From assembly GCF_900114765.1 (NCBI RefSeq), contig NZ_FOUD01000020.1, forward strand, positions 1 through 64,000: a DNA stretch of 64,000 nucleotides, given 5' to 3'. The translations under genes and the position numbers were made by a program. Origin of the DNA: Halopseudomonas pachastrellae (GTDB lineage Bacteria > Pseudomonadota > Gammaproteobacteria > Pseudomonadales > Pseudomonadaceae). A model generated the notes under the pieces. It searched no databases. It saw only the letters and a list, made by a program, of their open reading frames with translations, and was not told the origin of the DNA. Positions 1 through 64,000 of this stretch are shown piece after piece. How positions within the stretch are numbered: the stretch's first letter is position 1; each line of letters begins with the position of its first letter.

Positions 1-76
1 GGGTGGACACGGCTTACCAGCCTCCCCCGAGGATCAGTCGGGAACTATGCCTCCTTGGAGAGGCAGTAGTCGAGAT

Positions 77-345
77 ACAAGGGTGTACTAAGCCGCAAGC
101 GTGTACACCAATCGACCTGCGCAAGACTGTTACCCGTGCGGGCATGCGCGGATACGCTGCGCTTAATCCGCCCTACTGGCTGCGCTGTGCCGTAGGGTGT
201 ACTAAGCCGCAGGCGTGTACACCAATCGACTTGCAGAAGACTGTTACCCGAGCGGGCACCCGCGGATACGCTGCGCTCAATCCGCCCTACTGGCAGAGCT
301 GCGCTGTAGGGTGCACTGAGGCGCAGGCGTGTACACCGTGCTGAC
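77..345. repeat. Array of five alternating palindromic repeats
   Basis: About 30-base elements alternate in orientation: forward at 81-109, 195-223 and 309-337, reverse at 148-176 and 262-290. Forward copies begin GGGTGTACTAAGCCGCA and end GTGTACACC, so their ends pair. Reverse copies, read on the minus strand, begin GTAGGGCGGATTAAGCGCAG and end TATCCGC. The forward-plus-reverse pair recurs with an exact 114-base period. Because 114 is a multiple of three, a reading frame of 113 codons stays open through the array, but it has no protein-like character. Bases 1-76 show nothing recognisable and no gene is supported before position 358. Related elements occur at 12.6, 36.6 and 39.1-39.3 kb. Confidence 0.8.
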
Positions 346-357
346 TACCTAAACCCC

Positions 358-1137
358 TCAAAAAAACGGCTGGGCGCCGCACGCGACAAAATGGGGATTC
401 TCAAAGCCGGGTTTGCCGTACAGGAGCGGACCGCCGTCCAGGGTTTGTATCTGCCCGCCAGCTGCCGCCAACACTGCATGACCTGCCGCGATGTCCCATT
501 CCATGGTGCGCCCTTGACGGGGATAGATGTCGGCCTGGCCGGCAGCCAGCAGGCACAGCTTGAGCGAGGAGCCCGCGTTGATGAGCGAGCGAATCGGCCG
601 CCCTGCCAACAGCTGCGTGAGCGCTGCGCTATCGCCGTGGGAGCGGCTGGCCAGCACATCAAGCCCCTCTGAGGCAGGCTCACGAGCCTTAATGGCGCGG
701 CGCCCATCGGCATCTTCAATATAGGCGCCGCCAGCGCGAGACCCGGCGTACAGCGCGCCAATGGCCGGCGCAAAAACCACGCCCAGCAGCGGGCTGCCGT
801 TCTCGATCAGTGCAATGTTGACGGTAAACTCGCCGTTGCGGTTGACGAACTCCCGCGTGCCATCAAGGGGGTCAACCAGCCAGAAGCAATCAGCCACCTC
901 GGGCACGTGACCCGCCGCCGTCGCTTCTTCTGCCACCACCGGAAAGTCCACCCCCAACTCGGCCAACCCGGCCAGAATCAGCGCCTCGGCACGCTCGTCC
1001 GCATCCGTCACAGGAGACGCATCGTCCTTGCCGCGCACGGCAAAGTCGCTGTGATAAATGTCCATGATCACCTCACCGGCGGCGCGGGTGAGGGTGGCTA
1101 CGGCTTCCAGCAGCCGGTGTTGTTCGTCTGGGTGCAT
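358..1137 (-). CDS. cysQ: 3'(2'),5'-bisphosphate nucleotidase CysQ
   Basis: A 259-residue member of the inositol-monophosphatase-like, Mg-dependent, Li-sensitive phosphatase superfamily. CysQ hydrolyses 3'-phosphoadenosine 5'-phosphate (and PAPS) to AMP (APS), removing a by-product of sulfate assimilation. The metal-site signature is visible in order: SPVTDAD near residue 41, EE near 68, WLVDPLDGTREF near 85, and EWDIAAGHAVL near 213. The length is normal for the family. The start is supported by AGGAGG a few bases upstream of the ATG. It stands alone, convergent with nothing, downstream of the transposase remnant on the same strand. The exact substrate is inferred from overall similarity to CysQ rather than to SuhB. 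Confidence 0.9.
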   Translation of the reverse strand: MHPDEQHRLLEAVATLTRAAGEVIMDIYHSDFAVRGKDDASPVTDADERAEALILAGLAELGVDFPVVAEEATAAGHVPEVADCFWLVDPLDGTREFVNRNGEFTVNIALIENGSPLLGVVFAPAIGALYAGSRAGGAYIEDADGRRAIKAREPASEGLDVLASRSHGDSAALTQLLAGRPIRSLINAGSSLKLCLLAAGQADIYPRQGRTMEWDIAAGHAVLAAAGGQIQTLDGGPLLYGKPGFENPHFVACGAQPFF

Positions 1138-1185
1138 GGGGCCTCCTGAGTAAGGTGCCCATTATGCCCGCCGGAGCCGATCAAT

Positions 1186-1812
1186 TCACCTGGACTCATA
1201 GGCGCTGGACCAGCGCCACTGCTCAGGCCGCTCGCACAGGCCGGCCGCGACCGGCGTGTTGTGCAGCTCGCGAATGCTCTGTTGCAGGTCTTGCTCATCC
1301 TTGATGTACCTGTCCCAGTAATCGCGCATCCACAGCATGCGGCCGGGTGTGCCGAGCGTCAGCGACTGCTTGTTGCGGTGCATCTAATGTGTCGTCGCGG
1401 TTTTCCAAGCTTGAATGATGCGCGGGGTAGAGTAGGTTGGCTCCAGCAGAATCTGCGCGTGATTGGGCATGATGCACCAGGCGATCAGCTTGTAGCGTTT
1501 GCGATTCTGGCTTTCCAGCGCATCGGCCAACTCGGCCGCCATTTCGGGGTGTTCCAGCAGGCAACAACCGTGGCCCTGCTGCAGGTGATGATCCAGCCGC
1601 TGGCGCCGGTACAGCACACGCTCTTCCGGAGGCTGGGCTCGTACCTCCTCCTGCAAGGTCTGCATGGCGCTAGGAGGCAATGAGTCGGCCAGGCGCAGAG
1701 TGATGAGTTGCAGGTCGTACGGGATGGGCCGCTCTTCACGCTGTGGTGAGCGCTGCCAACCCTTCCAGATTTCTGTAGGCGTGAAACGAGGTGTAAATTT
1801 GTCTCTGGTCAT
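1186..1812 (-). pseudogene. REP-associated tyrosine transposase, interrupted by an in-frame amber codon
   Basis: Reading 1812 down to 1186 gives a 208-codon frame that matches the RAYT (TnpA-REP, Y1 transposase) family throughout. Landmarks are a WKGWQRSPQREERPIPYDLQ-type N-terminus, LDHHLQQGHGCCLLEHPEMA, the KRYKLIAWCIMPNHAQILLE core, WKTATT, MRDYWDRYI with the expected catalytic tyrosine, and NTPVAAGLCERPEQWRWSSAYE at the end. A single TAG at 1384-1386 stops the frame just after WKTATTH. The next codon is ATG in the same frame and the family similarity carries straight on, so this is a point nonsense mutation rather than a frameshift. The second histidine of the usual HUH pair (PNHxH) is also glutamine here (PNHAQ). 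Probably inactive unless the amber codon is suppressed. Confidence 0.85.
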
Positions 1813-1945
1813 GGACTTTCCTTATCGATGTACCAGATTTGAAGCTAACAATATGGGGGGGTTAATCTCTGCGACCTGTGACGCAAAAATGTCAATAAAA
1901 GGAAATGTCTGACGAATGGTCCAAATGTTGACGCACGAAGCCGCC

Positions 1946-1970
1946 GCCCCGTACATAACCCATACGGGGC
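1946..1970. terminator. Hairpin downstream of the vanZ gene (possible weak terminator)
   Basis: GCCCCGTA and TACGGGGC form a perfect 8-base-pair stem with a 9-base loop, about 50 bases past the stop codon of the last gene of the gfc operon. No T-run follows on the minus strand, so it is a weak candidate for an intrinsic terminator. The rest of 1813-2020 shows nothing recognisable. Confidence 0.35.
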
Positions 1971-2020
1971 AGGTCAGGGGCCAGAGGAGGAGAACGGAAG
2001 GGGAGTTGCTGCGCGCGGTG

Positions 2021-2407
2021 CTAGGCGGCCTGGCGGCGCAGCACGTACTGATAGCCGCTAATCAACAGCAAGCCGATCACCAAGCCGGTGCTGTTGGCGA
2101 CAATGTCGTGCCAGTCAGTGGAGCGGGTCGGGTGCAGTGACTGCACCAGCTCCACCGCCACACCAACCAGAGACAGCAGCACGGCACGCAACCACCAAGG
2201 CCAGCGCGCAAAGGCCAGAAAGCTCAGCAGCGTCAGCGCAAAGATACCGCCGCCATGATAAAAGCTGGCCTGCCAGCTGTAAGCCGCTGGCGGTGGGGTG
2301 GGGCGCATCCCCAGATACAGCCCTAAGGCCAGCAGTGCGAAGAACCCGACGACAAACCATGGGCGCCAAGTACGGCGTAGGTCTTCCAGCGTGCGCCACA
2401 TAACCAT
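2021..2407 (-). CDS. VanZ-like small membrane protein
   Basis: A 128-residue protein with about four predicted membrane segments, near residues 18-34, 48-66, 70-88 and 104-120. The motif ELVQSLHPTRSTDWHDIVANSTG is typical of VanZ-like proteins (E.Q...R..d..D...N..G). VanZ-family proteins are membrane proteins of poorly defined role, some linked to glycopeptide resistance or envelope modification. The start overlaps the stop of the upstream yjbH/gfcD gene (TAATG), so it is translated as the last gene of the exopolysaccharide export operon. A role in polysaccharide export or attachment is inferred only from this position. An internal ATG two codons in is an equally possible start. Confidence 0.7.
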   Translation of the reverse strand: MVMWRTLEDLRRTWRPWFVVGFFALLALGLYLGMRPTPPPAAYSWQASFYHGGGIFALTLLSFLAFARWPWWLRAVLLSLVGVAVELVQSLHPTRSTDWHDIVANSTGLVIGLLLISGYQYVLRRQAA

Positions 2408-4542
2408 TACTCGGTCAGGCGGCGGAAGCCGTCGTTGAAGTTGTCGAGGTCGCGGTCGTTGGTAAAGTTATAGAGCTGGTAGTAGCGGCCAAGTCGGGCG
2501 CCACCGTCACGGGTCAGCGGGTTCCAGGCGATGGTGCCGACAGACGTAGTGGAACGAATGAAGAAGGCATCGAACGGAATCTGGATATAGACGCCCTTAT
2601 CAAAGCTACCTTCACCAAACTCCTCCTTGGAGACGTTGGTCATGGTCGCCCAGGCGCCCATCGTGAAGCCATTGTCAAAGCGACGCGACAGGTCCAGCGT
2701 AGCGCCATAATCGCCCGCCAGGTAGCGGCCCACGCTGCCCTTGGCCAGCACGTCATAGATGCCAGTCTGCAGGTAACCGGTTACATGGCCAGTAAGGGTG
2801 GAATAGTCACGGAAGCTGAAGTCCTGCTCAAAACCGCGCTGCTTGACCCAGTTAAAGTCTGCCCCAATTGCCCAGTTTGCACCGTAGGGGCGGTACAGTA
2901 CTTCACCGCCAACACCGCCGTACATCCACTCAAACAGACCGGCATAGGCCATGGCATAGAGGTCACGATCCAGGCGGTGGGTCTGGGTGTACTGCAGGCG
3001 GCTGAGCTGCACATCTGAGCTGGTAGCGTACGAGCGAATGTCGGTGCGAACGCGCGGCAGATTACTTGGGGCGTCGTACTCAAACTTGTCGTAGTTGTTC
3101 AACAGGTTGACGCCAACGCTGCCGTTCAGCCACTTATTGTCATCAAAGTAGTAAGCACCGTTAAAGCGCAGCAGGAACTGGTACAGCAGAAAGCCATCTG
3201 GGCCGCCGACATTCTGGGTATAACCCAGCGAGGTGCCAAAGCTGTATTTGTCCAGGGGCGCGGTGTAGACAACCTCGTCATCCAGTACCGAGGGCACCGC
3301 GTTGACAACGCCCTTGCGCAAGGTGTCTGCGTTTACCTCGTTCATTTCATAACGGCGCAGCGTCTCGGCGTTAATACTGGTCTGGCTGACCTCCATGCCT
3401 CGGGGGCGATACACCAAGGTATACCAGTCGTAGGTGCCTTCACCCAGGCTGTTGTCCAGCACGCGCGCGGCGCGGCCCACGCCTTGGGCGCGGTTGCGAT
3501 AGCGGGTCTGGTCGCCGGTGACGATCACTTCGTCACCGTGCAGGGATATTTGCTGCACGTTGATGCCCGCATTTTCGCCAAGGCGACGGCTCACGTCGGC
3601 CCAGTCAACCTGGCTGCCGTTCACGCCAGCGGGTAGGCCGCGTCGAGCTTCGGGGGCCGGATCCAGGTATTTTTTTGGCTCCGGGTTAGTCTTCATGTTC
3701 GCCTGGTAGGTAATGCCGAACATGGCCGTGTTGCCACGCTCCAGTGCCGCGGTCAGGTCAATACTTTTGCCCAGGCGGTAGGTGGCGCCGAAGTTGATCG
3801 GATAGTCCTGATCAATGTCATTGTTTAGTGGCTCAGACTGATAGTCGTTACCATCCAGTTCTACCTTGAGGCGAAGGCGCTCCCAAGGGGTTTGATACTC
3901 GACACCGCCAAACACGCCAATGGGGCCTTTAAAGTAACGGTTGGTACCAAGGTCGCCGGCCTGAGATACGTCCGCAGTCACTTCGCCGCGGTCGTTGAAG
4001 CTGTCTTTAAACCACCCAAGCGGGTTATCGATGCCACCTCGATTACCGATATAGCCCCAGGCAATACCTAAGCTAACATCCAGGTCGTAAAAGCGTTTGT
4101 TGGCAACAAAGTATTCGCTGGAGAAAAGGCCCGTACCGCCAGCGTCTCGCATACCGAACGCAACTTGCGGAGTCCAGTAGCCTTCTTTAAGCAGGCGGAC
4201 TTTAAAGTCGATCGCCTTGTCCTTAAAGCTTTGGTCGCCACTAAACTCTTCTGGCCCGTAGTTTCGGTTGGTAATGGCGATATAGCGAATGGTGCCTTCG
4301 AGCCACGGCAGTGGCTGTGCAGAGATACTGTACCGGCTGTAGGGCTCGGTGCGGTTGGCGTTAAAGCTCAAGTTGCCGTCTTCGGCCATGCGTGCCGTTG
4401 GTGTTTGCAACAGACCAACGCCACCAAAGTCATGCTGGGTGGTGTTGTAGCGGCTATTAATGTCGGCGGTGGCGGTTAGGCTAACCAGTAGCAAAGACGG
4501 CAGCGCGGCAGCGGACAGGGTTGGCAGGGATGGACGCTGCAT
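2407..4542 (-). CDS. gfcD: YjbH/GfcD-type outer-membrane polysaccharide export protein
   Basis: A 711-residue exported protein with an N-terminal signal peptide (hydrophobic LPSLLLVSLTATA) and the YjbH-family N-terminus: FGGVGLLQTPTARMAEDGNL, then SRYSISAQPLPWLEGTIRY. YjbH and its homologue GfcD are large outer-membrane, probably beta-barrel, proteins needed for group 4 capsule or Yjb exopolysaccharide secretion. The many alternating aromatic and polar segments and the RLTE end are consistent with a barrel. It begins one base inside the gfcC stop codon (TAATG) and is followed without gap by the vanZ-like gene, so it is co-translated within the gfcA-E-B-C-D operon. The length agrees with the family. 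Confidence 0.88.
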   Translation of the reverse strand: MQRPSLPTLSAAALPSLLLVSLTATADINSRYNTTQHDFGGVGLLQTPTARMAEDGNLSFNANRTEPYSRYSISAQPLPWLEGTIRYIAITNRNYGPEEFSGDQSFKDKAIDFKVRLLKEGYWTPQVAFGMRDAGGTGLFSSEYFVANKRFYDLDVSLGIAWGYIGNRGGIDNPLGWFKDSFNDRGEVTADVSQAGDLGTNRYFKGPIGVFGGVEYQTPWERLRLKVELDGNDYQSEPLNNDIDQDYPINFGATYRLGKSIDLTAALERGNTAMFGITYQANMKTNPEPKKYLDPAPEARRGLPAGVNGSQVDWADVSRRLGENAGINVQQISLHGDEVIVTGDQTRYRNRAQGVGRAARVLDNSLGEGTYDWYTLVYRPRGMEVSQTSINAETLRRYEMNEVNADTLRKGVVNAVPSVLDDEVVYTAPLDKYSFGTSLGYTQNVGGPDGFLLYQFLLRFNGAYYFDDNKWLNGSVGVNLLNNYDKFEYDAPSNLPRVRTDIRSYATSSDVQLSRLQYTQTHRLDRDLYAMAYAGLFEWMYGGVGGEVLYRPYGANWAIGADFNWVKQRGFEQDFSFRDYSTLTGHVTGYLQTGIYDVLAKGSVGRYLAGDYGATLDLSRRFDNGFTMGAWATMTNVSKEEFGEGSFDKGVYIQIPFDAFFIRSTTSVGTIAWNPLTRDGGARLGRYYQLYNFTNDRDLDNFNDGFRRLTE

Positions 4543-5312
4543 TACCTAACGCGCTCCTGTGCGGGTGTCTGAGTGGCGATAAAGGCTGCCATATCGTCGT
4601 TAAAAGTCTCGGGCTCGTCGTCGGCGGTCAGTGCGGCTGCATCTATTGGTACGAACAGTGTCGCGCCGACTGCGACCGGCGCATCCTGTTGATTCCAGTG
4701 GCCGCTGCCTAGTTGCTCTACTGCTCCGTCCGGCTGTATCAGATACAGCGTGTCGGCGGAGGCTAGCCGGTGTGCAGGGCAGGCGGCTAGATAGTCATAC
4801 AGGCTGGTAGCATAGGAGTAAGTGAGCTTGCAGTCTGCTTGCACGGCACCGGTTACGGTAATGCTGTTTGGACGGAGCGCATAGTTGATCTTGTCTCCCG
4901 CCTCCAGCAGAGGGTTGAAGCGGACAAGTCTTTGCTTTAGGGGGTTCATTTCGGCCGGAATGCGGCCGGTAACGGGCATGCCCTCTACCTGAGCGATTAG
5001 CCGCTCAATCAGTGTTTGGGCTTCTGGGGCGCCAGCTAGTCGCGAGCGCACCTTGGCACTGCGGAGGTCAAACAACAGGCCCACCTTGAGCTTGCGCTGC
5101 TCCAGCTTGGCGCTTTCGCGTTGCAGCGTGGCACCCATATACCAAGCGTTTGGGCTGACTTGTGCGGTAACGGAGGCATCCAGTAGCCGAACGCCCGGCT
5201 GCCAGTTATAGGTGCCGGGTTGGGCTACTGCCCCGTTGACGCTGAATACGGGAGCCGCTGCGAGTAGCGCAGGGTGGAGCAGCAGCGCTGCTATTAGCAG
5301 CCTAACGATCAT
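4542..5312 (-). CDS. gfcC: GfcC/YjbG family capsule biosynthesis protein
   Basis: A 256-residue periplasmic protein with a cleavable signal peptide (LLIAALLLHPALLAAAPVFS). Family features are the early VNGAVAQPGTYNWQPGVRL segment, the GATLQRESAKLEQRKLKVGL helix and the repeated beta-grasp-like pattern resembling SLBB domains, as in GfcC. GfcC/YjbG is required for surface assembly of group 4 capsule or Yjb polysaccharide; its biochemical role is not settled. The start ATG shares ATGA with the gfcB stop (4-base overlap), and its own stop overlaps the gfcD start. This gene order matches gfcBCD of enteric bacteria. Confidence 0.85.
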   Translation of the reverse strand: MIVRLLIAALLLHPALLAAAPVFSVNGAVAQPGTYNWQPGVRLLDASVTAQVSPNAWYMGATLQRESAKLEQRKLKVGLLFDLRSAKVRSRLAGAPEAQTLIERLIAQVEGMPVTGRIPAEMNPLKQRLVRFNPLLEAGDKINYALRPNSITVTGAVQADCKLTYSYATSLYDYLAACPAHRLASADTLYLIQPDGAVEQLGSGHWNQQDAPVAVGATLFVPIDAAALTADDEPETFNDDMAAFIATQTPAQERVR

Positions 5313-5974
5313 TCTTGCGCATCCTTGCTGGTCTTATGGGTGCTGATAACTTCAAAAACCGGAAAGTCGGGGCTGGGGTGTTGCAGGCTGCGCCGCACCA
5401 GGCCGGTGTTCGGGTCCACCCAATACTGGTTGAGTGCCGAGTAGTCCAGCTCTGGCATCCAGATGCGCTCGTCAATGCGCTGGTATTGTGCCGTCTGGCC
5501 AAACAGAGTCAGCGACTCTTGCGGGCCTATAGAGTAGGTCGCAATTTGCGTAATGCCGGTCTGGTAGGACAGCGGAAAATCGACCAAGCGGGTTACCTGC
5601 TGGCCCTCGGTTACGCGCAAAAGGCCTGTTTTAAACGGATCATCTACGGTCAGAGGTTGGGCAACGTCTGTTTCCAGGCCAACAATTTGGCTGATGCGGC
5701 CATAACAGGTCTCAACCTGCTCGGCGATGCCCCACCAGGCGATGCAGCCGGTACTTCCGGCTGGCGCCGTAAACAGCGCCTCCGCAGCACCGGCGCGGAT
5801 CAGTAGGCTGTCACCGGATACTGCTAGCACTTGGCCGTCAGGTATCTCGTTGACCTTGCCTTGCCACGCCAGGCGGAAGCTGTCGATGGCGTTGGACGTC
5901 ATCGAGTTGCAGCCGCTCACAGTTACCGCAGCTGCGAGCAAGGCGCAGCTGCGCAGGGTGCGCATCCGGTACAC
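5309..5974 (-). CDS. gfcB: GfcB/YjbF family lipoprotein
   Basis: A 221-residue lipoprotein: the N-terminus LLAAAVTVSGCNS carries a lipobox with cysteine near residue 22. YjbF/GfcB proteins are outer-membrane lipoproteins of polysaccharide secretion operons. Conserved-looking parts include the ACYGRI-like ETCYGRISQIVGL segment, TRLVDFPLSYQTGITQIATY and the WMPELDYSALNQYWVDPNTG region. The frame opens with GTG at 5974; an ATG three codons later (5965) is an alternative start and neither has a convincing Shine-Dalgarno sequence. It follows gfcE by two bases and overlaps gfcC by four, so it is translated as part of the operon. Confidence 0.85.
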   Translation of the reverse strand: MYRMRTLRSCALLAAAVTVSGCNSMTSNAIDSFRLAWQGKVNEIPDGQVLAVSGDSLLIRAGAAEALFTAPAGSTGCIAWWGIAEQVETCYGRISQIVGLETDVAQPLTVDDPFKTGLLRVTEGQQVTRLVDFPLSYQTGITQIATYSIGPQESLTLFGQTAQYQRIDERIWMPELDYSALNQYWVDPNTGLVRRSLQHPSPDFPVFEVISTHKTSKDAQE

Positions 5975-5976
5975 GA

Positions 5977-7095
5977 TCAGTTGTCGTTAGAGAAGTCGTT
6001 GTAATCGCTACCCGCTCTGGCTGTAGTGCCCACAAGTGTGGCACTTGGCAGCAACTGGCTGATAAAGCGGTTCCAACGGGTAATCCCAGCAGCGCCAACA
6101 AATACGACGTCTTGCGGTTGCATTTCAAACTGGTCTGCCAAGATGAACGCAGAGGGGGATTGAGCGTTCAGCTGGAATACAGTGGCCTTGTCGGTTTCCA
6201 GGTTCTCGACGCCGCGAATCACGTATACCTCACGGCCACTGGACGTAGTGGGGGACGGGCCTCCAACAGTTGCCAGTACTTCGCTCAGTGTCATGCGGCT
6301 AGTACTGTAGGCTAGTGCAGTTGGGCTCGGCACTTCTCCCATGACGAAGATCTTACGGGCATCGTTCAAGCCGAAATGCAGCTTGTCGCCATCTTTCAAA
6401 TAGATATTGCCAACCGCACTGGGGTGGCCAGTGAGATAGTCGTAATCCAGTGTGTAGATTTGGCCATCGCGCAGAATTTGCAGGCGCGAGAGGTCCGCGC
6501 GGGATTGGTCAATCCCTGCCTCGCCGATTGCCTGCAGCAAGGTGAGGGGTTGCGAGTTGATTGCCCGAAAGCCAGGGTTGTTAAAAGCACCGCTCAGGGT
6601 GACCTTCTGGCTGTTGTATTCGAGAATGTTGACGTCAACCTGTGGTTGCTCGATATAGCGAGCCAAACGTTCTGAAATCAGCTTGCGCAGCTCCTCTTGG
6701 GTGAGCCCCGCCACTTTTACGTTGCCGATAAAGGGATAGAACAGGGTGCCGTCGTCTCGTACTACCCGCGCGTTGGCAGACGAGGGTTGCTGCTGGCCGC
6801 CGGGGATGGTCAGCTCTGGGTGGTCCCACACGGTGATGAACAGGGCGTCATTGGGGCCAAGCCGATAGTTTTCAGGAGCGTAATCAAGCAGTGCTTGAGG
6901 TATCTGCCGCTTGGGGCGTACGACACTTTCCTGTGCCAGCACCTTGGGGGTGATCTGCACCATCTCGACCATGCTTGCCTCGACAGAGTCTTCGGCGATC
7001 AGACGGTCCGTGTCCATATGCATGCCGGGGGAGAACATGCAGGCTTGCAGTAAAAGAGTCGTTGCGCCAAGGGCGCCGAGGGCGATGCGATTCAT
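5977..7095 (-). CDS. gfcE: Wza/GfcE-type outer-membrane polysaccharide export lipoprotein
   Basis: A 372-residue Wza-family protein that forms the octameric outer-membrane channel for capsule or exopolysaccharide. It has a lipobox (LLLQACMFSPG), the polysaccharide export domain (YRLGPNDALFITVWDHPELT, then RVVRDDGTLFYPFIGNVKVAGLT), two SLBB-like repeats (VTLSGAFNNPG and KIFVMGEVPSP) and a C-terminal amphipathic segment beginning WNRFISQLLPSATLVG, which in Wza is the helix that crosses the outer membrane. It is the likely partner of the Wzc/Etk kinase encoded at 26.4-28.6 kb. It lies downstream of gfcA across a strong intrinsic terminator, so its expression should depend on readthrough or antitermination. 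Confidence 0.93.
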   Translation of the reverse strand: MNRIALGALGATTLLLQACMFSPGMHMDTDRLIAEDSVEASMVEMVQITPKVLAQESVVRPKRQIPQALLDYAPENYRLGPNDALFITVWDHPELTIPGGQQQPSSANARVVRDDGTLFYPFIGNVKVAGLTQEELRKLISERLARYIEQPQVDVNILEYNSQKVTLSGAFNNPGFRAINSQPLTLLQAIGEAGIDQSRADLSRLQILRDGQIYTLDYDYLTGHPSAVGNIYLKDGDKLHFGLNDARKIFVMGEVPSPTALAYSTSRMTLSEVLATVGGPSPTTSSGREVYVIRGVENLETDKATVFQLNAQSPSAFILADQFEMQPQDVVFVGAAGITRWNRFISQLLPSATLVGTTARAGSDYNDFSNDN

Positions 7096-7139
7096 GGGCA
7101 GAAGTTCTTATAGTCAATTAGGCGGCGATAATGCCGCGC

Positions 7140-7175
7140 AAAAAAAAGCCACCCAAGCATGCTGGTGGGTGGCTT
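7140..7175 (-). terminator. Intrinsic terminator between gfcA and gfcE
   Basis: Read on the minus strand, a perfect 10-base-pair stem (AAGCCACCCA pairing with TGGGTGGCTT, 10-base loop) is followed directly by a run of eight T. It sits 25 bases after the gfcA stop and 45 bases before the gfcE start, inside what gene order says is one operon. It should stop most transcripts after gfcA unless an antiterminator acts. The RfaH gene lies just across the divergent promoter region. Confidence 0.85.
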
Positions 7176-7200
7176 TGTATCCGTTATAAAGCGCCCCGGA

Positions 7201-7512
7201 TCAGGGAGTGGTGGTGCCGCCGGTGGTGCTGCTGCCGCTGGTGCCTCCGGTACCGCTGGAGCCATCACCGTCATCGTTAGCTGCAGCAATAGCGCCGCCG
7301 ACGACTGCCCCGCCCAGAACAACGCCGCCCATACCGCTCAGGCCGCCCGATGCTTCGCCGCCAACAACTGCGCCACCACCAGTGCCAGAATTGCCGCCAG
7401 CAGCTGCGCCACCGGCGGGAGTGCCTGTGCCGTCTGTGCCGCTTTGGGCCATGGCCGCGCCGGAGGCGAGCAACAGGCCGCTGGCAATCAGTGCAAGTAC
7501 TTGTTTATTCAT
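7201..7512 (-). CDS. gfcA: GfcA/YjbE-like small secreted Gly/Ser/Thr-rich protein
   Basis: A 103-residue exported protein with a clear signal peptide (MNKQVLALIASGLLLASGAA then MAQS). The mature part is almost only Gly, Ala, Thr and Ser, with the tail DDGDGSSGTGGTSGSSTTGG and threonines at the end. The low-complexity Thr-rich C-terminus, the short length and the position as first gene before gfcE/B/C/D match GfcA (YmcD) and YjbE, whose roles are unknown. A good Shine-Dalgarno (AAGGAGA) precedes the ATG. The terminator directly after the gene suggests it is produced in excess over the downstream genes. Confidence 0.75.
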   Translation of the reverse strand: MNKQVLALIASGLLLASGAAMAQSGTDGTGTPAGGAAAGGNSGTGGGAVVGGEASGGLSGMGGVVLGGAVVGGAIAAANDDGDGSSGTGGTSGSSTTGGTTTP

Positions 7513-7730
7513 AACTCGTCTCCTTGTTACGTGGGAAATACGACTTGGATTATACGCAGTTAAAAGTGAATGAAAACCCCCAAATCAGAGCCTTGTTCCT
7601 AGTGCATGGTGGCGTCATGATGGCCATCAGGGTGTGCTGCTGGTACCCGAGGGCTTGTTGGTAGGACGGTTGTGTTTATGCGCTGGTTCGGGATGGTTGG
7701 CGTATGCGTTGGTGTATTTTGAATTTAATG

Positions 7731-7746
7731 TGTGACATTGGTCACA
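7731..7746. promoter_or_regulatory. CRP/Vfr-like binding site
   Basis: TGTGA, six bases (CATTGG), then TCACA: a perfect match to the two half-sites of the CRP/Vfr consensus. It lies 219 bases upstream of the gfcA start and 324 bases upstream of the preferred rfaH start, in their shared divergent region. Regulation of either side by a cAMP receptor protein is inferred. Confidence 0.55.
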
Positions 7747-7920
7747 AAGCTTTCATGCGGTAGGCGTAGATCACGGTAGGGCGGGGTCTGGTGCTATCGG
7801 AGCCTGTCTCGCTACAGGCCAAAGCGGGTGCGGGGGCTGTCTTTTCGCGCCAAAACTATTGTGCGGTGGCGCGTGATGACCATGTGTCGCCCCGGGTAAG
7901 TCAAGTCTTGTCCGGGGGGA

Positions 7921-7957
7921 GGGCAGGCAATTATCATTGCGCCGCAATTGCCTGCCC
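7921..7957. other. Long hairpin in the rfaH leader
   Basis: GGGCAGGCAATT and AATTGCCTGCCC form a perfect 12-base-pair stem around a 13-base loop, followed on the plus strand by AGGGTTTTGGGG. It is about 100 bases upstream of the preferred rfaH start. It could be a leader attenuator for rfaH, a weak terminator or a protein-binding site. The short, broken T-run argues against a classic terminator. Confidence 0.45.
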
Positions 7958-8054
7958 AGGGTTTTGGGGGGTGAGGTGATCTTATATGTGCAAGGTGAGA
8001 GCCAACTTACCAAGTTCAATTGGGAGCGGGCCGTTAGGCTGCTCGGGTGACAGG

Positions 8055-8624
8055 ATGTCTGGACAACACGCAAACGCCTCAGGTTGGTACCTGATTCAAT
8101 GCAAACCCCGTCAGGATGAGCGGGCAGAACAAAATCTGCGCAATCAGTCCTTTAATTGCTATCGCCCGCTACGTCGCGCTCAGCAGGTTAAGCGCGGTCG
8201 CCAGGCTGAGGTGAGTGAGTCCCTGTTCCCCGGTTACCTGTTTGTGCGGCTGGATCGGCTGCAAGACAACTGGTACTCCATCCGCTCCACCCGCGGCGTT
8301 GCGCGCCTGGTGACCTTTGGTAACGAACCGGCGGTAGTTCCTGCCGACCTGATCAATCGCCTGCATGCGCACGAACGTGAAGCGCCTGTGGCTTGCCAAT
8401 TTTCCTGCGGTGATGCCGTGCGCATTACTGAAGGCCCCTTCAGTGAGCTTGAAGCCATTTTTTTGCGCAATGATGGTGAAGAGCGCGCCATTCTGTTGCT
8501 TACCCTGCTGCATCGCGAGCAGCGGCTGAAAATGCCGCTGCGCAGTATCAAGTCTGCGGGTGAGCGGTCTGCACAGGCCAACGCATTTGCTGGTCAGTCG
8601 TTAGCTGGCGCGAAATATGCGTGA
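8055..8624 (+). CDS. rfaH: Transcription antiterminator RfaH (NusG paralogue)
   Basis: RfaH is recruited to RNA polymerase paused at ops sites and makes it resist termination in long surface-polysaccharide operons. The protein matches RfaH throughout its NGN domain: GWYLIQCKPRQDERAEQNL, then VSESLFPGYLFVRLD, RSTRGVARLVTFGNEPAVVP, and the C-terminal GDAVRITEGPFSELEAIFL region. The start at 8055 (MSGQH, 189 residues) keeps the family spacing to GWYL. An ATG 69 bases upstream (7986) with GAGGTG before it is an alternative that would add 23 residues unlike any NusG N-terminus. It sits between the gfc operon and galU. A perfect ops element lies at 29254-29265 in the leader of the etp-etk polysaccharide operon, its probable target. 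Confidence 0.9.
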   Translation: MSGQHANASGWYLIQCKPRQDERAEQNLRNQSFNCYRPLRRAQQVKRGRQAEVSESLFPGYLFVRLDRLQDNWYSIRSTRGVARLVTFGNEPAVVPADLINRLHAHEREAPVACQFSCGDAVRITEGPFSELEAIFLRNDGEERAILLLTLLHREQRLKMPLRSIKSAGERSAQANAFAGQSLAGAKYA

Positions 8625-8707
8625 TATTTCAGGCCGCTGCTCTTTGTAGCGCGCTCTGGCGTTTATTTTTTCTGATTTTTGATGTCGTCGACAAAGGATA
8701 GTTATCT

Positions 8708-9601
8708 GTGACTGTTAAAACAGCCGTTCTCCCCGTTGCCGGTCTCGGTACTCGCTTTCTCCCTGCCAGCAAGGCCATTCCGAAGGAAATGATCACGGTT
8801 GTTGATAAGCCTGTTATCCAGTACGTGGTGGATGAAGCCGTACGCGCGGGCATTAAACAGATTGTGCTGGTCAACCACTCCGCCAAGCGCGCCATCGAAG
8901 ACCACTTTGATGTGCACTACGAGCTGGAAAATGAACTGGAGCGGCGCGGTAAGGAAGAACTGCTCAAGGTCATGCGTTCCATTCTGCCGCCGGACGTTCG
9001 CGTGATCAGCGTACGCCAGGGCAAGGCCCTTGGCCTGGGCCATGCCGTGATGTGCGCCCGTGAAGTGGTCGGCGATGCTCCTTTTGCCGTCATGCTGCCC
9101 GACGTGCTGGTTGATGCCGAGTTGCAACCGGCCGGCTCGGAGCCGGACCTGGCTGCCATGGTGCAGCGCTATCAGGCCAGCCAGCGGGCGCAGATCATGG
9201 TGGAGCAGGTGCCCATGGACAAGGTGTCGCAATACGGAGTGGTTGCCCTTGAGGGCGACGCACCTGCGGCCGGTACCAGCCAGGTGATGACGGGCGTTGT
9301 AGAAAAGCCGGCGCAGGCCGATGCACCCTCTGATTTGGCGGTGGTTGGGCGCTACATCCTGCCCGCGCGTATCTTTGAATTGCTGGCTGATACTGCGCCA
9401 GGCGCCGGCAACGAGATTCAACTGACTGACGCTATCGCCTCCCTGATGAAGGAAGAGTCGGTCGAGGCCTACCGTATGCAGGGCGTGACCTACGACTGCG
9501 GCAGCAAAATTGGTTATCTGCAGGCGACGCTGGCCTACGCCAAGCGTCATCCGCAGGTAGGTGCCGAGTTTGCCGAGCTGCTGCGTCAATATAACGACTA
9601 A
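8708..9601 (+). CDS. galU: UTP-glucose-1-phosphate uridylyltransferase GalU
   Basis: A 297-residue enzyme that makes UDP-glucose from UTP and glucose-1-phosphate in the cytosol, feeding galE, wcaJ and other glucose users in this locus. The nucleotidyltransferase signature GLGTRFLPASKAIPKEM is near residues 12-28. Other family segments are DKPVIQYVVDEA, QGKALGLGHAVMCA and MLPDVLVDAE. Translation starts at GTG with AAAGGA about ten bases upstream. It lies 83 bases after rfaH and 13 bases before the Ugd-like gene, and pgi follows, so rfaH-galU-ugd-pgi may be one unit. Confidence 0.95.
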   Translation: MTVKTAVLPVAGLGTRFLPASKAIPKEMITVVDKPVIQYVVDEAVRAGIKQIVLVNHSAKRAIEDHFDVHYELENELERRGKEELLKVMRSILPPDVRVISVRQGKALGLGHAVMCAREVVGDAPFAVMLPDVLVDAELQPAGSEPDLAAMVQRYQASQRAQIMVEQVPMDKVSQYGVVALEGDAPAAGTSQVMTGVVEKPAQADAPSDLAVVGRYILPARIFELLADTAPGAGNEIQLTDAIASLMKEESVEAYRMQGVTYDCGSKIGYLQATLAYAKRHPQVGAEFAELLRQYND

Positions 9602-9614
9602 CGCGGAGCCTATC

Positions 9615-10901
9615 GTGCATATCGATCTTTACGGCGACACCCTTTCTGCTTTGGTCACCGCCGGCAGCCTGGCCTCCACTGGCCACAATGTGGTGCTGCG
9701 CATGCCCCAGGGGCGTGTTCGGCAGCAGATTATCGCCAACAAGGCTGCTTACAGTGAGCCCGGCCTGCGACGGCTGATCAGCAGCGGACATACCAGTGGT
9801 CGGCTCGTGTACGGTGACTTTGATGGCTTGCCCGGCGCAGACAGCCGAGCGGTTTTTCTGGCGCTGGATACCGACGAGTCGTCGCTGGCCGAAAAGATAG
9901 TCACGCGGCTGTCTCAGGTGCGCGAGCGCAGCTGGCTGGTGGTTAACCAGAGCCCCTTTGCTGTAGGGTTTACCGAGCATCTGGAAAACCTGCTACGTGC
10001 CGGCGGCGGCGAAAGCCGCCGTTCGGTCGTAGCGCTGCCGGATTTTCTGCAGGAAGGTACTGCACTGGATGGCATGCACAAACCGCCGCAAATTATCTTG
10101 GGTTGCAAGGATGGCTATGCAGAGCTGCTGGTGAAGGAGATTTTTCGCCCCTTTAACCGCGACCGTGACCACTTTCTGGTCATGAGTCCGCGTGAGGCGG
10201 AATTTACCAAGCTGGCCATCACCGGCATGCTGGTGACCCGCATCAGCTTTATGAACGACATGGCCAACCTGGCTGACTCGCTGGGTATAGATATCGAAAG
10301 CGTTCGTCAGGGCGTTGCGGCCGATCCGCGTATCGGGCCAGCCTACCTGTATCCTGGCGTTGGCTTTGGTGGCCCTGGGTTCTCAAGCAACGTGATCAAC
10401 CTGGTTGATACCCTGGACGCGTCTGGTGTGGGCTCTTCCTTGCTCAATCAGGTGATCGAGATTAACGAACGCCAGAAAGAGTATCTGTTCCGCCGACTGT
10501 GGCAGCACTATCACACAGACCTTAAGGGCCGCACCATTGCCATTTGGGGCGCGGCCTTCAAGCCTGAAACTGGGCGCATCGACAACGCACCCATCATTCG
10601 TATTCTTGAGGCCCTCTGGGCCCAAGGCGCCAAGGTGCGCGTGCACGACCCAGAAGCCTTGCCGGCGTTGCTGGAACGCTACGGACATCACTCGGGGTTG
10701 CACTATGCCAGTCACCCCTACGCCGCAGCTGACGGCACGGATGCGCTGATGGTGCTCACTGAATGGAAAATGTATTGGAATCCTGACCTGGACCGGCTGC
10801 GCAAGGGTATGAAGCAACCGGTAATCCTTGATGGCCGTAATATGTATGACCCGGCCTACGTGCGCGAGCATGGTTTTACCTATTACGGAGTTGGGCGTTG
10901 A
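9615..10901 (+). CDS. UDP-glucose/GDP-mannose dehydrogenase family protein lacking catalytic residues
   Basis: A 428-residue protein aligned by eye with UDP-glucose 6-dehydrogenase over its full length, including RIGPAYLYPGVGFGG, FKPETGRIDNAPIIRILEAL and the final TEWKMYWNPDL and DGRNMYDP. The active site is altered. The GFGGSCFPKD motif with the nucleophilic cysteine reads GFGGPGFSSN, so cysteine is replaced by glycine. NPEFLREG has become LPDFLQEG, the D-D-x-R motif after FKP is lost, and the N-terminal dinucleotide loop reads LYGDTLSALV instead of GxGxxG. The GTG start has CGGAG in front. It follows galU, the usual place for ugd. Oxidation of UDP-glucose by the standard mechanism looks impossible; it may bind nucleotide sugar without turnover. 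No recognised gene symbol is justified. Confidence 0.8.
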   Translation: MHIDLYGDTLSALVTAGSLASTGHNVVLRMPQGRVRQQIIANKAAYSEPGLRRLISSGHTSGRLVYGDFDGLPGADSRAVFLALDTDESSLAEKIVTRLSQVRERSWLVVNQSPFAVGFTEHLENLLRAGGGESRRSVVALPDFLQEGTALDGMHKPPQIILGCKDGYAELLVKEIFRPFNRDRDHFLVMSPREAEFTKLAITGMLVTRISFMNDMANLADSLGIDIESVRQGVAADPRIGPAYLYPGVGFGGPGFSSNVINLVDTLDASGVGSSLLNQVIEINERQKEYLFRRLWQHYHTDLKGRTIAIWGAAFKPETGRIDNAPIIRILEALWAQGAKVRVHDPEALPALLERYGHHSGLHYASHPYAAADGTDALMVLTEWKMYWNPDLDRLRKGMKQPVILDGRNMYDPAYVREHGFTYYGVGR

Positions 10902-10919
10902 GCCCAGAGGGATGCCGAT

Positions 10920-12584
10920 ATGAATGCCTTCAAATCCATACCCGATACGGGTACCCAAGCTGAGCAGCAGGCCTGGGCTGACCTGAATATCCAGGCAGAG
11001 CGCCTGCGCCCTCTGCACCTGGCTGAGCTGTTTCGAGCGGATGAACAGCGCTTTGCCGGGTTTAACGTAACGGCCGGCCCGCTGCTGCTGGACTACAGCA
11101 AGCAGCGAGTGGACTCGCTGGCACTGGAAAAGTTGTTTGCCCTGTCTGACAGTGCTGACCTGCGCGGCTGGATCGAGCGCTTGTTCAATGCCGAAACGGT
11201 CAACAACACCGAGCAGCGCGCGGCCATGCACTGGGCACTCCGTGTGCCTGCCGACACAGAGCTGAAGGAACCGGTAAAGGGCGTTTATTCCGACGTGCAG
11301 TCGCAGCTGGATCGCATGGCTGCCATCGTCGATAAGATTCACAGCGGCCAGTGGCGTGGCATGACCGGTGAGGTCATCACCGACGTGGTGAACATCGGTG
11401 TGGGCGGCTCGGATCTTGGGCCGCTGATGGTCAGCCGCGCGCTCAACGATTTCGCGATCAAGAGCAGCAAGTCACTCGGCATTCACTTCGCGTCATCAAT
11501 GGACGGCAGTCAGATGGCGCAGTTGCTGCAGCAACTGCGGCCGCAAAATACGCTGTTTATTGTTTCGTCCAAGTCCTTCACGACTGTCGATACACTTTAC
11601 AACGCCAACACGGCGCTGGCCTGGTTAGAGCGCTCGCTGGGTAAATGCGCAGGGCTGATGCACTGCCACTTTATCGGCGTGTCGTCCAAGCCCGAGAAGA
11701 TGAGCGAGTGGGGTATTCATCGGGAAAACCAGCTGCGGATCTGGGACTGGGTGGGCGGTCGTTATTCACTGTGGTCCTGTATTGGACTGCCGATTGCGTT
11801 GCGTATCGGCATGGAGGGGTTCCGCCAGCTGCTGGCGGGTGCACACCTGATGGATGAGCATTTTCGCTCCGCGCCCTGGGAGAGCAACCTGCCGGTATTG
11901 ATGGCGCTGATTGGCGTATGGAATACCAACTGCCTGGGCATCAACGCCCATGCCATCCTGCCCTATGATGGCCGACTGGAGAAGCTGCCGGCCTATCTGG
12001 AGCAGTTGGAGATGGAGTCCAACGGCAAGTCAGTGAACCGCGACGGCGAGCTGGTGCAATTGCACACCTGCCCGGTATTGTGGGGAGAGGTTGGTCCCAA
12101 CGCGCAGCACGCGTTCTATCAACTGCTGCACCAGGGCACAGAGGTGGTGACTTGTGACTTTATTGCGCCGGCGCTGCGTTATCACGAAGCGCGCCATACG
12201 GCCGATGCAGAAGAACTGGTCAGTCAGCATGAGCTGGCCCTGGCCAACTGCCTGGCGCAGTCGCGCCTGCTGGCATTGGGAGAAGCTGCGCTGGAAGAGG
12301 AGGGCGAGCTGCCGCACTACAAGCGCTACCGCGGTAACCAGCCCAGCTCGACTCTGCTGTTGAAGGAGCTTAGCCCGTTCAGCCTGGGCGCCATGATCGC
12401 GGCGTACGAGAACAAGGTGTTTGCCCAAGCGGTTATCTGGGGCATTAACCCCTTCGACCAATGGGGCGTGGAGATGGGTAAAAAGATTGCCACCGAAACT
12501 CTTGGCGTGATTCGTGGCGAAGAAGCCGCCGCCGCGCTAGACAGCTCCACCCGCGGCCTTATCGACTTTATCAAAGCCCAGTAA
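10920..12584 (+). CDS. pgi: Glucose-6-phosphate isomerase
   Basis: A 554-residue cytosolic enzyme that interconverts glucose-6-phosphate and fructose-6-phosphate. It links central carbon to the UDP-glucose and UDP-GlcNAc precursors used by this locus (GlmS takes fructose-6-phosphate). Family signatures are [44 protein letters not shown] and [18 protein letters not shown]. The length is normal for the bacterial long form. It follows the Ugd-like gene by 18 bases. It converges with galE, with a composite palindromic repeat filling the gap. Confidence 0.95.
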
Positions 12585-12593
12585 ACCCACAAG

Positions 12594-12860
12594 TACGGTG
12601 GACAAAGCCAAAGGCGTGTCCACCACCCACGCCCAATTACGTAAAGGCCGAGTTCCAACTCGGCCACGGACCTGCACCGAGCCCCCGCTGGTCGAGCGGG
12701 AGCTCGACCTTCACGAAACCCCGCTGGACCCGCGCAATGCCCCGTAGGGTGGAGAAGCCAACGGCTTGTCCACCAGCCCGCTCCGTATTACGGGAAGGCC
12801 TAGTTCCAACTCGGCCATGGGCTTGCACCGTTCCCCGCTAGTTGAGCAAAAGCTCAACCT
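12594..12860. repeat. Two tandem copies of a composite palindromic module
   Basis: The space between pgi and galE holds two copies, about 150 bases apart, of the same three-part module. Part one is the dispersed TAGGGTGGA...TCCACC element (12594-12624 and 12744-12774). Part two is a hairpin, GGCCGAGTT-CC-AACTCGGCC (12646-12665; degenerate at 12797-12816). Part three is a hairpin, GGTCGAGC-GGGA-GCTCGACC (12690-12709), which in copy two is GTTGAGC-AAAA-GCTCAAC (12841-12858) with compensating changes in both arms. A third, inverted copy of parts two and three lies at 51415-51476. Being between convergent genes it may also act as a terminator. Confidence 0.8.
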
Positions 12861-12881
12861 TCCCAGCGCCCGGTACCGCCC

Positions 12882-13907
12882 TCAGCTGCGATACCCTTCG
12901 GGGTTTTGCGACTGCCAGCGCCACCCATCGGCGCACATGGCTTCAATACCCAGGGTCGCCTTCCAGCCCAGCTCTTGCTCTGCCAGCGTCGGATCTGCAT
13001 AGCAACTGGCGACATCGCCGGGGCGGCGGGCGACCAGCTCGTACGCTAACGTCTTGCCACAGGCTTGTTCAAAAGCCTTGAGCATTTCCAATACCGAATA
13101 GCCGCGCCCGGTGCCGAGATTGAATGCCTTGATACCCAAGCCTTGCTGCAGCCAGGCCAGCGCCCTCACATGACCATCCGCCAGATCCATGACATGGATA
13201 TAGTCGCGCACCCCGGTGCCATCCACCGTGGGGTAATCACTACCAAATACGCTTAACTTTTCCCTGCGACCAACGGCAACCTGCGCAATATAGGGCATCA
13301 GGTTGTTCGGGATATCGCTGGGGTCTTCACCGATCAGCCCGCTGGGGTGAGCGCCGACTGGGTTGAAGTAACGTAGCAAAGCCACGTTCCAGCGCGGATC
13401 GGAGGTGTATAGATCACCCAGAATCTCTTCAATGATCAGCTTGGAGCGGCCATAGGGGTTGGTCGCACTGGTGGGAAAGTCCTCGCGAATCGGCAGTGTC
13501 GCCGGGTCGCCGTAGACCGTGGCCGACGAGCTGAACACCAGATTGAAAACACCCGCGCGCTGCATCGCTTGGCACAGGGTAACGGTGCCGCTGACGTTGT
13601 TGTGGTAATAGCGCAGCGGCTGCGCTACAGACTCGCCGACCGCTTTTAACCCGGCAAAGTGAATAACGGCATCAATAGCGTGCTGCTCAAACAGTCTATC
13701 CAGCAGCGCGGCATCATTGATGTCGCCTTCAACGCAGGGCACCTCAATACCCGTGATCGCCTGCACTCGGCGCAACGCCTCCGGAGAGCTATTGCTGAAG
13801 TTGTCCAGCACCAATAGCTGGTAGCCGGCAGACAGTAGTTGAATGCAGGTGTGGGTGCCGATATAGCCGGCGCCGCCGGTGACGAGAATGCGAGCTGTGG
13901 ATTGCAT
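12882..13907 (-). CDS. galE: UDP-glucose 4-epimerase GalE
   Basis: A 341-residue short-chain dehydrogenase/reductase fold enzyme that interconverts UDP-glucose and UDP-galactose with bound NAD. The Rossmann motif [14 protein letters not shown] is at residues 8-21. The catalytic pair is visible as [10 protein letters not shown] and YGRSK, and [12 protein letters not shown] is typical of GalE. It is the last gene of the minus-strand polysaccharide operon, one base after wcaJ, and probably supplies UDP-galactose for the repeat unit. Confidence 0.93.
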
Positions 13908-13908
13908 A

Positions 13909-15324
13909 TCAGTAGGCGTTCTTGTTGATAAACCCTTTAAAGATAGTCAGGAATACAATTTTCAAATCCAGAAATAGCGACCAGTTGCGGATGTAGTCCA
14001 GGTCATACTCGATGCGCTTCTCCATCTTGTCGAGGGTGTCAGTTTCACCGCGCCAGCCGTTGATTTGTGCCCAACCGGTAATGCCAGGTTTGACCTTGTG
14101 GCGGAGCATGTAGCCGCTGATGATCTTGCGGTACTCCTCGTTGTGGGCAATGGCGTGGGGGCGGGGGCCGACGATGGACATTTCACCACGCAGGACGTTG
14201 ATGAACTGCGGCAGCTCGTCTAGAGAGGGGCGACGCAAAAAAGCACCAAAGGGGGTGATACGGTTATCGCCACGGGTGGCCTGGGTGACCTTGGCGCCGT
14301 TCTCCATCACCTTCATGCTGCGGAACTTCCAGACCTCGATGGACTTGCCGTCAATGCCGTAGCGCTTCTGGCGGAAGAGCGCAGGCCCGGGAGAGGTTAT
14401 GCGAACGCAGAAGGCGATCATCAGCATGGGGATGGATATCAGCCCGAGGATCAGCGTGGCAAGAATGATGTCTTCGATGCGCTTGACGATGCGGTTGGCG
14501 CCGTCCATTGGGGTGTCGAAGATACTGATGCTCGGCAGCCCGTTGATGGACTCACTGCGCGCATGCAGAAGGTCAAACACGAAGACGTCAGGAATCAGGT
14601 AAACCGAGGCGGTGCTATCGCTGAGTTCATCGAGCAGCCACTTGATTTTGAGTTCCGCGCGCATAGGTAGGGTGATATAGATTTTGTCAATTATGCCTGC
14701 TTTGGCGTCGTTGATCAGCTGGCGCATATCACCGTTTACAGGTATTGACACGCTAGTAGTGGCAAGAGGAATCGGGTCGCTGGTCTTGTCGTCATAGAAC
14801 CCCATCAGGTTCAGACCCATCCAGGGGGTACTAACGATGTTATTCGCAAGTCTCTGGCCCAGCTCACCGGCACCGGCGATGGCAACGGAACGTGTGTTGT
14901 AACCGTGGCTACGCAGGCGGCGCATGATCTGCCGCAGCAGCACACGGTAGCCCCACAGGCTGATTAGCCCCAAGGCAAACCAAGCCACCTTTTCCACGTC
15001 TGGCAAGCGGGTGTTCTGAAAAAAGAAGTAGTCAGTGACAAAGGCTGCGGCAAAGGCCGCTGCCCAGTTGCCACCCACCTGGCGTAGCTCGCGCAGCGAG
15101 TGTTCACCCCGCCAGGAGCCGTAGAGGTGGCTGAAATCGTTGATCAGATAAAAGAGAAAGAGCGTGATCAGCAAGCTGATCCAGTGATCGCGGTGCAGTG
15201 TGGTCTCTTGAAACCAGAGCACTACAAAAAGTACGCCAGCAATGACGACGAGGTCTAGCCAGCGGTGCATGACCGCGAGCATCGGTTCATTGGAGCGGAT
15301 GATTCCGTTCTGGGTAGGCTGCAT
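13909..15324 (-). CDS. wcaJ: Undecaprenyl-phosphate glucose phosphotransferase (WcaJ type)
   Basis: A 471-residue polyprenyl-phosphate hexose-1-phosphate transferase that starts each repeat unit by moving glucose-1-phosphate from UDP-glucose to undecaprenyl phosphate. The N-terminal half has about four membrane segments, followed by a CoA-binding-like domain ([16 protein letters not shown]). The C-terminal catalytic domain has the usual signatures [61 protein letters not shown] and the WcaJ-like ending [10 protein letters not shown]. An AGGAA Shine-Dalgarno precedes the ATG. A 211-base gap separates it from manB upstream, longer than other spacings here, so a secondary promoter is possible. 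The preferred sugar (glucose rather than galactose) is inferred from sequence type. Confidence 0.9.
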
Positions 15325-15391
15325 GATCTATTCCTGCGAATGCACAATGTTCACAAACACTGTCGGCTGCGATCTGATTAAGAGTCTTGCC

Positions 15392-15416
15392 GGGTGAAGT
15401 GGTTTCACCCCTTTTT
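15392..15416 (+). terminator. Intrinsic-terminator-like hairpin facing against the operon
   Basis: GGGTGAA and TTCACCC pair around a 5-base loop and are followed by CTTTTTG on the plus strand. It lies in the 211-base gap between manB and wcaJ, both on the minus strand, so its T-run is oriented to stop plus-strand (antisense) transcription. Read in the operon direction it has an A-run before the stem instead. Apart from this and the wcaJ ribosome-binding site, nothing recognisable is in the gap. Confidence 0.4.
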
Positions 15417-15535
15417 GCCCAACGCGTTGACAGGGCAGAGCGCTATGACGAGCCTGTGACTCAGGTCGCATAGTATCGCAGGGATCGGCTGCCGAGTGGT
15501 GCCGATTTCTGCGGTGGTGGCGCTACAGAAGCCAT

Positions 15536-16936
15536 TCAGGACATTGCGTTGATCGCGTCCAGCAATTGCTTGGTCTGCCGTTCCATGAGTGCCTGGTCAG
15601 CTCGGCTTTCAACGTTGAGGCGAATGACCGGTTCGGTGTTGGAGGCGCGCAGATTGAAGCGCCAGTCTGCAAACTCGATGCTTACGCCGTCTGTGTGGTC
15701 CACACTCAAGGCGTCACCGGCATACTGGGACTCAATGGTCTTGAGCACTGATGGGGCGTCTTTTACCTTGAGGTTGATCTCGCCGGAGGAGGGGAAGCGT
15801 GCAATACGCTCGCCGACCAGAGCTGACAGAGCCAGGCCTTTGCGGCACATGAGCTCAGCAATCAGCAGCCAAGGGATCATGCCGCTGTCGCAGTAGGCGA
15901 AGTCTCGGAAGTAGTGATGCGCGCTCATTTCGCCGCCGTAAATGGCGTCCTCATTGCGCATGCGCTCTTTGATAAAGGCATGACCGGCTTTGGTTTGTAC
16001 CGCGACGCCACCGTTACTCTCTACCTGCTCAAGCGTGTTCCAGACCAGGCGCGGGTCGTGAATGATGCGAGCGCCGTTTTCTTTCTGCAGAAACGCCTCG
16101 GCAAGCAGGCCGACGATGTAGTAGCCCTCAATAAACCGGCCTTGCTCGTCGAACAGGAAGCAGCGGTCAAAGTCGCCGTCCCAGGCGATGCCGGCGTCCG
16201 CGCCATGTTCCAGTACCGCGTCGCGCGTTGTAGCGCGGTTTTCGACGAGAATGGGGTTAGGAATACCATTGGGGAAAGTGCCGTCTGGCTCGTGGCAGAT
16301 CTTGATAAAGGTAACGGGCAGGCCGGCGGCACTGAAAGCAGCCTCAATCGCATCAACCGCAGGCCCCGCCGCGCCGTTGCCGGCGTTGACAACTAGCTTG
16401 AGCGGGCGGTCAAAGGCGGAGACGTCGATATAGCCCATGAGGTGTTTCACGAAGTCCGCGCGGGTATCGACTAGCTCATAGCTGCCGCGGTCTGCTTCTG
16501 CCACCGCCGGGTCTTTACCGTCGACCAGCTCGTAGCTGCTGGCTTCTGCCACTTCGCGAATGGCGGCAAGGCCGGTGTCAGCGGAGATGGGGCGGGCTCC
16601 TTCGCGTACCAGCTTGAAGCCGTTGTAGTCGATGGGGTTATGTGATGCGGTTACTTCAATGCCGCCATCTACGCCCAGGTGGAACGTGGCGAAGTAGACT
16701 TCTTCAGTGCCGGCCAGGCCAAGATCAAGAACGTTCACGCCTTCATCACGTAAGCCGTTGGCGAGCGCAGCTTTAAGAGTGGGGGAGGTGGCGCGGACAT
16801 CGCCACCCAAGACGATACGCTGGGGCTTGAGGAACTGTGCGAACGCGCGAGCAATACGATAGGCGATATCTTCATCGAGCTCTGTGCCGAGTTGGCCGCG
16901 GATGTCGTAAGCCTTGAAGGATGTAAGTTTATACAT
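15536..16936 (-). CDS. manB: Phosphomannomutase/phosphoglucomutase (ManB/CpsG type)
   Basis: A 466-residue alpha-D-phosphohexomutase that moves phosphate between C6 and C1 of mannose or glucose. Active-site features are the phosphoserine loop [16 protein letters not shown], the metal site [12 protein letters not shown], the sugar-binding loop [13 protein letters not shown] and the C-terminal phosphate-binding [16 protein letters not shown]. The ATG at 16936 gives the normal N-terminus [16 protein letters not shown]; a TTG 45 bases upstream could extend it by 15 unlikely residues. It sits at the 3' edge of the AT-rich cassette and has returned to high GC. In this operon it could supply glucose-1-phosphate for GalU or mannose-1-phosphate, but no GDP-mannose pyrophosphorylase is present in the window. 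Confidence 0.88.
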
Positions 16937-17014
16937 GAAAGATAGTAGATTCTTGCGGTTCAAAAAACTTTCGGTCTGCAAAGACTAAAGCGCTCTATAT
17001 TCGCGAGAAGAAGT

Positions 17015-18106
17015 CTATTGGGTGAATAAAGTTACCTCTTCTTCAAGAGTTATTCCAAATTTATCCTTAACCGCGTCTTTGATTGATAGAGCATGATGAA
17101 ATACTGTCTCGGCGGATGCATTCTCAACGTTAAGAAGTACAACAGGCCTGTTTATATCGCAGGCGACCCCCTGGAAGGTGTTCCCAGCAAAGCCTGTAGA
17201 TCGAATTAGCCAGCAGGCAGATATCTTCTTTTCACTAGGGGGGTGGTCAAAATACTCAATGTCAGGAAATTTTGATTTTAGTTCTTCAAGTTTTTGGGAA
17301 GAGATAATTGGACATTTAAAAAAGCAGCCAGAGTTTCCGATGATTCTGGGATCATTTAATGTCTTTCTACGTATTGCCTTAACGATATGGCGTTTGGCTT
17401 TGGCCGGCACGCTTCGAATGTTTAAAAAATCACGGATCTTGTCGAAGCTAATTGTGAGTTTTAGTTTTGGGTGCTTTTTGACTCGTATTGCAGAAAGGGC
17501 TAATAAAGCTGCGCGCGCTAACTCTTTTGATGTGGTGGTGATCGATGGCTTGTCTGCATTTTCTTTTTTTAAGTTAAAGGTCACACTTATGATGAAGAGT
17601 TCTGGGCGCTCTTTGAATACGCTGTTTCTATAGCTGAATTTGCAGTCGCCGTTATTGAAGGTTTCAAATTTCCCTGTTTTTGTGTTGAAGCAATGCACAG
17701 ATTCCACGTGCTCGGAAATTTCTGCGCCATAGGCTCCAATGTTATTAATAGGTGCAGCACCAACAGTACCAGGTATCAGCGATAAGTTTTCTAAGCCAGT
17801 GTAGGAATGTTGTACGGTGTAGCCTACAAAGTCGTCCCATGGAAGTCCGGCCTCTACGGTGATTAAAGATGAACCGTTCCGGTCGGACTTGTGCGATATG
17901 GACGTCATTGCAGAAGTAACTACAATTCCATCAAAAAAGGTCGGTGGGATAATGTTGTAGCCACCACCTAATACTATCACTGGGCCTTCAAATACGCGGC
18001 TGGCCCACAACTCCGATAGAGTGGATTCGCTTTCTATGGCGACGAGTTCTTTGCAACTTGATTTTACGCCAAAAGAATTTTTTATTGGGTGGCTTGCGCT
18101 AGTCAT
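17015..18106 (-). CDS. MurB-like FAD enzyme inside the polysaccharide cassette
   Basis: A 363-residue homologue of UDP-N-acetylenolpyruvoylglucosamine reductase. FAD-binding and catalytic segments resemble MurB: VLGGGYNII (usually GGGSN), LIPGTVGAAPINNIGAYG, KFSYRNSVFK, and the C-terminal EEEVTLF glutamate. The loop carrying the catalytic serine, normally GSFFKNP, reads GCFFKCP, so serine is replaced by cysteine and asparagine by cysteine. The start at 18106 has AAGGTGG upstream and overlaps the wecG stop by eight bases; 18 further in-frame codons upstream are unlikely. Codon use and AT content match the neighbouring cassette genes, not a housekeeping gene. It may modify an enolpyruvyl or related sugar nucleotide for the polysaccharide, or be a stray murB paralogue. 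Confidence 0.8.
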   Translation of the reverse strand: MTSASHPIKNSFGVKSSCKELVAIESESTLSELWASRVFEGPVIVLGGGYNIIPPTFFDGIVVTSAMTSISHKSDRNGSSLITVEAGLPWDDFVGYTVQHSYTGLENLSLIPGTVGAAPINNIGAYGAEISEHVESVHCFNTKTGKFETFNNGDCKFSYRNSVFKERPELFIISVTFNLKKENADKPSITTTSKELARAALLALSAIRVKKHPKLKLTISFDKIRDFLNIRSVPAKAKRHIVKAIRRKTLNDPRIIGNSGCFFKCPIISSQKLEELKSKFPDIEYFDHPPSEKKISACWLIRSTGFAGNTFQGVACDINRPVVLLNVENASAETVFHHALSIKDAVKDKFGITLEEEVTLFTQ

Positions 18107-18848
18107 TCTTTCCACCTTTGGTGAGTTGATTTGTTTTTTCCTTTGCAAGCAGGAGAGCAAATTGATAGTTGGACTTCAAGTATCTTTTTAATAGCCTTCG
18201 CGGTTCTTGGTAGATTCGATAGAGCCACTCTAGCCCAAGCTTTTGTATAAGTGCAGGTGCTCTTTTTATTTTTCCAGATACAACATCGAAGCTGCCGCCT
18301 ACACCCATGATAAGGTTAGCGCTAATCGCGTTCTTGTAGTCGGTTTGGAAGTACTCCTTCTCGGGGGACTTTATTCCTATGAATAATATCTTAGGCTGAG
18401 AATTGTTTATGTCTTCGATTACTTTCTTCTCTGCCCCCCAGAAGTAACCGTCATGATATCCACAGATATCAAGGGCGGGAAACTTTGATTTTACTTTTTT
18501 TACGAGTAGATCTAGTGTGTCTTTTGTTGCGCCCAAAAAATAAACCGGATATGAGTTCTTTTCTGAGACTTTCAACAGCTCCAAGAACAAGTCGACGCCC
18601 GTAACCCTTTCTGGTCTGGGTAGCCCGAGGAAAGCCGCTCCCATTAAGGCGCCGGCACCATCCATATTAACAATGTCGCACGAGTTGATAAAATCGAGTA
18701 GCTTTTTATCGCTCTGACTAGATGTGATAGTGCCGACATTTATGTCTGCCCTAATAATCTTGTCACCGTTGTCAATGTGGGTGCAAATCTTTGTTATGGT
18801 CTGATCTCGGCTAAGCTTGTCATAGTTTAGCCCTAAAATACTAGGCAT
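18099..18848 (-). CDS. WecG/TagA/CpsF family glycosyltransferase (GT26)
   Basis: A 249-residue glycosyltransferase of the family that includes WecG (ManNAcA transferase) and TagA (ManNAc transferase). Family motifs are INVGTITSSQ, the DIVNMDGAGALMGAAFLG segment with RVTGVDLFLELL, PVYFLGATKDTLDLLVKK, KILFIGIKSPEKEYF and GVGGSFDVVSGKIKRAPALI followed by GLEWLYRIYQEPRRL. The operon also carries wecB but no wecC, so UDP-ManNAc is the likely donor. It overlaps the GT4 gene upstream and the MurB-like gene downstream by eight bases each. AT-rich cassette member. Confidence 0.87.
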   Translation of the reverse strand: MPSILGLNYDKLSRDQTITKICTHIDNGDKIIRADINVGTITSSQSDKKLLDFINSCDIVNMDGAGALMGAAFLGLPRPERVTGVDLFLELLKVSEKNSYPVYFLGATKDTLDLLVKKVKSKFPALDICGYHDGYFWGAEKKVIEDINNSQPKILFIGIKSPEKEYFQTDYKNAISANLIMGVGGSFDVVSGKIKRAPALIQKLGLEWLYRIYQEPRRLLKRYLKSNYQFALLLAKEKTNQLTKGGKND

Positions 18849-19857
18849 TTTCGATTTCCTCTATGAAATCATAATATTTCGAAGCCATCTTCGTTTCGCT
18901 CGAATAGGTATGTCTAGGTGATATGTTCTCAATCGTATTGATTTTCATGGAGTTTTTAATGAATTGATTGATTGAATTTTCTAACTGAGCTACATCCCCT
19001 GCAGGGAAGAAGAAGACCTTCTTCTCTTTTGGAAGGATTTTAAACGAGGGTAGGTCTGACGCGATTACAACGTGATTACGTGCCAAAGCTTCGTAGTATA
19101 CCAGACCAAAACCCTCGTAGTGAGAAGGTACTACTATCGCATTGATTTCTTGAAGCACGGAAAAGGGGGACGAGTGATGCCCGTGTAGGATAATCCGCTC
19201 CCTGAAATTTGAGGCGGATATGCTAGTTTCAATGACCTCACGAAGTGGACCTTCACCTACTAAGTGGAGCTTTACGGTCTGGTTCGCACAAGCCACTTTT
19301 GAAAACGCATTTAACAAGTCAAGAACACCCTTTTCCTCGGAAAGCCGACCGACATAACCTAAATTTATTTCACTGCTTGAGGTGACTCGTCGCATCTCCT
19401 CCTTAGGTGGAGCGGGGATGCCGTTCGGTATTAGCCTTGGCACTAACTTGGGGTTGACTGATCTTAGAAACAAAAGGCTTGCCTCGGATACCGCAATGAA
19501 CCGAAGGTGTGAAGCAAGCCTAAATATGTAGTTTTTGTCAGGAAAGGTGCTGTGGCATATGAAGATGGCTTTACGGCTTCTTATGAATAAAAAAGGTATT
19601 AATAAAATTCGGTCGTGTATGATGAATATGTCATGTTTGTTGAGAATTAAAGTTATGAGTGTTTTTATTGCTATGAAAAGAATGTTGTTATCTTTGCCTC
19701 GCGGCGTGTCTTTCGTAAAAGAAATTATTCTACTGGAAAAGTTGCTCTGTTGGTGGCGGTGTATTTGGTGAAGTATTTTCTGGGCTCCGCCGCTTTTAAG
19801 TCGAGCGTCTCTTATTAGGTGCGTTATCTGGCTATTGGTTTTTTTTGAGGATTTCAT
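18841..19857 (-). CDS. Family 4 glycosyltransferase
   Basis: A 338-residue GT-B fold glycosyltransferase. The C-terminal half carries the GT4 pattern: NLGYVGRLSEEKGVLDLLNA, LHLVGEGPLREVIE, ILHGHHSSPFSVLQEINAIV and the donor-binding VVPSHYEGFGLVYYEALARN with the conserved E-x7-E. The N-terminal half is shorter and less conserved (ARLKSGGAQKILHQI). It overlaps wzy upstream by 26 bases and the GT26 gene downstream by 8, indicating translational coupling. The DNA is strongly AT-rich (19 of 60 bases are G or C at 19561-19620). Sugar specificity cannot be read from sequence. Confidence 0.87.
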   Translation of the reverse strand: MKSSKKTNSQITHLIRDARLKSGGAQKILHQIHRHQQSNFSSRIISFTKDTPRGKDNNILFIAIKTLITLILNKHDIFIIHDRILLIPFLFIRSRKAIFICHSTFPDKNYIFRLASHLRFIAVSEASLLFLRSVNPKLVPRLIPNGIPAPPKEEMRRVTSSSEINLGYVGRLSEEKGVLDLLNAFSKVACANQTVKLHLVGEGPLREVIETSISASNFRERIILHGHHSSPFSVLQEINAIVVPSHYEGFGLVYYEALARNHVVIASDLPSFKILPKEKKVFFFPAGDVAQLENSINQFIKNSMKINTIENISPRHTYSSETKMASKYYDFIEEIENA

Positions 19858-20998
19858 GACGCACTACCATCATAGGTATTAGGTAAAACAAAAAGTTAAA
19901 TATTGGATAAAAGAAGCTGGAGATATAAATTGAACTTATAAATATTGGCAATATTGGTTTTTTTGATTTTTTCCCAATGAAAAAAAGGTCGACCATAAAA
20001 AGAATGATTGATGCCAAGCCCATTTCGAACAAAAAGACGTAAATCTCCGCGTTGTCACGCCTTGTTAGTGCTTGATCGAACCTATAGTTGCTCCAACTTA
20101 ATTCCCATAGATTTGAGTAGTAACCCCAGTTCGAGAATCCGTAGCCGAATATTTTTTCTATTAGACTACTTTCAATCCAAACATTCCATGTCTGCGCCAT
20201 TGTATAGGTCCTGGCGGCAGCAGAGCGATCTGTTAAGTCCAGACCGCTTATGGATAAAAGTATATAAATAAATATTGCGACCGAAACCGACAGTACGGGA
20301 ACTAATTTTGAAAGGCTTTCCGCTCTTTTGGAAAAAAAGAACATGGTAATTATGTATAGGTAAAGTATGTATATAAGCCTGTTTTCGCTAAGGTATATGC
20401 ATACTGCTGTAAGCAGTAAGATCAGAAAGTCTATTGTTGAGAAGGATGCTTTTTTATATATAAACAAGAAGGACCATGAGAATAGGGTTAATCCGAACCA
20501 GTTTGGTTCTAAGAAGAATCCGCGCATTCGGTAGCCAAGGTTTCCTTTGTGTTGATAATAGCTCGCGTCTATTCCTCTTAGTTCAAGCTGGTGGTCAAAT
20601 ATGTTTATCAGTGAGTACTGGAAAAAGCCGGTGATAATTAGTGTTAGAAGTGCGAATGTTGATACTCTTTCCCAGTTTATAAATCTACTAACTCTTCCGA
20701 TTGTTTTGTATAATATTGTGAATATTAAGACGTATGAGAGCCCTGTAAGGAAGACGTCCTTATTTATTGCAAAGGGGAAATTTAGACATATATAGATGAG
20801 CAGGACGAAATATGTTGCGTCAAGCGTTGTTGGTTCGCTTTTTAAGCTCAGAAATATTAGCGGTGAAGCCAAAAGGATTGTTGCTACCCCAAGCTGTAGG
20901 TGGAAGGATCCTAGATTTATTTTTAGTAGGCTGTCAAGACATATTAGTATTGAAGAAAGGCCTATTATTGTTCCGGCTTTTATTGTGTTATTTTTCAT
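19832..20998 (-). CDS. wzy: Wzy-type polysaccharide polymerase (predicted)
   Basis: A 388-residue integral membrane protein with about ten predicted hydrophobic segments and a long hydrophilic loop near residues 255-305 (DRSAAARTYTMAQTWNVW and onwards). The motif RMRGFFLEPNWFGLTLFSW in the middle is typical of O-antigen ligase/polymerase family proteins (R.GFF.EPN..). As the only such protein in an operon with Wzx and Wzc, it should polymerise lipid-linked repeat units at the periplasmic face. It overlaps the pyruvyltransferase gene by 11 bases. AT-rich, as is usual for serotype-specific wzy genes. Confidence 0.83.
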   Translation of the reverse strand: MKNNTIKAGTIIGLSSILICLDSLLKINLGSFHLQLGVATILLASPLIFLSLKSEPTTLDATYFVLLIYICLNFPFAINKDVFLTGLSYVLIFTILYKTIGRVSRFINWERVSTFALLTLIITGFFQYSLINIFDHQLELRGIDASYYQHKGNLGYRMRGFFLEPNWFGLTLFSWSFLFIYKKASFSTIDFLILLLTAVCIYLSENRLIYILYLYIITMFFFSKRAESLSKLVPVLSVSVAIFIYILLSISGLDLTDRSAAARTYTMAQTWNVWIESSLIEKIFGYGFSNWGYYSNLWELSWSNYRFDQALTRRDNAEIYVFLFEMGLASIILFMVDLFFIGKKSKKPILPIFISSIYISSFFYPIFNFLFYLIPMMVVRHEILKKNQ

Positions 20999-22055
20999 TT
21001 TTGGTAAGGGCTGAAATCAAAAAGATTTGAGACTCTTGTATGAATTTTTGCAGCTCTTCCGTGCTGTAGTTATTGAGGATTTCGCTTGGGTGCTCTGTCG
21101 TCGTTACCGCCTTTTTCTCTAGGTGTATTCGTTTAAGCAGGCTCATTGTTCTAGCGTTTTTTTCTTCTTCTATATGTTTTATGAATGCAAATTTCTTCTT
21201 GAAGTTCATTGAGAACATGGTGCCGTGAAACGAATTGGTTACTACATATTCTGCAGAGCTAATTAATGAAAGCCATTGTGATGGTGATATGGCAAGTATG
21301 TTGTGATCGGCGGTTTCTAAAAATTTATCTCCAATATGATAGGTTGGCAGCTTGGTGAGCTCTTGGATTTTTTTTAGATATTTGCTGTACTCTGCCCTCG
21401 TAGTATCGCTGCTTACCTCATAGCTGACGATGTATTTCGATCCTGGTGTTTTGCTATGGTCCATTATATTGTTGTAATTGGATATAAGTAGCGAAGGGTC
21501 TGATACCATCTGTACATTTTTCATCGCGAACTGCTTTTTTAAGTTGTCACATAGGTGGTTTTCCCTAACTCCTATAGCGTCGAAATCTTTCAATAAATCT
21601 AGAGTCTCCTGCTCTGAGTTATCTAATGTGTGCCCGCCGGCGCTAGCGCCGTAGGCAAGTTTTTTTGTGCCTTTTTTAATAAAGGATAGATAGTACGCTT
21701 TGTCCGGCGCTCCGTTCGTTAAATGCTTGTTCCATATTTGATCGCTGCCGCATATTGCAGCGTGCGCGAAAGGAAGTTTGGCTAATTTCTTTTCTGATAT
21801 ATGGCGGGTGCTTGTTGCTAGGTGTTGCTTTGAGAATTTTTTGAATAGATAAAGTCTTCTGTATTTAAGAATTGTCTTTCCAATGCCCTTTGCTGGTCTT
21901 AGTACTTGGTTTATAAAGTACGGTGGCGTGTAATTTACTATGACTGGATTGTAATTTAATGTTCTCAGATATGCCTGTAGAGCATAAGCTTGTAGGACGG
22001 CCCCATGGTTAAGTACTGAATGAAAAGTGATCGTGTAGACTGTATTGTTTTTCAT
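20988..22055 (-). CDS. Polysaccharide pyruvyl transferase family protein
   Basis: A 355-residue member of the polysaccharide pyruvyl transferase family (CsaB/WcaK/GumL relatives), which adds ketal-linked pyruvate from phosphoenolpyruvate to sugars. Features are TITFHSVLNHGAVLQAYALQ at the N-terminus, AAICGSDQIWNKHLT, KLAYGASAGG, DAIGVRENHLCD, MVSDPSLLI and the late AEYVVTNSFHGTMFSMNF with the conserved SFHG. The ATG at 22055 shares ATGA with the wzx stop; an upstream ATG would add 16 charged residues. A negatively charged pyruvate ketal on the repeat unit is the likely result, although family members with other functions exist. Confidence 0.85.
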   Translation of the reverse strand: MKNNTVYTITFHSVLNHGAVLQAYALQAYLRTLNYNPVIVNYTPPYFINQVLRPAKGIGKTILKYRRLYLFKKFSKQHLATSTRHISEKKLAKLPFAHAAICGSDQIWNKHLTNGAPDKAYYLSFIKKGTKKLAYGASAGGHTLDNSEQETLDLLKDFDAIGVRENHLCDNLKKQFAMKNVQMVSDPSLLISNYNNIMDHSKTPGSKYIVSYEVSSDTTRAEYSKYLKKIQELTKLPTYHIGDKFLETADHNILAISPSQWLSLISSAEYVVTNSFHGTMFSMNFKKKFAFIKHIEEEKNARTMSLLKRIHLEKKAVTTTEHPSEILNNYSTEELQKFIQESQIFLISALTKNEK

Positions 22056-23338
22056 GTCGTTCTTCGTTTTAGTGGGGTGAGTGCTTTTATTTGGATTTTC
22101 CATATGTATCTGTATTTTGGTATGACTAAGTTAGAAGCTATATTTGTTATGAATAGTGCTGTGATCGTCGATATGGCCGCCCCTACGCCACCATATGGCG
22201 GTATCAATGCCAAATTCATGATGATGTTTATGGCAATGGCCAAGAGGGATTTGTAAAAAATAGTGCTGCCTTTTCTATCTGCTATAATTATCTGGCTGCT
22301 CGCCGCCCCTATAGATACTATGAGAGGCGTTATGAACGATGCCGCTAGTATCGTGGAGGCGTCTGCATAGTCGCTTCCGAACAAAACACCCGGCAGTATT
22401 CCACTTGAGATTCCTAGAATCACAGATAGAATTAATCCAATTCTGATATTTTCTTTTAGATATGCAACTCTTCCGCTCTCAATATCATTCTCTGTTCCTG
22501 TAAGTCTGAAAATTTCTGGAGCATTTGTTTGGCTAAGAAGTATAGGTGCGACGCAGAAAAGTGTCAGGATTGTAGTTGCTGCACTGTATATCCCTAATTC
22601 TTGATTTCCTCGAAAGTAACTTACCATTAGATGGTCGGCTCTTTGTAGGAAGATAATTAGGGCGCCGGAAATTACTAGCGGAAAGCACTCTGTGCATAAT
22701 GAAACTACTTTTTTGATGCTTGGACACTGGAGGTTGAGTCGAAATCCTTTGTTGTATAGTGCTAGCGCAACCAGGCTACTCGCGCCTATGTCTATTATTC
22801 GAGCGTAGATGTAGCTGTTTATTGAGAAGTCTTGCAATATTGCTAATAATAAAAAAGCGGCGATAAGTATCGATGATGCAATCTCTGATATCGCAATGTC
22901 GGAATTTTTGCCGTTAGCAAGTAGTGCGTATTTGAATATTTTTGCTGTTGAGGTTATGTGTATAAGCGAATATACGGCTGCGTAGTGTATCCAGCTGAAG
23001 TTGTCTGCTAAGAACGAGGCGCTAATTAGCAGCGCAAGTGTGACGCTTGTGCTAAAAAAAAGTCCAGCTGCTAGGCCTTCACAAATTACTTGGCTTTGAT
23101 TGGCGCCGCTAGCTATTTTTCTGACCACTATTTCTTGTACTCGGAACTCTGCAATTACGCCCAGTATTGCGCCTATTGATATGATAAGATTTAAAAGGCC
23201 ATACTGCTCGATTTGGAGTGTTCTTGCGGCGATTACGTTTAGTGCCAATACTTTTGATAGCTCTAAACCTTTTGCTATGGCTGAGCTGAGCTGGTTTTTC
23301 CGCCTTGGGGTGAAGATGTTGTTTAGAGTTTCACGCAT
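22052..23338 (-). CDS. wzx: Wzx-type lipid-linked oligosaccharide flippase
   Basis: A 428-residue polytopic membrane protein of the MOP/PST superfamily with about 12 to 14 predicted membrane segments. Early residues [20 protein letters not shown] and [15 protein letters not shown] are typical of Wzx flippases. It should move undecaprenyl-linked repeat units across the inner membrane for Wzy. It starts inside the end of wecB (8-base overlap) and its stop overlaps the pyruvyltransferase start (ATGA). The composition is AT-rich with many rare-looking codons compared with the flanking genes. Confidence 0.87.
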
Positions 23339-24482
23339 TATGGGTAGTAGTTTTCTTATGCCATAGTTTCACCTCTCGGATTATTCGCTTACATGCTTCT
23401 CCATCGCCGTAAGGGTTATGTGCCAAGGCCATCTTTCTATACGCCTCAGCATTTTCTAATAATAGGTCGAGTTCTTGGCATATTTGCTCATCATCTGTGC
23501 CTACTAAGCGAACGGTTCCTGCTGCGACCGCCTCTGGTCGCTCAGTGGTGTCACGCATCACCAACACCGGTTTACCAAGTGATGGTGCCTCTTCCTGAAT
23601 TCCACCCGAGTCGGTGAGAATGATGTGGGCACGGTTCATCAGGTATACGAAGGGTAAGTAATCTTGAGGTTCGATTAACTTGATATTTGACTGGCCGCTC
23701 AGTAGGCGGTTGACTGGCTCTCTTACGTTCGGATTTAGATGCACGGGGTAGACAATTTGTACATTGGGATGCTTCGCGGCCGTGTTTACCAGGGCTTGGC
23801 AAATACGCTCAAAACCTCCACCAAAACTTTCCCGTCGATGGCCGGTCACTAGTACCAGTTTTTTGTTGGCGTCTAGGAAGTTGAATTGCTGGTCGAACTG
23901 ATTATTGAGCTCCGGCTGTTTTAGTTTCTCAACCACCTGCAGCAGCGCGTCGATTACCGTGTTGCCAGTTATATGGATCCGGTCTGCCGGGACTGCTTCA
24001 CGGAGTAGGTTTTGCTGGGAGCCTTCGGTCGGAGCGAAATGCAGTGCAGTCAATACGCCGGTAAGCGAACGGTTCGCTTCTTCCGGCCAAGGAGAGTAGA
24101 GGTTACCGGTGCGCAAACCTGCTTCCACATGGGCTACCGGAATTTGTTGATAGTATGCAGCCAAGGCCGTTGCGAATGTGGTTGCAGTGTCCCCATGGAC
24201 CAATACGATGTCGGGCCGGCAGGTGTCCAATACGCTTTTCATGCCTTGCAGGATGGCAGACGTGACATCGGTCAGGTCTTGTCCTGGCTTCATGATATTG
24301 AGATCGAAGTCGGGCTTTAGATCGAATAGCCCTAATACTTGATCTAGCATCTCGCGGTGCTGACCTGTGACGCACACCTTGGCATCAACTTGGGGGTCTT
24401 CTGCCAGTTGCAGTGCGAGTGGCGCCATTTTGATAGCTTCGGGACGCGTACCGAATACGCAAAGGGTTTTCAATTGAGTCAT
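23331..24482 (-). CDS. wecB: UDP-N-acetylglucosamine 2-epimerase (non-hydrolysing)
   Basis: A 383-residue enzyme converting UDP-GlcNAc to UDP-ManNAc. Family signatures are [20 protein letters not shown] at the N-terminus, [58 protein letters not shown] and [20 protein letters not shown] with [16 protein letters not shown]. It supplies the presumed ManNAc donor for the GT26 transferase downstream. GlmS, immediately upstream, feeds UDP-GlcNAc synthesis, so the two genes make a coherent precursor branch. Base composition is closer to the host than the genes that follow, marking one edge of the AT-rich cassette. Confidence 0.93.
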
Positions 24483-24526
24483 GTCTTTTAATAGCCGGGA
24501 GTGAGTTGGTGCGTTGGTGGTGCTAA

Positions 24527-26353
24527 CTACTCAACAGTGACTGACTTTGCAAGGTTGCGGGGCTTGTCGACGTCTGTGCCCTTGACTAAGGCCACATAGT
24601 AGCTGAGCAGTTGCAGGGGAAGAGTGTAGAGAATGGGAGCGATGCAGCTATTCACCCAAGGCATGTGGATGTGAGTGATGCCATCTTGATCTTGCATGTC
24701 TGCTGTCTCGCAGGCGAAGTTAATTAACTGGCCACCGCGAGCCCGCACCTCTTCCAGGTTGGACTTAAGTTTCTCCAATAGTTGGCAGTTGGGCGCAACA
24801 GATACAACCGGCATGCTTTCATCAACTAGTGCCAGCGGGCCATGTTTTAGTTCGCCAGCAGCATAAGCTTCAGCATGTATATAGCTGATTTCTTTTAGCT
24901 TGAGTGCGCCTTCCATGGCGATGGGATACAGGGGGCCGCGGCCCAGAAAAAGCGTGTGTTGTTTGTTTGCAAAGCGCTCTGCCAAGCGCTGAATATCAGC
25001 ATCTTGTTGGAGCGCTTGTTCGACTTGGGTTGGTAAGCCATGCAAGGCGCGGACTATCTCGCCGGTAATTTCTGGCGGCGCTCCGTGGGTCTGGGCGAGT
25101 GCAGCGCTTAGCCAGAGCAAGGCGGCAAGCTGGGTAGTAAAAGCCTTGGTCGACGCCACGCCAATTTCCGGGCCGGCTTTGGTCAGTAGTCGCCAATCTG
25201 CCTCGCGGGCTAATGAGCTGCCAGGCACGTTGCAAATGGCCAGGGTGGCCAGGTAGCCCTCATGCCTAGCGTGGCGCAATGCGGCTAGTGTATCCGCTGT
25301 CTCGCCTGACTGAGAGATACAGACCAGTAATGTATTTGCGGGCACAGCGACGCGACGGTAACGAAACTCGCTGGCAATTTCAACATTACAGGCGAGCCCG
25401 GCAATGTCTTCAATCCAGTAGCGAGCGACCAGGCCAGCATGGTAGCTAGTACCGCAGGCGACAATATGAATATTTTGTACTTCGTGTAGCCGCTTTTCTG
25501 CTTCAGGTCCAAGAATGGCGGTCAATACGCGATCTTCTGTAAACAAACCTGTCAAGGTGTCGCGCAGCGCCGCGGGTTGTTCGTGTATTTCCTTCAGCAT
25601 GTAATGCCGGTATTCGCCCTTCTCCATGCTGAGCTCAGCATGCTCGTAGCGTTGACTACTTACTTGTTTGGGGTTGTTGCTTGCGTCCCATTGCTTAATA
25701 CCGCACGGGCTAATAACAGCGTGATCGCCTTCCTCCAGATAGACAAAGGTGTCAGTCACCTGCAGCAAGGCGAGTGGGTCGGAGGCGATAAAGTGTTCTT
25801 CACTGCCAACCCCAATCACCAAAGGGCTGCCTTGGCGGGCGCAGTAGAGCATCTCCGGTTGGTCTTCGTGAATCACACCGATGGCGTAGGCACCGCGTAA
25901 CTGGTTGAGCGTATTGCGCAATGCGACGAGCAAGTCTTCGCTTTTACGATAGTGACTGGCAAGCAAGTGAGCGATTACCTCGGTATCTGTGTCCGAGTTG
26001 AACTCATATCCTTGCTCTTGTAGCTTCTTGCGCAAGCCCGAATGGTTTTCAATGATGCCGTTGTGCACCACAGCGAGCCTGTCGGAGCGATGGGGGTGTG
26101 CGTTGTGCTTGAGCGGTTTGCCATGCGTGGCCCAGCGGGTGTGTGCGATACCCGTTTGAGCTGTATCGGGTGCTGAGGCAATACAAGCTTCCAGCTCCTT
26201 GACTTTGCCAGTGGCTTTCCAGCTGTGAATTGTTTCACCCTTGATTATGCCAATGCCCGCAGAGTCGTATCCGCGGTATTCAAGCCTTTTTAGCCCCTCA
26301 AGAAGAATAGGGACAACGTTTCTATTACTAGTGGCGCCGACGATTCCGCACAT
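24527..26353 (-). CDS. glmS: Glutamine-fructose-6-phosphate aminotransferase (operon copy)
   Basis: A 608-residue enzyme that makes glucosamine-6-phosphate from fructose-6-phosphate and glutamine, the entry step to UDP-GlcNAc. The start MCGIVGA exposes the nucleophilic cysteine after Met removal. HTRWATHG and the HNGIIENH glutaminase segments follow, then two SIS domains with [25 protein letters not shown] and [40 protein letters not shown]. The end [12 protein letters not shown] is complete. A second, closely similar glmS of identical length lies at 29688-31514. This copy, between etk and wecB, probably raises precursor flow when the polysaccharide operon is on. Confidence 0.94.
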
Positions 26354-26390
26354 GATTTAGGACAATCCTTTGCCCGGTTGGGCTTGAGTG

Positions 26391-28616
26391 TTACTTGTCT
26401 GATTTGTATTCATAGTTGTAGTAGCCATAGTTGCCATATCCATACGAGGAGGCTTTTTTCTCTACCGCATTGAAGATTGCCCCTTTGAGCTGAATATCGT
26501 TTTGCTCAAACCGCCGCATAGCGACTTCGATTTCTTTTGCGGCATTTACGGCAAAGCGGGTAACGATGAGGCTCATGCCCACGTGACGGCCGACGATCGC
26601 AGCGTCTGTTACGGCAAGGATAGGGGGAGTATCTACAATAACGATGTCGTACTCGTCTTTGACGTTGTCCAGGAAGCTGGTGAAGTTTGCGTGCATCAAT
26701 AGCTCCGATGGGTTAGGAGGTATTTGACCGCGCGGTACAACCTGTAGGCCTTCGACTTCGGTTTGGTAGATCGCGTCTTTACTAGTGATTCTTGTCGCGA
26801 GCAATTCTGATAATCCATTTTCGGCGGGGAGCTTGAATAGCTTGTTCAAATATCCTTTGCGCATGTCGGCATCAATTAGCAACACGCGCTGTCCGGCCTG
26901 TGCCATGATGGCCCCTAAGTTGGCAGACACGAAGGATTTGCCGACGCCTGGGCTGGGGCCGGAAATCATCAGGATGTTGTTTTTTGCTTCGAGGCGTGCG
27001 AAGTGCAGGCTGGTGCGCAGACTGCGAAGGGCTTCGATGGCCAGGTCGGCCGGGTTGGTAACCGCCAGCAGGCCAGAGGTAGCAGTAGTAGCAGGGCGGC
27101 GACTTTTTACACCGCCTTCGACTACTTCCTGATCTCGACTGAAAGGGATAGTTGCGTAGACCGGCAGGCCGAGTTGCTCTATGACATCTGGGTCTTCGAC
27201 CCCACGATTAAGCGCTTTGCGCAGCAGCACTAGAGCGACGCCGATAAAGCCGCCTAGCAGTGTTGCGATGATCGCGATCAGCGCTTTCTTGGGTTTGACG
27301 GGCTCTTCAACATTAACGTCTGCGGTGTCGATAACGCGGACATTCCCCACAGTACCGGCGCGCAATACGTCCAGCTCCTGAGTGCTATTGAGCATGGTGG
27401 TATACACCTCGGTAGTGACGGCTACGTCACGAGTCAGGCGCAGTAATTCTTGTTGGGTGGCTGGTAGTGACTCTACCTTGCTGGTCAGCTCTGCCTTTTG
27501 GCGTTTGAGCTGCTCCATTTGGTCAAGCAGCGCTTGATAAGACGGGTGCTGACGGGTGAACCGGCGTTCCATTTCCGCGCGTTTGAGGTTTTGCTCGGAG
27601 ATCAGGGTGTCCAGCTCGACAATCTGGTCCAGGATGGCTTGGGTTTCAATGGTGATGTCAACGGATTTGGTGCTGGTTTGATACTCATTGAGCGCTTGCT
27701 CATAGCGTTCCAGCTCTTTACGCACTTGAGGCAGTTGCTCGCGCAGAAACTCAAGGCTTTGCGCGGCTTCTGCAGAGTTGCGTTCCACGTTTTGGCGTAC
27801 ATATAGTCGGCTTACTTCATCCAGGATGCTGATTGCGTATTGTGGGCTTTCGTGCTGCATGCTTAGGCTGATGATGCCGGAGTCTTTGCCGCGCTCTGAA
27901 GCGCCTAGTTGTTGTTGATAGTCGATGATGGTATTCAGCTTGCGCTGCTTGATGACGTCGAAGCGGGTTTCCGGTCGTGCGTTCAGCGCTTTCACCTGCA
28001 TGGTAAAGCCACTGCTGCTGACCTGCTCTCCCACAGCGCCCTGAAGAACAGCCTCTCCCTCATCGTTGTAAAGGGTATAGGTGTTGTTTTCGCCGGCAAC
28101 TAGCTCTAAGGGTTTACTAAGATAACTACTTGGTACGTCAAGCTGGAAGATATCGACGTTTTCACCGCCCCAGGCAAAGCTGTCAAAACCAAGCAGTGGT
28201 GAGGCTATTTCACCTTTGGTTTCCGGCTCATAGCGGCGGGCCATCCAGCGGCCAATGATGGGGAAGTAGTTGGGCTCTACAATAATATCGAGCTTCAGGT
28301 TTTCCACTGCCTGCCCGATTACCGCACGGGATTTCAGCAGCTCAATTTCCGTAACCGCCTCAGGCGTACTGCCGAGCATGTCTGAGAGTTCGCCGAGTCC
28401 GGAAAGGGTGTTACCAGACTTCTCCTCAATCTGAATCAACGCGTTAGCCTGATAAATCGGCGTCGCCAACAGCGCATAAACAACACCGATAACTGCAAAG
28501 CAGACGGTAAAGCCGGCGATGACCCATTTGCCATCTATCAATGCGCCGAGCAGGGCCAGGAGATCGATTTCGTCGCTGTCGTGCTGTGCTGCAGTAGTCG
28601 GGGTGTTGTTCTGCAT
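26391..28616 (-). CDS. etk: Polysaccharide co-polymerase/tyrosine autokinase (Wzc/Etk type)
   Basis: A 741-residue inner-membrane bacterial tyrosine kinase. The N-terminal Wzz domain starts after the first membrane segment (about residues 33-53); the second membrane segment is near 455-475 and leads into the cytosolic kinase. Walker A is GPSPGVGKS at residues 553-561, Walker A' is LLIDADMRKG, and the Walker B region is DIVIVDTPPIL. The C-terminal tail has seven tyrosines in a short stretch (SSYGYGNYGYYNYEY), the usual autophosphorylation cluster. Etk controls chain length and export with the Wza/GfcE channel encoded at 6-7 kb, and is dephosphorylated by Etp, encoded just upstream. Confidence 0.94.
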   Translation of the reverse strand: MQNNTPTTAAQHDSDEIDLLALLGALIDGKWVIAGFTVCFAVIGVVYALLATPIYQANALIQIEEKSGNTLSGLGELSDMLGSTPEAVTEIELLKSRAVIGQAVENLKLDIIVEPNYFPIIGRWMARRYEPETKGEIASPLLGFDSFAWGGENVDIFQLDVPSSYLSKPLELVAGENNTYTLYNDEGEAVLQGAVGEQVSSSGFTMQVKALNARPETRFDVIKQRKLNTIIDYQQQLGASERGKDSGIISLSMQHESPQYAISILDEVSRLYVRQNVERNSAEAAQSLEFLREQLPQVRKELERYEQALNEYQTSTKSVDITIETQAILDQIVELDTLISEQNLKRAEMERRFTRQHPSYQALLDQMEQLKRQKAELTSKVESLPATQQELLRLTRDVAVTTEVYTTMLNSTQELDVLRAGTVGNVRVIDTADVNVEEPVKPKKALIAIIATLLGGFIGVALVLLRKALNRGVEDPDVIEQLGLPVYATIPFSRDQEVVEGGVKSRRPATTATSGLLAVTNPADLAIEALRSLRTSLHFARLEAKNNILMISGPSPGVGKSFVSANLGAIMAQAGQRVLLIDADMRKGYLNKLFKLPAENGLSELLATRITSKDAIYQTEVEGLQVVPRGQIPPNPSELLMHANFTSFLDNVKDEYDIVIVDTPPILAVTDAAIVGRHVGMSLIVTRFAVNAAKEIEVAMRRFEQNDIQLKGAIFNAVEKKASSYGYGNYGYYNYEYKSDK

Positions 28617-28658
28617 GTAATCCCTTCGGAAATCAGGAGTGGAATTCTGGTGTGCTTG

Positions 28659-29093
28659 TTATAGGTGCTTGGCCCAGCTGGCTACGCCTTGCTGTACCAA
28701 TTGATAAACGTGCTCAAACGCGGGGCGTTGCTGGCGGTAGGGGTCGGGGACCTTTTGATCGCCTTGCCATTTGCCAAGCAGGAAGGTTTTGCCGCGTGCC
28801 TCGGGGGCTATCTTGAGGATGTCCTGCACATGGCGTGGTTCCATGGTCAGGATCAGGTCGTACTGGTGCGCCATCTCGCGGGTCAGCTGCCGGGCTTTGT
28901 GATCGGGGTGATCGCCGCCGTGTTCACGCAGGACTTCCAGCGCGGTGCTGTCCATGGGCTTATCGACCAGGGCGCCGACGCCGGCGGAGGCAACGCGGAT
29001 ATTCTTGCCCGCCAGCTGATCTCGAAGCATGGCTTCGGCCATGGGGCTGCGGCAGATGTTGCCCACGCAGACAATGAGGATGGAATTGAACAT
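28659..29093 (-). CDS. etp: Low-molecular-weight protein-tyrosine phosphatase (Etp/Wzb type)
   Basis: A 144-residue phosphatase that removes phosphate from the tyrosine tail of the Etk/Wzc kinase. The P-loop CVGNICRS lies near residues 9-16 and the general-acid aspartate is in the later PDPYRQQRPAFEHVY. The ATG at 29093 gives the normal family N-terminus (MFNSILIVCVGNICRS). The frame stays open for 64 further codons to 29285, but that extension looks unlike the family and contains the ops element, so it is taken as untranslated leader. First gene of the polysaccharide operon. Confidence 0.92.
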   Translation of the reverse strand: MFNSILIVCVGNICRSPMAEAMLRDQLAGKNIRVASAGVGALVDKPMDSTALEVLREHGGDHPDHKARQLTREMAHQYDLILTMEPRHVQDILKIAPEARGKTFLLGKWQGDQKVPDPYRQQRPAFEHVYQLVQQGVASWAKHL

Positions 29094-29687
29094 GTTGCTG
29101 CTATCTCTGCCTTGAGTTGCGGCCCTCTGCGCCGTGGGTAGCTCGGAGGGCTGTTCGACTGTATCCATGGCCCCGGTGGGGGTCAAGCTTGCTGTGTCGC
29201 TAAAGTGATAGAGGCCCGAGACGCGTTGGCTGCACAATAAACAGGCGTTCAGGCACGCTACCGCCCCAGGATTTACAGTCTTCATCCTGAGGACTTTGCT
29301 TGCTTCTGGCCGTGTGTGGTGCGGTGCCAGAAGGGCGGTGATGCATTTTAGGCCGGCTTAGTATGTTTAGGTAAGGTTACTTTTTTGTGACCTTACGGAT
29401 ATTGCAACTCTCGTTAAAACAGCAGGTTGGCGGCGCAGTGCGGCTTGGGGTGCGCGCCGGGTGCTTTGAGAGGGGATGTTCGGATTGGTTCCGAATCTTC
29501 TTGAAGTGCGCCAGTGGCGGTGCAATCCGGTTGTCACCGGATTGCCTTATTTAAAAACGGTGCGCAGTTTACCTTGTTGTGCGCCATTTTTGGGCGCGAA
29601 TTTCGCTTGGATTATGGTGCTTTCGTCTATCATGCGGGTTGGCTACTGACCTGGCAGTTGTCGCTCAGTCTTATGCAAGAAGTGCAC
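29094..29687. promoter_or_regulatory. Leader and promoter region of the polysaccharide operon
   Basis: This 594-base gap between glmS (second copy) and etp should hold the operon promoter. Visible on the minus strand are the ops element (29254-29265), a weak promoter candidate with TAAAAT at 29345-29350 about 80 bases upstream of ops, a 10-base-pair hairpin with a poly-A/T loop (29371-29396) and a perfect 9-base-pair hairpin CAATCCGGT/ACCGGATTG (29523-29544). No protein gene is supported here. Confidence 0.6.
29254..29265 (-). promoter_or_regulatory. ops element (RfaH recruitment site) in a JUMPStart-like leader
   Basis: Read on the minus strand the bases are GGCGGTAGCGTG, identical to the enterobacterial ops site, preceded by TGTAAATCCTGG and followed by CC. 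That context resembles the JUMPStart sequence found ahead of RfaH-controlled O-antigen, capsule and colanic acid operons. It lies 160 bases upstream of the etp start, in the correct orientation, in the leader of an operon about 16 kb long. An RfaH gene is present at 8055-8624. Confidence 0.85.
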
Positions 29688-31514
29688 CTACTCCACGGTC
29701 ACCGATTTTGCCAGGTTGCGGGGCTTGTCGACGTCTGTCCCTTTGACCAGGGCAACGTGGTAACTGAGCAGTTGCAGGGGCAGGGTGTAGAGCACCGGGG
29801 AGACGCATTCTTCTACCCAAGGCAGGCCGACGGTCTGCACGCTGGCGTCGCCGCTGGGCTCGATGGTTTCGCAGGCGAAGTTGATCAGCTGGCCGCCGCG
29901 GGCGCGGACTTCTTCCAGGTTGGAGCGCAGTTTTTCCAGCAGGCTGTCGCTGGGCGCGACGCTGACCACGGGCATGTCTTCATCTACCAGTGCCAGGGGG
30001 CCGTGCTTGAGCTCGCCGGCGGCGTAGGCTTCGGCGTGGATGTAGGAGATTTCCTTGAGCTTGAGCGCGCCTTCCATCGCGATGGGGTAGTGCGGGCCGC
30101 GGCCCAGGAACAGGGCGTGATGCTTGTTGGCAAAGCGTTGGGCCAGCTCGGTGATGGCTGGCTCCAGGCTGAGCACGGCTTCTACCTGAGCCGGCAGAGC
30201 GCGCAGCGCATCGACGTTGCGGGCGACGTATTCGGTGCGGCCACGTGTTTGCGCCAGGGCGGTGGTCAGCCACAGCAGGGCAACCAGCTGGGTGGTAAAG
30301 GCCTTGGTGGAGGCTACGCCGATCTCGGGGCCAGCGTGGGTCAGCAGGCGCCAGTCTGCTTCGCGCACCAGCGAGCTGCCGGCGACGTTACAGATGGCCA
30401 GCGTTGCCAGGTAGCCCTGGTCTTTGGCGTAACGCAGGGCGGCCAGGGTGTCGGCGGTCTCGCCTGACTGGGAGATGGTAATCAGCAGAGTGTTGGCGGG
30501 CACGACGGCGCTGCGGTAGCGGTATTCGCTGGCTACTTCTACCTGGCAGGGAATGCTGGCCTGCTCCTCGATCCAGTAACGGGCCACCAGGCCTGCGTGA
30601 TAGCTGGTGCCGCAGGCGACGATATGGATGTTGGCAATATCTGCCAGGCGGGTTTCGGCTTCAGGACCGAGAACCGCGGTCAGAACGTGATCGTCGCCGA
30701 GCGTGCCGGCCAGTGTGTCGCTGATGGCCTGCGGCTGCTCGAAAATTTCCTTGAGCATAAAGTGGCGATACTCGCCCTTGTCGAGGCTGTGGGCGGCGTG
30801 CTCGTAGCGCGCCACCGGGCGGCTTGCGCTGTTGTGCTGACGGTCCCAGATTTCGCATTGCTCGCGGGTCACGCGGGCGTAGTCGCCTTCTTCCAGGTAA
30901 CGGAAACGGTCGGTAACCTGCAGCAGCGCCAGCGGGTCGGAGGCCAGGTAATGCTCGCCGCAGCCTTCGCCAATCACCAGCGGGCTGCCCATGCGCGAGC
31001 AGTACAGCGTATGCGGCTCGGACTCGTGGATTACGGCCAATGCGTAGGCGCCGTGGATATCTGCCAGGGTGGCGCGGAAGGCGTCCAGTACGTTGGCGCT
31101 GTCAGCATAGTGGTGTGCCAGCAGGTGGGCGACCACTTCGGTGTCGGTCTCGGAGGTGAACTCAAAGCCGAGGTCTTGCAGGCGTTTGCGCAGCGGTGCG
31201 TGGTTTTCGATGATGCCGTTGTGCACCACCGCCAGGCCGTTGGAAATATGCGGGTGGGCGTTGCGCTCGGCGGGTTTACCGTGGGTGGCCCAGCGGGTGT
31301 GGGCGATGCCCAGGGTGCCGTTGACCGGCGTGGCCTGCAGGGCGCTTTCCAGCTCGGCAACCTTGCCGACCGCGCGTACGCGCTGGATGCCGTCACCGGG
31401 GTTCAGTACAGCAACGCCGGCGGAGTCGTAACCGCGGTATTCGAGACGGCGCAGGCCTTCAAGCAGAATGGGGGTGATATCGCGCTGGGCGGTGGCGCCG
31501 ACGATTCCGCACAT
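29688..31514 (-). CDS. glmS: Glutamine-fructose-6-phosphate aminotransferase (second copy)
   Basis: A 608-residue paralogue of the operon glmS, with the same domain order: glutaminase N-terminus [23 protein letters not shown], then two SIS domains ([40 protein letters not shown]). The two proteins share long identical stretches. The start at 31514 is fixed by the required N-terminal cysteine and by AAGGA upstream; codons before it are not used. It stands alone on high-GC DNA and is probably the housekeeping copy for peptidoglycan and LPS precursors. In many bacteria glmS follows glmU; that neighbour is not here. Confidence 0.94.
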   Translation of the reverse strand: MCGIVGATAQRDITPILLEGLRRLEYRGYDSAGVAVLNPGDGIQRVRAVGKVAELESALQATPVNGTLGIAHTRWATHGKPAERNAHPHISNGLAVVHNGIIENHAPLRKRLQDLGFEFTSETDTEVVAHLLAHHYADSANVLDAFRATLADIHGAYALAVIHESEPHTLYCSRMGSPLVIGEGCGEHYLASDPLALLQVTDRFRYLEEGDYARVTREQCEIWDRQHNSASRPVARYEHAAHSLDKGEYRHFMLKEIFEQPQAISDTLAGTLGDDHVLTAVLGPEAETRLADIANIHIVACGTSYHAGLVARYWIEEQASIPCQVEVASEYRYRSAVVPANTLLITISQSGETADTLAALRYAKDQGYLATLAICNVAGSSLVREADWRLLTHAGPEIGVASTKAFTTQLVALLWLTTALAQTRGRTEYVARNVDALRALPAQVEAVLSLEPAITELAQRFANKHHALFLGRGPHYPIAMEGALKLKEISYIHAEAYAAGELKHGPLALVDEDMPVVSVAPSDSLLEKLRSNLEEVRARGGQLINFACETIEPSGDASVQTVGLPWVEECVSPVLYTLPLQLLSYHVALVKGTDVDKPRNLAKSVTVE

Positions 31515-31723
31515 GGTGGTGTCCTTGGCTGGCAAACAAAAGCGGGAGTTTATCACTGCTGCTTAGGTCAGGGCAGGGGGCGCGGCTGTTCAGGGTGCGT
31601 ACCGGATTAGGCGACGGGCTCTGGGCTGGCAGATGCGTTGTTAAGTGTGCTGCTCTGGCTGGTGCTGTCAGCATGCTGAAATGTCTGCGCCTCGGTGAGG
31701 CGCAGTTGATCGTGCGCCCTTGC

Positions 31724-33283
31724 TTAGCGGCGGTTGAAGCGCTCCACCAGGTTGACCTGAGCCTGCGCGGTCGCGGTCAGCTCGTTGCTCAGTGCTGCGC
31801 TGCGGTGAGCGTCGTTGGAGGTGCTGTCGGCCAGGTTGGCGATATTGCTGACGTTGCGGTTGATCTCTTCGGCTACGCTGCTTTGCTCCTCGGCGGCGCT
31901 GGCGATCTGGCTGGCCATTTCGTTGATGCGCTCGATGGCCTGGCGAATGCCCTCAAGTGCATCGTCTGCTTCGCTGACCTGCTGTACGCCGCGTTCGGCT
32001 TGCTCGTTACCCGAGCGCATGCTCTCTACCGTGCTTTGTGCGGCCTGCTGCAGGTTAGCAATCAGGTTGTGAATCTGCTCGGTGGATTCAGCCGTTCGGC
32101 TGGCGAGGGCGCGTACTTCATCGGCTACCACGGCAAAGCCCCGGCCTTGTTCGCCCGCGCGCGCCGCTTCGATGGCGGCGTTGAGGGCCAGCAGGTTGGT
32201 TTGCTCGGCGATGCCTTTGATTACATCAACCACGCTGCCGATCTCGCGGGCGTCACTGGCCAGTTTGTTGGTGATGGTGGTGGCTGAGTTTACGGCGCCG
32301 GACAGGCTCTCCATGGCTTGGCGCGCACGGGTAGCGACCGTCTTGCCGCGCAGGGCGAGTTCGCTGGCCTCGTGGGTGGCGTCGGCAGTGCTCTGGACGT
32401 TGCCTGAGACTTCCTGGGTGGCGGCGGCCATCTGGTTGATCGCTGCGGCGACCTGATCGGTCTCGGCGCGTTGCTGCGCGAGCCCCTGACTGCTCTGACT
32501 GGCCAGTTGGCTGGCTTCGCTGGCCTGGTATTTGAGTTGCTCTGCGCTGTCGGCCAGGCGGGTAAGACAGGTTTGCAGGCGCGCCTGCTGGCTGTGGATG
32601 GCCATTTCGATCTGGCCCAACGCACCTTGATAGGGCGTATACATCTGCGCCAGCAACGGGTCGGTAATGGTGCTCTCGGCGGCTCCGATGATGCGCTCCA
32701 GACGCTTGTCGAGCAGTGCCTTGAGGCCAAGACCGGCCGGAATACCCAGTACGGCCGCCAGCGCCACGCCGCTCCAGCCCAGCGCCGCACCTGCCGCAGC
32801 GCCGATAGCCAGCATCAGTGCGCTGGGGACGATAGTCAGGGCCATGCCAGCCCAGTCGGCCGTAACCGCCTTGCGGCCACTGTTCAGGCGTTGGTACAAG
32901 GCTTCGGCCCGTTGCACCTGGGCGGGTGTGGTGCGCACCCGTACCGACTCGTAGCCCTGAACCTGACCGTTCTCATAAATCGGTGTGACAAACGCATTGA
33001 CCCAGTAGTGATCGCCGTTGTTGCAGCGGTTTTTGACGATACCCATCCAGGCGCGCCCGCGCTTGAGGTCGGCCCACATGTGAGCGAACACCGCAGCCGG
33101 TGTGTCGGGGTGGCGCACCATGTTGTGCGGGCTGCCGATCAATTCTTCCCGGGTGAAGCCACTGACGTCCACAAAAGCGTCATTGCAGTAAGTGATGATG
33201 CCTTTGAGGTTGGTGGTGGAGATCAGCCGTTGCGTCTCGGGGAAGGTGCGTTCGCGTTGAGTGACGGGCTGGTTGTTGCGCAT
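31724..33283 (-). CDS. aer: Aer-type methyl-accepting chemotaxis protein with N-terminal PAS domain
   Basis: A 519-residue energy or oxygen taxis transducer. The PAS domain (about residues 15-120) contains [39 protein letters not shown] and [17 protein letters not shown], as in Aer. Hydrophobic segments near residues 145-190 anchor it in the inner membrane. The cytosolic signalling domain has the conserved hairpin [20 protein letters not shown] ending [14 protein letters not shown]. There is no periplasmic ligand domain, which fits intracellular redox sensing through FAD. It is monocistronic and divergent from acnA. The symbol is by family resemblance. Confidence 0.88.
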
Positions 33284-33533
33284 GTTCGGATTCTCTACTG
33301 AGTGACTCTCGGCATGATCGCCGGATTGGCAGGGGTGCCGGATTGACTATGCTTGGTGTATCGGTCACAGAACACTGTGTCTTTATAGTCCGCATGAACA
33401 TTTTTGGCGCACTATGGTCTTCCGAACACAGAGCGCAGGCAGAGATTGCGGCTCTCAGGACCAAATACATGTGCTGGCACCGAACCATTATAGCAACCAC
33501 AAACGTGGCCAGTGCTCGACATTAGGAGGAGAT

Positions 33534-36263
<2,730 letters not shown>

Positions 36264-36269
36264 CGGGGC

Positions 36270-36304
36270 GGCGGCCGGGTGAAAGCCCGGTCGCCTGCTT
36301 TTTT
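36270..36304 (+). terminator. Intrinsic terminator of acnA
   Basis: GGCGGCCGGG, a 6-base loop, and CCCGGTCGCC (one G-T pair), then TGC and six T, starting 6 bases after the acnA stop. Confidence 0.85.
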
Positions 36305-36317
36305 GCAGCGCATAAAG

Positions 36318-36350
36318 AAAAACCCCTGACTCACTGAGTCAGGGGTTTTT
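36318..36350. terminator. Bidirectional terminator between acnA and tRNA-Pro
   Basis: A perfect inverted repeat: five A, CCCCTGACTCA, one C, TGAGTCAGGGG, five T. It reads as an intrinsic terminator on both strands and would end the minus-strand tRNA transcript as well as back up the acnA terminator. Confidence 0.88.
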
Positions 36351-36355
36351 GCTGT

Positions 36356-36432
36356 TGGTCGGAGCGACTGGAATCGAACCAGCGACCTTCTCGTCCCGAA
36401 CGAGACGCGCTACCAGGCTGCGCTACGCTCCG
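36356..36432 (-). tRNA. tRNA-Pro (anticodon CGG)
   Basis: A 77-base tRNA read on the minus strand. The acceptor stem CGGAGCG pairs with CGCTCCG, followed by ACCA encoded in the DNA. The D arm includes AGCGCAGCCTGGTAGCGC. The anticodon stem TCTCG/CGAGA has loop TTCGGGA, giving anticodon CGG. The T arm contains GGTTCGATTCC. Decodes the CCG codon. Confidence 0.95.
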
Positions 36433-36561
36433 TTGTGGGCGGCATTTTACCTAAAAGAGCTGATGGCACAAGAGGCAATCGAAAAAAATTGCTGTTTTTC
36501 GCGGAGTTAGCGGGTGTGCGGGGCGACTCCACCGCTGGTTGCGCGGCCTCGCGTCGTTAAT

Positions 36562-36641
36562 GGTGGACACGCTTCGCTTAGGCCACCCTACGGCTGGTGC
36601 GGCCTTGTGTGTGGGGTGGGCAGGCCGAAGGTTTGCCCGCC
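36562..36641. repeat. Inverted pair of dispersed palindromic elements
   Basis: A reverse copy at 36562-36591 (GGTGGACACGCTTCGCTTAG then GCCACCCTAC) and a forward copy at 36612-36641 (TGGGGTGGGCAGGCCGAAGG then TTTGCCCGCC) lie between tRNA-Pro and the mobA 3' end. Same family as the arrays at 77-345, 12.6 kb and 39.1 kb. The remaining bases of 36433-36655 show nothing else. Confidence 0.7.
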
Positions 36642-36655
36642 GGGTGACTTGGATG

Positions 36656-37243
36656 TTAGCGCTGGTGGTGGGTGTGCCATTCGCTGGGGGTGTTGGCGTT
36701 GAGCAGGCGTGGGTCATCTGCGGCGATGGTCAGGGTGACTACCTGCTGTTCGATAAGCCAGCGGCGCGGGCTGCGTTGGCCGGCTTGCCAGGCCTGCTCC
36801 AGCGCGCCCAGCAGGGCCAGCGGCAATATGCAGATCAGCGGCTGCAGCTGGTCTCCGCTCTGCAGCGCGATCGCCTGCTCGGGGTGTTCACTGGCCAGCG
36901 CAATTAACGTCTGCAGCAGCGGGGCGTCCAGCAGGGGCATATCGCAGGGCACAACCAATAGATGGCTGCCGCTGGCCACGCGCATTGCGCTGAGTATCCC
37001 CAATAGCGGGCCGGGGTAATCCGGCTGCGGGTCACTCACTAGCCGGTCTGCCCATTGGCGGTACTGGTCGGCGTTGCGGTTGCAACTGATCAATACCTCA
37101 TTGCCGTGTTGAGCCAGCAGACGGCTCAGGCGGGCGGCCACCGGCTCGCCGTCAAAGCTCACCAGGCCCTTGTCGATACCGCCCAACCGGCTGCCCTGGC
37201 CGCCGGCCAGAAGCAGGGTGCTGAGGTTGAGAGGATGGGCCAT
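36656..37243 (-). CDS. mobA: Molybdenum cofactor guanylyltransferase MobA
   Basis: A 195-residue cytosolic enzyme that joins GMP from GTP to molybdopterin, forming the bis-MGD cofactor used by nitrate reductase, formate dehydrogenase and others. The nucleotidyltransferase signature [20 protein letters not shown] is near residues 10-29, with [17 protein letters not shown] and [13 protein letters not shown] following. The ATG at 37243 gives the family N-terminus; 19 extra in-frame codons upstream are unlikely, though no strong Shine-Dalgarno is seen. It is divergent from moaB-moeA, so all three genes serve one pathway from a shared 106-base promoter gap. Confidence 0.92.
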
Positions 37244-37349
37244 GGGAGGAGTCCGAGCTGCGTTGCCCTGTGTTATAACAGCGCGGGAAGCGGCGGACAA
37301 ACCTGCGTGTCTGCGCTTTCATGATTTCTCTTCAACAAGGACTCCGCCC

Positions 37350-37889
37350 ATGAGCACCAAGCCCGACGCCCCTTTTAGCCCTTTGAATATCGCGGTACTC
37401 ACGGTCAGCGATACACGCACCCTGGAGTCGGACAGCTCCGGCCAGTTGCTGGTCGATAGCCTGCAGGCCGCCGGCCACACTCTGGCCGACCGCCAGCTTT
37501 ATCCCGATGACCTGTACCGTATCCGCGCTGTGGTGTCGGCCTGGATTGCCGACCCGCAGGTAGAGGTGGTGCTGATTACCGGCGGCACGGGGTTCACCGG
37601 ACGCGACAGCACGCCTGAGGCCGTCGCCCCTTTGCTGGACAAGCAGGTGGAGGGCTTTGGCGAGCTGTTCCGTCAGGTCTCGGTGGAGGATATTGGCACA
37701 TCGACCATTCAGTCCCGCGCGCTGGCCGGCTTGGCAAACCGCACGCTGGTGGCCTGCATGCCGGGTTCGACCAATGCCTGCCGCACCGCCTGGACGCGCA
37801 TTCTTGAGCCGCAGCTGGACAGCCGCACGCGCCCCTGCAACTTTGTGCAGCACCTGGGCAGTGCTGAGCAGTGCGGTCGTCGCGCATGA
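37350..37889 (+). CDS. moaB: Molybdenum cofactor biosynthesis protein MoaB
   Basis: A 179-residue protein of the MoaB/Mog family, which adenylylates molybdopterin before metal insertion. Signatures are [39 protein letters not shown], the FGELFRQVS helix and [20 protein letters not shown] precedes the ATG at 37350. The last bases overlap the moeA start as ATGA, so the two are translationally coupled. Whether it acts as MoaB or replaces MogA cannot be decided from sequence alone. Confidence 0.92.
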
Positions 37890-39091
37890 GTCTGATGCCG
37901 GTCGCCACCGCCCTTGATCGCTTGCTGGCCAGCGCTGCCGAGCATCCGCCGACCGCTGTCATCAAGGTGCCGCTGGCCGGCGCGTTGGGCTGTGTTCTGG
38001 CCGAGCCGGTCGTCGCTGTAGCGGATGTACCGCCCTGGGATAACAGTGCAATGGATGGCTACGCGCTCGCCAGCAGCGATCTGCCTGCGGCAATGGCTGG
38101 CGGCCTGCCTGTCAGCCAACGCATTACAGCGGGCATGGCGCCGCTGCCACTGCAGCCCGGTACCTGCGCGCGCATCTTTACCGGCGCGCCGCTGCCAGCG
38201 GGCGCGGATGCGGTGCAGATGCAGGAAAACGTTGTACAGCAGGGCGAGGTGGCGCAGTTGCAGGCGCCTGTTGTGCCCGGCCAGAACGTGCGTCGGCGCG
38301 GACAGGATATTGTGGCGGGCGCGCAGGTGATCGCCGCCGGTGTGCGCCTGCGCCCGCAAGAGCTGGGTGTAATCGCCTCGGTCGGTTTGGCCGAGGTATC
38401 GGTGCGTCAGCCGCTGCGGGTGGCGGTGGTGTCGACCGGTGATGAGCTGGTGGAGCCGGGCACTGCGCTGGCGCCGGGGCAAATCTACAACAGCAACCGT
38501 TTTACCTTGATCGGGCTGCTCAAGAGCATGGGCCAGACCGTCCTGGATGCGGGCATCCTGCCGGATGACCTGGACGCCACCCACGCGCGCCTGCGCGAGC
38601 TGAGCGCTGAAGCCGATGTAATTATCACCTCCGGCGGTGTCTCGGTTGGCGAGGCTGACTGCCTGGGGCAAGCACTGCGCGGCGGCGGCAGTGTGGATCT
38701 GTGGAAGCTGGCCATCAAGCCGGGCAAGCCTTTTACGCTGGCTACCTACGCCGGCACGCCCGTGCTCGGCCTGCCGGGCAACCCGGCGGCCACCTTGGTC
38801 ACTTTTTTATTGCTGGTGCGCCCGTATCTGCTGACCCGACTGGGGGCGATGGACACCGCAGCGCCTCAGTTTGAGCTGCCGACGGCCTTTGCCTGGGCCG
38901 AGGCAGGCACCCGCGATGAGTATCTTCGAGCACGGCTCGAGCAGGGCGCCGTGCAGTTGGCCGGTAACCAAAGCTCCGGTGTGCTCAGCAGTGCCAGCCA
39001 GGCCACCGGGTTGGTCTGCGTGCCGGCAGGGGAGACCTTTGCGGCGGGTGACCTCGTGCGCTATCTGCCGTTCTCCGGGCTGCTGCGCTAA
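37886..39091 (+). CDS. moeA: Molybdopterin molybdenumtransferase MoeA
   Basis: A 401-residue cytosolic enzyme that inserts molybdate into adenylylated molybdopterin. Family landmarks are [85 protein letters not shown] and [20 protein letters not shown]. The start ATG at 37886 overlaps the moaB stop; an ATG 15 bases upstream would add five residues. A GCCCAAGCTTGGGC palindrome follows the stop at 39099-39112 and may help to end the transcript. Confidence 0.94.
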
Positions 39092-39098
39092 TCCCCGA

Positions 39099-39264
39099 GC
39101 CCAAGCTTGGGCACGTAGGGCGGGCAAAGCCGCAGCCGTGTCCCCGGGACAGGGTGATGCGGTGTGGCTGTGGCTGCCTGCGCTGGCATGGTTCAACCGC
39201 CCAAGCCATCAATGTCAGGATTAAGGGCTGCCGGCGGACACGCCTGCGGCTTAGTCCGCCCTAC
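39099..39264. repeat. Palindromes downstream of moeA
   Basis: The gap between moeA and efeU contains a perfect GCCCAAGCTTGGGC palindrome (39099-39112), a forward copy of the dispersed GTAGGGCGGGCAAAGCCGCA-type element (39115-39146) and a reverse copy (39233-39264: GGCGGACACGCCTGCGGCTT then AGTCCGCCCTAC). They are arranged as a widely spaced inverted pair. Confidence 0.75.
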
Positions 39265-39344
39265 TGCGGTATGCCTTTCTTGTAGCGTCAGCTGAGAAAT
39301 CAGTGTTTCCAAATTGGATACGCGATCATGACTTGTTACATATT

Positions 39345-39395
39345 TTGTTACGAGTATCATTCTGGCGTATTAATTCTCATCTGCGATTTCATCTC
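39345..39395 (+). promoter_or_regulatory. Possible Fur-binding region upstream of efeU
   Basis: The 50 bases before the efeU start are AT-rich and contain GAGTATCATTC and TTAATTCTCATC, both resembling half-sites of the Fur box (about 11 of 19 consensus matches for the better window by hand). Iron control is expected for efeU operons, but the match is imperfect. Confidence 0.3.
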
Positions 39396-40232
39396 ATGCT
39401 GATTCCCTTTCTTATCATGCTGCGCGAAGGCCTTGAGGCTGCGCTGATTGTCGGCATTATTGCAACCTATCTGCGCCAGACCGGGCGCGGCGCCTGGATG
39501 CCCTTGGTGTGGATCGGTATTTTCCTGGCGGTCAGCCTTGCCTTGCTGGCCGGTGCCGGCCTGCAGTTTGTCAGCGCGGAGTTTCCGCAACGCCAGCAGG
39601 AGCTGTTTGAAGCGCTGGTGGGCTTTGTTGCCGTGGCGATGCTGACCTGGATGGTGTTCTGGATGCGCCGCGCCGCCCAGGGCCTGCGCGGCGAGCTGAC
39701 CGGTGCGCTGGATCAGGCGTTTGCCCACGGCCGTCAGCACACCTGGGCGTTGATCGGCATGGTGTTTCTGGCAGTGGCTCGCGAGGGGCTGGAGTCGATC
39801 TTCTTTTTGCTGGCGGTATTTCAGCAAAGCCAGAGCCATGGTGCGCCGCTGGGTGCGCTTTTGGGTGTGCTCTGCGCGGCGCTGGTCGGCTGGGCCTTCT
39901 ATCGTGGCAGCCTGCGCCTGAACCTCAAGCACTTCTTCCGTCTGACCGGGCTGTTCATCCTGCTGGTGGCCGCCGGGTTGTTTGCCGGCTCGGTGCGCGC
40001 GCTGCATGAGGCGGGCCTGTGGAACCACGCTCAGGCGGTGGTCTTTGACCTGAGTGACTGGCTGCCGCTGGATACCGCACTGGGTAGCCTGTTCGCTGGC
40101 ATCTTTGGCTACTACCCCACGCCGAGCGTGAGTGAGCTAGTGGCGTACCTCGGGTATCTGGCTCTGGCGCTGTGCGCCTTCTTCTGGCCGCGCGGCCAGG
40201 CGTTGCCTGCGTCTGCTGCGGCCCGGGGCTGA
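39396..40232 (+). CDS. efeU: Iron permease EfeU (FTR1 family)
   Basis: A 278-residue inner-membrane iron permease with about seven predicted helices. Both REGLE motifs that define the Ftr1/EfeU family are present: MLREGLEAALIV near residues 8-19 and AREGLESIFFLL near 128. The start at 39396 (MLIPFLIMLREGLEA) gives the family N-terminus; a longer frame opens 93 bases upstream without support. It is the first gene of efeU-efeO-efeB-efeM, an elemental or ferrous iron uptake system of the cell envelope. Confidence 0.93.
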   Translation: MLIPFLIMLREGLEAALIVGIIATYLRQTGRGAWMPLVWIGIFLAVSLALLAGAGLQFVSAEFPQRQQELFEALVGFVAVAMLTWMVFWMRRAAQGLRGELTGALDQAFAHGRQHTWALIGMVFLAVAREGLESIFFLLAVFQQSQSHGAPLGALLGVLCAALVGWAFYRGSLRLNLKHFFRLTGLFILLVAAGLFAGSVRALHEAGLWNHAQAVVFDLSDWLPLDTALGSLFAGIFGYYPTPSVSELVAYLGYLALALCAFFWPRGQALPASAAARG

Positions 40233-40286
40233 TTGGCCCAGCGCTGTTTTCAACTGCTGTTTTCATCTGTTTGCGAGTGTCTTCCG

Positions 40287-41420
40287 ATGTCTGATTCTCC
40301 TGTTTCTGCGCCCAGTCGCCTGGCCTTGCGGGCCGGACTGGTTGCGGCTGCCCTGCTGATGCTGGGTGCGCTGGCGCTGTTCTATTTTTCGCTGGGCGGC
40401 AAGTCGGCCGGGCAGTCCGCCGACGGCACCGAGGTCGCCGTTACCGCCAAGGGCTGCGTGCCCAATGCCATTTCGGTGCCGGCGGGCAAGCGGCGCTTCA
40501 CCGTGATCAACGGCTCTGAGCGGGCTATCGAGTGGGAGATTCTCGATGGCGTGATGGTGTTGGAGGAGCGCGAGAACATTGCGCCGGGCATGCACCAGCA
40601 GCTCACCGCGCAGCTGACGCCTGGTGAATACGCGATGACCTGCGGCCTGCTGAGCAACCCCCAAGGCACGCTGACGGTAACCGAGGGCGACGGCAGCGAG
40701 CGCGTGACCGAAGTGTCTGCCCGCGCGCTGATCGGGCCGCTGGCTGAATATCAGGTGTACCTGACGCTGCGTGGCCGCGCTCTGGCGCAGGCGGCCGAGC
40801 AGTTGCAACAGCAGATCGCGGCGGGTGACCTGGCGGCTGCCCAGCAGGCCTATCGAGATGCCCGCGCGGTGGATCAGCAGATGGCTCTGGCCGTTGGCCT
40901 GTTCAGTGACCTCGATCAGCGCCTCAACGCCCGAGCCGACTACTTTGCCCAGCGCGAGCAGGACCCAGAGTTCATGGGCTTTCAGCGCTTGGCTTACGGC
41001 CTGTTTGAGCAGAAAAGCCTGGACGGACTGCTGCCGGTAGCCGAGCAGCTTAATCAGGACGTGGCCGATTTGCGTGAGCGGCTGCGCGCCGAGGGCGTGC
41101 CCGCGCCGCAGCTGGCGCGCGGTGCCGGGCGGGTGTTGCAGGCCTGGCATGACCAGCAGCAGGGGCAAGCGCAGCTGAGCGAGCTGGCGCAGGCCGACCT
41201 GGTAAGTCTGCAGCAGGGCGTAGACAAGGTCGTCAGCCTGGTGGCGCCGGTGCTGGAGCAGGCGCACCCCGATCAGGCGGCACAACTGGCCGAGGCCAAT
41301 CAGGCCCTGGCTACCGAGGTATCCCATGGCGACGCACAACGCGTGCTGCCGCTGAGTGAGGCCCTGGCTGAGCAACTGGCCAGCGTCAACCCGCTGCTTG
41401 CCGCGGCTGATCAGGAATAG
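40287..41420 (+). CDS. efeO: EfeO: cupredoxin plus degenerate M75 domain, membrane-anchored
   Basis: A 377-residue envelope protein of the iron uptake system. The N-terminus is one hydrophobic segment (about residues 19-41) without an obvious cleavage site, so it may stay membrane-anchored. The cupredoxin-like domain (about residues 50-135) matches EfeO closely: [40 protein letters not shown]. The helical M75 (imelysin-like) domain follows, but its metal-binding HxxE motif, usually GFHRxEYGLF, reads [10 protein letters not shown], so both key residues are lost. The downstream efeM-like gene keeps the motif. It follows efeU by 54 bases and precedes efeB by 5. Confidence 0.9.
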
Positions 41421-41425
41421 AAAAC

Positions 41426-42748
41426 ATGAGTAAGCATGACCCTCAAACACAGGGTTGCCCGTTTGCGGGGCTGGATCGTCGACGTTTTCTGCAGGGCCTT
41501 GGCGCTGCCGGGGCCGGTATCGCCGCCGCGAGCCTGAGTGGCGGTGCGCTGGCCGGTCAGCCGGCGCATGCGGCCGAGGTGGCAGATGCCCCCACCAGCG
41601 CAACCACCGGACAAGCCTATCCCTGGCACGGTGACAAGCAGCAGGGCATCACTACCCCGCGCCCGGCGGTAGGCATGCTGGTGGCCTTTGATGTGCTGGC
41701 CCGCGACCGCGACGGGTTGGAGCAACTGCTGCGCACCCTGAGCGAGCGCATTGCCTTTCTCACCCAGGGCGGCAGCTACGAGCAGCGCGACCCGCGTTAT
41801 CCGCCGGTCGACTCCGGCATTCTTGGCCCGACCATCGACCCGGATGGGCTGACCATTACGCTGTCGGTTGGCGCCTCGCTGTTTGATGAGCGCTTTGGCC
41901 TGGCTGACGTCAAGCCACGGCAGCTGGAGCGCATGACAGCGTTTCCGAATGACGCGTTGGACGCCGCGCGTTGCCACGGCGATATCTCGCTGCAGTTCTG
42001 CGCCAATAGCGAAGGCACCACCATTCACGCGCTGCGCGACATCATCAAGAACACCCCCGGCCTGCTGATGGTGCGCTGGAAGCAGGAGGGCAGTGTGCCG
42101 GTCATGGCGCCGCGCCCCGATGGCGAGACCGAAAGCGCGCGCAATTTTCTCGGCTTTCGCGATGGCACCGCCAACCCGCCAGCAGATGACCGCACCTTGA
42201 TGCAGCAACTGGTCTGGGTTGACCGGAGCAACGACGAGCCGGCCTGGGCGCACAACGGCAGCTATCAGGCGGTGCGGCTGATCCGCAACTTTGTCGAGCG
42301 CTGGGACCGCACGCCGCTGCAGGAGCAGGAGGCCATCTTTGGTCGCCGCCGTGATAGTGGCTCGCCGATGCACGGCGGTGTCGAGCACGACCTGCCGCAA
42401 TACGCCGGTGACCCGGACGGCAGCGTGACGCCGCTGGATTCGCATATCCGCCTGGCCAACCCGCGTACCCACGGCAGCGAGCGCAACCTGATCCTGCGTC
42501 GCCCGTTTAACTACTCCAATGGCGTCGAAGCCAACGGCCAGCTGGATATGGGGCTGCTGTTTATCGCCTATCAGGCTGATCTGCAGGCCGGCTTTATCAC
42601 CGTGCAGAAGCGCCTGGATGGCGAGCCGCTGGAGGAGTACATCAAGCCGATAGGCGGGGGGTACTTCTTCACTCTGCCGGGCGTACAGGCTGGCGATTAT
42701 CTGGGCAGCGGCATGCTGGCTGCTGCCGATGCAACCCGTGATGCGTGA
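41426..42748 (+). CDS. efeB: Tat-exported Dyp-type heme peroxidase EfeB
   Basis: A 440-residue periplasmic dye-decolorising peroxidase. It has a twin-arginine signal ([20 protein letters not shown], arginines 18-20). The Dyp motif with the catalytic aspartate is seen as [11 protein letters not shown], and the distal and proximal heme regions include [17 protein letters not shown] and RRPFNYSNG. In EfeUOB systems the enzyme oxidises ferrous iron or releases iron from heme before transfer to EfeO and EfeU; which of these applies is unsettled. It sits 5 bases after efeO. Confidence 0.93.
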
Positions 42749-42780
42749 CTGATATTCATCCGATCTTTCAGGAGACCAAC

Positions 42781-43614
42781 ATGCTGATTCCCCGTCGTGT
42801 TTTGCTTGCCGCTGCACTGAGTCTTGGCGCGCTGCAGGCCCAGGCCGCCGTCGCGCCGCAGGCGCTGGTAGCGCCGATTACCGATTACAAACTCTATGTG
42901 CTCGATAACCTTGAGCAGTTCACCGAGCACACCCGCGCCTTTACCGACGCGGTCAAGGCCGGTGACCTTGACCGCGCCCAGGCGCTGTATGCCCCCAGCC
43001 GCGTTTACTACGAGCGCATCGAGCCCATTGCCGAGCTGTTTGCCGATCTGGACGCCAGCATCGACGCCCGTGAAGACGACTACGAACATGGCGTCCAAGA
43101 TCCGACCTTCACCGGTTTTCACCGTCTGGAGTACGGCCTGTTCCATGAGCGCAGCACCGACGGTATGGATGTCTATGCCGAGCGCCTGATGAGCGATGTG
43201 AACGACCTGGAGCAGCGCGTGCAGGACCTGACCTTTCCGCCGGAAGCGGTTGTCGGTGGCGCAGCTGCGCTGATGGAGGAAGTGGCTGCGACCAAGGTCT
43301 CCGGTGAGGAAGACCGTTACAGCCATACCGACCTGTGGGACTTCCAGGGCAACCTGGATGGCTCCAAGAAAATCTTCGAGCTGGTCAAACCCTTGGTCGA
43401 GCAGGACGACCCGGCCTTTGTCGCGCGGATCGAAAGCAACTTTGCCGCGCTCGAAGACACGCTGGCCAACTATCACCTGAGCGAAGGCGACGCCAGCAAA
43501 GGCTTCCAGACCTACGACAAGGTCAGTGAGCGCGACCGCCGTGCTCTGGTTGGGCCGGTGACGGTATTGGCCGAGGAGCTGTCCACGCTGCGCGGGATGC
43601 TGGGGCTGGATTAA
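42781..43614 (+). CDS. efeM: EfeM-like periplasmic M75 (imelysin-type) protein
   Basis: A 277-residue secreted protein with a signal peptide (VLLAAALSLGALQAQA) and a single M75/EfeO C-terminal-like domain, without a cupredoxin. The iron-binding HxxE motif is intact: TFTGFHRLEYGLFHE. Other EfeO/EfeM segments are ERIEPIAELFADLDASIDAR, SHTDLWDFQGNLDGSKKIFE and FQTYDKVSERDRRALVGPV. A CAGGAG Shine-Dalgarno precedes the ATG at 42781. As the fourth gene of the efe operon it probably takes over iron binding from the neighbouring EfeO, whose M75 motif is degenerate. Confidence 0.9.
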   Translation: MLIPRRVLLAAALSLGALQAQAAVAPQALVAPITDYKLYVLDNLEQFTEHTRAFTDAVKAGDLDRAQALYAPSRVYYERIEPIAELFADLDASIDAREDDYEHGVQDPTFTGFHRLEYGLFHERSTDGMDVYAERLMSDVNDLEQRVQDLTFPPEAVVGGAAALMEEVAATKVSGEEDRYSHTDLWDFQGNLDGSKKIFELVKPLVEQDDPAFVARIESNFAALEDTLANYHLSEGDASKGFQTYDKVSERDRRALVGPVTVLAEELSTLRGMLGLD

Positions 43615-43718
43615 CGGTATCTGATGCGGCCATTGGCGGTGTGGATGCGGAGTCAGCTTCCATGGGCCTGAGTACGCCACGTGGCTCTGGTTAACCCATA
43701 GTGCCGCCAACACTCCAC

Positions 43719-43994
43719 CGTCATTCCCGCGTAGGCGGGAATCCAGTGTTGCCTTGGAGACCGCTCTGGATCCCCGCCTTCGCGGGGATGACGGTGTATG
43801 GGGTTGGGGCGTTAGTTGGGTGAGCGGATTAGCACCCAGTCGTCATTCCCGCGCAGGCGGGAATCCAGGGCTGGCTCGGAACCCTGTCTGGATCCCCGCC
43901 TTCGCGGGGATGACAGTGCGTGGTGTGGGGCGTTAGTTCGCTGAGCGGATTAGTGCTCAGTCGTCACTTCCGCGCAGGCGGGATCCCGTGCTGC
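43719..43994. repeat. Tandem CGTCATTCCCGCG-type inverted repeats
   Basis: Two full copies (43719-43793 and 43841-43914) and one truncated copy (43962-43994) recur every 121-122 bases, together with the spacer GGCGTTAGTT...GAGCGGATTAG between them. Each full copy begins CGTCATTCCCGCG, contains the small hairpins CCCGCG..GGCGGG and CCCCGCCTTCGCGGGG, and ends GGGATGAC, so its outer ends are complementary. The truncated third copy runs into the glpK stop codon. The 380-base space between efeM and glpK holds nothing else recognisable. Confidence 0.88.
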
Positions 43995-45476
43995 CTACTC
44001 CCGCACCCGTCTAATTGCGTCCAGCCAGCCTTCGTATAGTGCATTGCGCTGTGCCTCCGGCATGGCTGGGGTAAAGGTGCGCTCGCACGCCCAGTGGCTG
44101 GCGATATCGTCGAGGTCTTTGAAAATACCGAGCTGCAGGCCCGCCAGATAGGCGGCGCCCAGGGCGGTGGTTTCGGTGACCTGGGGGCGGTCGACGGTGA
44201 CGCCGAGGATGTTGGCCAGCTCCTGCACGACCCAATTGTTGATGACCATACCGCCGTCCACGCGCAGGGCGGCGGTGTTTTGCGCGCCGTCTGCCTGCAT
44301 GGCGTCGAGCAGGTCGCGGGTCTGGAAACAGACCGACTGCAGGCCAGCGGCAACAATCTGCGCGATGCCGGTGTCGCGGGTCAGGCCGAAGATGGCGCCG
44401 CGGGCGGTCGGGTCCCAGTAGGGGGCGCCGAGGCCAGTGAAGGCGGGCACCAGGTACACGCCGGTATGGTCGCCGGCCTGGCGTGCCAGGGCCTCGGTCT
44501 CGCCGGCGTGCTGGATCAGCTTGAGGCCGTCGCGCAGCCACTGAATGGCGGCTCCGGCGACAAAGATGCTGCCTTCCAGCGCATAGGTGGTTTGGCCCTT
44601 TAGGCGGTAGCCAACGGTGGTCAGCAGACGGTTTTGCGAGCGGATGGGTGTGTCGCCAGTGTTCATCACCATAAAGCAGCCGGTGCCGTAAGTACTTTTG
44701 ACCATGCCCGGGCTGAAACACGCCTGGCCGATCAGCGCGGCCTGCTGGTCGCCGGCGATACCGCACACGGGCACGCTGGCACCCAGCACGCTGGCGTCGG
44801 TCTGGCCAAAATCGGCCGCGCTGTCCATGACCTCGGGCAGCAGGCTGGCCGGAATGTCGAGCAGCTGCAGCAGCTCCTCATCCCACTGCTGGGTGTGGAT
44901 GTTGAACAGCATGGTGCGTGAGGCGTTGGTGGCATCGGTGCGGTGCACCTGGCCGCCGGTCAGGCGCCAGAGCAAAAAACAGTCGATGGTGCCAAAGCGC
45001 AGTTCGCCGCGCTCGGCACGCTCACGCGCGTCGGGCACCTCGTCCAATAGCCAGCGCAGCTTGGTGGCAGAAAAGTAGGGGTCGATCAGCAGCCCGGTGC
45101 GTTCGCTGATCAGTGCCTCGTGGCCGTCGGCCTTGAGGCGCGCGCAGAACTCGGCGGTGCGGCGATCCTGCCAGACGATGGCGCGGTGCAGCAGTTCACC
45201 GCTCTCGGCATCCCAGAGCAGGGTGGTTTCGCGCTGGTTGGTAATGCCGATGCCGGCCACCTCGCCGGCGCTGATGCCGGCCTTGTCGAGTACCTCACGA
45301 CACACGGAAAGGGTGGATTGCCAGATGTCTTCGCCGTCGTGCTCAACCCAACCGTCTGCCGGGAAGTGCTGGGCAAACTCCTGCTGGGCGCTGTGCTGCG
45401 GGCTGCCATCGGCGGCGAACATAATGGCGCGGCTGCTGGTGGTGCCCTGGTCAATGGCGAGGATCGGCTTGGCCAT
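43995..45476 (-). CDS. glpK: Glycerol kinase
   Basis: A 493-residue cytosolic enzyme phosphorylating glycerol to glycerol-3-phosphate. FGGY-family signatures are [18 protein letters not shown] at the N-terminus, [20 protein letters not shown] with [41 protein letters not shown] with [16 protein letters not shown], and [18 protein letters not shown]. The ATG at 45476 has AGGACA upstream; 16 further in-frame codons are unlikely. Neither glpF nor glpR is adjacent, unlike the common Pseudomonas arrangement, but glpD is nearby on the other strand across ybaK. Confidence 0.96.
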
Positions 45477-45511
45477 GTCGGGTGTCCTGATCAAATGGGT
45501 GTTGGTGTGTA

Positions 45512-45982
45512 TTAATCGCGGCACAGCTCGCTCAGCTGCGCGTTGGTCTGGGCCTGAAGGTCGCTGGCCTTGAGCTCAATTTCCAGTCCGCGCCGGCCAC
45601 CGCTGACAAAAATGCTGTCCCAGTCTGCAGCGCTACTGTCGATAAAGGTGCGCAGGCGCTTCTTCTGCCCGAGCGGGCTGATACCGCCGACCAGGTAACC
45701 GGTGCTGCGCTGCGCCGCTGCCGGGTCGGCCATGGCGGTCTTCTTGACCTTGGCTGCGGCGGCAAGGGCCTTGAGGTTCAGTTTGTCCGACACCGGCACC
45801 ACGGCAACCAGCAGCTCACCGGTTTCGCTGGCGGCCAGCAGGGTCTTGAATACCCGGCGGTGCTCCAGGCCGAGCTTGTCGGCTGCCTCGCCGCCGTAGG
45901 ACTCGGCCTGCGGGTCGTGGGTGTAGCGGTGCAGCTGGTAGGCCACCTTGGCCTTGTCGAGCAGTTTGGTTGCGGGGGTCAT
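45512..45982 (-). CDS. ybaK: Cys-tRNA(Pro)/aminoacyl-tRNA deacylase YbaK
   Basis: A 156-residue cytosolic trans-editing enzyme that hydrolyses mischarged Cys-tRNA(Pro). It matches YbaK/EbsC throughout: [45 protein letters not shown] with the conserved lysine, [13 protein letters not shown] (here [13 protein letters not shown]), and [20 protein letters not shown]. It ends 35 bases before the glpK start on the same strand, so the two may be cotranscribed without a functional link. Confidence 0.93.
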
Positions 45983-46216
45983 GGTGTCGCTTGTTTCAAG
46001 TGTAGGGGCAGCGCTGGGCTACCAAGGTTAAACCGCAGGTGCTGATTGGCCAAGCTCTGTGCAGCGAGTCACGCCTGCCGGCTTGCTGATGCCCGCGCGC
46101 CGTTGTACAACAGACAGCGTTAGAGAGGACGGTCGGCCACCCTGTGCCGAGCCCTGCACTCTGACAATCATGCCGGACTGCCGTTCCGGCCCCGGCATAG
46201 CTGAAAAGGACCCTGC

Positions 46217-47758
46217 ATGCTCACGCCACACCCGGAAGAACGACGACGCCAGACCACATCAACAGCCGTGCTGGACGTGCTGGTTATTGGTGGCGGTATC
46301 AACGGGGTGGGCATTGCCAATGATGCGGCCGGTCGCGGGCTGTCGGTACTGCTCTGCGAGCAGGATGACTTGGCCGCACATACCTCATCGGCCAGCAGCA
46401 AACTGGTACATGGCGGCCTGCGCTATCTGGAGCAGTACGAGTTTCGTCTGGTACGCGCGGCCCTTGGCGAGCGCGAGGTGTTGATGGCAAAGGCGCCGCA
46501 CCTGATCTGGCCGTTGCGCTTTGTGTTGCCGCACCGCCCGCACCTGCGTCCGCGCTGGATGCTGCGCGCCGGACTGTTTCTGTACGACCACCTGCACAGG
46601 CGCACCAGCTTGCCCGGCTCGACCGGCAAGGTGCTGAACGGTCAGGGCGTACTTAACCCGATTATCGATTACGCGTTCGAGTATTCCGACTGCTGGGCGG
46701 ATGATGCGCGTCTGGTGGCGCTTAACGCGGTGCAGGCGGCCAGTCTGGGCGCTGAGATCTGTTTGCACACCCGCTGTACCGCCGCACGGCGCCGCAACGA
46801 CCTCTGGGAGGTGGACCTGGAAAGCGCTGCGGGTGAGCGTCGTACCGTGCTGGTGCGGGCGCTGGTTAATGCGGCTGGCCCCTGGGCGGCGCGGGTGATG
46901 GAGCGGGTGGTCAATACTCGCTCGCCGCATGGGGTGCGGCTGGTAAAGGGTAGTCACATCGTGGTGCCACAGCTGCATCATGGCAGCGAGGCTTACATTC
47001 TGCAGAACGAGGATCAGCGCATTGTCTTTGTGCTGCCCTACGAAGGCGCGTTCTCGCTGATTGGTACCACGGATGTGGACTTTCAGGGCGACCCGGCGGT
47101 GGTTGAGCCGGATCAGGACGAGGTCGATTATCTGCTGGAGGTGGTCAATGCGCACTTCAAGCGCCAGTTACGCGCATCGGACATTGTGCACCGCTTTGCC
47201 GGTGTGCGGCCCTTGATCAGCAGTGCCACGGCAAGCGCGGCGGAGGTCAGCCGCGATTACAGTCTCACGCTGGACGCGGAGCCGGGGCAGGCGCCGCTGC
47301 TGGCGGTATTTGGCGGCAAGCTGACGACCTACCGGCAGCTGGCCGAGCAGGCGCTGGACCGCCTGCAGCGGTGGTTTCCGACTGCGGGCCCGGCGTGGAC
47401 GGCAGAACATGCGCTGGCCGGTGGCGACTTCGACACCCAGGCCGCGCTGCAGGCAGAACTGGCGCAGAGCTACCCCTGGCTCAGCGAGGCGCAGCGTGCG
47501 CGCTTTGCGCGCAGTTACGGCACCCTGTGCCGCGTTTTCTTGCGCGGGATGACCTGTGCCGAGGATATGGGGGAGGACTTTGGCGCCGGGCTGACCGAGC
47601 GCGAGATTCGCTATCTGCGCGAGCGCGAATGGACCGACGATGCTGAAACGCTGCTGTGGCGCCGCAGCAAGCTGGGCCTGCACCTGACCGAGGCGCAACG
47701 TGCGCGGGTAAGCACTTATCTGGCCAACCGGGAGTGGGAGTTGGCGCCCGTCGAATGA
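46217..47758 (+). CDS. glpD: Aerobic glycerol-3-phosphate dehydrogenase
   Basis: A 513-residue FAD enzyme bound to the inner face of the membrane, oxidising glycerol-3-phosphate to dihydroxyacetone phosphate and passing electrons to quinone. The FAD motif VLVIGGGINGVGIANDAAGR is near residues 21-40. TSSASSKLVHGGLRYLEQYE, VNAAGPWA, VKGSHIVVPQL and FGGKLTTYRQLAEQAL follow. It works after GlpK, encoded divergently beyond ybaK. The 234-base upstream gap (45983-46216) is the place for its promoter; no operator is recognised. Confidence 0.95.
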   Translation: MLTPHPEERRRQTTSTAVLDVLVIGGGINGVGIANDAAGRGLSVLLCEQDDLAAHTSSASSKLVHGGLRYLEQYEFRLVRAALGEREVLMAKAPHLIWPLRFVLPHRPHLRPRWMLRAGLFLYDHLHRRTSLPGSTGKVLNGQGVLNPIIDYAFEYSDCWADDARLVALNAVQAASLGAEICLHTRCTAARRRNDLWEVDLESAAGERRTVLVRALVNAAGPWAARVMERVVNTRSPHGVRLVKGSHIVVPQLHHGSEAYILQNEDQRIVFVLPYEGAFSLIGTTDVDFQGDPAVVEPDQDEVDYLLEVVNAHFKRQLRASDIVHRFAGVRPLISSATASAAEVSRDYSLTLDAEPGQAPLLAVFGGKLTTYRQLAEQALDRLQRWFPTAGPAWTAEHALAGGDFDTQAALQAELAQSYPWLSEAQRARFARSYGTLCRVFLRGMTCAEDMGEDFGAGLTEREIRYLREREWTDDAETLLWRRSKLGLHLTEAQRARVSTYLANREWELAPVE

Positions 47759-47791
47759 CGGGCGCTCGGGCTGGCTGATCCGGTTGTCTGA

Positions 47792-48826
47792 TCAGTCGGC
47801 GATCTTCACCACCAGCTTGCCGAAGTTCTTCCCTTCGAGCAGGCCAATAAAGGCATCGGGCGCGTTTTCCAGCCCCTCTACACGGTCTTCTTTTACCCGA
47901 ACCCGGCCCTCGGCGACCCAGGGCGTCATGGTCTTGAGAAAGTCGGGATAGCAGTGGCCGTAGTTGTCAAAGATGATAAAGCCCTGCATGCGGATGCGCT
48001 GGCTGAGCATCAGACGCATCAGCTGCGGCAGGCGATCGGGGCCCTCGGGCAGACTGGTGGCGTTGTACTGGGCAATCAGGCCGCACAGCGGCACGCGGGC
48101 GTGGGCGTTGAGCAGCGGCATGACCGCGTCGAATACCTTGCCGCCAACGTTCTCGAAGTACACGTCGATGCCCTTGGGGCAGGCTGCGGCCAGTTTCTCG
48201 GCGAGTGCCGGGTCTTTATGGTCGATACAGGCATCAAAACCCAATTCTTTGACGGCGTACTCGCACTTTTCTGCACCACCGGCCACGCCCACCACCTGAC
48301 AGCCCAGAACCTTCGCCACTTGTCCCACCACGGTGCCAACCGGGCCGGTTGCCGCGCCGACCACCACGGTTTCGCCCACCTTGGGCTGGCCGATGTCGGT
48401 CAGACCCATGTAGCCGGTGAAGCCGGGCATGCCGAGTACGCCCAGGGCCTGTGAGGGTTCAGCCATGTTGCGGTCCAGGCGAAACACCATGCTGCCATCA
48501 GACAGGGTGTAGTCCTGCCAGCCGGAGGCAAAGCACATGACCAGGTCTCCTGCGGCGTAGCCTTCGAGCTGGGAGCTGACCACTTCGCTGACGGTGCCGC
48601 AGGTCATTACGCCGCCAACCGGTACCGGGTCGGCATAGGACTTAGCGTCGCTCATGCGCCCACGCATGTAGGGGTCAAGCGACATCCAGCGGTTGCGCAG
48701 CAGCATCTGCCCGGCTTGCACGGTGGGGACAGGGGTTTCGACCATGCGGAAATTGGCCTGGGTCGGGGCGCCAACCGGGCGCGACTCCAGCAGTATCTGG
48801 CGATTGATATCGGAAGTCTGGGGCAT
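47792..48826 (-). CDS. NADP-dependent alkenal/one oxidoreductase (CurA-like, MDR family)
   Basis: A 344-residue medium-chain reductase without zinc ligands, of the leukotriene B4 12-hydroxydehydrogenase/CurA group, which reduces activated C=C bonds with NADPH. Signatures are RNRWMSLDPYMRGRMSD, GVLGMPGFTGYMGLTDIGQP, VGAATGPVGTVVGQVAKVLG (dinucleotide site) and VDVYFENVGG-type IDVYFENVGGKVFDAVM. The ATG at 48826 has AGAGGA upstream; 17 upstream in-frame codons are discounted. It converges with glpD and appears to be monocistronic. The physiological substrate is unknown. Confidence 0.88.
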   Translation of the reverse strand: MPQTSDINRQILLESRPVGAPTQANFRMVETPVPTVQAGQMLLRNRWMSLDPYMRGRMSDAKSYADPVPVGGVMTCGTVSEVVSSQLEGYAAGDLVMCFASGWQDYTLSDGSMVFRLDRNMAEPSQALGVLGMPGFTGYMGLTDIGQPKVGETVVVGAATGPVGTVVGQVAKVLGCQVVGVAGGAEKCEYAVKELGFDACIDHKDPALAEKLAAACPKGIDVYFENVGGKVFDAVMPLLNAHARVPLCGLIAQYNATSLPEGPDRLPQLMRLMLSQRIRMQGFIIFDNYGHCYPDFLKTMTPWVAEGRVRVKEDRVEGLENAPDAFIGLLEGKNFGKLVVKIAD

Positions 48827-48946
48827 TGTTTTTGTCCTCTGGTCAGGGCCGTCGGCCGACGACTGTGCCGCCGACAATGCGCCAGCGCCTGGCAGGGGTC
48901 AAGCGGGTATCGGGTTGCTTGATGTTGCGGTATTGATGGGCCGGGC

Positions 48947-49444
48947 TCAGTTGCTGCGCCAGGCGCGCCGGAAGTCCTCGGCGTGGCCACCCCTATGGGG
49001 GTAGGAGGCTTCCCAGATTCGCGCTAGGCTAGCCAGCGACGCCCCGGCCTTGGGCAGCATGTGCTGGCGCTGGTAGACAAGCCAGGCGATAGCGGCGGCG
49101 TAACCCAGGTTGTAGCCCAGCTCGGCGTGCGGGTCGGTCAGGAAGCAGTGCTGGCTGGCCAGGCCGCGCACCTTGCTGGCCAGGTCCGGCTGAAAGGCCA
49201 GGTAGTCATCCCAGATCAGCGTGTGCAAGCGTGGCGGAATGGCAAACGGACCGACGGCATCTGCAGCCCGGCGACTGGTTGGCAAGCTGCTCATGCACAA
49301 CAGGGTGCCCAGCAGCAGGCGCTGGAGTTGTGGGCAGTCGAGCTGCAGGTACTGCATGACCGGTTGCAGTTGCTGGTGCTGCGGATGGAGTGACTCGACC
49401 AACGAAAAGGCTGACGACTGGGCAGAAGCGAGGTTGGCAGACAT
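48947..49444 (-). CDS. Hypothetical protein
   Basis: I do not recognise this 165-residue protein. It is predicted soluble and mainly helical, with no signal peptide. Visible features are PQLQRLLLGTLLCMSSLP, PPRLHTLIWDDYLAFQPDLA, an aromatic-rich ELGYNLGYAAAIAWLVYQRQ segment and a basic C-terminus (EDFRRAWRSN). Codon use resembles the neighbouring genes, and the length and lack of a better frame support it as a real gene. It is divergent from the hybrid sensor kinase gene across a 158-base gap. Confidence 0.65.
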   Translation of the reverse strand: MSANLASAQSSAFSLVESLHPQHQQLQPVMQYLQLDCPQLQRLLLGTLLCMSSLPTSRRAADAVGPFAIPPRLHTLIWDDYLAFQPDLASKVRGLASQHCFLTDPHAELGYNLGYAAAIAWLVYQRQHMLPKAGASLASLARIWEASYPHRGGHAEDFRRAWRSN

Positions 49445-49602
49445 GCAGGTACGTCCTGTCAGTTAGCGTCCTGTGTTAAAGCATAGCGCTAGTAACCAGC
49501 AGTAAAGTGTTGTTCTTAAATTATTTAACGCCGCCATGGTTGCGCCATATAACCAGTCGGCATATAGGCCAAATGCATAACAACGATGGGCCCTAAATTC
49601 GC

Positions 49603-51396
49603 ATGACCTCAAGCACTCCTTCTGCCGCTGTCGGCATTGATGAACCTGCGCTGTTGGCGCAACAGCGCGGCTTTGCCCGTTTGCGCTTCAGCGGGCCGCT
49701 GGAGCAGGCGTTTCAGCACTACCTGCACGTGAAGATGGCGGGTCGTGTCGTTGTCGTCGCTGCTTCCTCTATTCTCTTCATGCTGCTGTTCATGTGGCTT
49801 GATCATCTTTATCTGCCGCCTGAGGTGGCGCGCTACACCTTGAGTATTCGTGCGGCGGCGTTGCTGCTGGTGTGTGGCGCTATCTGGTACGCCAACCGTC
49901 CGGGGCGGGTAAGGCCGGCGCGGGCCTTTGCGGTATCGACGCTGGCCTATTGCTGCTCCGGCCTGATGGTGGTGATGGTGATTACTGTTGCCCGGCTGGC
50001 CGAGGTGCCCATTCGCGTGACGCACGATGGTCTTTATCTGGTGCTGCTGTCGGGGTTCTTTCTGGTGGCGTTGCCCATGCGCCACGCGGTGATCGGCTCG
50101 TGGGTGATTGTGCTGAGCTATCTGGCTGCCGCCCAGCTCTCTGGCAGCGAGCCGGCCCGGGTGATATCCGACGGCATCTTTTTGAGCAACTTTGCGCTGA
50201 TGGGCTCGCTCGGCGCCTATATCTACGAGTACATGCAGCGTCAGGGCTATGTGAACGAGCAATTGCTGGAGGCGGCTCGGCGCCGCGCCGAGCGCGAAAG
50301 TCAGAGCAAAACCCGCTTTCTGGCGACGGCCAGTCACGACTTGCGCCAGCCGTTGCACGCCATGTTGCTGTTCATCCAGCATCTGCAGGATCAGGTACTG
50401 GAAGGCGAGGCGCGCCGTACCGTGGAGCGCCTGACCGACTCGACCCAGCTGCTGCAGGCGATGCTGAATTCGCTGCTGGATATCTCGCGGTTGAGCGTGG
50501 GCATGGTGCGGCCGCAAACCCGCTCGTTCAATTTGCGGCCCTGGTTAGAGCGCCTGGTCGCCAGCCTTGAGACTTACGCCCGGCGCAGGGGCATCCGGCT
50601 GGAGATTGATTGCCCGCCGCATCTGGCGGTCCAGAGCGATCCGCTGCTGCTGGAGCGGCTACTACGCAATTACCTGAACAACGCACTGATTCATGCCGAG
50701 GCCAGCCTGGTGCGGATTGAAGTGGTGCGCGTGGACGAGCGCTTACGTATTGCCGTGGTCGACAACGGCTGCGGGCTGGCCGACGCTGATCAGGAGCGCA
50801 TCTTTGAGGAGTTTACCCAGTTGCGTAACCCTGCGCGCACCCTGGATAAGGGCGTGGGGTTGGGGCTGAGTATCTGTCGGCAGATACTGCATTTGCTGGC
50901 CTATCCCTCGGGCTTGTGGTCACGGGTTGGGGAGGGCGCCCGGTTCTGGTTTGAGGCGCCGGTGGGCGAGTGGCAGATGGAGCCGCAAGAGCCGGTGAGC
51001 GTGGTAATGCCTCAGCTGCGCGGCCAGGTTGCTTTGATCGAGAATGACCGCGTTAGCCGCGAGGCCATGCAGGCGCTGCTGTCCAGTTGGGGCTGCATTG
51101 TGTGGGCGTTTTCGAGTGCCGAGGAGGCCGTGGCAGGGCTGCGCACTGTGGCTGTCGACGTCTTGTTGAGTGATTACCGCCTGGAAGGCGAGCTTAACGG
51201 TCTGGAGCTGATTCGGCAGCTGCGCGAGCACGGCTATTATGCCGGCCCCGCTGCGCTGGTCACGGCAGACACCTCGGAGGAGTTGACTGAAGCAGTGCGC
51301 CTGGCCGATGTTCAGCTGCTTTACAAGCCGGTATTGCCAGCACGCCTGCGGCGCACCGTGCAGCAGTTGCTGGCGCAGGCGCCAGTTCACACCTAG
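49603..51396 (+). CDS. Hybrid sensor histidine kinase/response regulator
   Basis: A 597-residue membrane kinase. About six hydrophobic segments span residues 45-215, with little periplasmic sequence, suggesting it senses a membrane or intracellular signal. The HisKA motif SHDLRQPLHAMLLF lies near residue 246 (phosphorylated His), followed by the ATPase domain with NYLNNALIHAEA (N box), VVDNGCGLAD (G1) and DKGVGLGLSICRQIL (G2). A C-terminal receiver (about residues 475-590) has the phospho-aspartate in VLLSDYRLEGELNGLEL and the lysine in LYKPVLPARL. The convergent LuxR-type regulator gene at 51509-52150 is its likely partner. Confidence 0.9.
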   Translation: MTSSTPSAAVGIDEPALLAQQRGFARLRFSGPLEQAFQHYLHVKMAGRVVVVAASSILFMLLFMWLDHLYLPPEVARYTLSIRAAALLLVCGAIWYANRPGRVRPARAFAVSTLAYCCSGLMVVMVITVARLAEVPIRVTHDGLYLVLLSGFFLVALPMRHAVIGSWVIVLSYLAAAQLSGSEPARVISDGIFLSNFALMGSLGAYIYEYMQRQGYVNEQLLEAARRRAERESQSKTRFLATASHDLRQPLHAMLLFIQHLQDQVLEGEARRTVERLTDSTQLLQAMLNSLLDISRLSVGMVRPQTRSFNLRPWLERLVASLETYARRRGIRLEIDCPPHLAVQSDPLLLERLLRNYLNNALIHAEASLVRIEVVRVDERLRIAVVDNGCGLADADQERIFEEFTQLRNPARTLDKGVGLGLSICRQILHLLAYPSGLWSRVGEGARFWFEAPVGEWQMEPQEPVSVVMPQLRGQVALIENDRVSREAMQALLSSWGCIVWAFSSAEEAVAGLRTVAVDVLLSDYRLEGELNGLELIRQLREHGYYAGPAALVTADTSEELTEAVRLADVQLLYKPVLPARLRRTVQQLLAQAPVHT

Positions 51397-51414
51397 CGCC
51401 GCGCTACCCGGGGA

Positions 51415-51476
51415 GGTCGAGCTCCCGCTCGACCAGCGAACCTGTGTGCAACGTTATGGCCGAGTTGGAAATCGGC
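51415..51476. repeat. Inverted third copy of the composite hairpin module
   Basis: GGTCGAGC-TCCC-GCTCGACC (51415-51434) and GCCGA...TCGGC (51459-51476) are separated by about the same linker as in the copies between pgi and galE, but in the opposite orientation. Lying between the convergent kinase and regulator genes, it could serve as a bidirectional terminator. Confidence 0.75.
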
Positions 51477-51508
51477 GTTCCCGGCCCGTCATTCCGGCGT
51501 AGCGTCGC

Positions 51509-52150
51509 TTAAAAGCTCACCAGTCCGAGTTTGCGCGCGTGATTCACGCACTCGGTACGGTTGTGGCTTTCCAGTGAGGAGAACAGCGCCTTAAGGTGAG
51601 TTTTGACCGTATCTTCGGAGAGTGACAGGCGCTGGCAGATGAGCTTGTTGGGAAGACCTTCGGCGAGCAGGTCGAGGATCTCCAGCTGACGCGGGGTTAT
51701 GCCGACTTCGCGGGCGCTGTTCTGGCGATCCAGCGGGTGATTCTCGTCGCTGATCACTACCTGTGCGCCATACAGCAACTGGGTGACCGCCTGCAGCAGG
51801 GTTTTGCCGTCGGCGGTCTTGCTGATGAAGCCGGCGGCGCCCAGCTGCAGGGCGGCATCCAGGTCACTGGGGCTGTTGCTGGCGGTGAGGATGGCGATGG
51901 GCGCCATGGCGTCGGCGGCGCGCAGCTTCTGTAGGAGCGCCAGGCCGCTGCTGTCGGGCAGCTGCAGGTCCAGCAGAATCAGGTCGTAGGGGTGTTCATT
52001 TACCTTCTGCAGCGCCTCGGCGGCGTTATGGGCGTGGTCGAGCTGGACGCCTTCACAAAGCGAGCCAAGGGTCAGGCTCAAGCCGTCGAGGTAGATCTGG
52101 TGGTCATCAATCAGCAATAGCCGTGTATCGGGCGGCAGCGTGTTGCTCAT
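51509..52150 (-). CDS. LuxR/NarL-family response regulator
   Basis: A 213-residue cytosolic DNA-binding regulator. The receiver domain starts LLLIDDHQIYLDGLSLTLG, with the phospho-aspartate in LILLDLQLPDSSG and the lysine in AGFISKTADGK. The C-terminal LuxR helix-turn-helix reads ITPRQLEILDLLAEGLPNKL then SEDTVKTHLKALFSSL. It is convergent with the hybrid kinase gene 112 bases away, an arrangement that suggests a kinase-regulator pair. The regulated genes are not identifiable. Confidence 0.9.
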   Translation of the reverse strand: MSNTLPPDTRLLLIDDHQIYLDGLSLTLGSLCEGVQLDHAHNAAEALQKVNEHPYDLILLDLQLPDSSGLALLQKLRAADAMAPIAILTASNSPSDLDAALQLGAAGFISKTADGKTLLQAVTQLLYGAQVVISDENHPLDRQNSAREVGITPRQLEILDLLAEGLPNKLICQRLSLSEDTVKTHLKALFSSLESHNRTECVNHARKLGLVSF

Positions 52151-52205
52151 GCGTGGAGTCCTCTACGCGTGGGCTGCCTCAGTGCGTTCCCGGCGACAGC
52201 CTTTG

Positions 52206-53075
52206 TTATTGTTCCCGGCTTGATGATATGCAAGCTGTCTGATCAGGTCCAGAGTCGTGCCTGGGTAGGCGCTCACGCAGCTCGGTCAGCTCGCTGCGCA
52301 GGGCCTGTACTTCGGCCAGCAGCAGTTGCTGAGGGTCTTCCACTGGCTCCTGCGCCGGCTCCAGTGCATCGCGTTGATGCTGAATCGCATCCACGATCAC
52401 TGCAATGAACAGGTTCAGCATCATGAAGGTGGCAATCAGGATGAAGGGCACAAAGTAGAGCCAGGCGTAGGGGAACTCCTCCATCACCGGACGTACGATA
52501 CCCATCGACCAGCTTTCCAGCGTCATTACCTGAAACAGCGTGTAGAGGCTCGCGCCGAGGGTGCCGAACCACTCGGGAAAGGCTTCGCCGAACAGCTGGG
52601 TGGCAATGACCGCGGCAACATAGAAGATCAGGCCAAGCAGCGCGACGATGCTACCCATGCCGGGGAGCGAGGCGAGCAACGACTGCACAACCACCCGCAT
52701 GCTGGGCACGATGGAGACCAGACGCAGTACCCGCAGCACGCGCAGGGCGCGCAGCACCGCCAGCGGGCCGCTTGCAGGCACCAGTGCGATTGCCACCACC
52801 AGCGTGTCGAACAACCCCCAGGGGTCACGCAGCAGTCGCCAGCCGTGGGCGACAAAGCGCAGGGCGATCTCGACTACAAAGCAGGTGAGAATCAACTGGT
52901 CGAGCACGCGCAAAATGCCGCCCCAGCGCTGCATGACCGAAGGCGCGGTCTCCAGGCCAAGGATAACGGCATTGATAAGGATCAGGGCAGTGATGGTGTA
53001 CTGAAAACGCGGCTGCTCCAGCCGAGCGGCAAGGCGCTCGCGCCAAGGCGTGTTGAGATCAAGTGTCTGGTTCAT
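52206..53075 (-). CDS. Voltage-gated sodium channel (BacNaV type)
   Basis: A 289-residue single-domain six-helix channel subunit that would form a tetramer. The S4 voltage sensor carries arginines every third residue (R109, R112, R115, R118 in LRALRVLRVLRLV). The pore loop has the selectivity filter TLESWSM at residues 185-191, the filter of the bacterial sodium channel NavAb, followed by GIVRPVMEEFPYAW and S6 (ATFMMLNLFIAVIVDAI). The C-terminal neck leads to a coiled coil (LLLAEVQALRSELTELRERL). Sodium selectivity follows from established knowledge of this filter. Role here (motility, pH or salt response) is inferred only. Confidence 0.92.
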   Translation of the reverse strand: MNQTLDLNTPWRERLAARLEQPRFQYTITALILINAVILGLETAPSVMQRWGGILRVLDQLILTCFVVEIALRFVAHGWRLLRDPWGLFDTLVVAIALVPASGPLAVLRALRVLRVLRLVSIVPSMRVVVQSLLASLPGMGSIVALLGLIFYVAAVIATQLFGEAFPEWFGTLGASLYTLFQVMTLESWSMGIVRPVMEEFPYAWLYFVPFILIATFMMLNLFIAVIVDAIQHQRDALEPAQEPVEDPQQLLLAEVQALRSELTELRERLPRHDSGPDQTACISSSREQ

Positions 53076-53120
53076 GGGAGTCTTGAAAGGGGTTACGGCC
53101 TGCCATGCAGGCCGCCGGAA

Positions 53121-53669
53121 TCAGCGCTCGCTTTCGGCAAAGGCGCAGAGGGTGTAAGTGGGGATGCCGGTGTCCTGCATCTGGTGCGAGCCGCCCAGGT
53201 CGGGAAGATCGATGATGGCAGCGGCTTCGTAGACATCGGCACCGCTCTGACGCACCAGGCTGGCGGCGGCCAGGAAAGTACCACCGGTTGCGATCAGGTC
53301 ATCCAGCAGCAGCACCTGTTCGCCGCCGCTCAGGGCGTCGCGGTGCATTTGCAGGGTTGCCTCCCCGTACTCGGTCTCGTAGCTGGCGCTGAGCGTGTCG
53401 GCGGGCAGCTTGCCTGCCTTGCGGAACAGCACCAGGGGCCGGTTGAGTTCGTAGGCCAGAATCGAGCCGATCAGAAAGCCGCGGGCGTCGATCGCGCCGA
53501 TATGAGTGACCGGGCTGTCGATATAGCGCTGGATCAGGCTGTCGGCCACCATGCGCAGGGCCTTGGGTGACTGGAACAGCGGGGTGATGTCGCGGAAGGT
53601 GACACCTTCTTTCGGAAAGCCCGGCACCGGGCGAATCAGCGATTTGATAGCGTATTCGTCAAAGATCAT
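53121..53669 (-). CDS. apt: Adenine phosphoribosyltransferase
   Basis: A 182-residue cytosolic salvage enzyme making AMP from adenine and PRPP. Signatures are [40 protein letters not shown] and the PRPP-binding [20 protein letters not shown]. It lies 14 bases after anr on the same strand, the anr-apt neighbourhood familiar from Pseudomonas. Confidence 0.95.
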
Positions 53670-53683
53670 CAGCGGTTACCGGA

Positions 53684-54415
53684 TCAGTCGAGTTGGCCAC
53701 CGGCCAGCGCACAGAGCTCGCCGTGGTTGGTGATTTCTACTTCCTTGCCGTCGGCTGCGATCAGCCCCTGTTGCTGGAAGCGGGTGAACACGCGCGAGAC
53801 GGTTTCTACTGCCAGGCCCAGGTAGTTGCCAATGTCGTTGCGTGACATGGCCAGGCGGAAGGAACGGGCCGAGTAGCCGCGGGCGCGAAAACGGGCAGAC
53901 AGGTTGATCAGCAGCGTGGCAATGCGCTCGTCGGCGGTCTTTTTCGATAACAGCATCATCATCTGCTGATCATCGCGGATTTCGCGGCTCATCAGGCGCA
54001 TGACCTGACGGCGCAGCGACGGCATGGTGGCGGTCAGATCATCCAGGCGCTCGAAGGGGATTTCGCACACGGAGGTGGTTTCCAGTGCGACTGCCGAGAC
54101 CGGCTGGCGCTCGCCGTCCATGCCGGAGAGGCCAATCAGCTCGCTGGCCAGATGAAAACCGGTAATCTGCTCTACGCCTGCATCGTCAACGGTAAAGGTC
54201 TTGATGGTGCCGGAGCGCAGCGCGTAGAGCGAGTCAAAGGGGTCGCCCTGACGGAACAGCATCTCGCCCTTGCGCAGCGGCCGGCCACGCTTGACGATGC
54301 TGTCCAGCGTGTCGAGCTCCTGGTCTTGCAGCGCCAGCGGCAGGCACATGGCGGCCAGGCTGCAGTCCTTGCAGTGCGCTTCAGGCAGCGACTTGAGTTT
54401 GATTGCATCGGTCAT
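53684..54415 (-). CDS. anr: Oxygen-sensing regulator Anr (Fnr/Crp family)
   Basis: A 243-residue Fnr-type regulator. The N-terminal cysteines [11 protein letters not shown] (C-x2-C-x5-C) and a fourth cysteine in SVCEIPF can hold an oxygen-labile [4Fe-4S] cluster. A cyclic-nucleotide-binding fold follows, then a dimerisation helix and the helix-turn-helix [20 protein letters not shown], with the E-x2-S-R recognition residues for TTGAT-N4-ATCAA sites. The ATG at 54415 is preferred; a GTG three codons upstream is possible. Its position beside the cbb3 oxidase cluster fits its role in low-oxygen respiration, but I found no perfect Anr box upstream of ccoN or ccoG. Confidence 0.94.
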
Positions 54416-54500
54416 GACGGTCACAGCTCCGTTGTTCGATCAGCAAAGCCTACCGCAAGCAGGGCATCGTCGCCACGCCTGGGAGTGTTGTAACAGGTGT

Positions 54501-55226
54501 TCATTCATGCCCGTGATGTGCCTGCGATGGCAGGCTCAAGTGCTGCATCAGCCATTGTTGATGCGGGCCGGGCAAGGTCCAGAGTCCAAACAGGATTATT
54601 ACCAGCGCGGCGCTGACCCGCAGGCTGCGCCGACGCAGCAGGGCGGTCAGGCGCTCGGCTGCAGCGCCGGTAGCCAGCAACGTCGGCAGGGTGCCGAGAC
54701 CAAAGAAGAGCATCAACAGGGCGGAATGGCCAGCGCTGCCGTGGCTGCTGCTCCAGATCAGGGTGCTGTACACCAGGCCACAGGGCAGCCAGCCCCAGAG
54801 GGCACCGAGCAGCAGGGCCTGACCGGGCCGCTGCACCGGCAACAGGGCGCGGGCGTGCGGTTCGATATGGCGCCACAGGCCGCGACCGAGCTGTTCAATG
54901 CGGGTCAGGCCCGCCCACCAGTTGGCCAGGTACAGCCCCATGGCGATCATCAAGAGGCCGGCGATGCTGCGCAGGATCACACCCAGGCCCATGCCCTGCA
55001 GGGCCCAGCCGAGGCTGCCAAGCAGGGCGCCGGCGGCGCTGTAGCTGGCAATGCGGCCGGCGTTGTAGGACAGCAGCAGGCGCCACAGCGGCCAGCCATG
55101 GCGGCGCTCCGGCGGAATGGCCATGGTCAGGGCGCCCATCAGGCCGCCGCACATGCCGATACAGTGCCCGCCGCCGAGCAGGCCCAAGGCCAGCGCGGTC
55201 AGCAACTGGGGTAGCAGGTCGCTCAT
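54501..55226 (-). CDS. TauE/SafE-type membrane protein of the cbb3 oxidase cluster
   Basis: A 241-residue integral membrane protein with about six hydrophobic segments. The first contains GGGHCIGMCGGLMGALTMAI, a His-Cys-x2-Met-Cys motif in the membrane that suggests copper or other metal binding. Proteins of this kind are usually annotated as sulfite exporter TauE/SafE but recur after ccoS in cbb3 clusters, so a role in copper supply to the oxidase is more plausible than sulfite export. It overlaps ccoS by four bases. In some pseudomonads hemN lies between this gene and anr; it is absent here. Confidence 0.8.
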   Translation of the reverse strand: MSDLLPQLLTALALGLLGGGHCIGMCGGLMGALTMAIPPERRHGWPLWRLLLSYNAGRIASYSAAGALLGSLGWALQGMGLGVILRSIAGLLMIAMGLYLANWWAGLTRIEQLGRGLWRHIEPHARALLPVQRPGQALLLGALWGWLPCGLVYSTLIWSSSHGSAGHSALLMLFFGLGTLPTLLATGAAAERLTALLRRRSLRVSAALVIILFGLWTLPGPHQQWLMQHLSLPSQAHHGHE

Positions 55227-55438
55227 GAATGGGGTTTTTGCTCGTTGTCCGCTGCGTCGCCGTTGTTCTCGCGCTGCTGCGCGGCGAGGTGCGCCGGGTC
55301 ATCTTCGTCAAACAAGATGCTGTGCGCGGGGCTGTCGAGGTCTTCGTACTGGCCGTTGTTGACCGCCCAGTTGAACAGGCAGACAGCAATAATGACCAGC
55401 ACGATGGCGATGGGCACGAGAATGTAGAGGACGGTCAT
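55223..55438 (-). CDS. ccoS: cbb3 oxidase maturation protein CcoS
   Basis: A 71-residue protein with one N-terminal membrane helix (YILVPIAIVLVIIAVCLFNW) and an acidic tail containing QYEDLDSPAHSILFDED, the CcoS signature. CcoS is needed to place heme and copper in CcoN. It overlaps ccoI upstream and the TauE/SafE gene downstream by four bases each. Confidence 0.93.
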   Translation of the reverse strand: MTVLYILVPIAIVLVIIAVCLFNWAVNNGQYEDLDSPAHSILFDEDDPAHLAAQQRENNGDAADNEQKPHS

Positions 55439-57888
55439 GTGCTCGGCTCCGGTTGGGCGACTGGCAATGCGGCTTGCGCAGGCTGGCGGATGCGGGTCAG
55501 GCGCAAGGCGTTGAGCACCACCAGCAGTGAACTGACTGACATGCCCAGGGCCGCAAGAGCCGGGGTGATCATGCCTAGCGCTGCCAGCGGCAGGACCGCA
55601 ACATTATACAGCGTAGCCCAGCCCAAGTTCTCGATCATGATCGCACGGGTGCGCTTGGCAATCTCGATGGCCTGCAGCAGGGCGCCGAGTCGGCTGCCGA
55701 GCAGCACCGCATCGGCGCTGGTTTTGGCCAGGTCCGAGGCATTACCCATGGCGATGGAAATGTCGGCGCTGGCCAGTACCGGTACATCGTTCACGCCATC
55801 ACCCATCATCAACACTTTTTCACCTGCGCGCTGGCGTTGTTGCACATAGGCCAGCTTGTCGTCGGGGCTGGCATTGCCAATTGCCTGTTCAATCTGCAGT
55901 TCAGCGGCGACCCGGTCCACCACGCTTTGGTGGTCGCCAGATAGCAGCACCACATCAAGGCCTCGCTGTTTCAGGCCGCTGATCAGCTCGCCGGCATCGT
56001 TACGCAGGCGGTCGTTCAGGCCAAACCAGGCCAGCGGGCCTTGATCGCCGGCCAGCAGCAGCCACTGACCATCGCCGCTGGGGCGCTCGGGGAGCGGCTG
56101 CTGGCTCAGCTCCATGGCGTACTCGGCCTTGCCAATACGCAGGCGCTGGCCGTCGCACACACCTTCCAGTCCCATGCCGGGCTGGTTGTGGGAGGCGCTG
56201 GCTTGGGCGCTGGTGCGGCCAAAAGCGCGAGCGATGGGGTGTTCGGAGTGGCTTTCGAGCATCTGCGCCCAGCGCAGGGCTTGATCGCTGCTGACGCCGG
56301 CAAAGGGCTGGATCTGTTCCAGCGTCATGCGGCCTTCGGTCAGGGTGCCGGTCTTGTCGAGGATCACCGTCTGCATTTGTGGCAACCCCTCTAACACGTG
56401 CCCACGGGTGACCAGCAGACCCAGGCGGTGCAGGCTGCCGGTGGCGGTGGTGAGCGCTGTAGGCGTGGCGAGCGAGAGGGCGCAGGGACAGGTGGCGACC
56501 AGCATGGCCAGTACAATCCAGAAGGCGGTATGGGCGTCTGCCGTCCACCACCAGGCACCGCCGACGACCACGGCGGCGAGCAGTACGGTGAGCAAAAAAT
56601 ACTGGGCTACGTCGTCAGCCAGCCGGCCAAGCCTGGGCTTGTCGGATTGGGCACGCTCAAGTAGGCGAACGATGGCGGACAGGCGGGTCTGCTCGCCCAG
56701 CGCCTCGATGCGCAGTTGTAGTGGGCCTTCGACGTTCAGGGTGCCGGCAGTGACGCGGTCGCCCGGCTGCTTGGCGATGGGAAGGTATTCGCCGGACAGG
56801 GCTGATTCGTCAACACTGCTGGTGCCGCATGCAATCAGCCCGTCAGCCGGGATGCTTTCTCCGGGTTTGACCTCGACCAGATCTCCGCAGCGCAGCTCTT
56901 CCAGCATGATGCGCTGGCGTGACCCGTCTGGTTCGATGCGCAAGGCGCTGGGCGGCAGCAGGTTGACCAGTCGGGCGGTGCTTTCCACGGTGCGCTGTCG
57001 CGCTCGTCGCTCCAGATAACGGCCGGCGAGCAGAAACAGGGCAAACATGGTGACCGAATCGAAATACACCTCGCCCTGGCCGATGAGTGTGGCGTAAATG
57101 CCAGCCAGATAGGCACCACCTATGGCCAGCGAAACGGAAACGTCCATGCTCAGGCGGCGATTGCGCAAATCGCGTAGGGCGCTCTGAAAGAAGGGCGCGC
57201 AGCTGTAGAACACCACAGGTGTGGTCATCAGCAGGCTGGCCCAGCGCAGCAGATGGGCCATACCTTCGGTCATGTCCTGATCAAACTCGCTGGATAGGGC
57301 CATGGTCGCCATCATTACCTGCATGAACATCAACCCGGCCAGTCCGAGGCGGCGCAGGTAACGGCGATTTTCTTCGGCAATCTGCTCGGAAGCCTTATCC
57401 GGCTCGTAAGGATGGGCGTTGTAGCCGATACGGCGCAGGCTGGCGAGCAGGCTGGAGAGTTTACTGTCTCGCGGGTTCCAGGTCAGGCTGAGGCGTTGGT
57501 TGCCCATATTGAGGCTGGCCTCCAGCACGCCGGGTTGGGCGCGCAGGTGGCGCTCGATCAGCCAGCAGCAGGCGGCGCAACTGATTCCCTCGATCAGCAG
57601 GGTGGCTTGTTGACCGTCGCCTTCACTATGCGCGAAGCGCTGCTGCACGTCTTCGCGGTCATAGAGTTCCAGCTCATCCTGCAATGCCTGGGGCAGGGCC
57701 TCGGGGTTGGCGGATGGCTCGGTACGATGCTGGTAGTAGGAGTCCAGCCCTGCACTGCTGATTGCCTCGGCAACGGCCTGGCAGCCCGGGCAGCACATGG
57801 CGCGCGGTGCGCCGAGCAGCTCAACCGTCCAGGGCGCACCGGCGGGGACCGGTTCGCCACAGTGATAGCAGGGGGTGGGGTGGGTCAT
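55435..57888 (-). CDS. ccoI: Copper-transporting P-type ATPase CcoI
   Basis: An 817-residue P1B-type ATPase exporting copper across the inner membrane for CcoN assembly. The N-terminus has a cysteine-rich CYHCGEPV and CCPGCQAV region and a heavy-metal-associated domain (GISCAACCWLIERHL). Eight membrane helices include the metal-site CPC motif (ATCPCALSLATPTALT). The phosphorylation motif is DKTGTLTEGRMT, with MLESHSEHPIARA, then GDGVNDVPVLASADISIAMG. It is translated as ccoH-ccoI-ccoS and overlaps ccoS by four bases. Confidence 0.95.
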   Translation of the reverse strand: MTHPTPCYHCGEPVPAGAPWTVELLGAPRAMCCPGCQAVAEAISSAGLDSYYQHRTEPSANPEALPQALQDELELYDREDVQQRFAHSEGDGQQATLLIEGISCAACCWLIERHLRAQPGVLEASLNMGNQRLSLTWNPRDSKLSSLLASLRRIGYNAHPYEPDKASEQIAEENRRYLRRLGLAGLMFMQVMMATMALSSEFDQDMTEGMAHLLRWASLLMTTPVVFYSCAPFFQSALRDLRNRRLSMDVSVSLAIGGAYLAGIYATLIGQGEVYFDSVTMFALFLLAGRYLERRARQRTVESTARLVNLLPPSALRIEPDGSRQRIMLEELRCGDLVEVKPGESIPADGLIACGTSSVDESALSGEYLPIAKQPGDRVTAGTLNVEGPLQLRIEALGEQTRLSAIVRLLERAQSDKPRLGRLADDVAQYFLLTVLLAAVVVGGAWWWTADAHTAFWIVLAMLVATCPCALSLATPTALTTATGSLHRLGLLVTRGHVLEGLPQMQTVILDKTGTLTEGRMTLEQIQPFAGVSSDQALRWAQMLESHSEHPIARAFGRTSAQASASHNQPGMGLEGVCDGQRLRIGKAEYAMELSQQPLPERPSGDGQWLLLAGDQGPLAWFGLNDRLRNDAGELISGLKQRGLDVVLLSGDHQSVVDRVAAELQIEQAIGNASPDDKLAYVQQRQRAGEKVLMMGDGVNDVPVLASADISIAMGNASDLAKTSADAVLLGSRLGALLQAIEIAKRTRAIMIENLGWATLYNVAVLPLAALGMITPALAALGMSVSSLLVVLNALRLTRIRQPAQAALPVAQPEPST

Positions 57889-57895
57889 GCGCGAA

Positions 57896-58411
57896 TCAGT
57901 GGGCGCTCAGCTGGTAACGTTGGTCGCTGCCAAGCTGCAGCTCGCCGGTCAGGCGCCAGCCGCCTTCACCGGGCTTGTCAGGATCGCTCAGCTCGATATA
58001 GCGACGACCTTCAATCTGCTTTTCCAGCTGGCCGGTGTACGTGTTGCCGCTGATCTGGCGCAGCGTCACCGTGCGGTCGCGGGAGGCGTGTGTCGGGGAG
58101 ATCAGATCCAGCGTCAGGCTGCGCGGCAGGGCGGGCAGGTCGCCCTCCAGCTGCAGGCTGATATCGCCGGTAACCGAGTCCACTGCAAAGTTGGCGGCGA
58201 TGCCCATGTCGCGCGCATGGTGATCGCGGTCCAGGGTCATGTTGATCGCCTTGCCTTCGCTGTAGTAGTTGTCGCGCACCAGGCTGTCCGGATTCATAGT
58301 CGCCACCAGTAGCAGGCCGATGCCGATGAAGACGGCAAAGGCCAGGATGGCGATGATGAACCAGGCCCAGATTTGCTTGTACCAGGGCGATTGCGAAGGG
58401 TCGTGCGTCAT
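57896..58411 (-). CDS. ccoH: cbb3 oxidase assembly protein CcoH (FixH)
   Basis: A 171-residue single-span inner-membrane protein with a large periplasmic domain. The anchor is WYKQIWAWFIIAILAFAVFI, then NYYSEGKAINMTLDRDHHAR and the ending GGWRLTGELQLGSDQRYQLS, as in FixH. The ATG at 58411 has AGGAAG upstream; an ATG six codons earlier overlaps the ccoG stop and is less well placed. It lies between ccoG and ccoI. Confidence 0.9.
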   Translation of the reverse strand: MTHDPSQSPWYKQIWAWFIIAILAFAVFIGIGLLLVATMNPDSLVRDNYYSEGKAINMTLDRDHHARDMGIAANFAVDSVTGDISLQLEGDLPALPRSLTLDLISPTHASRDRTVTLRQISGNTYTGQLEKQIEGRRYIELSDPDKPGEGGWRLTGELQLGSDQRYQLSAH

Positions 58412-58428
58412 GGATCTTCCTGTGCTCA

Positions 58429-59838
58429 TCAGCGTACCTGCGGTGCCATGAAGCGACTTTCTGCCTCGGCCTGCACGCTGTCATCGTCTTCAGCGGTGAC
58501 CACAAAGGTGATCGGTATGTTGGTCGCGCCGTTCAGCGCGCCCGGGTCCATATGAATGTTGACCGGCAGTTCCAGCTTGCGACTTGGCGCAACGGTTAAG
58601 CGATTGTCTGGCAGCTGCAGCTGCAGCGCCGGGTGGCCGCTGACGTCGATTGCGTAGGTGCGCTCGGTCTGACCCTTGTTGAAAATTTTGACAATGTACA
58701 CGTTCTCAATGTCACCGGCACGGGTTTCTCTATACAGAACGTTTCGATCTCGCTCGATATCCAGCGATACCTGAGCCAGGTTGCCGACGGTGATGATAAA
58801 CATCACGATCATGGTGACCAGAGCCGCGCCATAGCCCAGCAGGCGAGGGCGCAGCCAGTGGGTCTTCTTGCCTTCGAGCTCGTGCTCGGTGGTATAGCGA
58901 ATCAGACCGCGCGGGTACTCCATCTTATCCATGACCTCGTTGCAGGCATCTACGCAGGCTGCGCAGCCGATGCATTCGTACTGCAGTCCGTGACGGATAT
59001 CGATGCCGGTCGGGCACACCTGCACGCAGATGTTACAGTCGATGCAATCGCCTTTGCCGACCTCGGCCGGATCGACGCCTTTTTTGCGGGCGCCACGCGG
59101 CTCGCCGCGTTTGGCGTCATAGGACACGATCAGGGTGTCAGCGTCGAACATCACGCTCTGAAAGCGCGCGTAGGGGCACATGTGAAAGCACACCTGCTCG
59201 CGCAGCCAGCCAGCGTTTATGTAAGTAGCGGCGGTGAAGAAGAACACCCAGAACGCGGCCCAGCCGGCAATTTGCAGGGTGAACAGGTCTGCTACCAGTC
59301 CGCGGATGGGGGTGAAGTAGCCGACAAAGGTAATGGCGGTGAGCACCGACACAAACAGCCAGATGGCGTGCTTGGCGCTGCGGCGCAGAAACTTGTTGAC
59401 GCTCATGGGCGCCTTGTCGAGCTTGATGCGTGCATTGCGCTCACCTTCGGTGATGCGCTCTGCCCACATGAAAATCCAGGTCCACACTGTTTGGGGGCAG
59501 GTGTAGCCGCACCAGACGCGGCCGGCGAACACGGTAATAAAGAACAGGCCAAAGGCGCAAATGATCAGCAGGAAGGACAGCAGGAAGAAGTCCTGTGGCT
59601 GGAAGGTTGCGCCAAAGATGTGGAACTGGCGGGCGGGCAGATCCCAGAGCACTGCCTGACGGTCGCCCCACGGCAGCCAGACCGTGCCGAAGTACAGCAG
59701 AAACAGTGCAGCTACGCCGGCCAGGCGTACGTTCATGAACAGGCCCTTGTAGGAGCGGGTCTGGATCTTCTGGCGTTTGGCGTAGAGGTCGTAGGTTTCG
59801 ACCTTGGGTGTTACATCTCGGACGGGGATTTTGCTCAT
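58429..59838 (-). CDS. ccoG: cbb3 oxidase accessory protein CcoG (FixG/RdxA)
   Basis: A 469-residue inner-membrane ferredoxin-like protein implicated in copper reduction for cbb3 oxidase assembly. About five membrane segments include AGRVWCGYTCPQTVWTWIF. Two [4Fe-4S] sites are CIDCNICVQVCPTG and CIGCAACVDACNEVMD. The C-terminal Ig-like FixG domain ends near QAEAESRFMAPQ. The start at 59838 (MSKIPVRDV) is chosen as the family N-terminus. A terminator upstream separates it from ccoNOQP, so it should have its own promoter in 59839-59998; no regulator site was recognised. Confidence 0.94.
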   Translation of the reverse strand: MSKIPVRDVTPKVETYDLYAKRQKIQTRSYKGLFMNVRLAGVAALFLLYFGTVWLPWGDRQAVLWDLPARQFHIFGATFQPQDFFLLSFLLIICAFGLFFITVFAGRVWCGYTCPQTVWTWIFMWAERITEGERNARIKLDKAPMSVNKFLRRSAKHAIWLFVSVLTAITFVGYFTPIRGLVADLFTLQIAGWAAFWVFFFTAATYINAGWLREQVCFHMCPYARFQSVMFDADTLIVSYDAKRGEPRGARKKGVDPAEVGKGDCIDCNICVQVCPTGIDIRHGLQYECIGCAACVDACNEVMDKMEYPRGLIRYTTEHELEGKKTHWLRPRLLGYGAALVTMIVMFIITVGNLAQVSLDIERDRNVLYRETRAGDIENVYIVKIFNKGQTERTYAIDVSGHPALQLQLPDNRLTVAPSRKLELPVNIHMDPGALNGATNIPITFVVTAEDDDSVQAEAESRFMAPQVR

Positions 59839-59998
59839 GGTCAGACTAACCCTATCAGGCGGAAGGGGTGCACGGCGACTGGCCTCTCGTAGGGACAATC
59901 TTTGCCGCTAAGCTGATGCGCGATGCAGTTCGCGCACTTTCTCAATATTCAAAATAGACCTCTTGGTCTGCTGCCACAATGCGACAGGTAGTCGCGTC

Positions 59999-60031
59999 AA
60001 AAAAAACGGGGAGACCACTGGCCTCCCCGTT
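59999..60031 (-). terminator. Intrinsic terminator of ccoNOQP
   Basis: On the minus strand AACGGGGAG and CTCCCCGTT flank a short loop and are followed by a run of eight T (the A-run at 59999-60006). It starts 26 bases after the ccoP stop and divides the oxidase genes from ccoGHIS. Confidence 0.9.
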
Positions 60032-60056
60032 GGGTACTGCAAACCACTGCTGCGGC

Positions 60057-60947
60057 TTACTGCTCGTCTTGGTGGGACAGGCTGTAAACGTAGGAGGCCA
60101 GCATGTGGATCTTGTCTTCACCCAGGTGAGCCTGTGTCGGCATGTGGCCGTTACGACCATAACGCACAGTCTGCTGAACCTGCAGGAAGCTGGAGCCATA
60201 CAGCCAGATGTCATCGGTCAGGTTGGGCGCACCCAGTTGCTGGTTGCCCTTGCCATCCGGGCCGTGGCAGACCGCACAGGTGTTGGTGTAGGTGGTTTGG
60301 CCTGCGGCCAGATCAACGTTCTCGGTTTCCAGGCCGGACAGACTGCGGACATAGCCGGAGACGTTGCGAACGCCATCTTCACCGATAACCGCAAGCCATG
60401 CAGGCATGGCTGCCTGACGGCCTCCACGCAGGGTGGTCTTGATGGTTTCCGGGTCGCCGCCGTACAGCCAATCGTTGTCGGTCAGGTTCGGGAAGCCGAA
60501 GGCGCCGCGGGCGTCGGAGCCGTGGCAGACCGAGCAGTTGGTGGCAAACAGACGTTGGCCGATGGCAACGGCCTCAGGGTCTTTGGCAACTTCTTCTACC
60601 GGCATGGCAGAGTACTTGGCAAAGATCGGGGCAAAGGCTTCTTCGGCCTTGGCCACTTCTGCTTCGTACTGGCTTTCCTGAGTCCAGTTCAGGTAGCCGG
60701 GCCATTTGCCTAGACCCGGGAACAGGAACAGGTAGATGGCGCCGAATACCATGGTGCCGATGAACAGCACGAACCACCAGCGGGGCAGCGGGTTGTCGAA
60801 CTCTTCAATGCCGTCAAAGCTATGGCCCAGGGTTTCTTCGGTCTGTTCCTTGCGTTGGCCCTTGCGGGTCGCCAGCAGCAGCCAGAGGATGAGGCCCAGG
60901 CAGGTCAGGGTCAGGACAACAATGTACCCGCTCCAGAAATTAGTCAT
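60057..60947 (-). CDS. ccoP: cbb3 oxidase diheme subunit CcoP
   Basis: A 296-residue membrane-anchored diheme cytochrome c. Two membrane segments lie in the N-terminal part ([20 protein letters not shown] and [20 protein letters not shown]). Two heme sites, NCSVCHGSD and [10 protein letters not shown], lie in the periplasmic domain, with methionine ligands in later QAAMPAW and NGHMPTQ. It overlaps ccoQ by one base and is the last gene before the terminator. Confidence 0.95.
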
Positions 60948-61135
60948 TACTTGTCACTCCTAGCATCTTTGTGCTGCTCACCGGAGGCCTTGTCGTCCTC
61001 TTCGTCCGCGAAGGGCAGCTGGGCTGCCTCATCGAAGTCCTTCTTCTTGGACGCACTGTAGGCCCAGATCACGACGCCGACGAAGGCGACAAACGCGAAT
61101 ACTGTGCCAAGGCCTCGGAGAGTATTGATATCCAT
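60947..61135 (-). CDS. ccoQ: cbb3 oxidase small subunit CcoQ
   Basis: A 62-residue single-span protein ([19 protein letters not shown]) with a charged tail [19 protein letters not shown], characteristic of CcoQ/FixQ, which stabilises the CcoNO core and CcoP. It lies six bases after ccoO. Confidence 0.93.
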
Positions 61136-61141
61136 GGTTGC

Positions 61142-61750
61142 TTACCGATCCGACAGGACAGTGCCAAGGTGTTGCAGGTAGGCAATCAGAGCATCCATTT
61201 CGGATACGCCCTTGACTGCTTCCTGAGCACCGGCGATGTCTTCATCGGTGTAAGGAACGCCCAGAGTACGCAGCACTTCCATCTTGCGGGCGGTGTGCTT
61301 GCCATCAAGCACGCCATCCTGCAGCCAGGGGAAGGCTGGCATCTTGGATTCCGGCACCACGTCCTGAGGCTTGATCAGGTGAGCGCGGTGCCAGTCGTCG
61401 GAGTAACGACCGCCAACACGGGCCAGGTCCGGACCGGTGCGCTTGGAGCCCCACAGGAAGGGGTGTTCCCAGACGCTTTCGCCGGCAACCGAGTAGTGAC
61501 CGTAACGCTCGGTCTCGGCACGGAACGGACGGATCATCTGCGAATGGCAGCCAACGCAGCCTTCGCGGATATAGATGTCGCGACCTTCCAGCTCCACTGC
61601 GGTGTACGGGCGCAGGCCCTCCACCGGCTCGGTGGTTTCCGGCTGGAAGAACAGCGGTACGATTTGAACAAGGCCGCCGAAGCTGATGGCAAACACCATC
61701 AGAAAGATCATCAGGCCAAGATTTTTTTCTACTGTTTCATGCAGTTTCAT
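61142..61750 (-). CDS. ccoO: cbb3 oxidase monoheme subunit CcoO
   Basis: A 202-residue cytochrome c with one N-terminal membrane anchor ([20 protein letters not shown]) and one heme site [15 protein letters not shown]. The segments [40 protein letters not shown] and MPAFPWL (probable Met ligand) are typical. It follows ccoN by 12 bases. Confidence 0.96.
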
Positions 61751-61762
61751 TTAGCACATCCC

Positions 61763-63190
61763 TCAGGCAGTCTGGGCCGCAGCTTCGAGTTGAGCTGCTT
61801 TGCTGTGGCGCACGGTGCGCCATACGTTGTAAGCCATCAGCAACATGCCGAGCAGGAAGAAGGCACCGCCGATTGCACGGACGATGAAGCCCGGGTGGCT
61901 GGCTTCCAGCGCCTCGACGAAGGAGTAGGTCGGGGTGCCGTCAACGTTGACTGCGCGCCACATCAGGCCCTGAGTGATGCCGTTGACCCACATGGCCACG
62001 ATGTACAGCACGGTGCCGATAGTCGCCAGCCAGAAGTGAGCATTGATCAGCGCAGTGCTGTACATGGCTTCACGACCGAACACTTTCGGGATCAGGTGGT
62101 ACAGCGAACCGATGGAGATCATGGCAACCCAGCCCAGAGCACCAGCGTGTACGTGACCAATGGTCCAGTCGGTGTAGTGGGACAGCGCGTTCACGGTCTT
62201 GATGGCCATCATTGGACCTTCGAAGGTGGACATGCCGTAGAACGCCAGCGCGACAACCAGGAAGCGCAGGATCGGGTCGGTACGCAGTTTGTGCCAGGCG
62301 CCGGACAGGGTCATCATGCCGTTGATCATGCCGCCCCAGGAGGGTGCCAGCAGGATCAGGGACATCACCATACCCAGGGACTGAGCCCAGTCAGGCAGAG
62401 CGGTGTAGTGCAGGTGGTGCGGACCGGCCCAGATGTAGATGGCGATCAGCGCCCAGAAGTGCACGATGGACAGGCGATAGGAATAGATCGGACGCTCAGC
62501 CTGCTTGGGTACGAAGTAGTACATCATGCCAAGGAAGCCGGCGGTCAGGAAGAAACCAACTGCGTTGTGGCCGTACCACCATTGCACCATCGCATCGGTG
62601 GCACCGGAGTACATCGAGTAGGACTTGGTCAGGGTAACCGGCATCGCCATGCTGTTGACGATGTGCAGTACCGCAACGGTGATGATAAAGCCACCGAAGA
62701 ACCAGTTGCCCACGTAGATGTGCTTCATCTTACGCTTCATGATGGTGCCGAAGAACACCAGCGCGTAGCTCACCCACACAACCGCGATCAGGATGTCGAT
62801 TGGCCATTCCAGCTCAGCGTATTCCTTGCTGCTGGTCAGGCCCATGGGCAGAGTGATCGCCGCGAGAACGATAACCGCTTGCCAACCCCAGAAGGTGAAA
62901 GCAGCGAGGCCATCGGAGACCAGGCGGGCCTGCGTCGTGCGCTGGACCACATAGTAGGAGGTAGCGAACAGGGCACATCCGCCAAAGGCGAAGATGACCG
63001 CGTTAGTGTGCAACGGACGCAGACGTCCGAAGGTAGTCCACGGCAAGCCAAAGTTCAGTTCAGGCCAGACCAGTTGGGACGCAATAAAGACGCCCATGGC
63101 CATGCCCACGATACCCCAGACCACCGTCATGACGGCGAACTGGCGTACCACCTTATAGTTATAGGCTGTCGGAGTGGTAGCTGTGCTCAT
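61763..63190 (-). CDS. ccoN: cbb3 cytochrome oxidase catalytic subunit CcoN
   Basis: A 475-residue, 12-helix heme-copper oxidase subunit that reduces oxygen to water at low oxygen tension. Heme and CuB histidines are visible in [44 protein letters not shown] and [17 protein letters not shown]. The ATG at 63190 gives the usual start; 28 extra upstream codons are discounted. Only one ccoNOQP set is in the window, whereas P. aeruginosa has two in tandem. Confidence 0.96.
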
Positions 63191-63526
63191 GCGAGATTCC
63201 ACGGATAGCAGTTGGTTTATTGGGTTTAAAGCGCTGGCAAGTATGAGGAAAGCCCGCGCGCATTGCAATGACATAGGTCAGTGTCGGGATGCGTCGCAAA
63301 GCCCTTCAAAGGCTTGAAACGGCGAGAATTTTGCTCTTGTATGGCCTGCTCGCCATGGCCCCACCAGGGTGGTTGCCCGAGATAGCTTCACCGCTAGCGC
63401 GTCGGAGAGACAAACGTCGGGACAGGGTTCAGACTAGCCCTCTACCAGGGTTATGTGAAGGTGCTGCAGGGCGCAGTTTATGTGACATCGTGTCGCAGCG
63501 TACGGATCTATATAAAGGAAGGTGTT
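63191..63526. promoter_or_regulatory. Divergent region between ccoN and a hydrolase gene
   Basis: A 336-base gap that must contain the ccoN promoter (minus) and the promoter of the plus-strand hydrolase. I looked for TTGAT-N4-ATCAA Anr/Fnr boxes on both strands and saw none. Nothing else recognisable is present. Confidence 0.5.
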
Positions 63527-64000
63527 ATGCAATCAGTGCTGACCGACCAGCCAGCCGGCGAGCCCAGAGCAACGCTGCTGCTGGCCCATGGCGCCGGCGC
63601 GCCGATGGACAGCCCGTTTATGACGCAGCTGGCGGCGGCGCTGTCGACCCGGGGGATCAAGGTGGTGCGCTTTGAGTTTCCCTATATGGCGGCGCGCCGG
63701 GAGGATGGCCGCAAGCGCCCACCCAACCCGATGCCGGTGCTGGAGCAATGCATGCGCGAACTGGCCGCAGAGATCTCCGGGCCTTTGTTTCTGGCCGGCA
63801 AGTCGATGGGCGCGCGCGTGGCCAGTCAGCTCGCTGCAGAGGTGGGCGCGGCAGGCTTTATCTGCTTTGGCTATCCGTTTCACCCGCCCGGCAAGCCCGA
63901 GCGTACCCGTATTGAACATCTGCAGCAGATCGGCTGCCCGGGGCTGATTGTACAGGGCACCCGCGACCCCTTTGGCAAGCCGGAGGAGGTCGCGGCCTAT
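63527..64000 (+). CDS. KANL3/Tex30-type alpha/beta hydrolase (partial, runs off the right edge)
   Basis: The frame opens at ATG 63527 after a good Shine-Dalgarno (AAGGAAGG) and stays open to the window end, giving 158 residues. The sequence is that of a small alpha/beta-hydrolase: ATLLLAHGAGAPMDSPFM (oxyanion region), VVRFEFPYMAARREDGRKRP, the nucleophile elbow LAGKSMGARVASQLA (G-K-S-M-G) and the late GLIVQGTRDPFGKPEEV with the probable acid aspartate. The catalytic histidine should lie beyond the edge. Family members resemble dienelactone hydrolase; the substrate is unknown. Confidence 0.85.
   Translation, partial: MQSVLTDQPAGEPRATLLLAHGAGAPMDSPFMTQLAAALSTRGIKVVRFEFPYMAARREDGRKRPPNPMPVLEQCMRELAAEISGPLFLAGKSMGARVASQLAAEVGAAGFICFGYPFHPPGKPERTRIEHLQQIGCPGLIVQGTRDPFGKPEEVAAY

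Follow-up and report, generated by a model that had tools for sequence, protein, structure and literature searches.

A predicted RfaH/ops antitermination element ahead of the etp polysaccharide operon of Halopseudomonas pachastrellae, and its linkage to rfaH in Pseudomonadaceae

Introduction

The closest described system to the one considered here is the RfaH-ops circuit of E. coli and other enterobacteria, in which RfaH is paired with a long polysaccharide operon that carries the ops 12-mer with a hairpin before it. The available part of PMC5995543 gives roles for the ops bases C3:G8, G4, G5, T6 and the TG end, and names K10, H20, R23 and R73 as the RfaH residues in direct contact with ops; JUMPstart elements, according to the available part of PMC2864571, carry a conserved stem-loop. 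A second group of relatives are the cis-encoded NusG paralogs (UpxY, LoaP and monomorphic RfaH), where the regulator gene lies beside or inside the polysaccharide cluster that it probably serves. The available part of PMC13015549 proposes that monomorphic RfaH adjoin their operons, whereas for most metamorphic rfaH genes the surrounding operons are non-adjacent and likely not targets.

In the Pseudomonadaceae, ~60% of members lack RfaH and hence ~40% have it, with both loss and duplication, as far as the available text of PMC7593976 goes. In Azotobacter and P. stutzeri 273 rfaH adjoins surface-polysaccharide loci, a linkage known from PMC4465626 and PMC5532660, the latter of which places an RfaH-domain protein within an EPS locus; the available passages of both accounts describe no ops or JUMPStart element, and the word "JUMPstart" is absent from PMC5532660. 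Among the open-access papers listed by our searches, these two and PMC2375017 included, we found no description of ops or JUMPStart in Pseudomonadaceae. An earlier note on this DNA had stated that RfaH control of capsule operons is not a standard theme in Pseudomonas, and this has to be narrowed: RfaH in the family was already known (PMC7593976, available part), while none of the papers that our searches listed describes a linked family of ops elements.

We have analysed a 64-kb stretch of the H. pachastrellae genome (hereafter the window). The locus shares with the enterobacterial circuit the identical 12-mer, an RfaH above the equivalog cut-off, a long polysaccharide operon and a hairpin before ops; it differs in having one detectable target, in an rfaH that belongs to or borders the cluster which it probably serves, as with the cis-encoded paralogs, and in that two of the four ops-contact residues are changed. 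It differs from UpxY and LoaP in scoring below their cut-offs and in the presence of a canonical ops. The type of mechanism is known; what is new is a widespread element missed by Rfam and linked to rfaH, a genome with a single detectable target, and a sister clade without detectable ops.

Results and discussion

An ops core within a 47-nt JUMPStart-like element

Two nested features were located in the leader of the operon:

29254-29265, minus strand: ops core GGCGGTAGCGTG, exact pattern match
29251-29297, minus strand: 47-nt JUMPStart-like element, from the genus alignment and a match to model R1, with ops at its end

The core reads GGCGGTAGCGTG without mismatch (12 of 12) from 29265 to 29254 on the minus strand, which also codes for the etp operon, and lies 160 nt upstream of the likely etp start (ATG 29093); GGCGGTAGCNTG has no other exact match within the window. 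A perfect ops ahead of the etp operon, and TGTAAATCCTGG 5' of it, had both been claimed in the earlier note, and both are indeed there. The window ops has C3:G8, G4, G5, T6 and the TG pause end, and stands before the first gene of the operon.

Upstream of ops, CCTCAGGA and TCCTGGGG are able to pair, with stem arms at 29285-29291 and 29265-29271; the modelled stem has 7 bp, the last of which uses the first G of ops. Across 16 genus sequences, 96.4% of the stem cells are paired, and in two pairs both partners have changed (AU to GC, in 3 and 1 of the 16 sequences, respectively); four pairs are invariant, and one fails to form in 4 of the 16. Control structures slid out of register gave no double-sided pair change of that kind. 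A single-sequence RNA fold of the leader was unremarkable and uninformative (z -1.2), and no run of T follows the hairpin in the window sequence. The Rfam model for JUMPstart, RF01707, aligns over all of its 38 positions, stem and ops tail included, with a score of 24.7 bits where 35 are required; the window element differs from that family in a longer loop and in other stem letters. The element is therefore JUMPStart-like, below the RF01707 membership score, with a hairpin present directly before ops.

Assuming equal base use, chance would give ~0.008 exact 12-mers on the two strands of 64 kb, so the earlier note's expectation of well under one chance match holds for the window. In the whole genome, GGCGGTAGCNTG occurs 8 times and a reversed control pattern also 8 times, and since these counts are equal the bare 12-mer is weak evidence. 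When up to two mismatches are permitted, the window has 30 ops matches against 32.6 expected. The JUMPStart flank, judged by eye, is found at one of the eight genomic 12-mer sites, the one in the window. The evidential weight rests on this flanking hairpin, and not on the 12-mer alone.

For surveys we built a covariance model (R1) from 16 genus elements, the window being among the training rows; two further loci (L017 and L033) were aligned but excluded, as their hairpin half was out of register. The genus alignment was selected by the ops core, which makes the invariance of the core in it partly circular. R1 finds one site in the window genome (E 7.7e-17, for a sequence that is itself a training row), and at the sensitivity of R1 this is the one detectable target in that genome. 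At its own cut-off, RF01707 matched none of the 37 genus genomes and none of 18 named element-bearing loci (out of 80 fetched, see below). It was rejected as a tool to survey the relatives, giving two sub-threshold matches in the 37 genomes, one of which (L039, with a core ending in GTT, not GTG) was taken as chance.

The polysaccharide operon and its leader

Read as longest ORFs, the operon extends from etp (ATG 29093) to the end of an epimerase gene at 12882 and comprises 13 genes in 16.2 kb, with a largest intergenic gap of 211 bp. Its genes, assigned by domain annotation, are as follows:

28659-29093, minus strand: etp, low-molecular-weight tyrosine phosphatase
26391-28616, minus strand: etk/wzc, polysaccharide tyrosine kinase
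24527-26353, minus strand: glmS-like gene, within the operon
23331-24482, minus strand: UDP-GlcNAc 2-epimerase family, wecB-like
22052-23338, minus strand: wzx-like polysaccharide flippase
20988-22103, minus strand: polysaccharide pyruvyl transferase
19832-20998, minus strand: possible polymerase (wzy), matching Wzy_C weakly at 21.3 bits, below the Pfam cut-off of 31.7
18841-19857, minus strand: glycosyltransferase
18099-18848, minus strand: WecG/TagA-type transferase
17015-18160, minus strand: MurB-like FAD protein
12882-16981, minus strand: phosphoglucomutase/phosphomannomutase, WcaJ-type priming transferase and NDP-sugar epimerase (galE-like), at the end of the operon

GC content is 39-44% at 18-24 kb, compared with 57-66% outside 16-28 kb of the window. 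Promoter and terminator scans inside the operon gave no excess over shuffled sequences. A second glmS-like gene (29688-31511) lies just upstream of the operon, in the same direction as the one at 24527-26353; together, the two perhaps provide an extra supply of glucosamine-6-phosphate for the polymer. The gene for the MurB-like FAD protein shares this sugar operon with a pyruvyl transferase.

In the leader, the following candidate sites were noted:

29345-29374, minus strand: possible promoter TTACCT-18-TAAAAT, weak, found by eye, ~80 nt upstream of ops
29158-29186, minus strand: promoter-like TTGACC-17-TACAGT, from the promoter scan (1 found, 0.3 expected), downstream of ops
29372-29395, strand not applicable: 24-bp palindrome TAAGGTTACTTTTTTGTGACCTTA, overlapping the possible -35 (1 found, 0.06 expected)

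Three genus genomes (G001, G008 and G017) have the layout of the window, with the element before etp and a convergent rfaH 21-23 kb away. The earlier note had pointed to the etp leaders of relatives as the place to look for ops conservation, and there the element is identical to that of the window at 47/47 positions in G001 and G008, and at 46/47 in G017. The 160-column 5' flank, in contrast, is 97.1, 30.8 and 52.7% identical in G001, G008 and G017, and the remaining leader 93.5, 59.3 and 45.4%, respectively; G001 is too close for an informative footprint comparison. Since the 5' region of G008 is unrelated, these alignments indicate that the element outlasts its promoter, as expected for an elongation signal.

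The possible promoter upstream of ops, which the promoter scan did not list, is kept in G001, recognisable in G017 and absent from G008. The site downstream of ops, the sole promoter-like site that the scan listed, is present in G001 and G008 and not in G017; transcripts starting there would lack ops if it were the main or only promoter. The palindrome TAAGGTTACTTTTTTGTGACCTTA, found with a pattern taken from the sequence itself and missed by a general inverted-repeat search, is kept in G001, largely in G017 and not in G008, and is probably a candidate regulator site. An SD-like TCAAGGCAGAGA block and ATG 29093 are kept in all three genomes, which supports this etp start. A start at the upstream ATG 29285, which would put ops inside a longer Etp, was rejected, as the phosphatase domain begins only at residue 69 of that ORF; it is also disfavoured by the retention of the SD-like block and ATG 29093 while much of the leader varies.

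RfaH encoded in the same cluster

At the other end of the cluster lie rfaH and a set of export genes:

about 8055-8624, plus strand: rfaH (TIGR01955 181.5 bits, cut-off 144.5; PRK09014 156.6, cut-off 124)
2407-7095, minus strand: gfc/yjb-type export genes (wza-like, GfcB, GfcC, YjbH), adjoining rfaH

The rfaH ORF is open from 7986, and the start at 8055 was picked by homology. The gene adjoins the export genes, which have no element of their own by R1, and precedes pgi and the genes of a nucleotide-sugar dehydrogenase and a nucleotidyl transferase. Both the 16-kb etp-etk-...-galE polysaccharide operon and an rfaH some 21 kb away by the export operon (20.6 kb by our count) are thus found as the earlier note had described them. 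Between the export genes and rfaH, at 7201-7512, there is a Gly/Ala-rich frame of 103 aa (32 Gly, 17 Ala) with a signal-like start, which by its position may be a small gene of the yjbE/gfcA type.

The product matches RfaH chains in the PDB with E 8.1e-32, and by NCBIfam cut-offs it is neither UpxY (74.5 vs 100) nor LoaP (56.2 vs 125); the closest RfaH is that of G001, at 98%. Compared with the E. coli protein, K10, Q13, R16, Q24, E48, F56, T72, R73, I93, F130, R138 and L142 are kept, while H20 and R23 have both become N. Two of the four ops-contact side chains are thus kept (K10 and R73) and two are changed. Among 23 genus homologues (rows with less than 130 aligned aa or with stops are omitted), N20 occurs in 17 and N23 in 21. 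The autoinhibition residues E48, I93 and F130 are present in the window RfaH, with Q at position 48 in 9 of the 23 homologues; the Rho-contact I-F-G of NusG is lost, and LLH stands at the LIN positions.

With an alignment of 34 sequences, AlphaFold2 models the C-terminal domain as a beta-barrel (mean pLDDT 79.5), and the best PDB match of this model is fully recruited RfaH (8phk); with five sequences, low-confidence C-terminal helices are obtained (pLDDT 53). Because the two models disagree, ops-dependent autoinhibition is a candidate property of this protein.

Conservation and co-occurrence of the element and RfaH

Among the 37 genomes of the genus, 26 carry an R1 match, 29 an RfaH above the cut-off and 25 both, with one genome having the element only, four RfaH only and seven neither (Fisher p 2e-4, uncorrected for relatedness). 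An ops site that is not conserved in relatives that keep rfaH would, according to the earlier note, have spoken against the circuit; ops is kept, as 25 of the 29 RfaH-bearing genomes have the extended element. The four with RfaH and no element (G024, G028, G030 and G032) are assemblies of 80-510 contigs and 75-95% completeness, and the RfaH of G032 has an internal stop. The only element-bearing genome without an RfaH match, G004, consists of 350 contigs and is 92% complete.

Across 298 genomes of the family, R1 matches 79 at E <= 0.001, although some matches near the threshold (e.g. 4.0e-4 and 7.9e-4) may be false, and RfaH (E <= 1e-30) is found in 78 of these 79 and in 170 of all 298. This corresponds to 78 genomes with both, 1 with the element only, 92 with RfaH only and 127 with neither (p 3e-22, again uncorrected for relatedness; counts read by eye from two lists of matching genomes).

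The ops core is exact in 34 of 38 loci found by R1, up to 16 of which belong to the training set, and differs in the last 1-3 bases in the other four. In these (L065 and L066, of G034 and G009, and L062 and L070, of G012), a JUMPStart flank is followed by a core ending in ATT or GTA, not GTG; they are possibly decayed or altered ops, and G009, G034 and G012 carry RfaH.

Proposed mechanism and rival explanations

We suggest that the site is very probably an RfaH/ops antitermination switch that serves mostly the local polysaccharide operon. By analogy with E. coli, RNA polymerase in the leader would pause at ops; the exposed non-template strand could then be read by RfaH made from the other end of the same cluster, and RfaH, by staying on the polymerase, would protect it from Rho-dependent polarity on its way through the 16-kb, partly AT-rich operon. 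The 7-bp hairpin just before ops is a conserved part of the element, judging from its sequence and two covarying pairs. In many relatives the element directly follows rfaH, or separates etp-etk from the later sugar genes. RfaH looks like a local, near-dedicated antiterminator, with the linkage observed and the function predicted from sequence. In favour of this reading are the 47-nt footprint, the co-occurrence and linkage with rfaH, the polysaccharide families downstream, the RfaH residues that are kept, the lost Rho contact and the fall in GC. Against it stand the two changed ops-contact residues, the conflicting models of the C-terminal domain, the sister clade without detectable ops, G004, the genus sites far from rfaH or on other contigs, the unremarkable RNA fold and the promoter-like site after ops, the last of which slightly lowers our confidence. 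The "intact, self-contained RfaH circuit" of the earlier note is a reasonable description in so far as a single element fits "self-contained"; as a general rule it falls short, with the pairing not being universal, and its function is a prediction.

A competing reading, which overlaps with the switch that we favour, is that of a monomorphic, constitutively active RfaH with action in cis, for which ops would be a pause aid and not an obligatory key. We regard it as unlikely. The beta-barrel C-terminal domain of the larger AlphaFold2 model and its match to 8phk would agree with it, as would an rfaH that lies within the cluster it probably serves, which is how the available part of PMC13015549 describes monomorphic RfaH; E48, I93, F130, R138 and L142 are nonetheless kept, ops is little changed although a purely cis-acting factor would have no need of it, and the second AlphaFold2 model is helical, if of low confidence.

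We find it very improbable that the leader element is mainly an RNA hairpin or pause, i.e. an attenuator or processing site, and that the link to RfaH reflects nothing beyond membership of the same cluster. Such a role would fit the conserved stem with its two covarying pairs and the four RfaH-bearing genus genomes without the element, but it is at odds with the exact 12-nt ops core, with the presence of RfaH in 78 of 79 element-bearing genomes and with the absence, in the window, of a T run behind the hairpin. That the leader carries the 12-mer by chance, a reading to which we assign next to no probability, could appeal to the equal counts of GGCGGTAGCNTG and its control (8 and 8) in the genome; we have rejected it in view of the 47-nt footprint, the conservation in the genus and the rfaH linkage, and the other seven 12-mers are without the flank.

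A sister RfaH clade without detectable ops

In genus g15, which we infer to be Stutzerimonas-like, an R1 match was found in 4 of 48 RfaH-bearing genomes. In 30 of the other 44, searched with laxer filters, there was no R1 match at E <= 0.001 (best 0.0101), and no RF01707 match at E <= 0.01. The 8 kb around each of 20 g15 rfaH genes contained no exact ops, with three one-mismatch matches on either strand, and in 16 of those genomes none was found 6-24 kb upstream of rfaH, with five such matches on either strand; the one-mismatch matches have no leader position in common. In loci L199-L218 and L219-L234, which belong to this Stutzerimonas-like RfaH, no ops or JUMPStart was detected, and in the one annotated g15 locus (L204) rfaH lies among glycosyltransferase and wzc genes.

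In a tree of RfaH, from which identical rows are omitted, the 20 g15 proteins group with five of two other genera, giving a clade of 25 with support 100/93; for these five, the absence of ops is based on the 1 kb after rfaH and the R1 search of the family. The RfaH of the ops-free clade retains most ops-contact residues as well as the autoinhibition residues. The four R1-positive g15 genomes have two RfaH matches each, and ten others have at least two RfaH and no R1 match, so that a second copy of RfaH alone does not bring ops. Judged by these searches, the RfaH-ops pairing is not universal in Pseudomonadaceae.

Genomic contexts of the element

Of the 39 R1 sites in the genus, 17 follow an rfaH of the same strand at a distance of up to 1 kb, and 10 more are within 30 kb of it; four are farther than 30 kb away, and eight are on other contigs. 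A scan of named genomes, with a pattern derived from the genus elements that underrates divergent forms, gave 106 stretches, of which 80 were fetched, containing 82 sites in 82 distinct contexts. The names are Pseudomonas, Halopseudomonas, Stutzerimonas, Azotobacter or Serpens in 73 of the 80; the remaining seven comprise two from Alcanivorax and single ones from Salinicola, Marinospirillum, Perlucidibaca, a Moraxellaceae assembly and a Methylophilaceae assembly. At 39 of the 82 sites rfaH is at most 1.5 kb upstream on the same strand, at 21 the end of etk is at most 400 nt upstream, and at six the start of etp or etk is within 300 nt; 17 have none of these contexts.

For 77 of the sites there was an ORF starting within 1 kb (five had none), and the longest of these was compared with Pfam, members with no Pfam match being uncounted: flippases (13), Wzz (8), GNVR (8), nucleotide-sugar dehydrogenases (7), Wzc (5) and 2-epimerases (4) were the commonest families, and Beta-Casp nucleases (3) were among the others.

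R1, a model missing from Rfam, gives the RfaH of Pseudomonadaceae a predicted target list. The surface polysaccharides that come under predicted ops control in this way are those of Halopseudomonas, several Pseudomonas groups and Azotobacter, and of a few relatives in Alcanivorax, Salinicola and the Moraxellaceae. This touches on a question raised in the part of PMC13015549 available, namely whether RfaH was local before its ops-guided action at a distance, because ops-linked RfaH and RfaH without detectable ops share one family here. We tentatively speculate, without holding it to be the likelier case, that Pseudomonadaceae represent an intermediate stage, in which RfaH is guided by ops yet tied to its own cluster; each genome of the genus would carry one or two elements, and rfaH-ops would form a cassette before exchangeable sugar genes, beside an ops-free sister clade. 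If this is true, the pair of clades would offer a natural experiment on the passage of a NusG paralog from local to sequence-guided recruitment.

In two loci, L126 (H. yangmingensis) and L089, two elements lie 3.3 and 1.8 kb apart, respectively, on one strand, with a partial RfaH-like match between them; in G036, the matching RfaH-like piece is a 61-aa open frame. The piece between the paired elements is possibly a remnant of rfaH.
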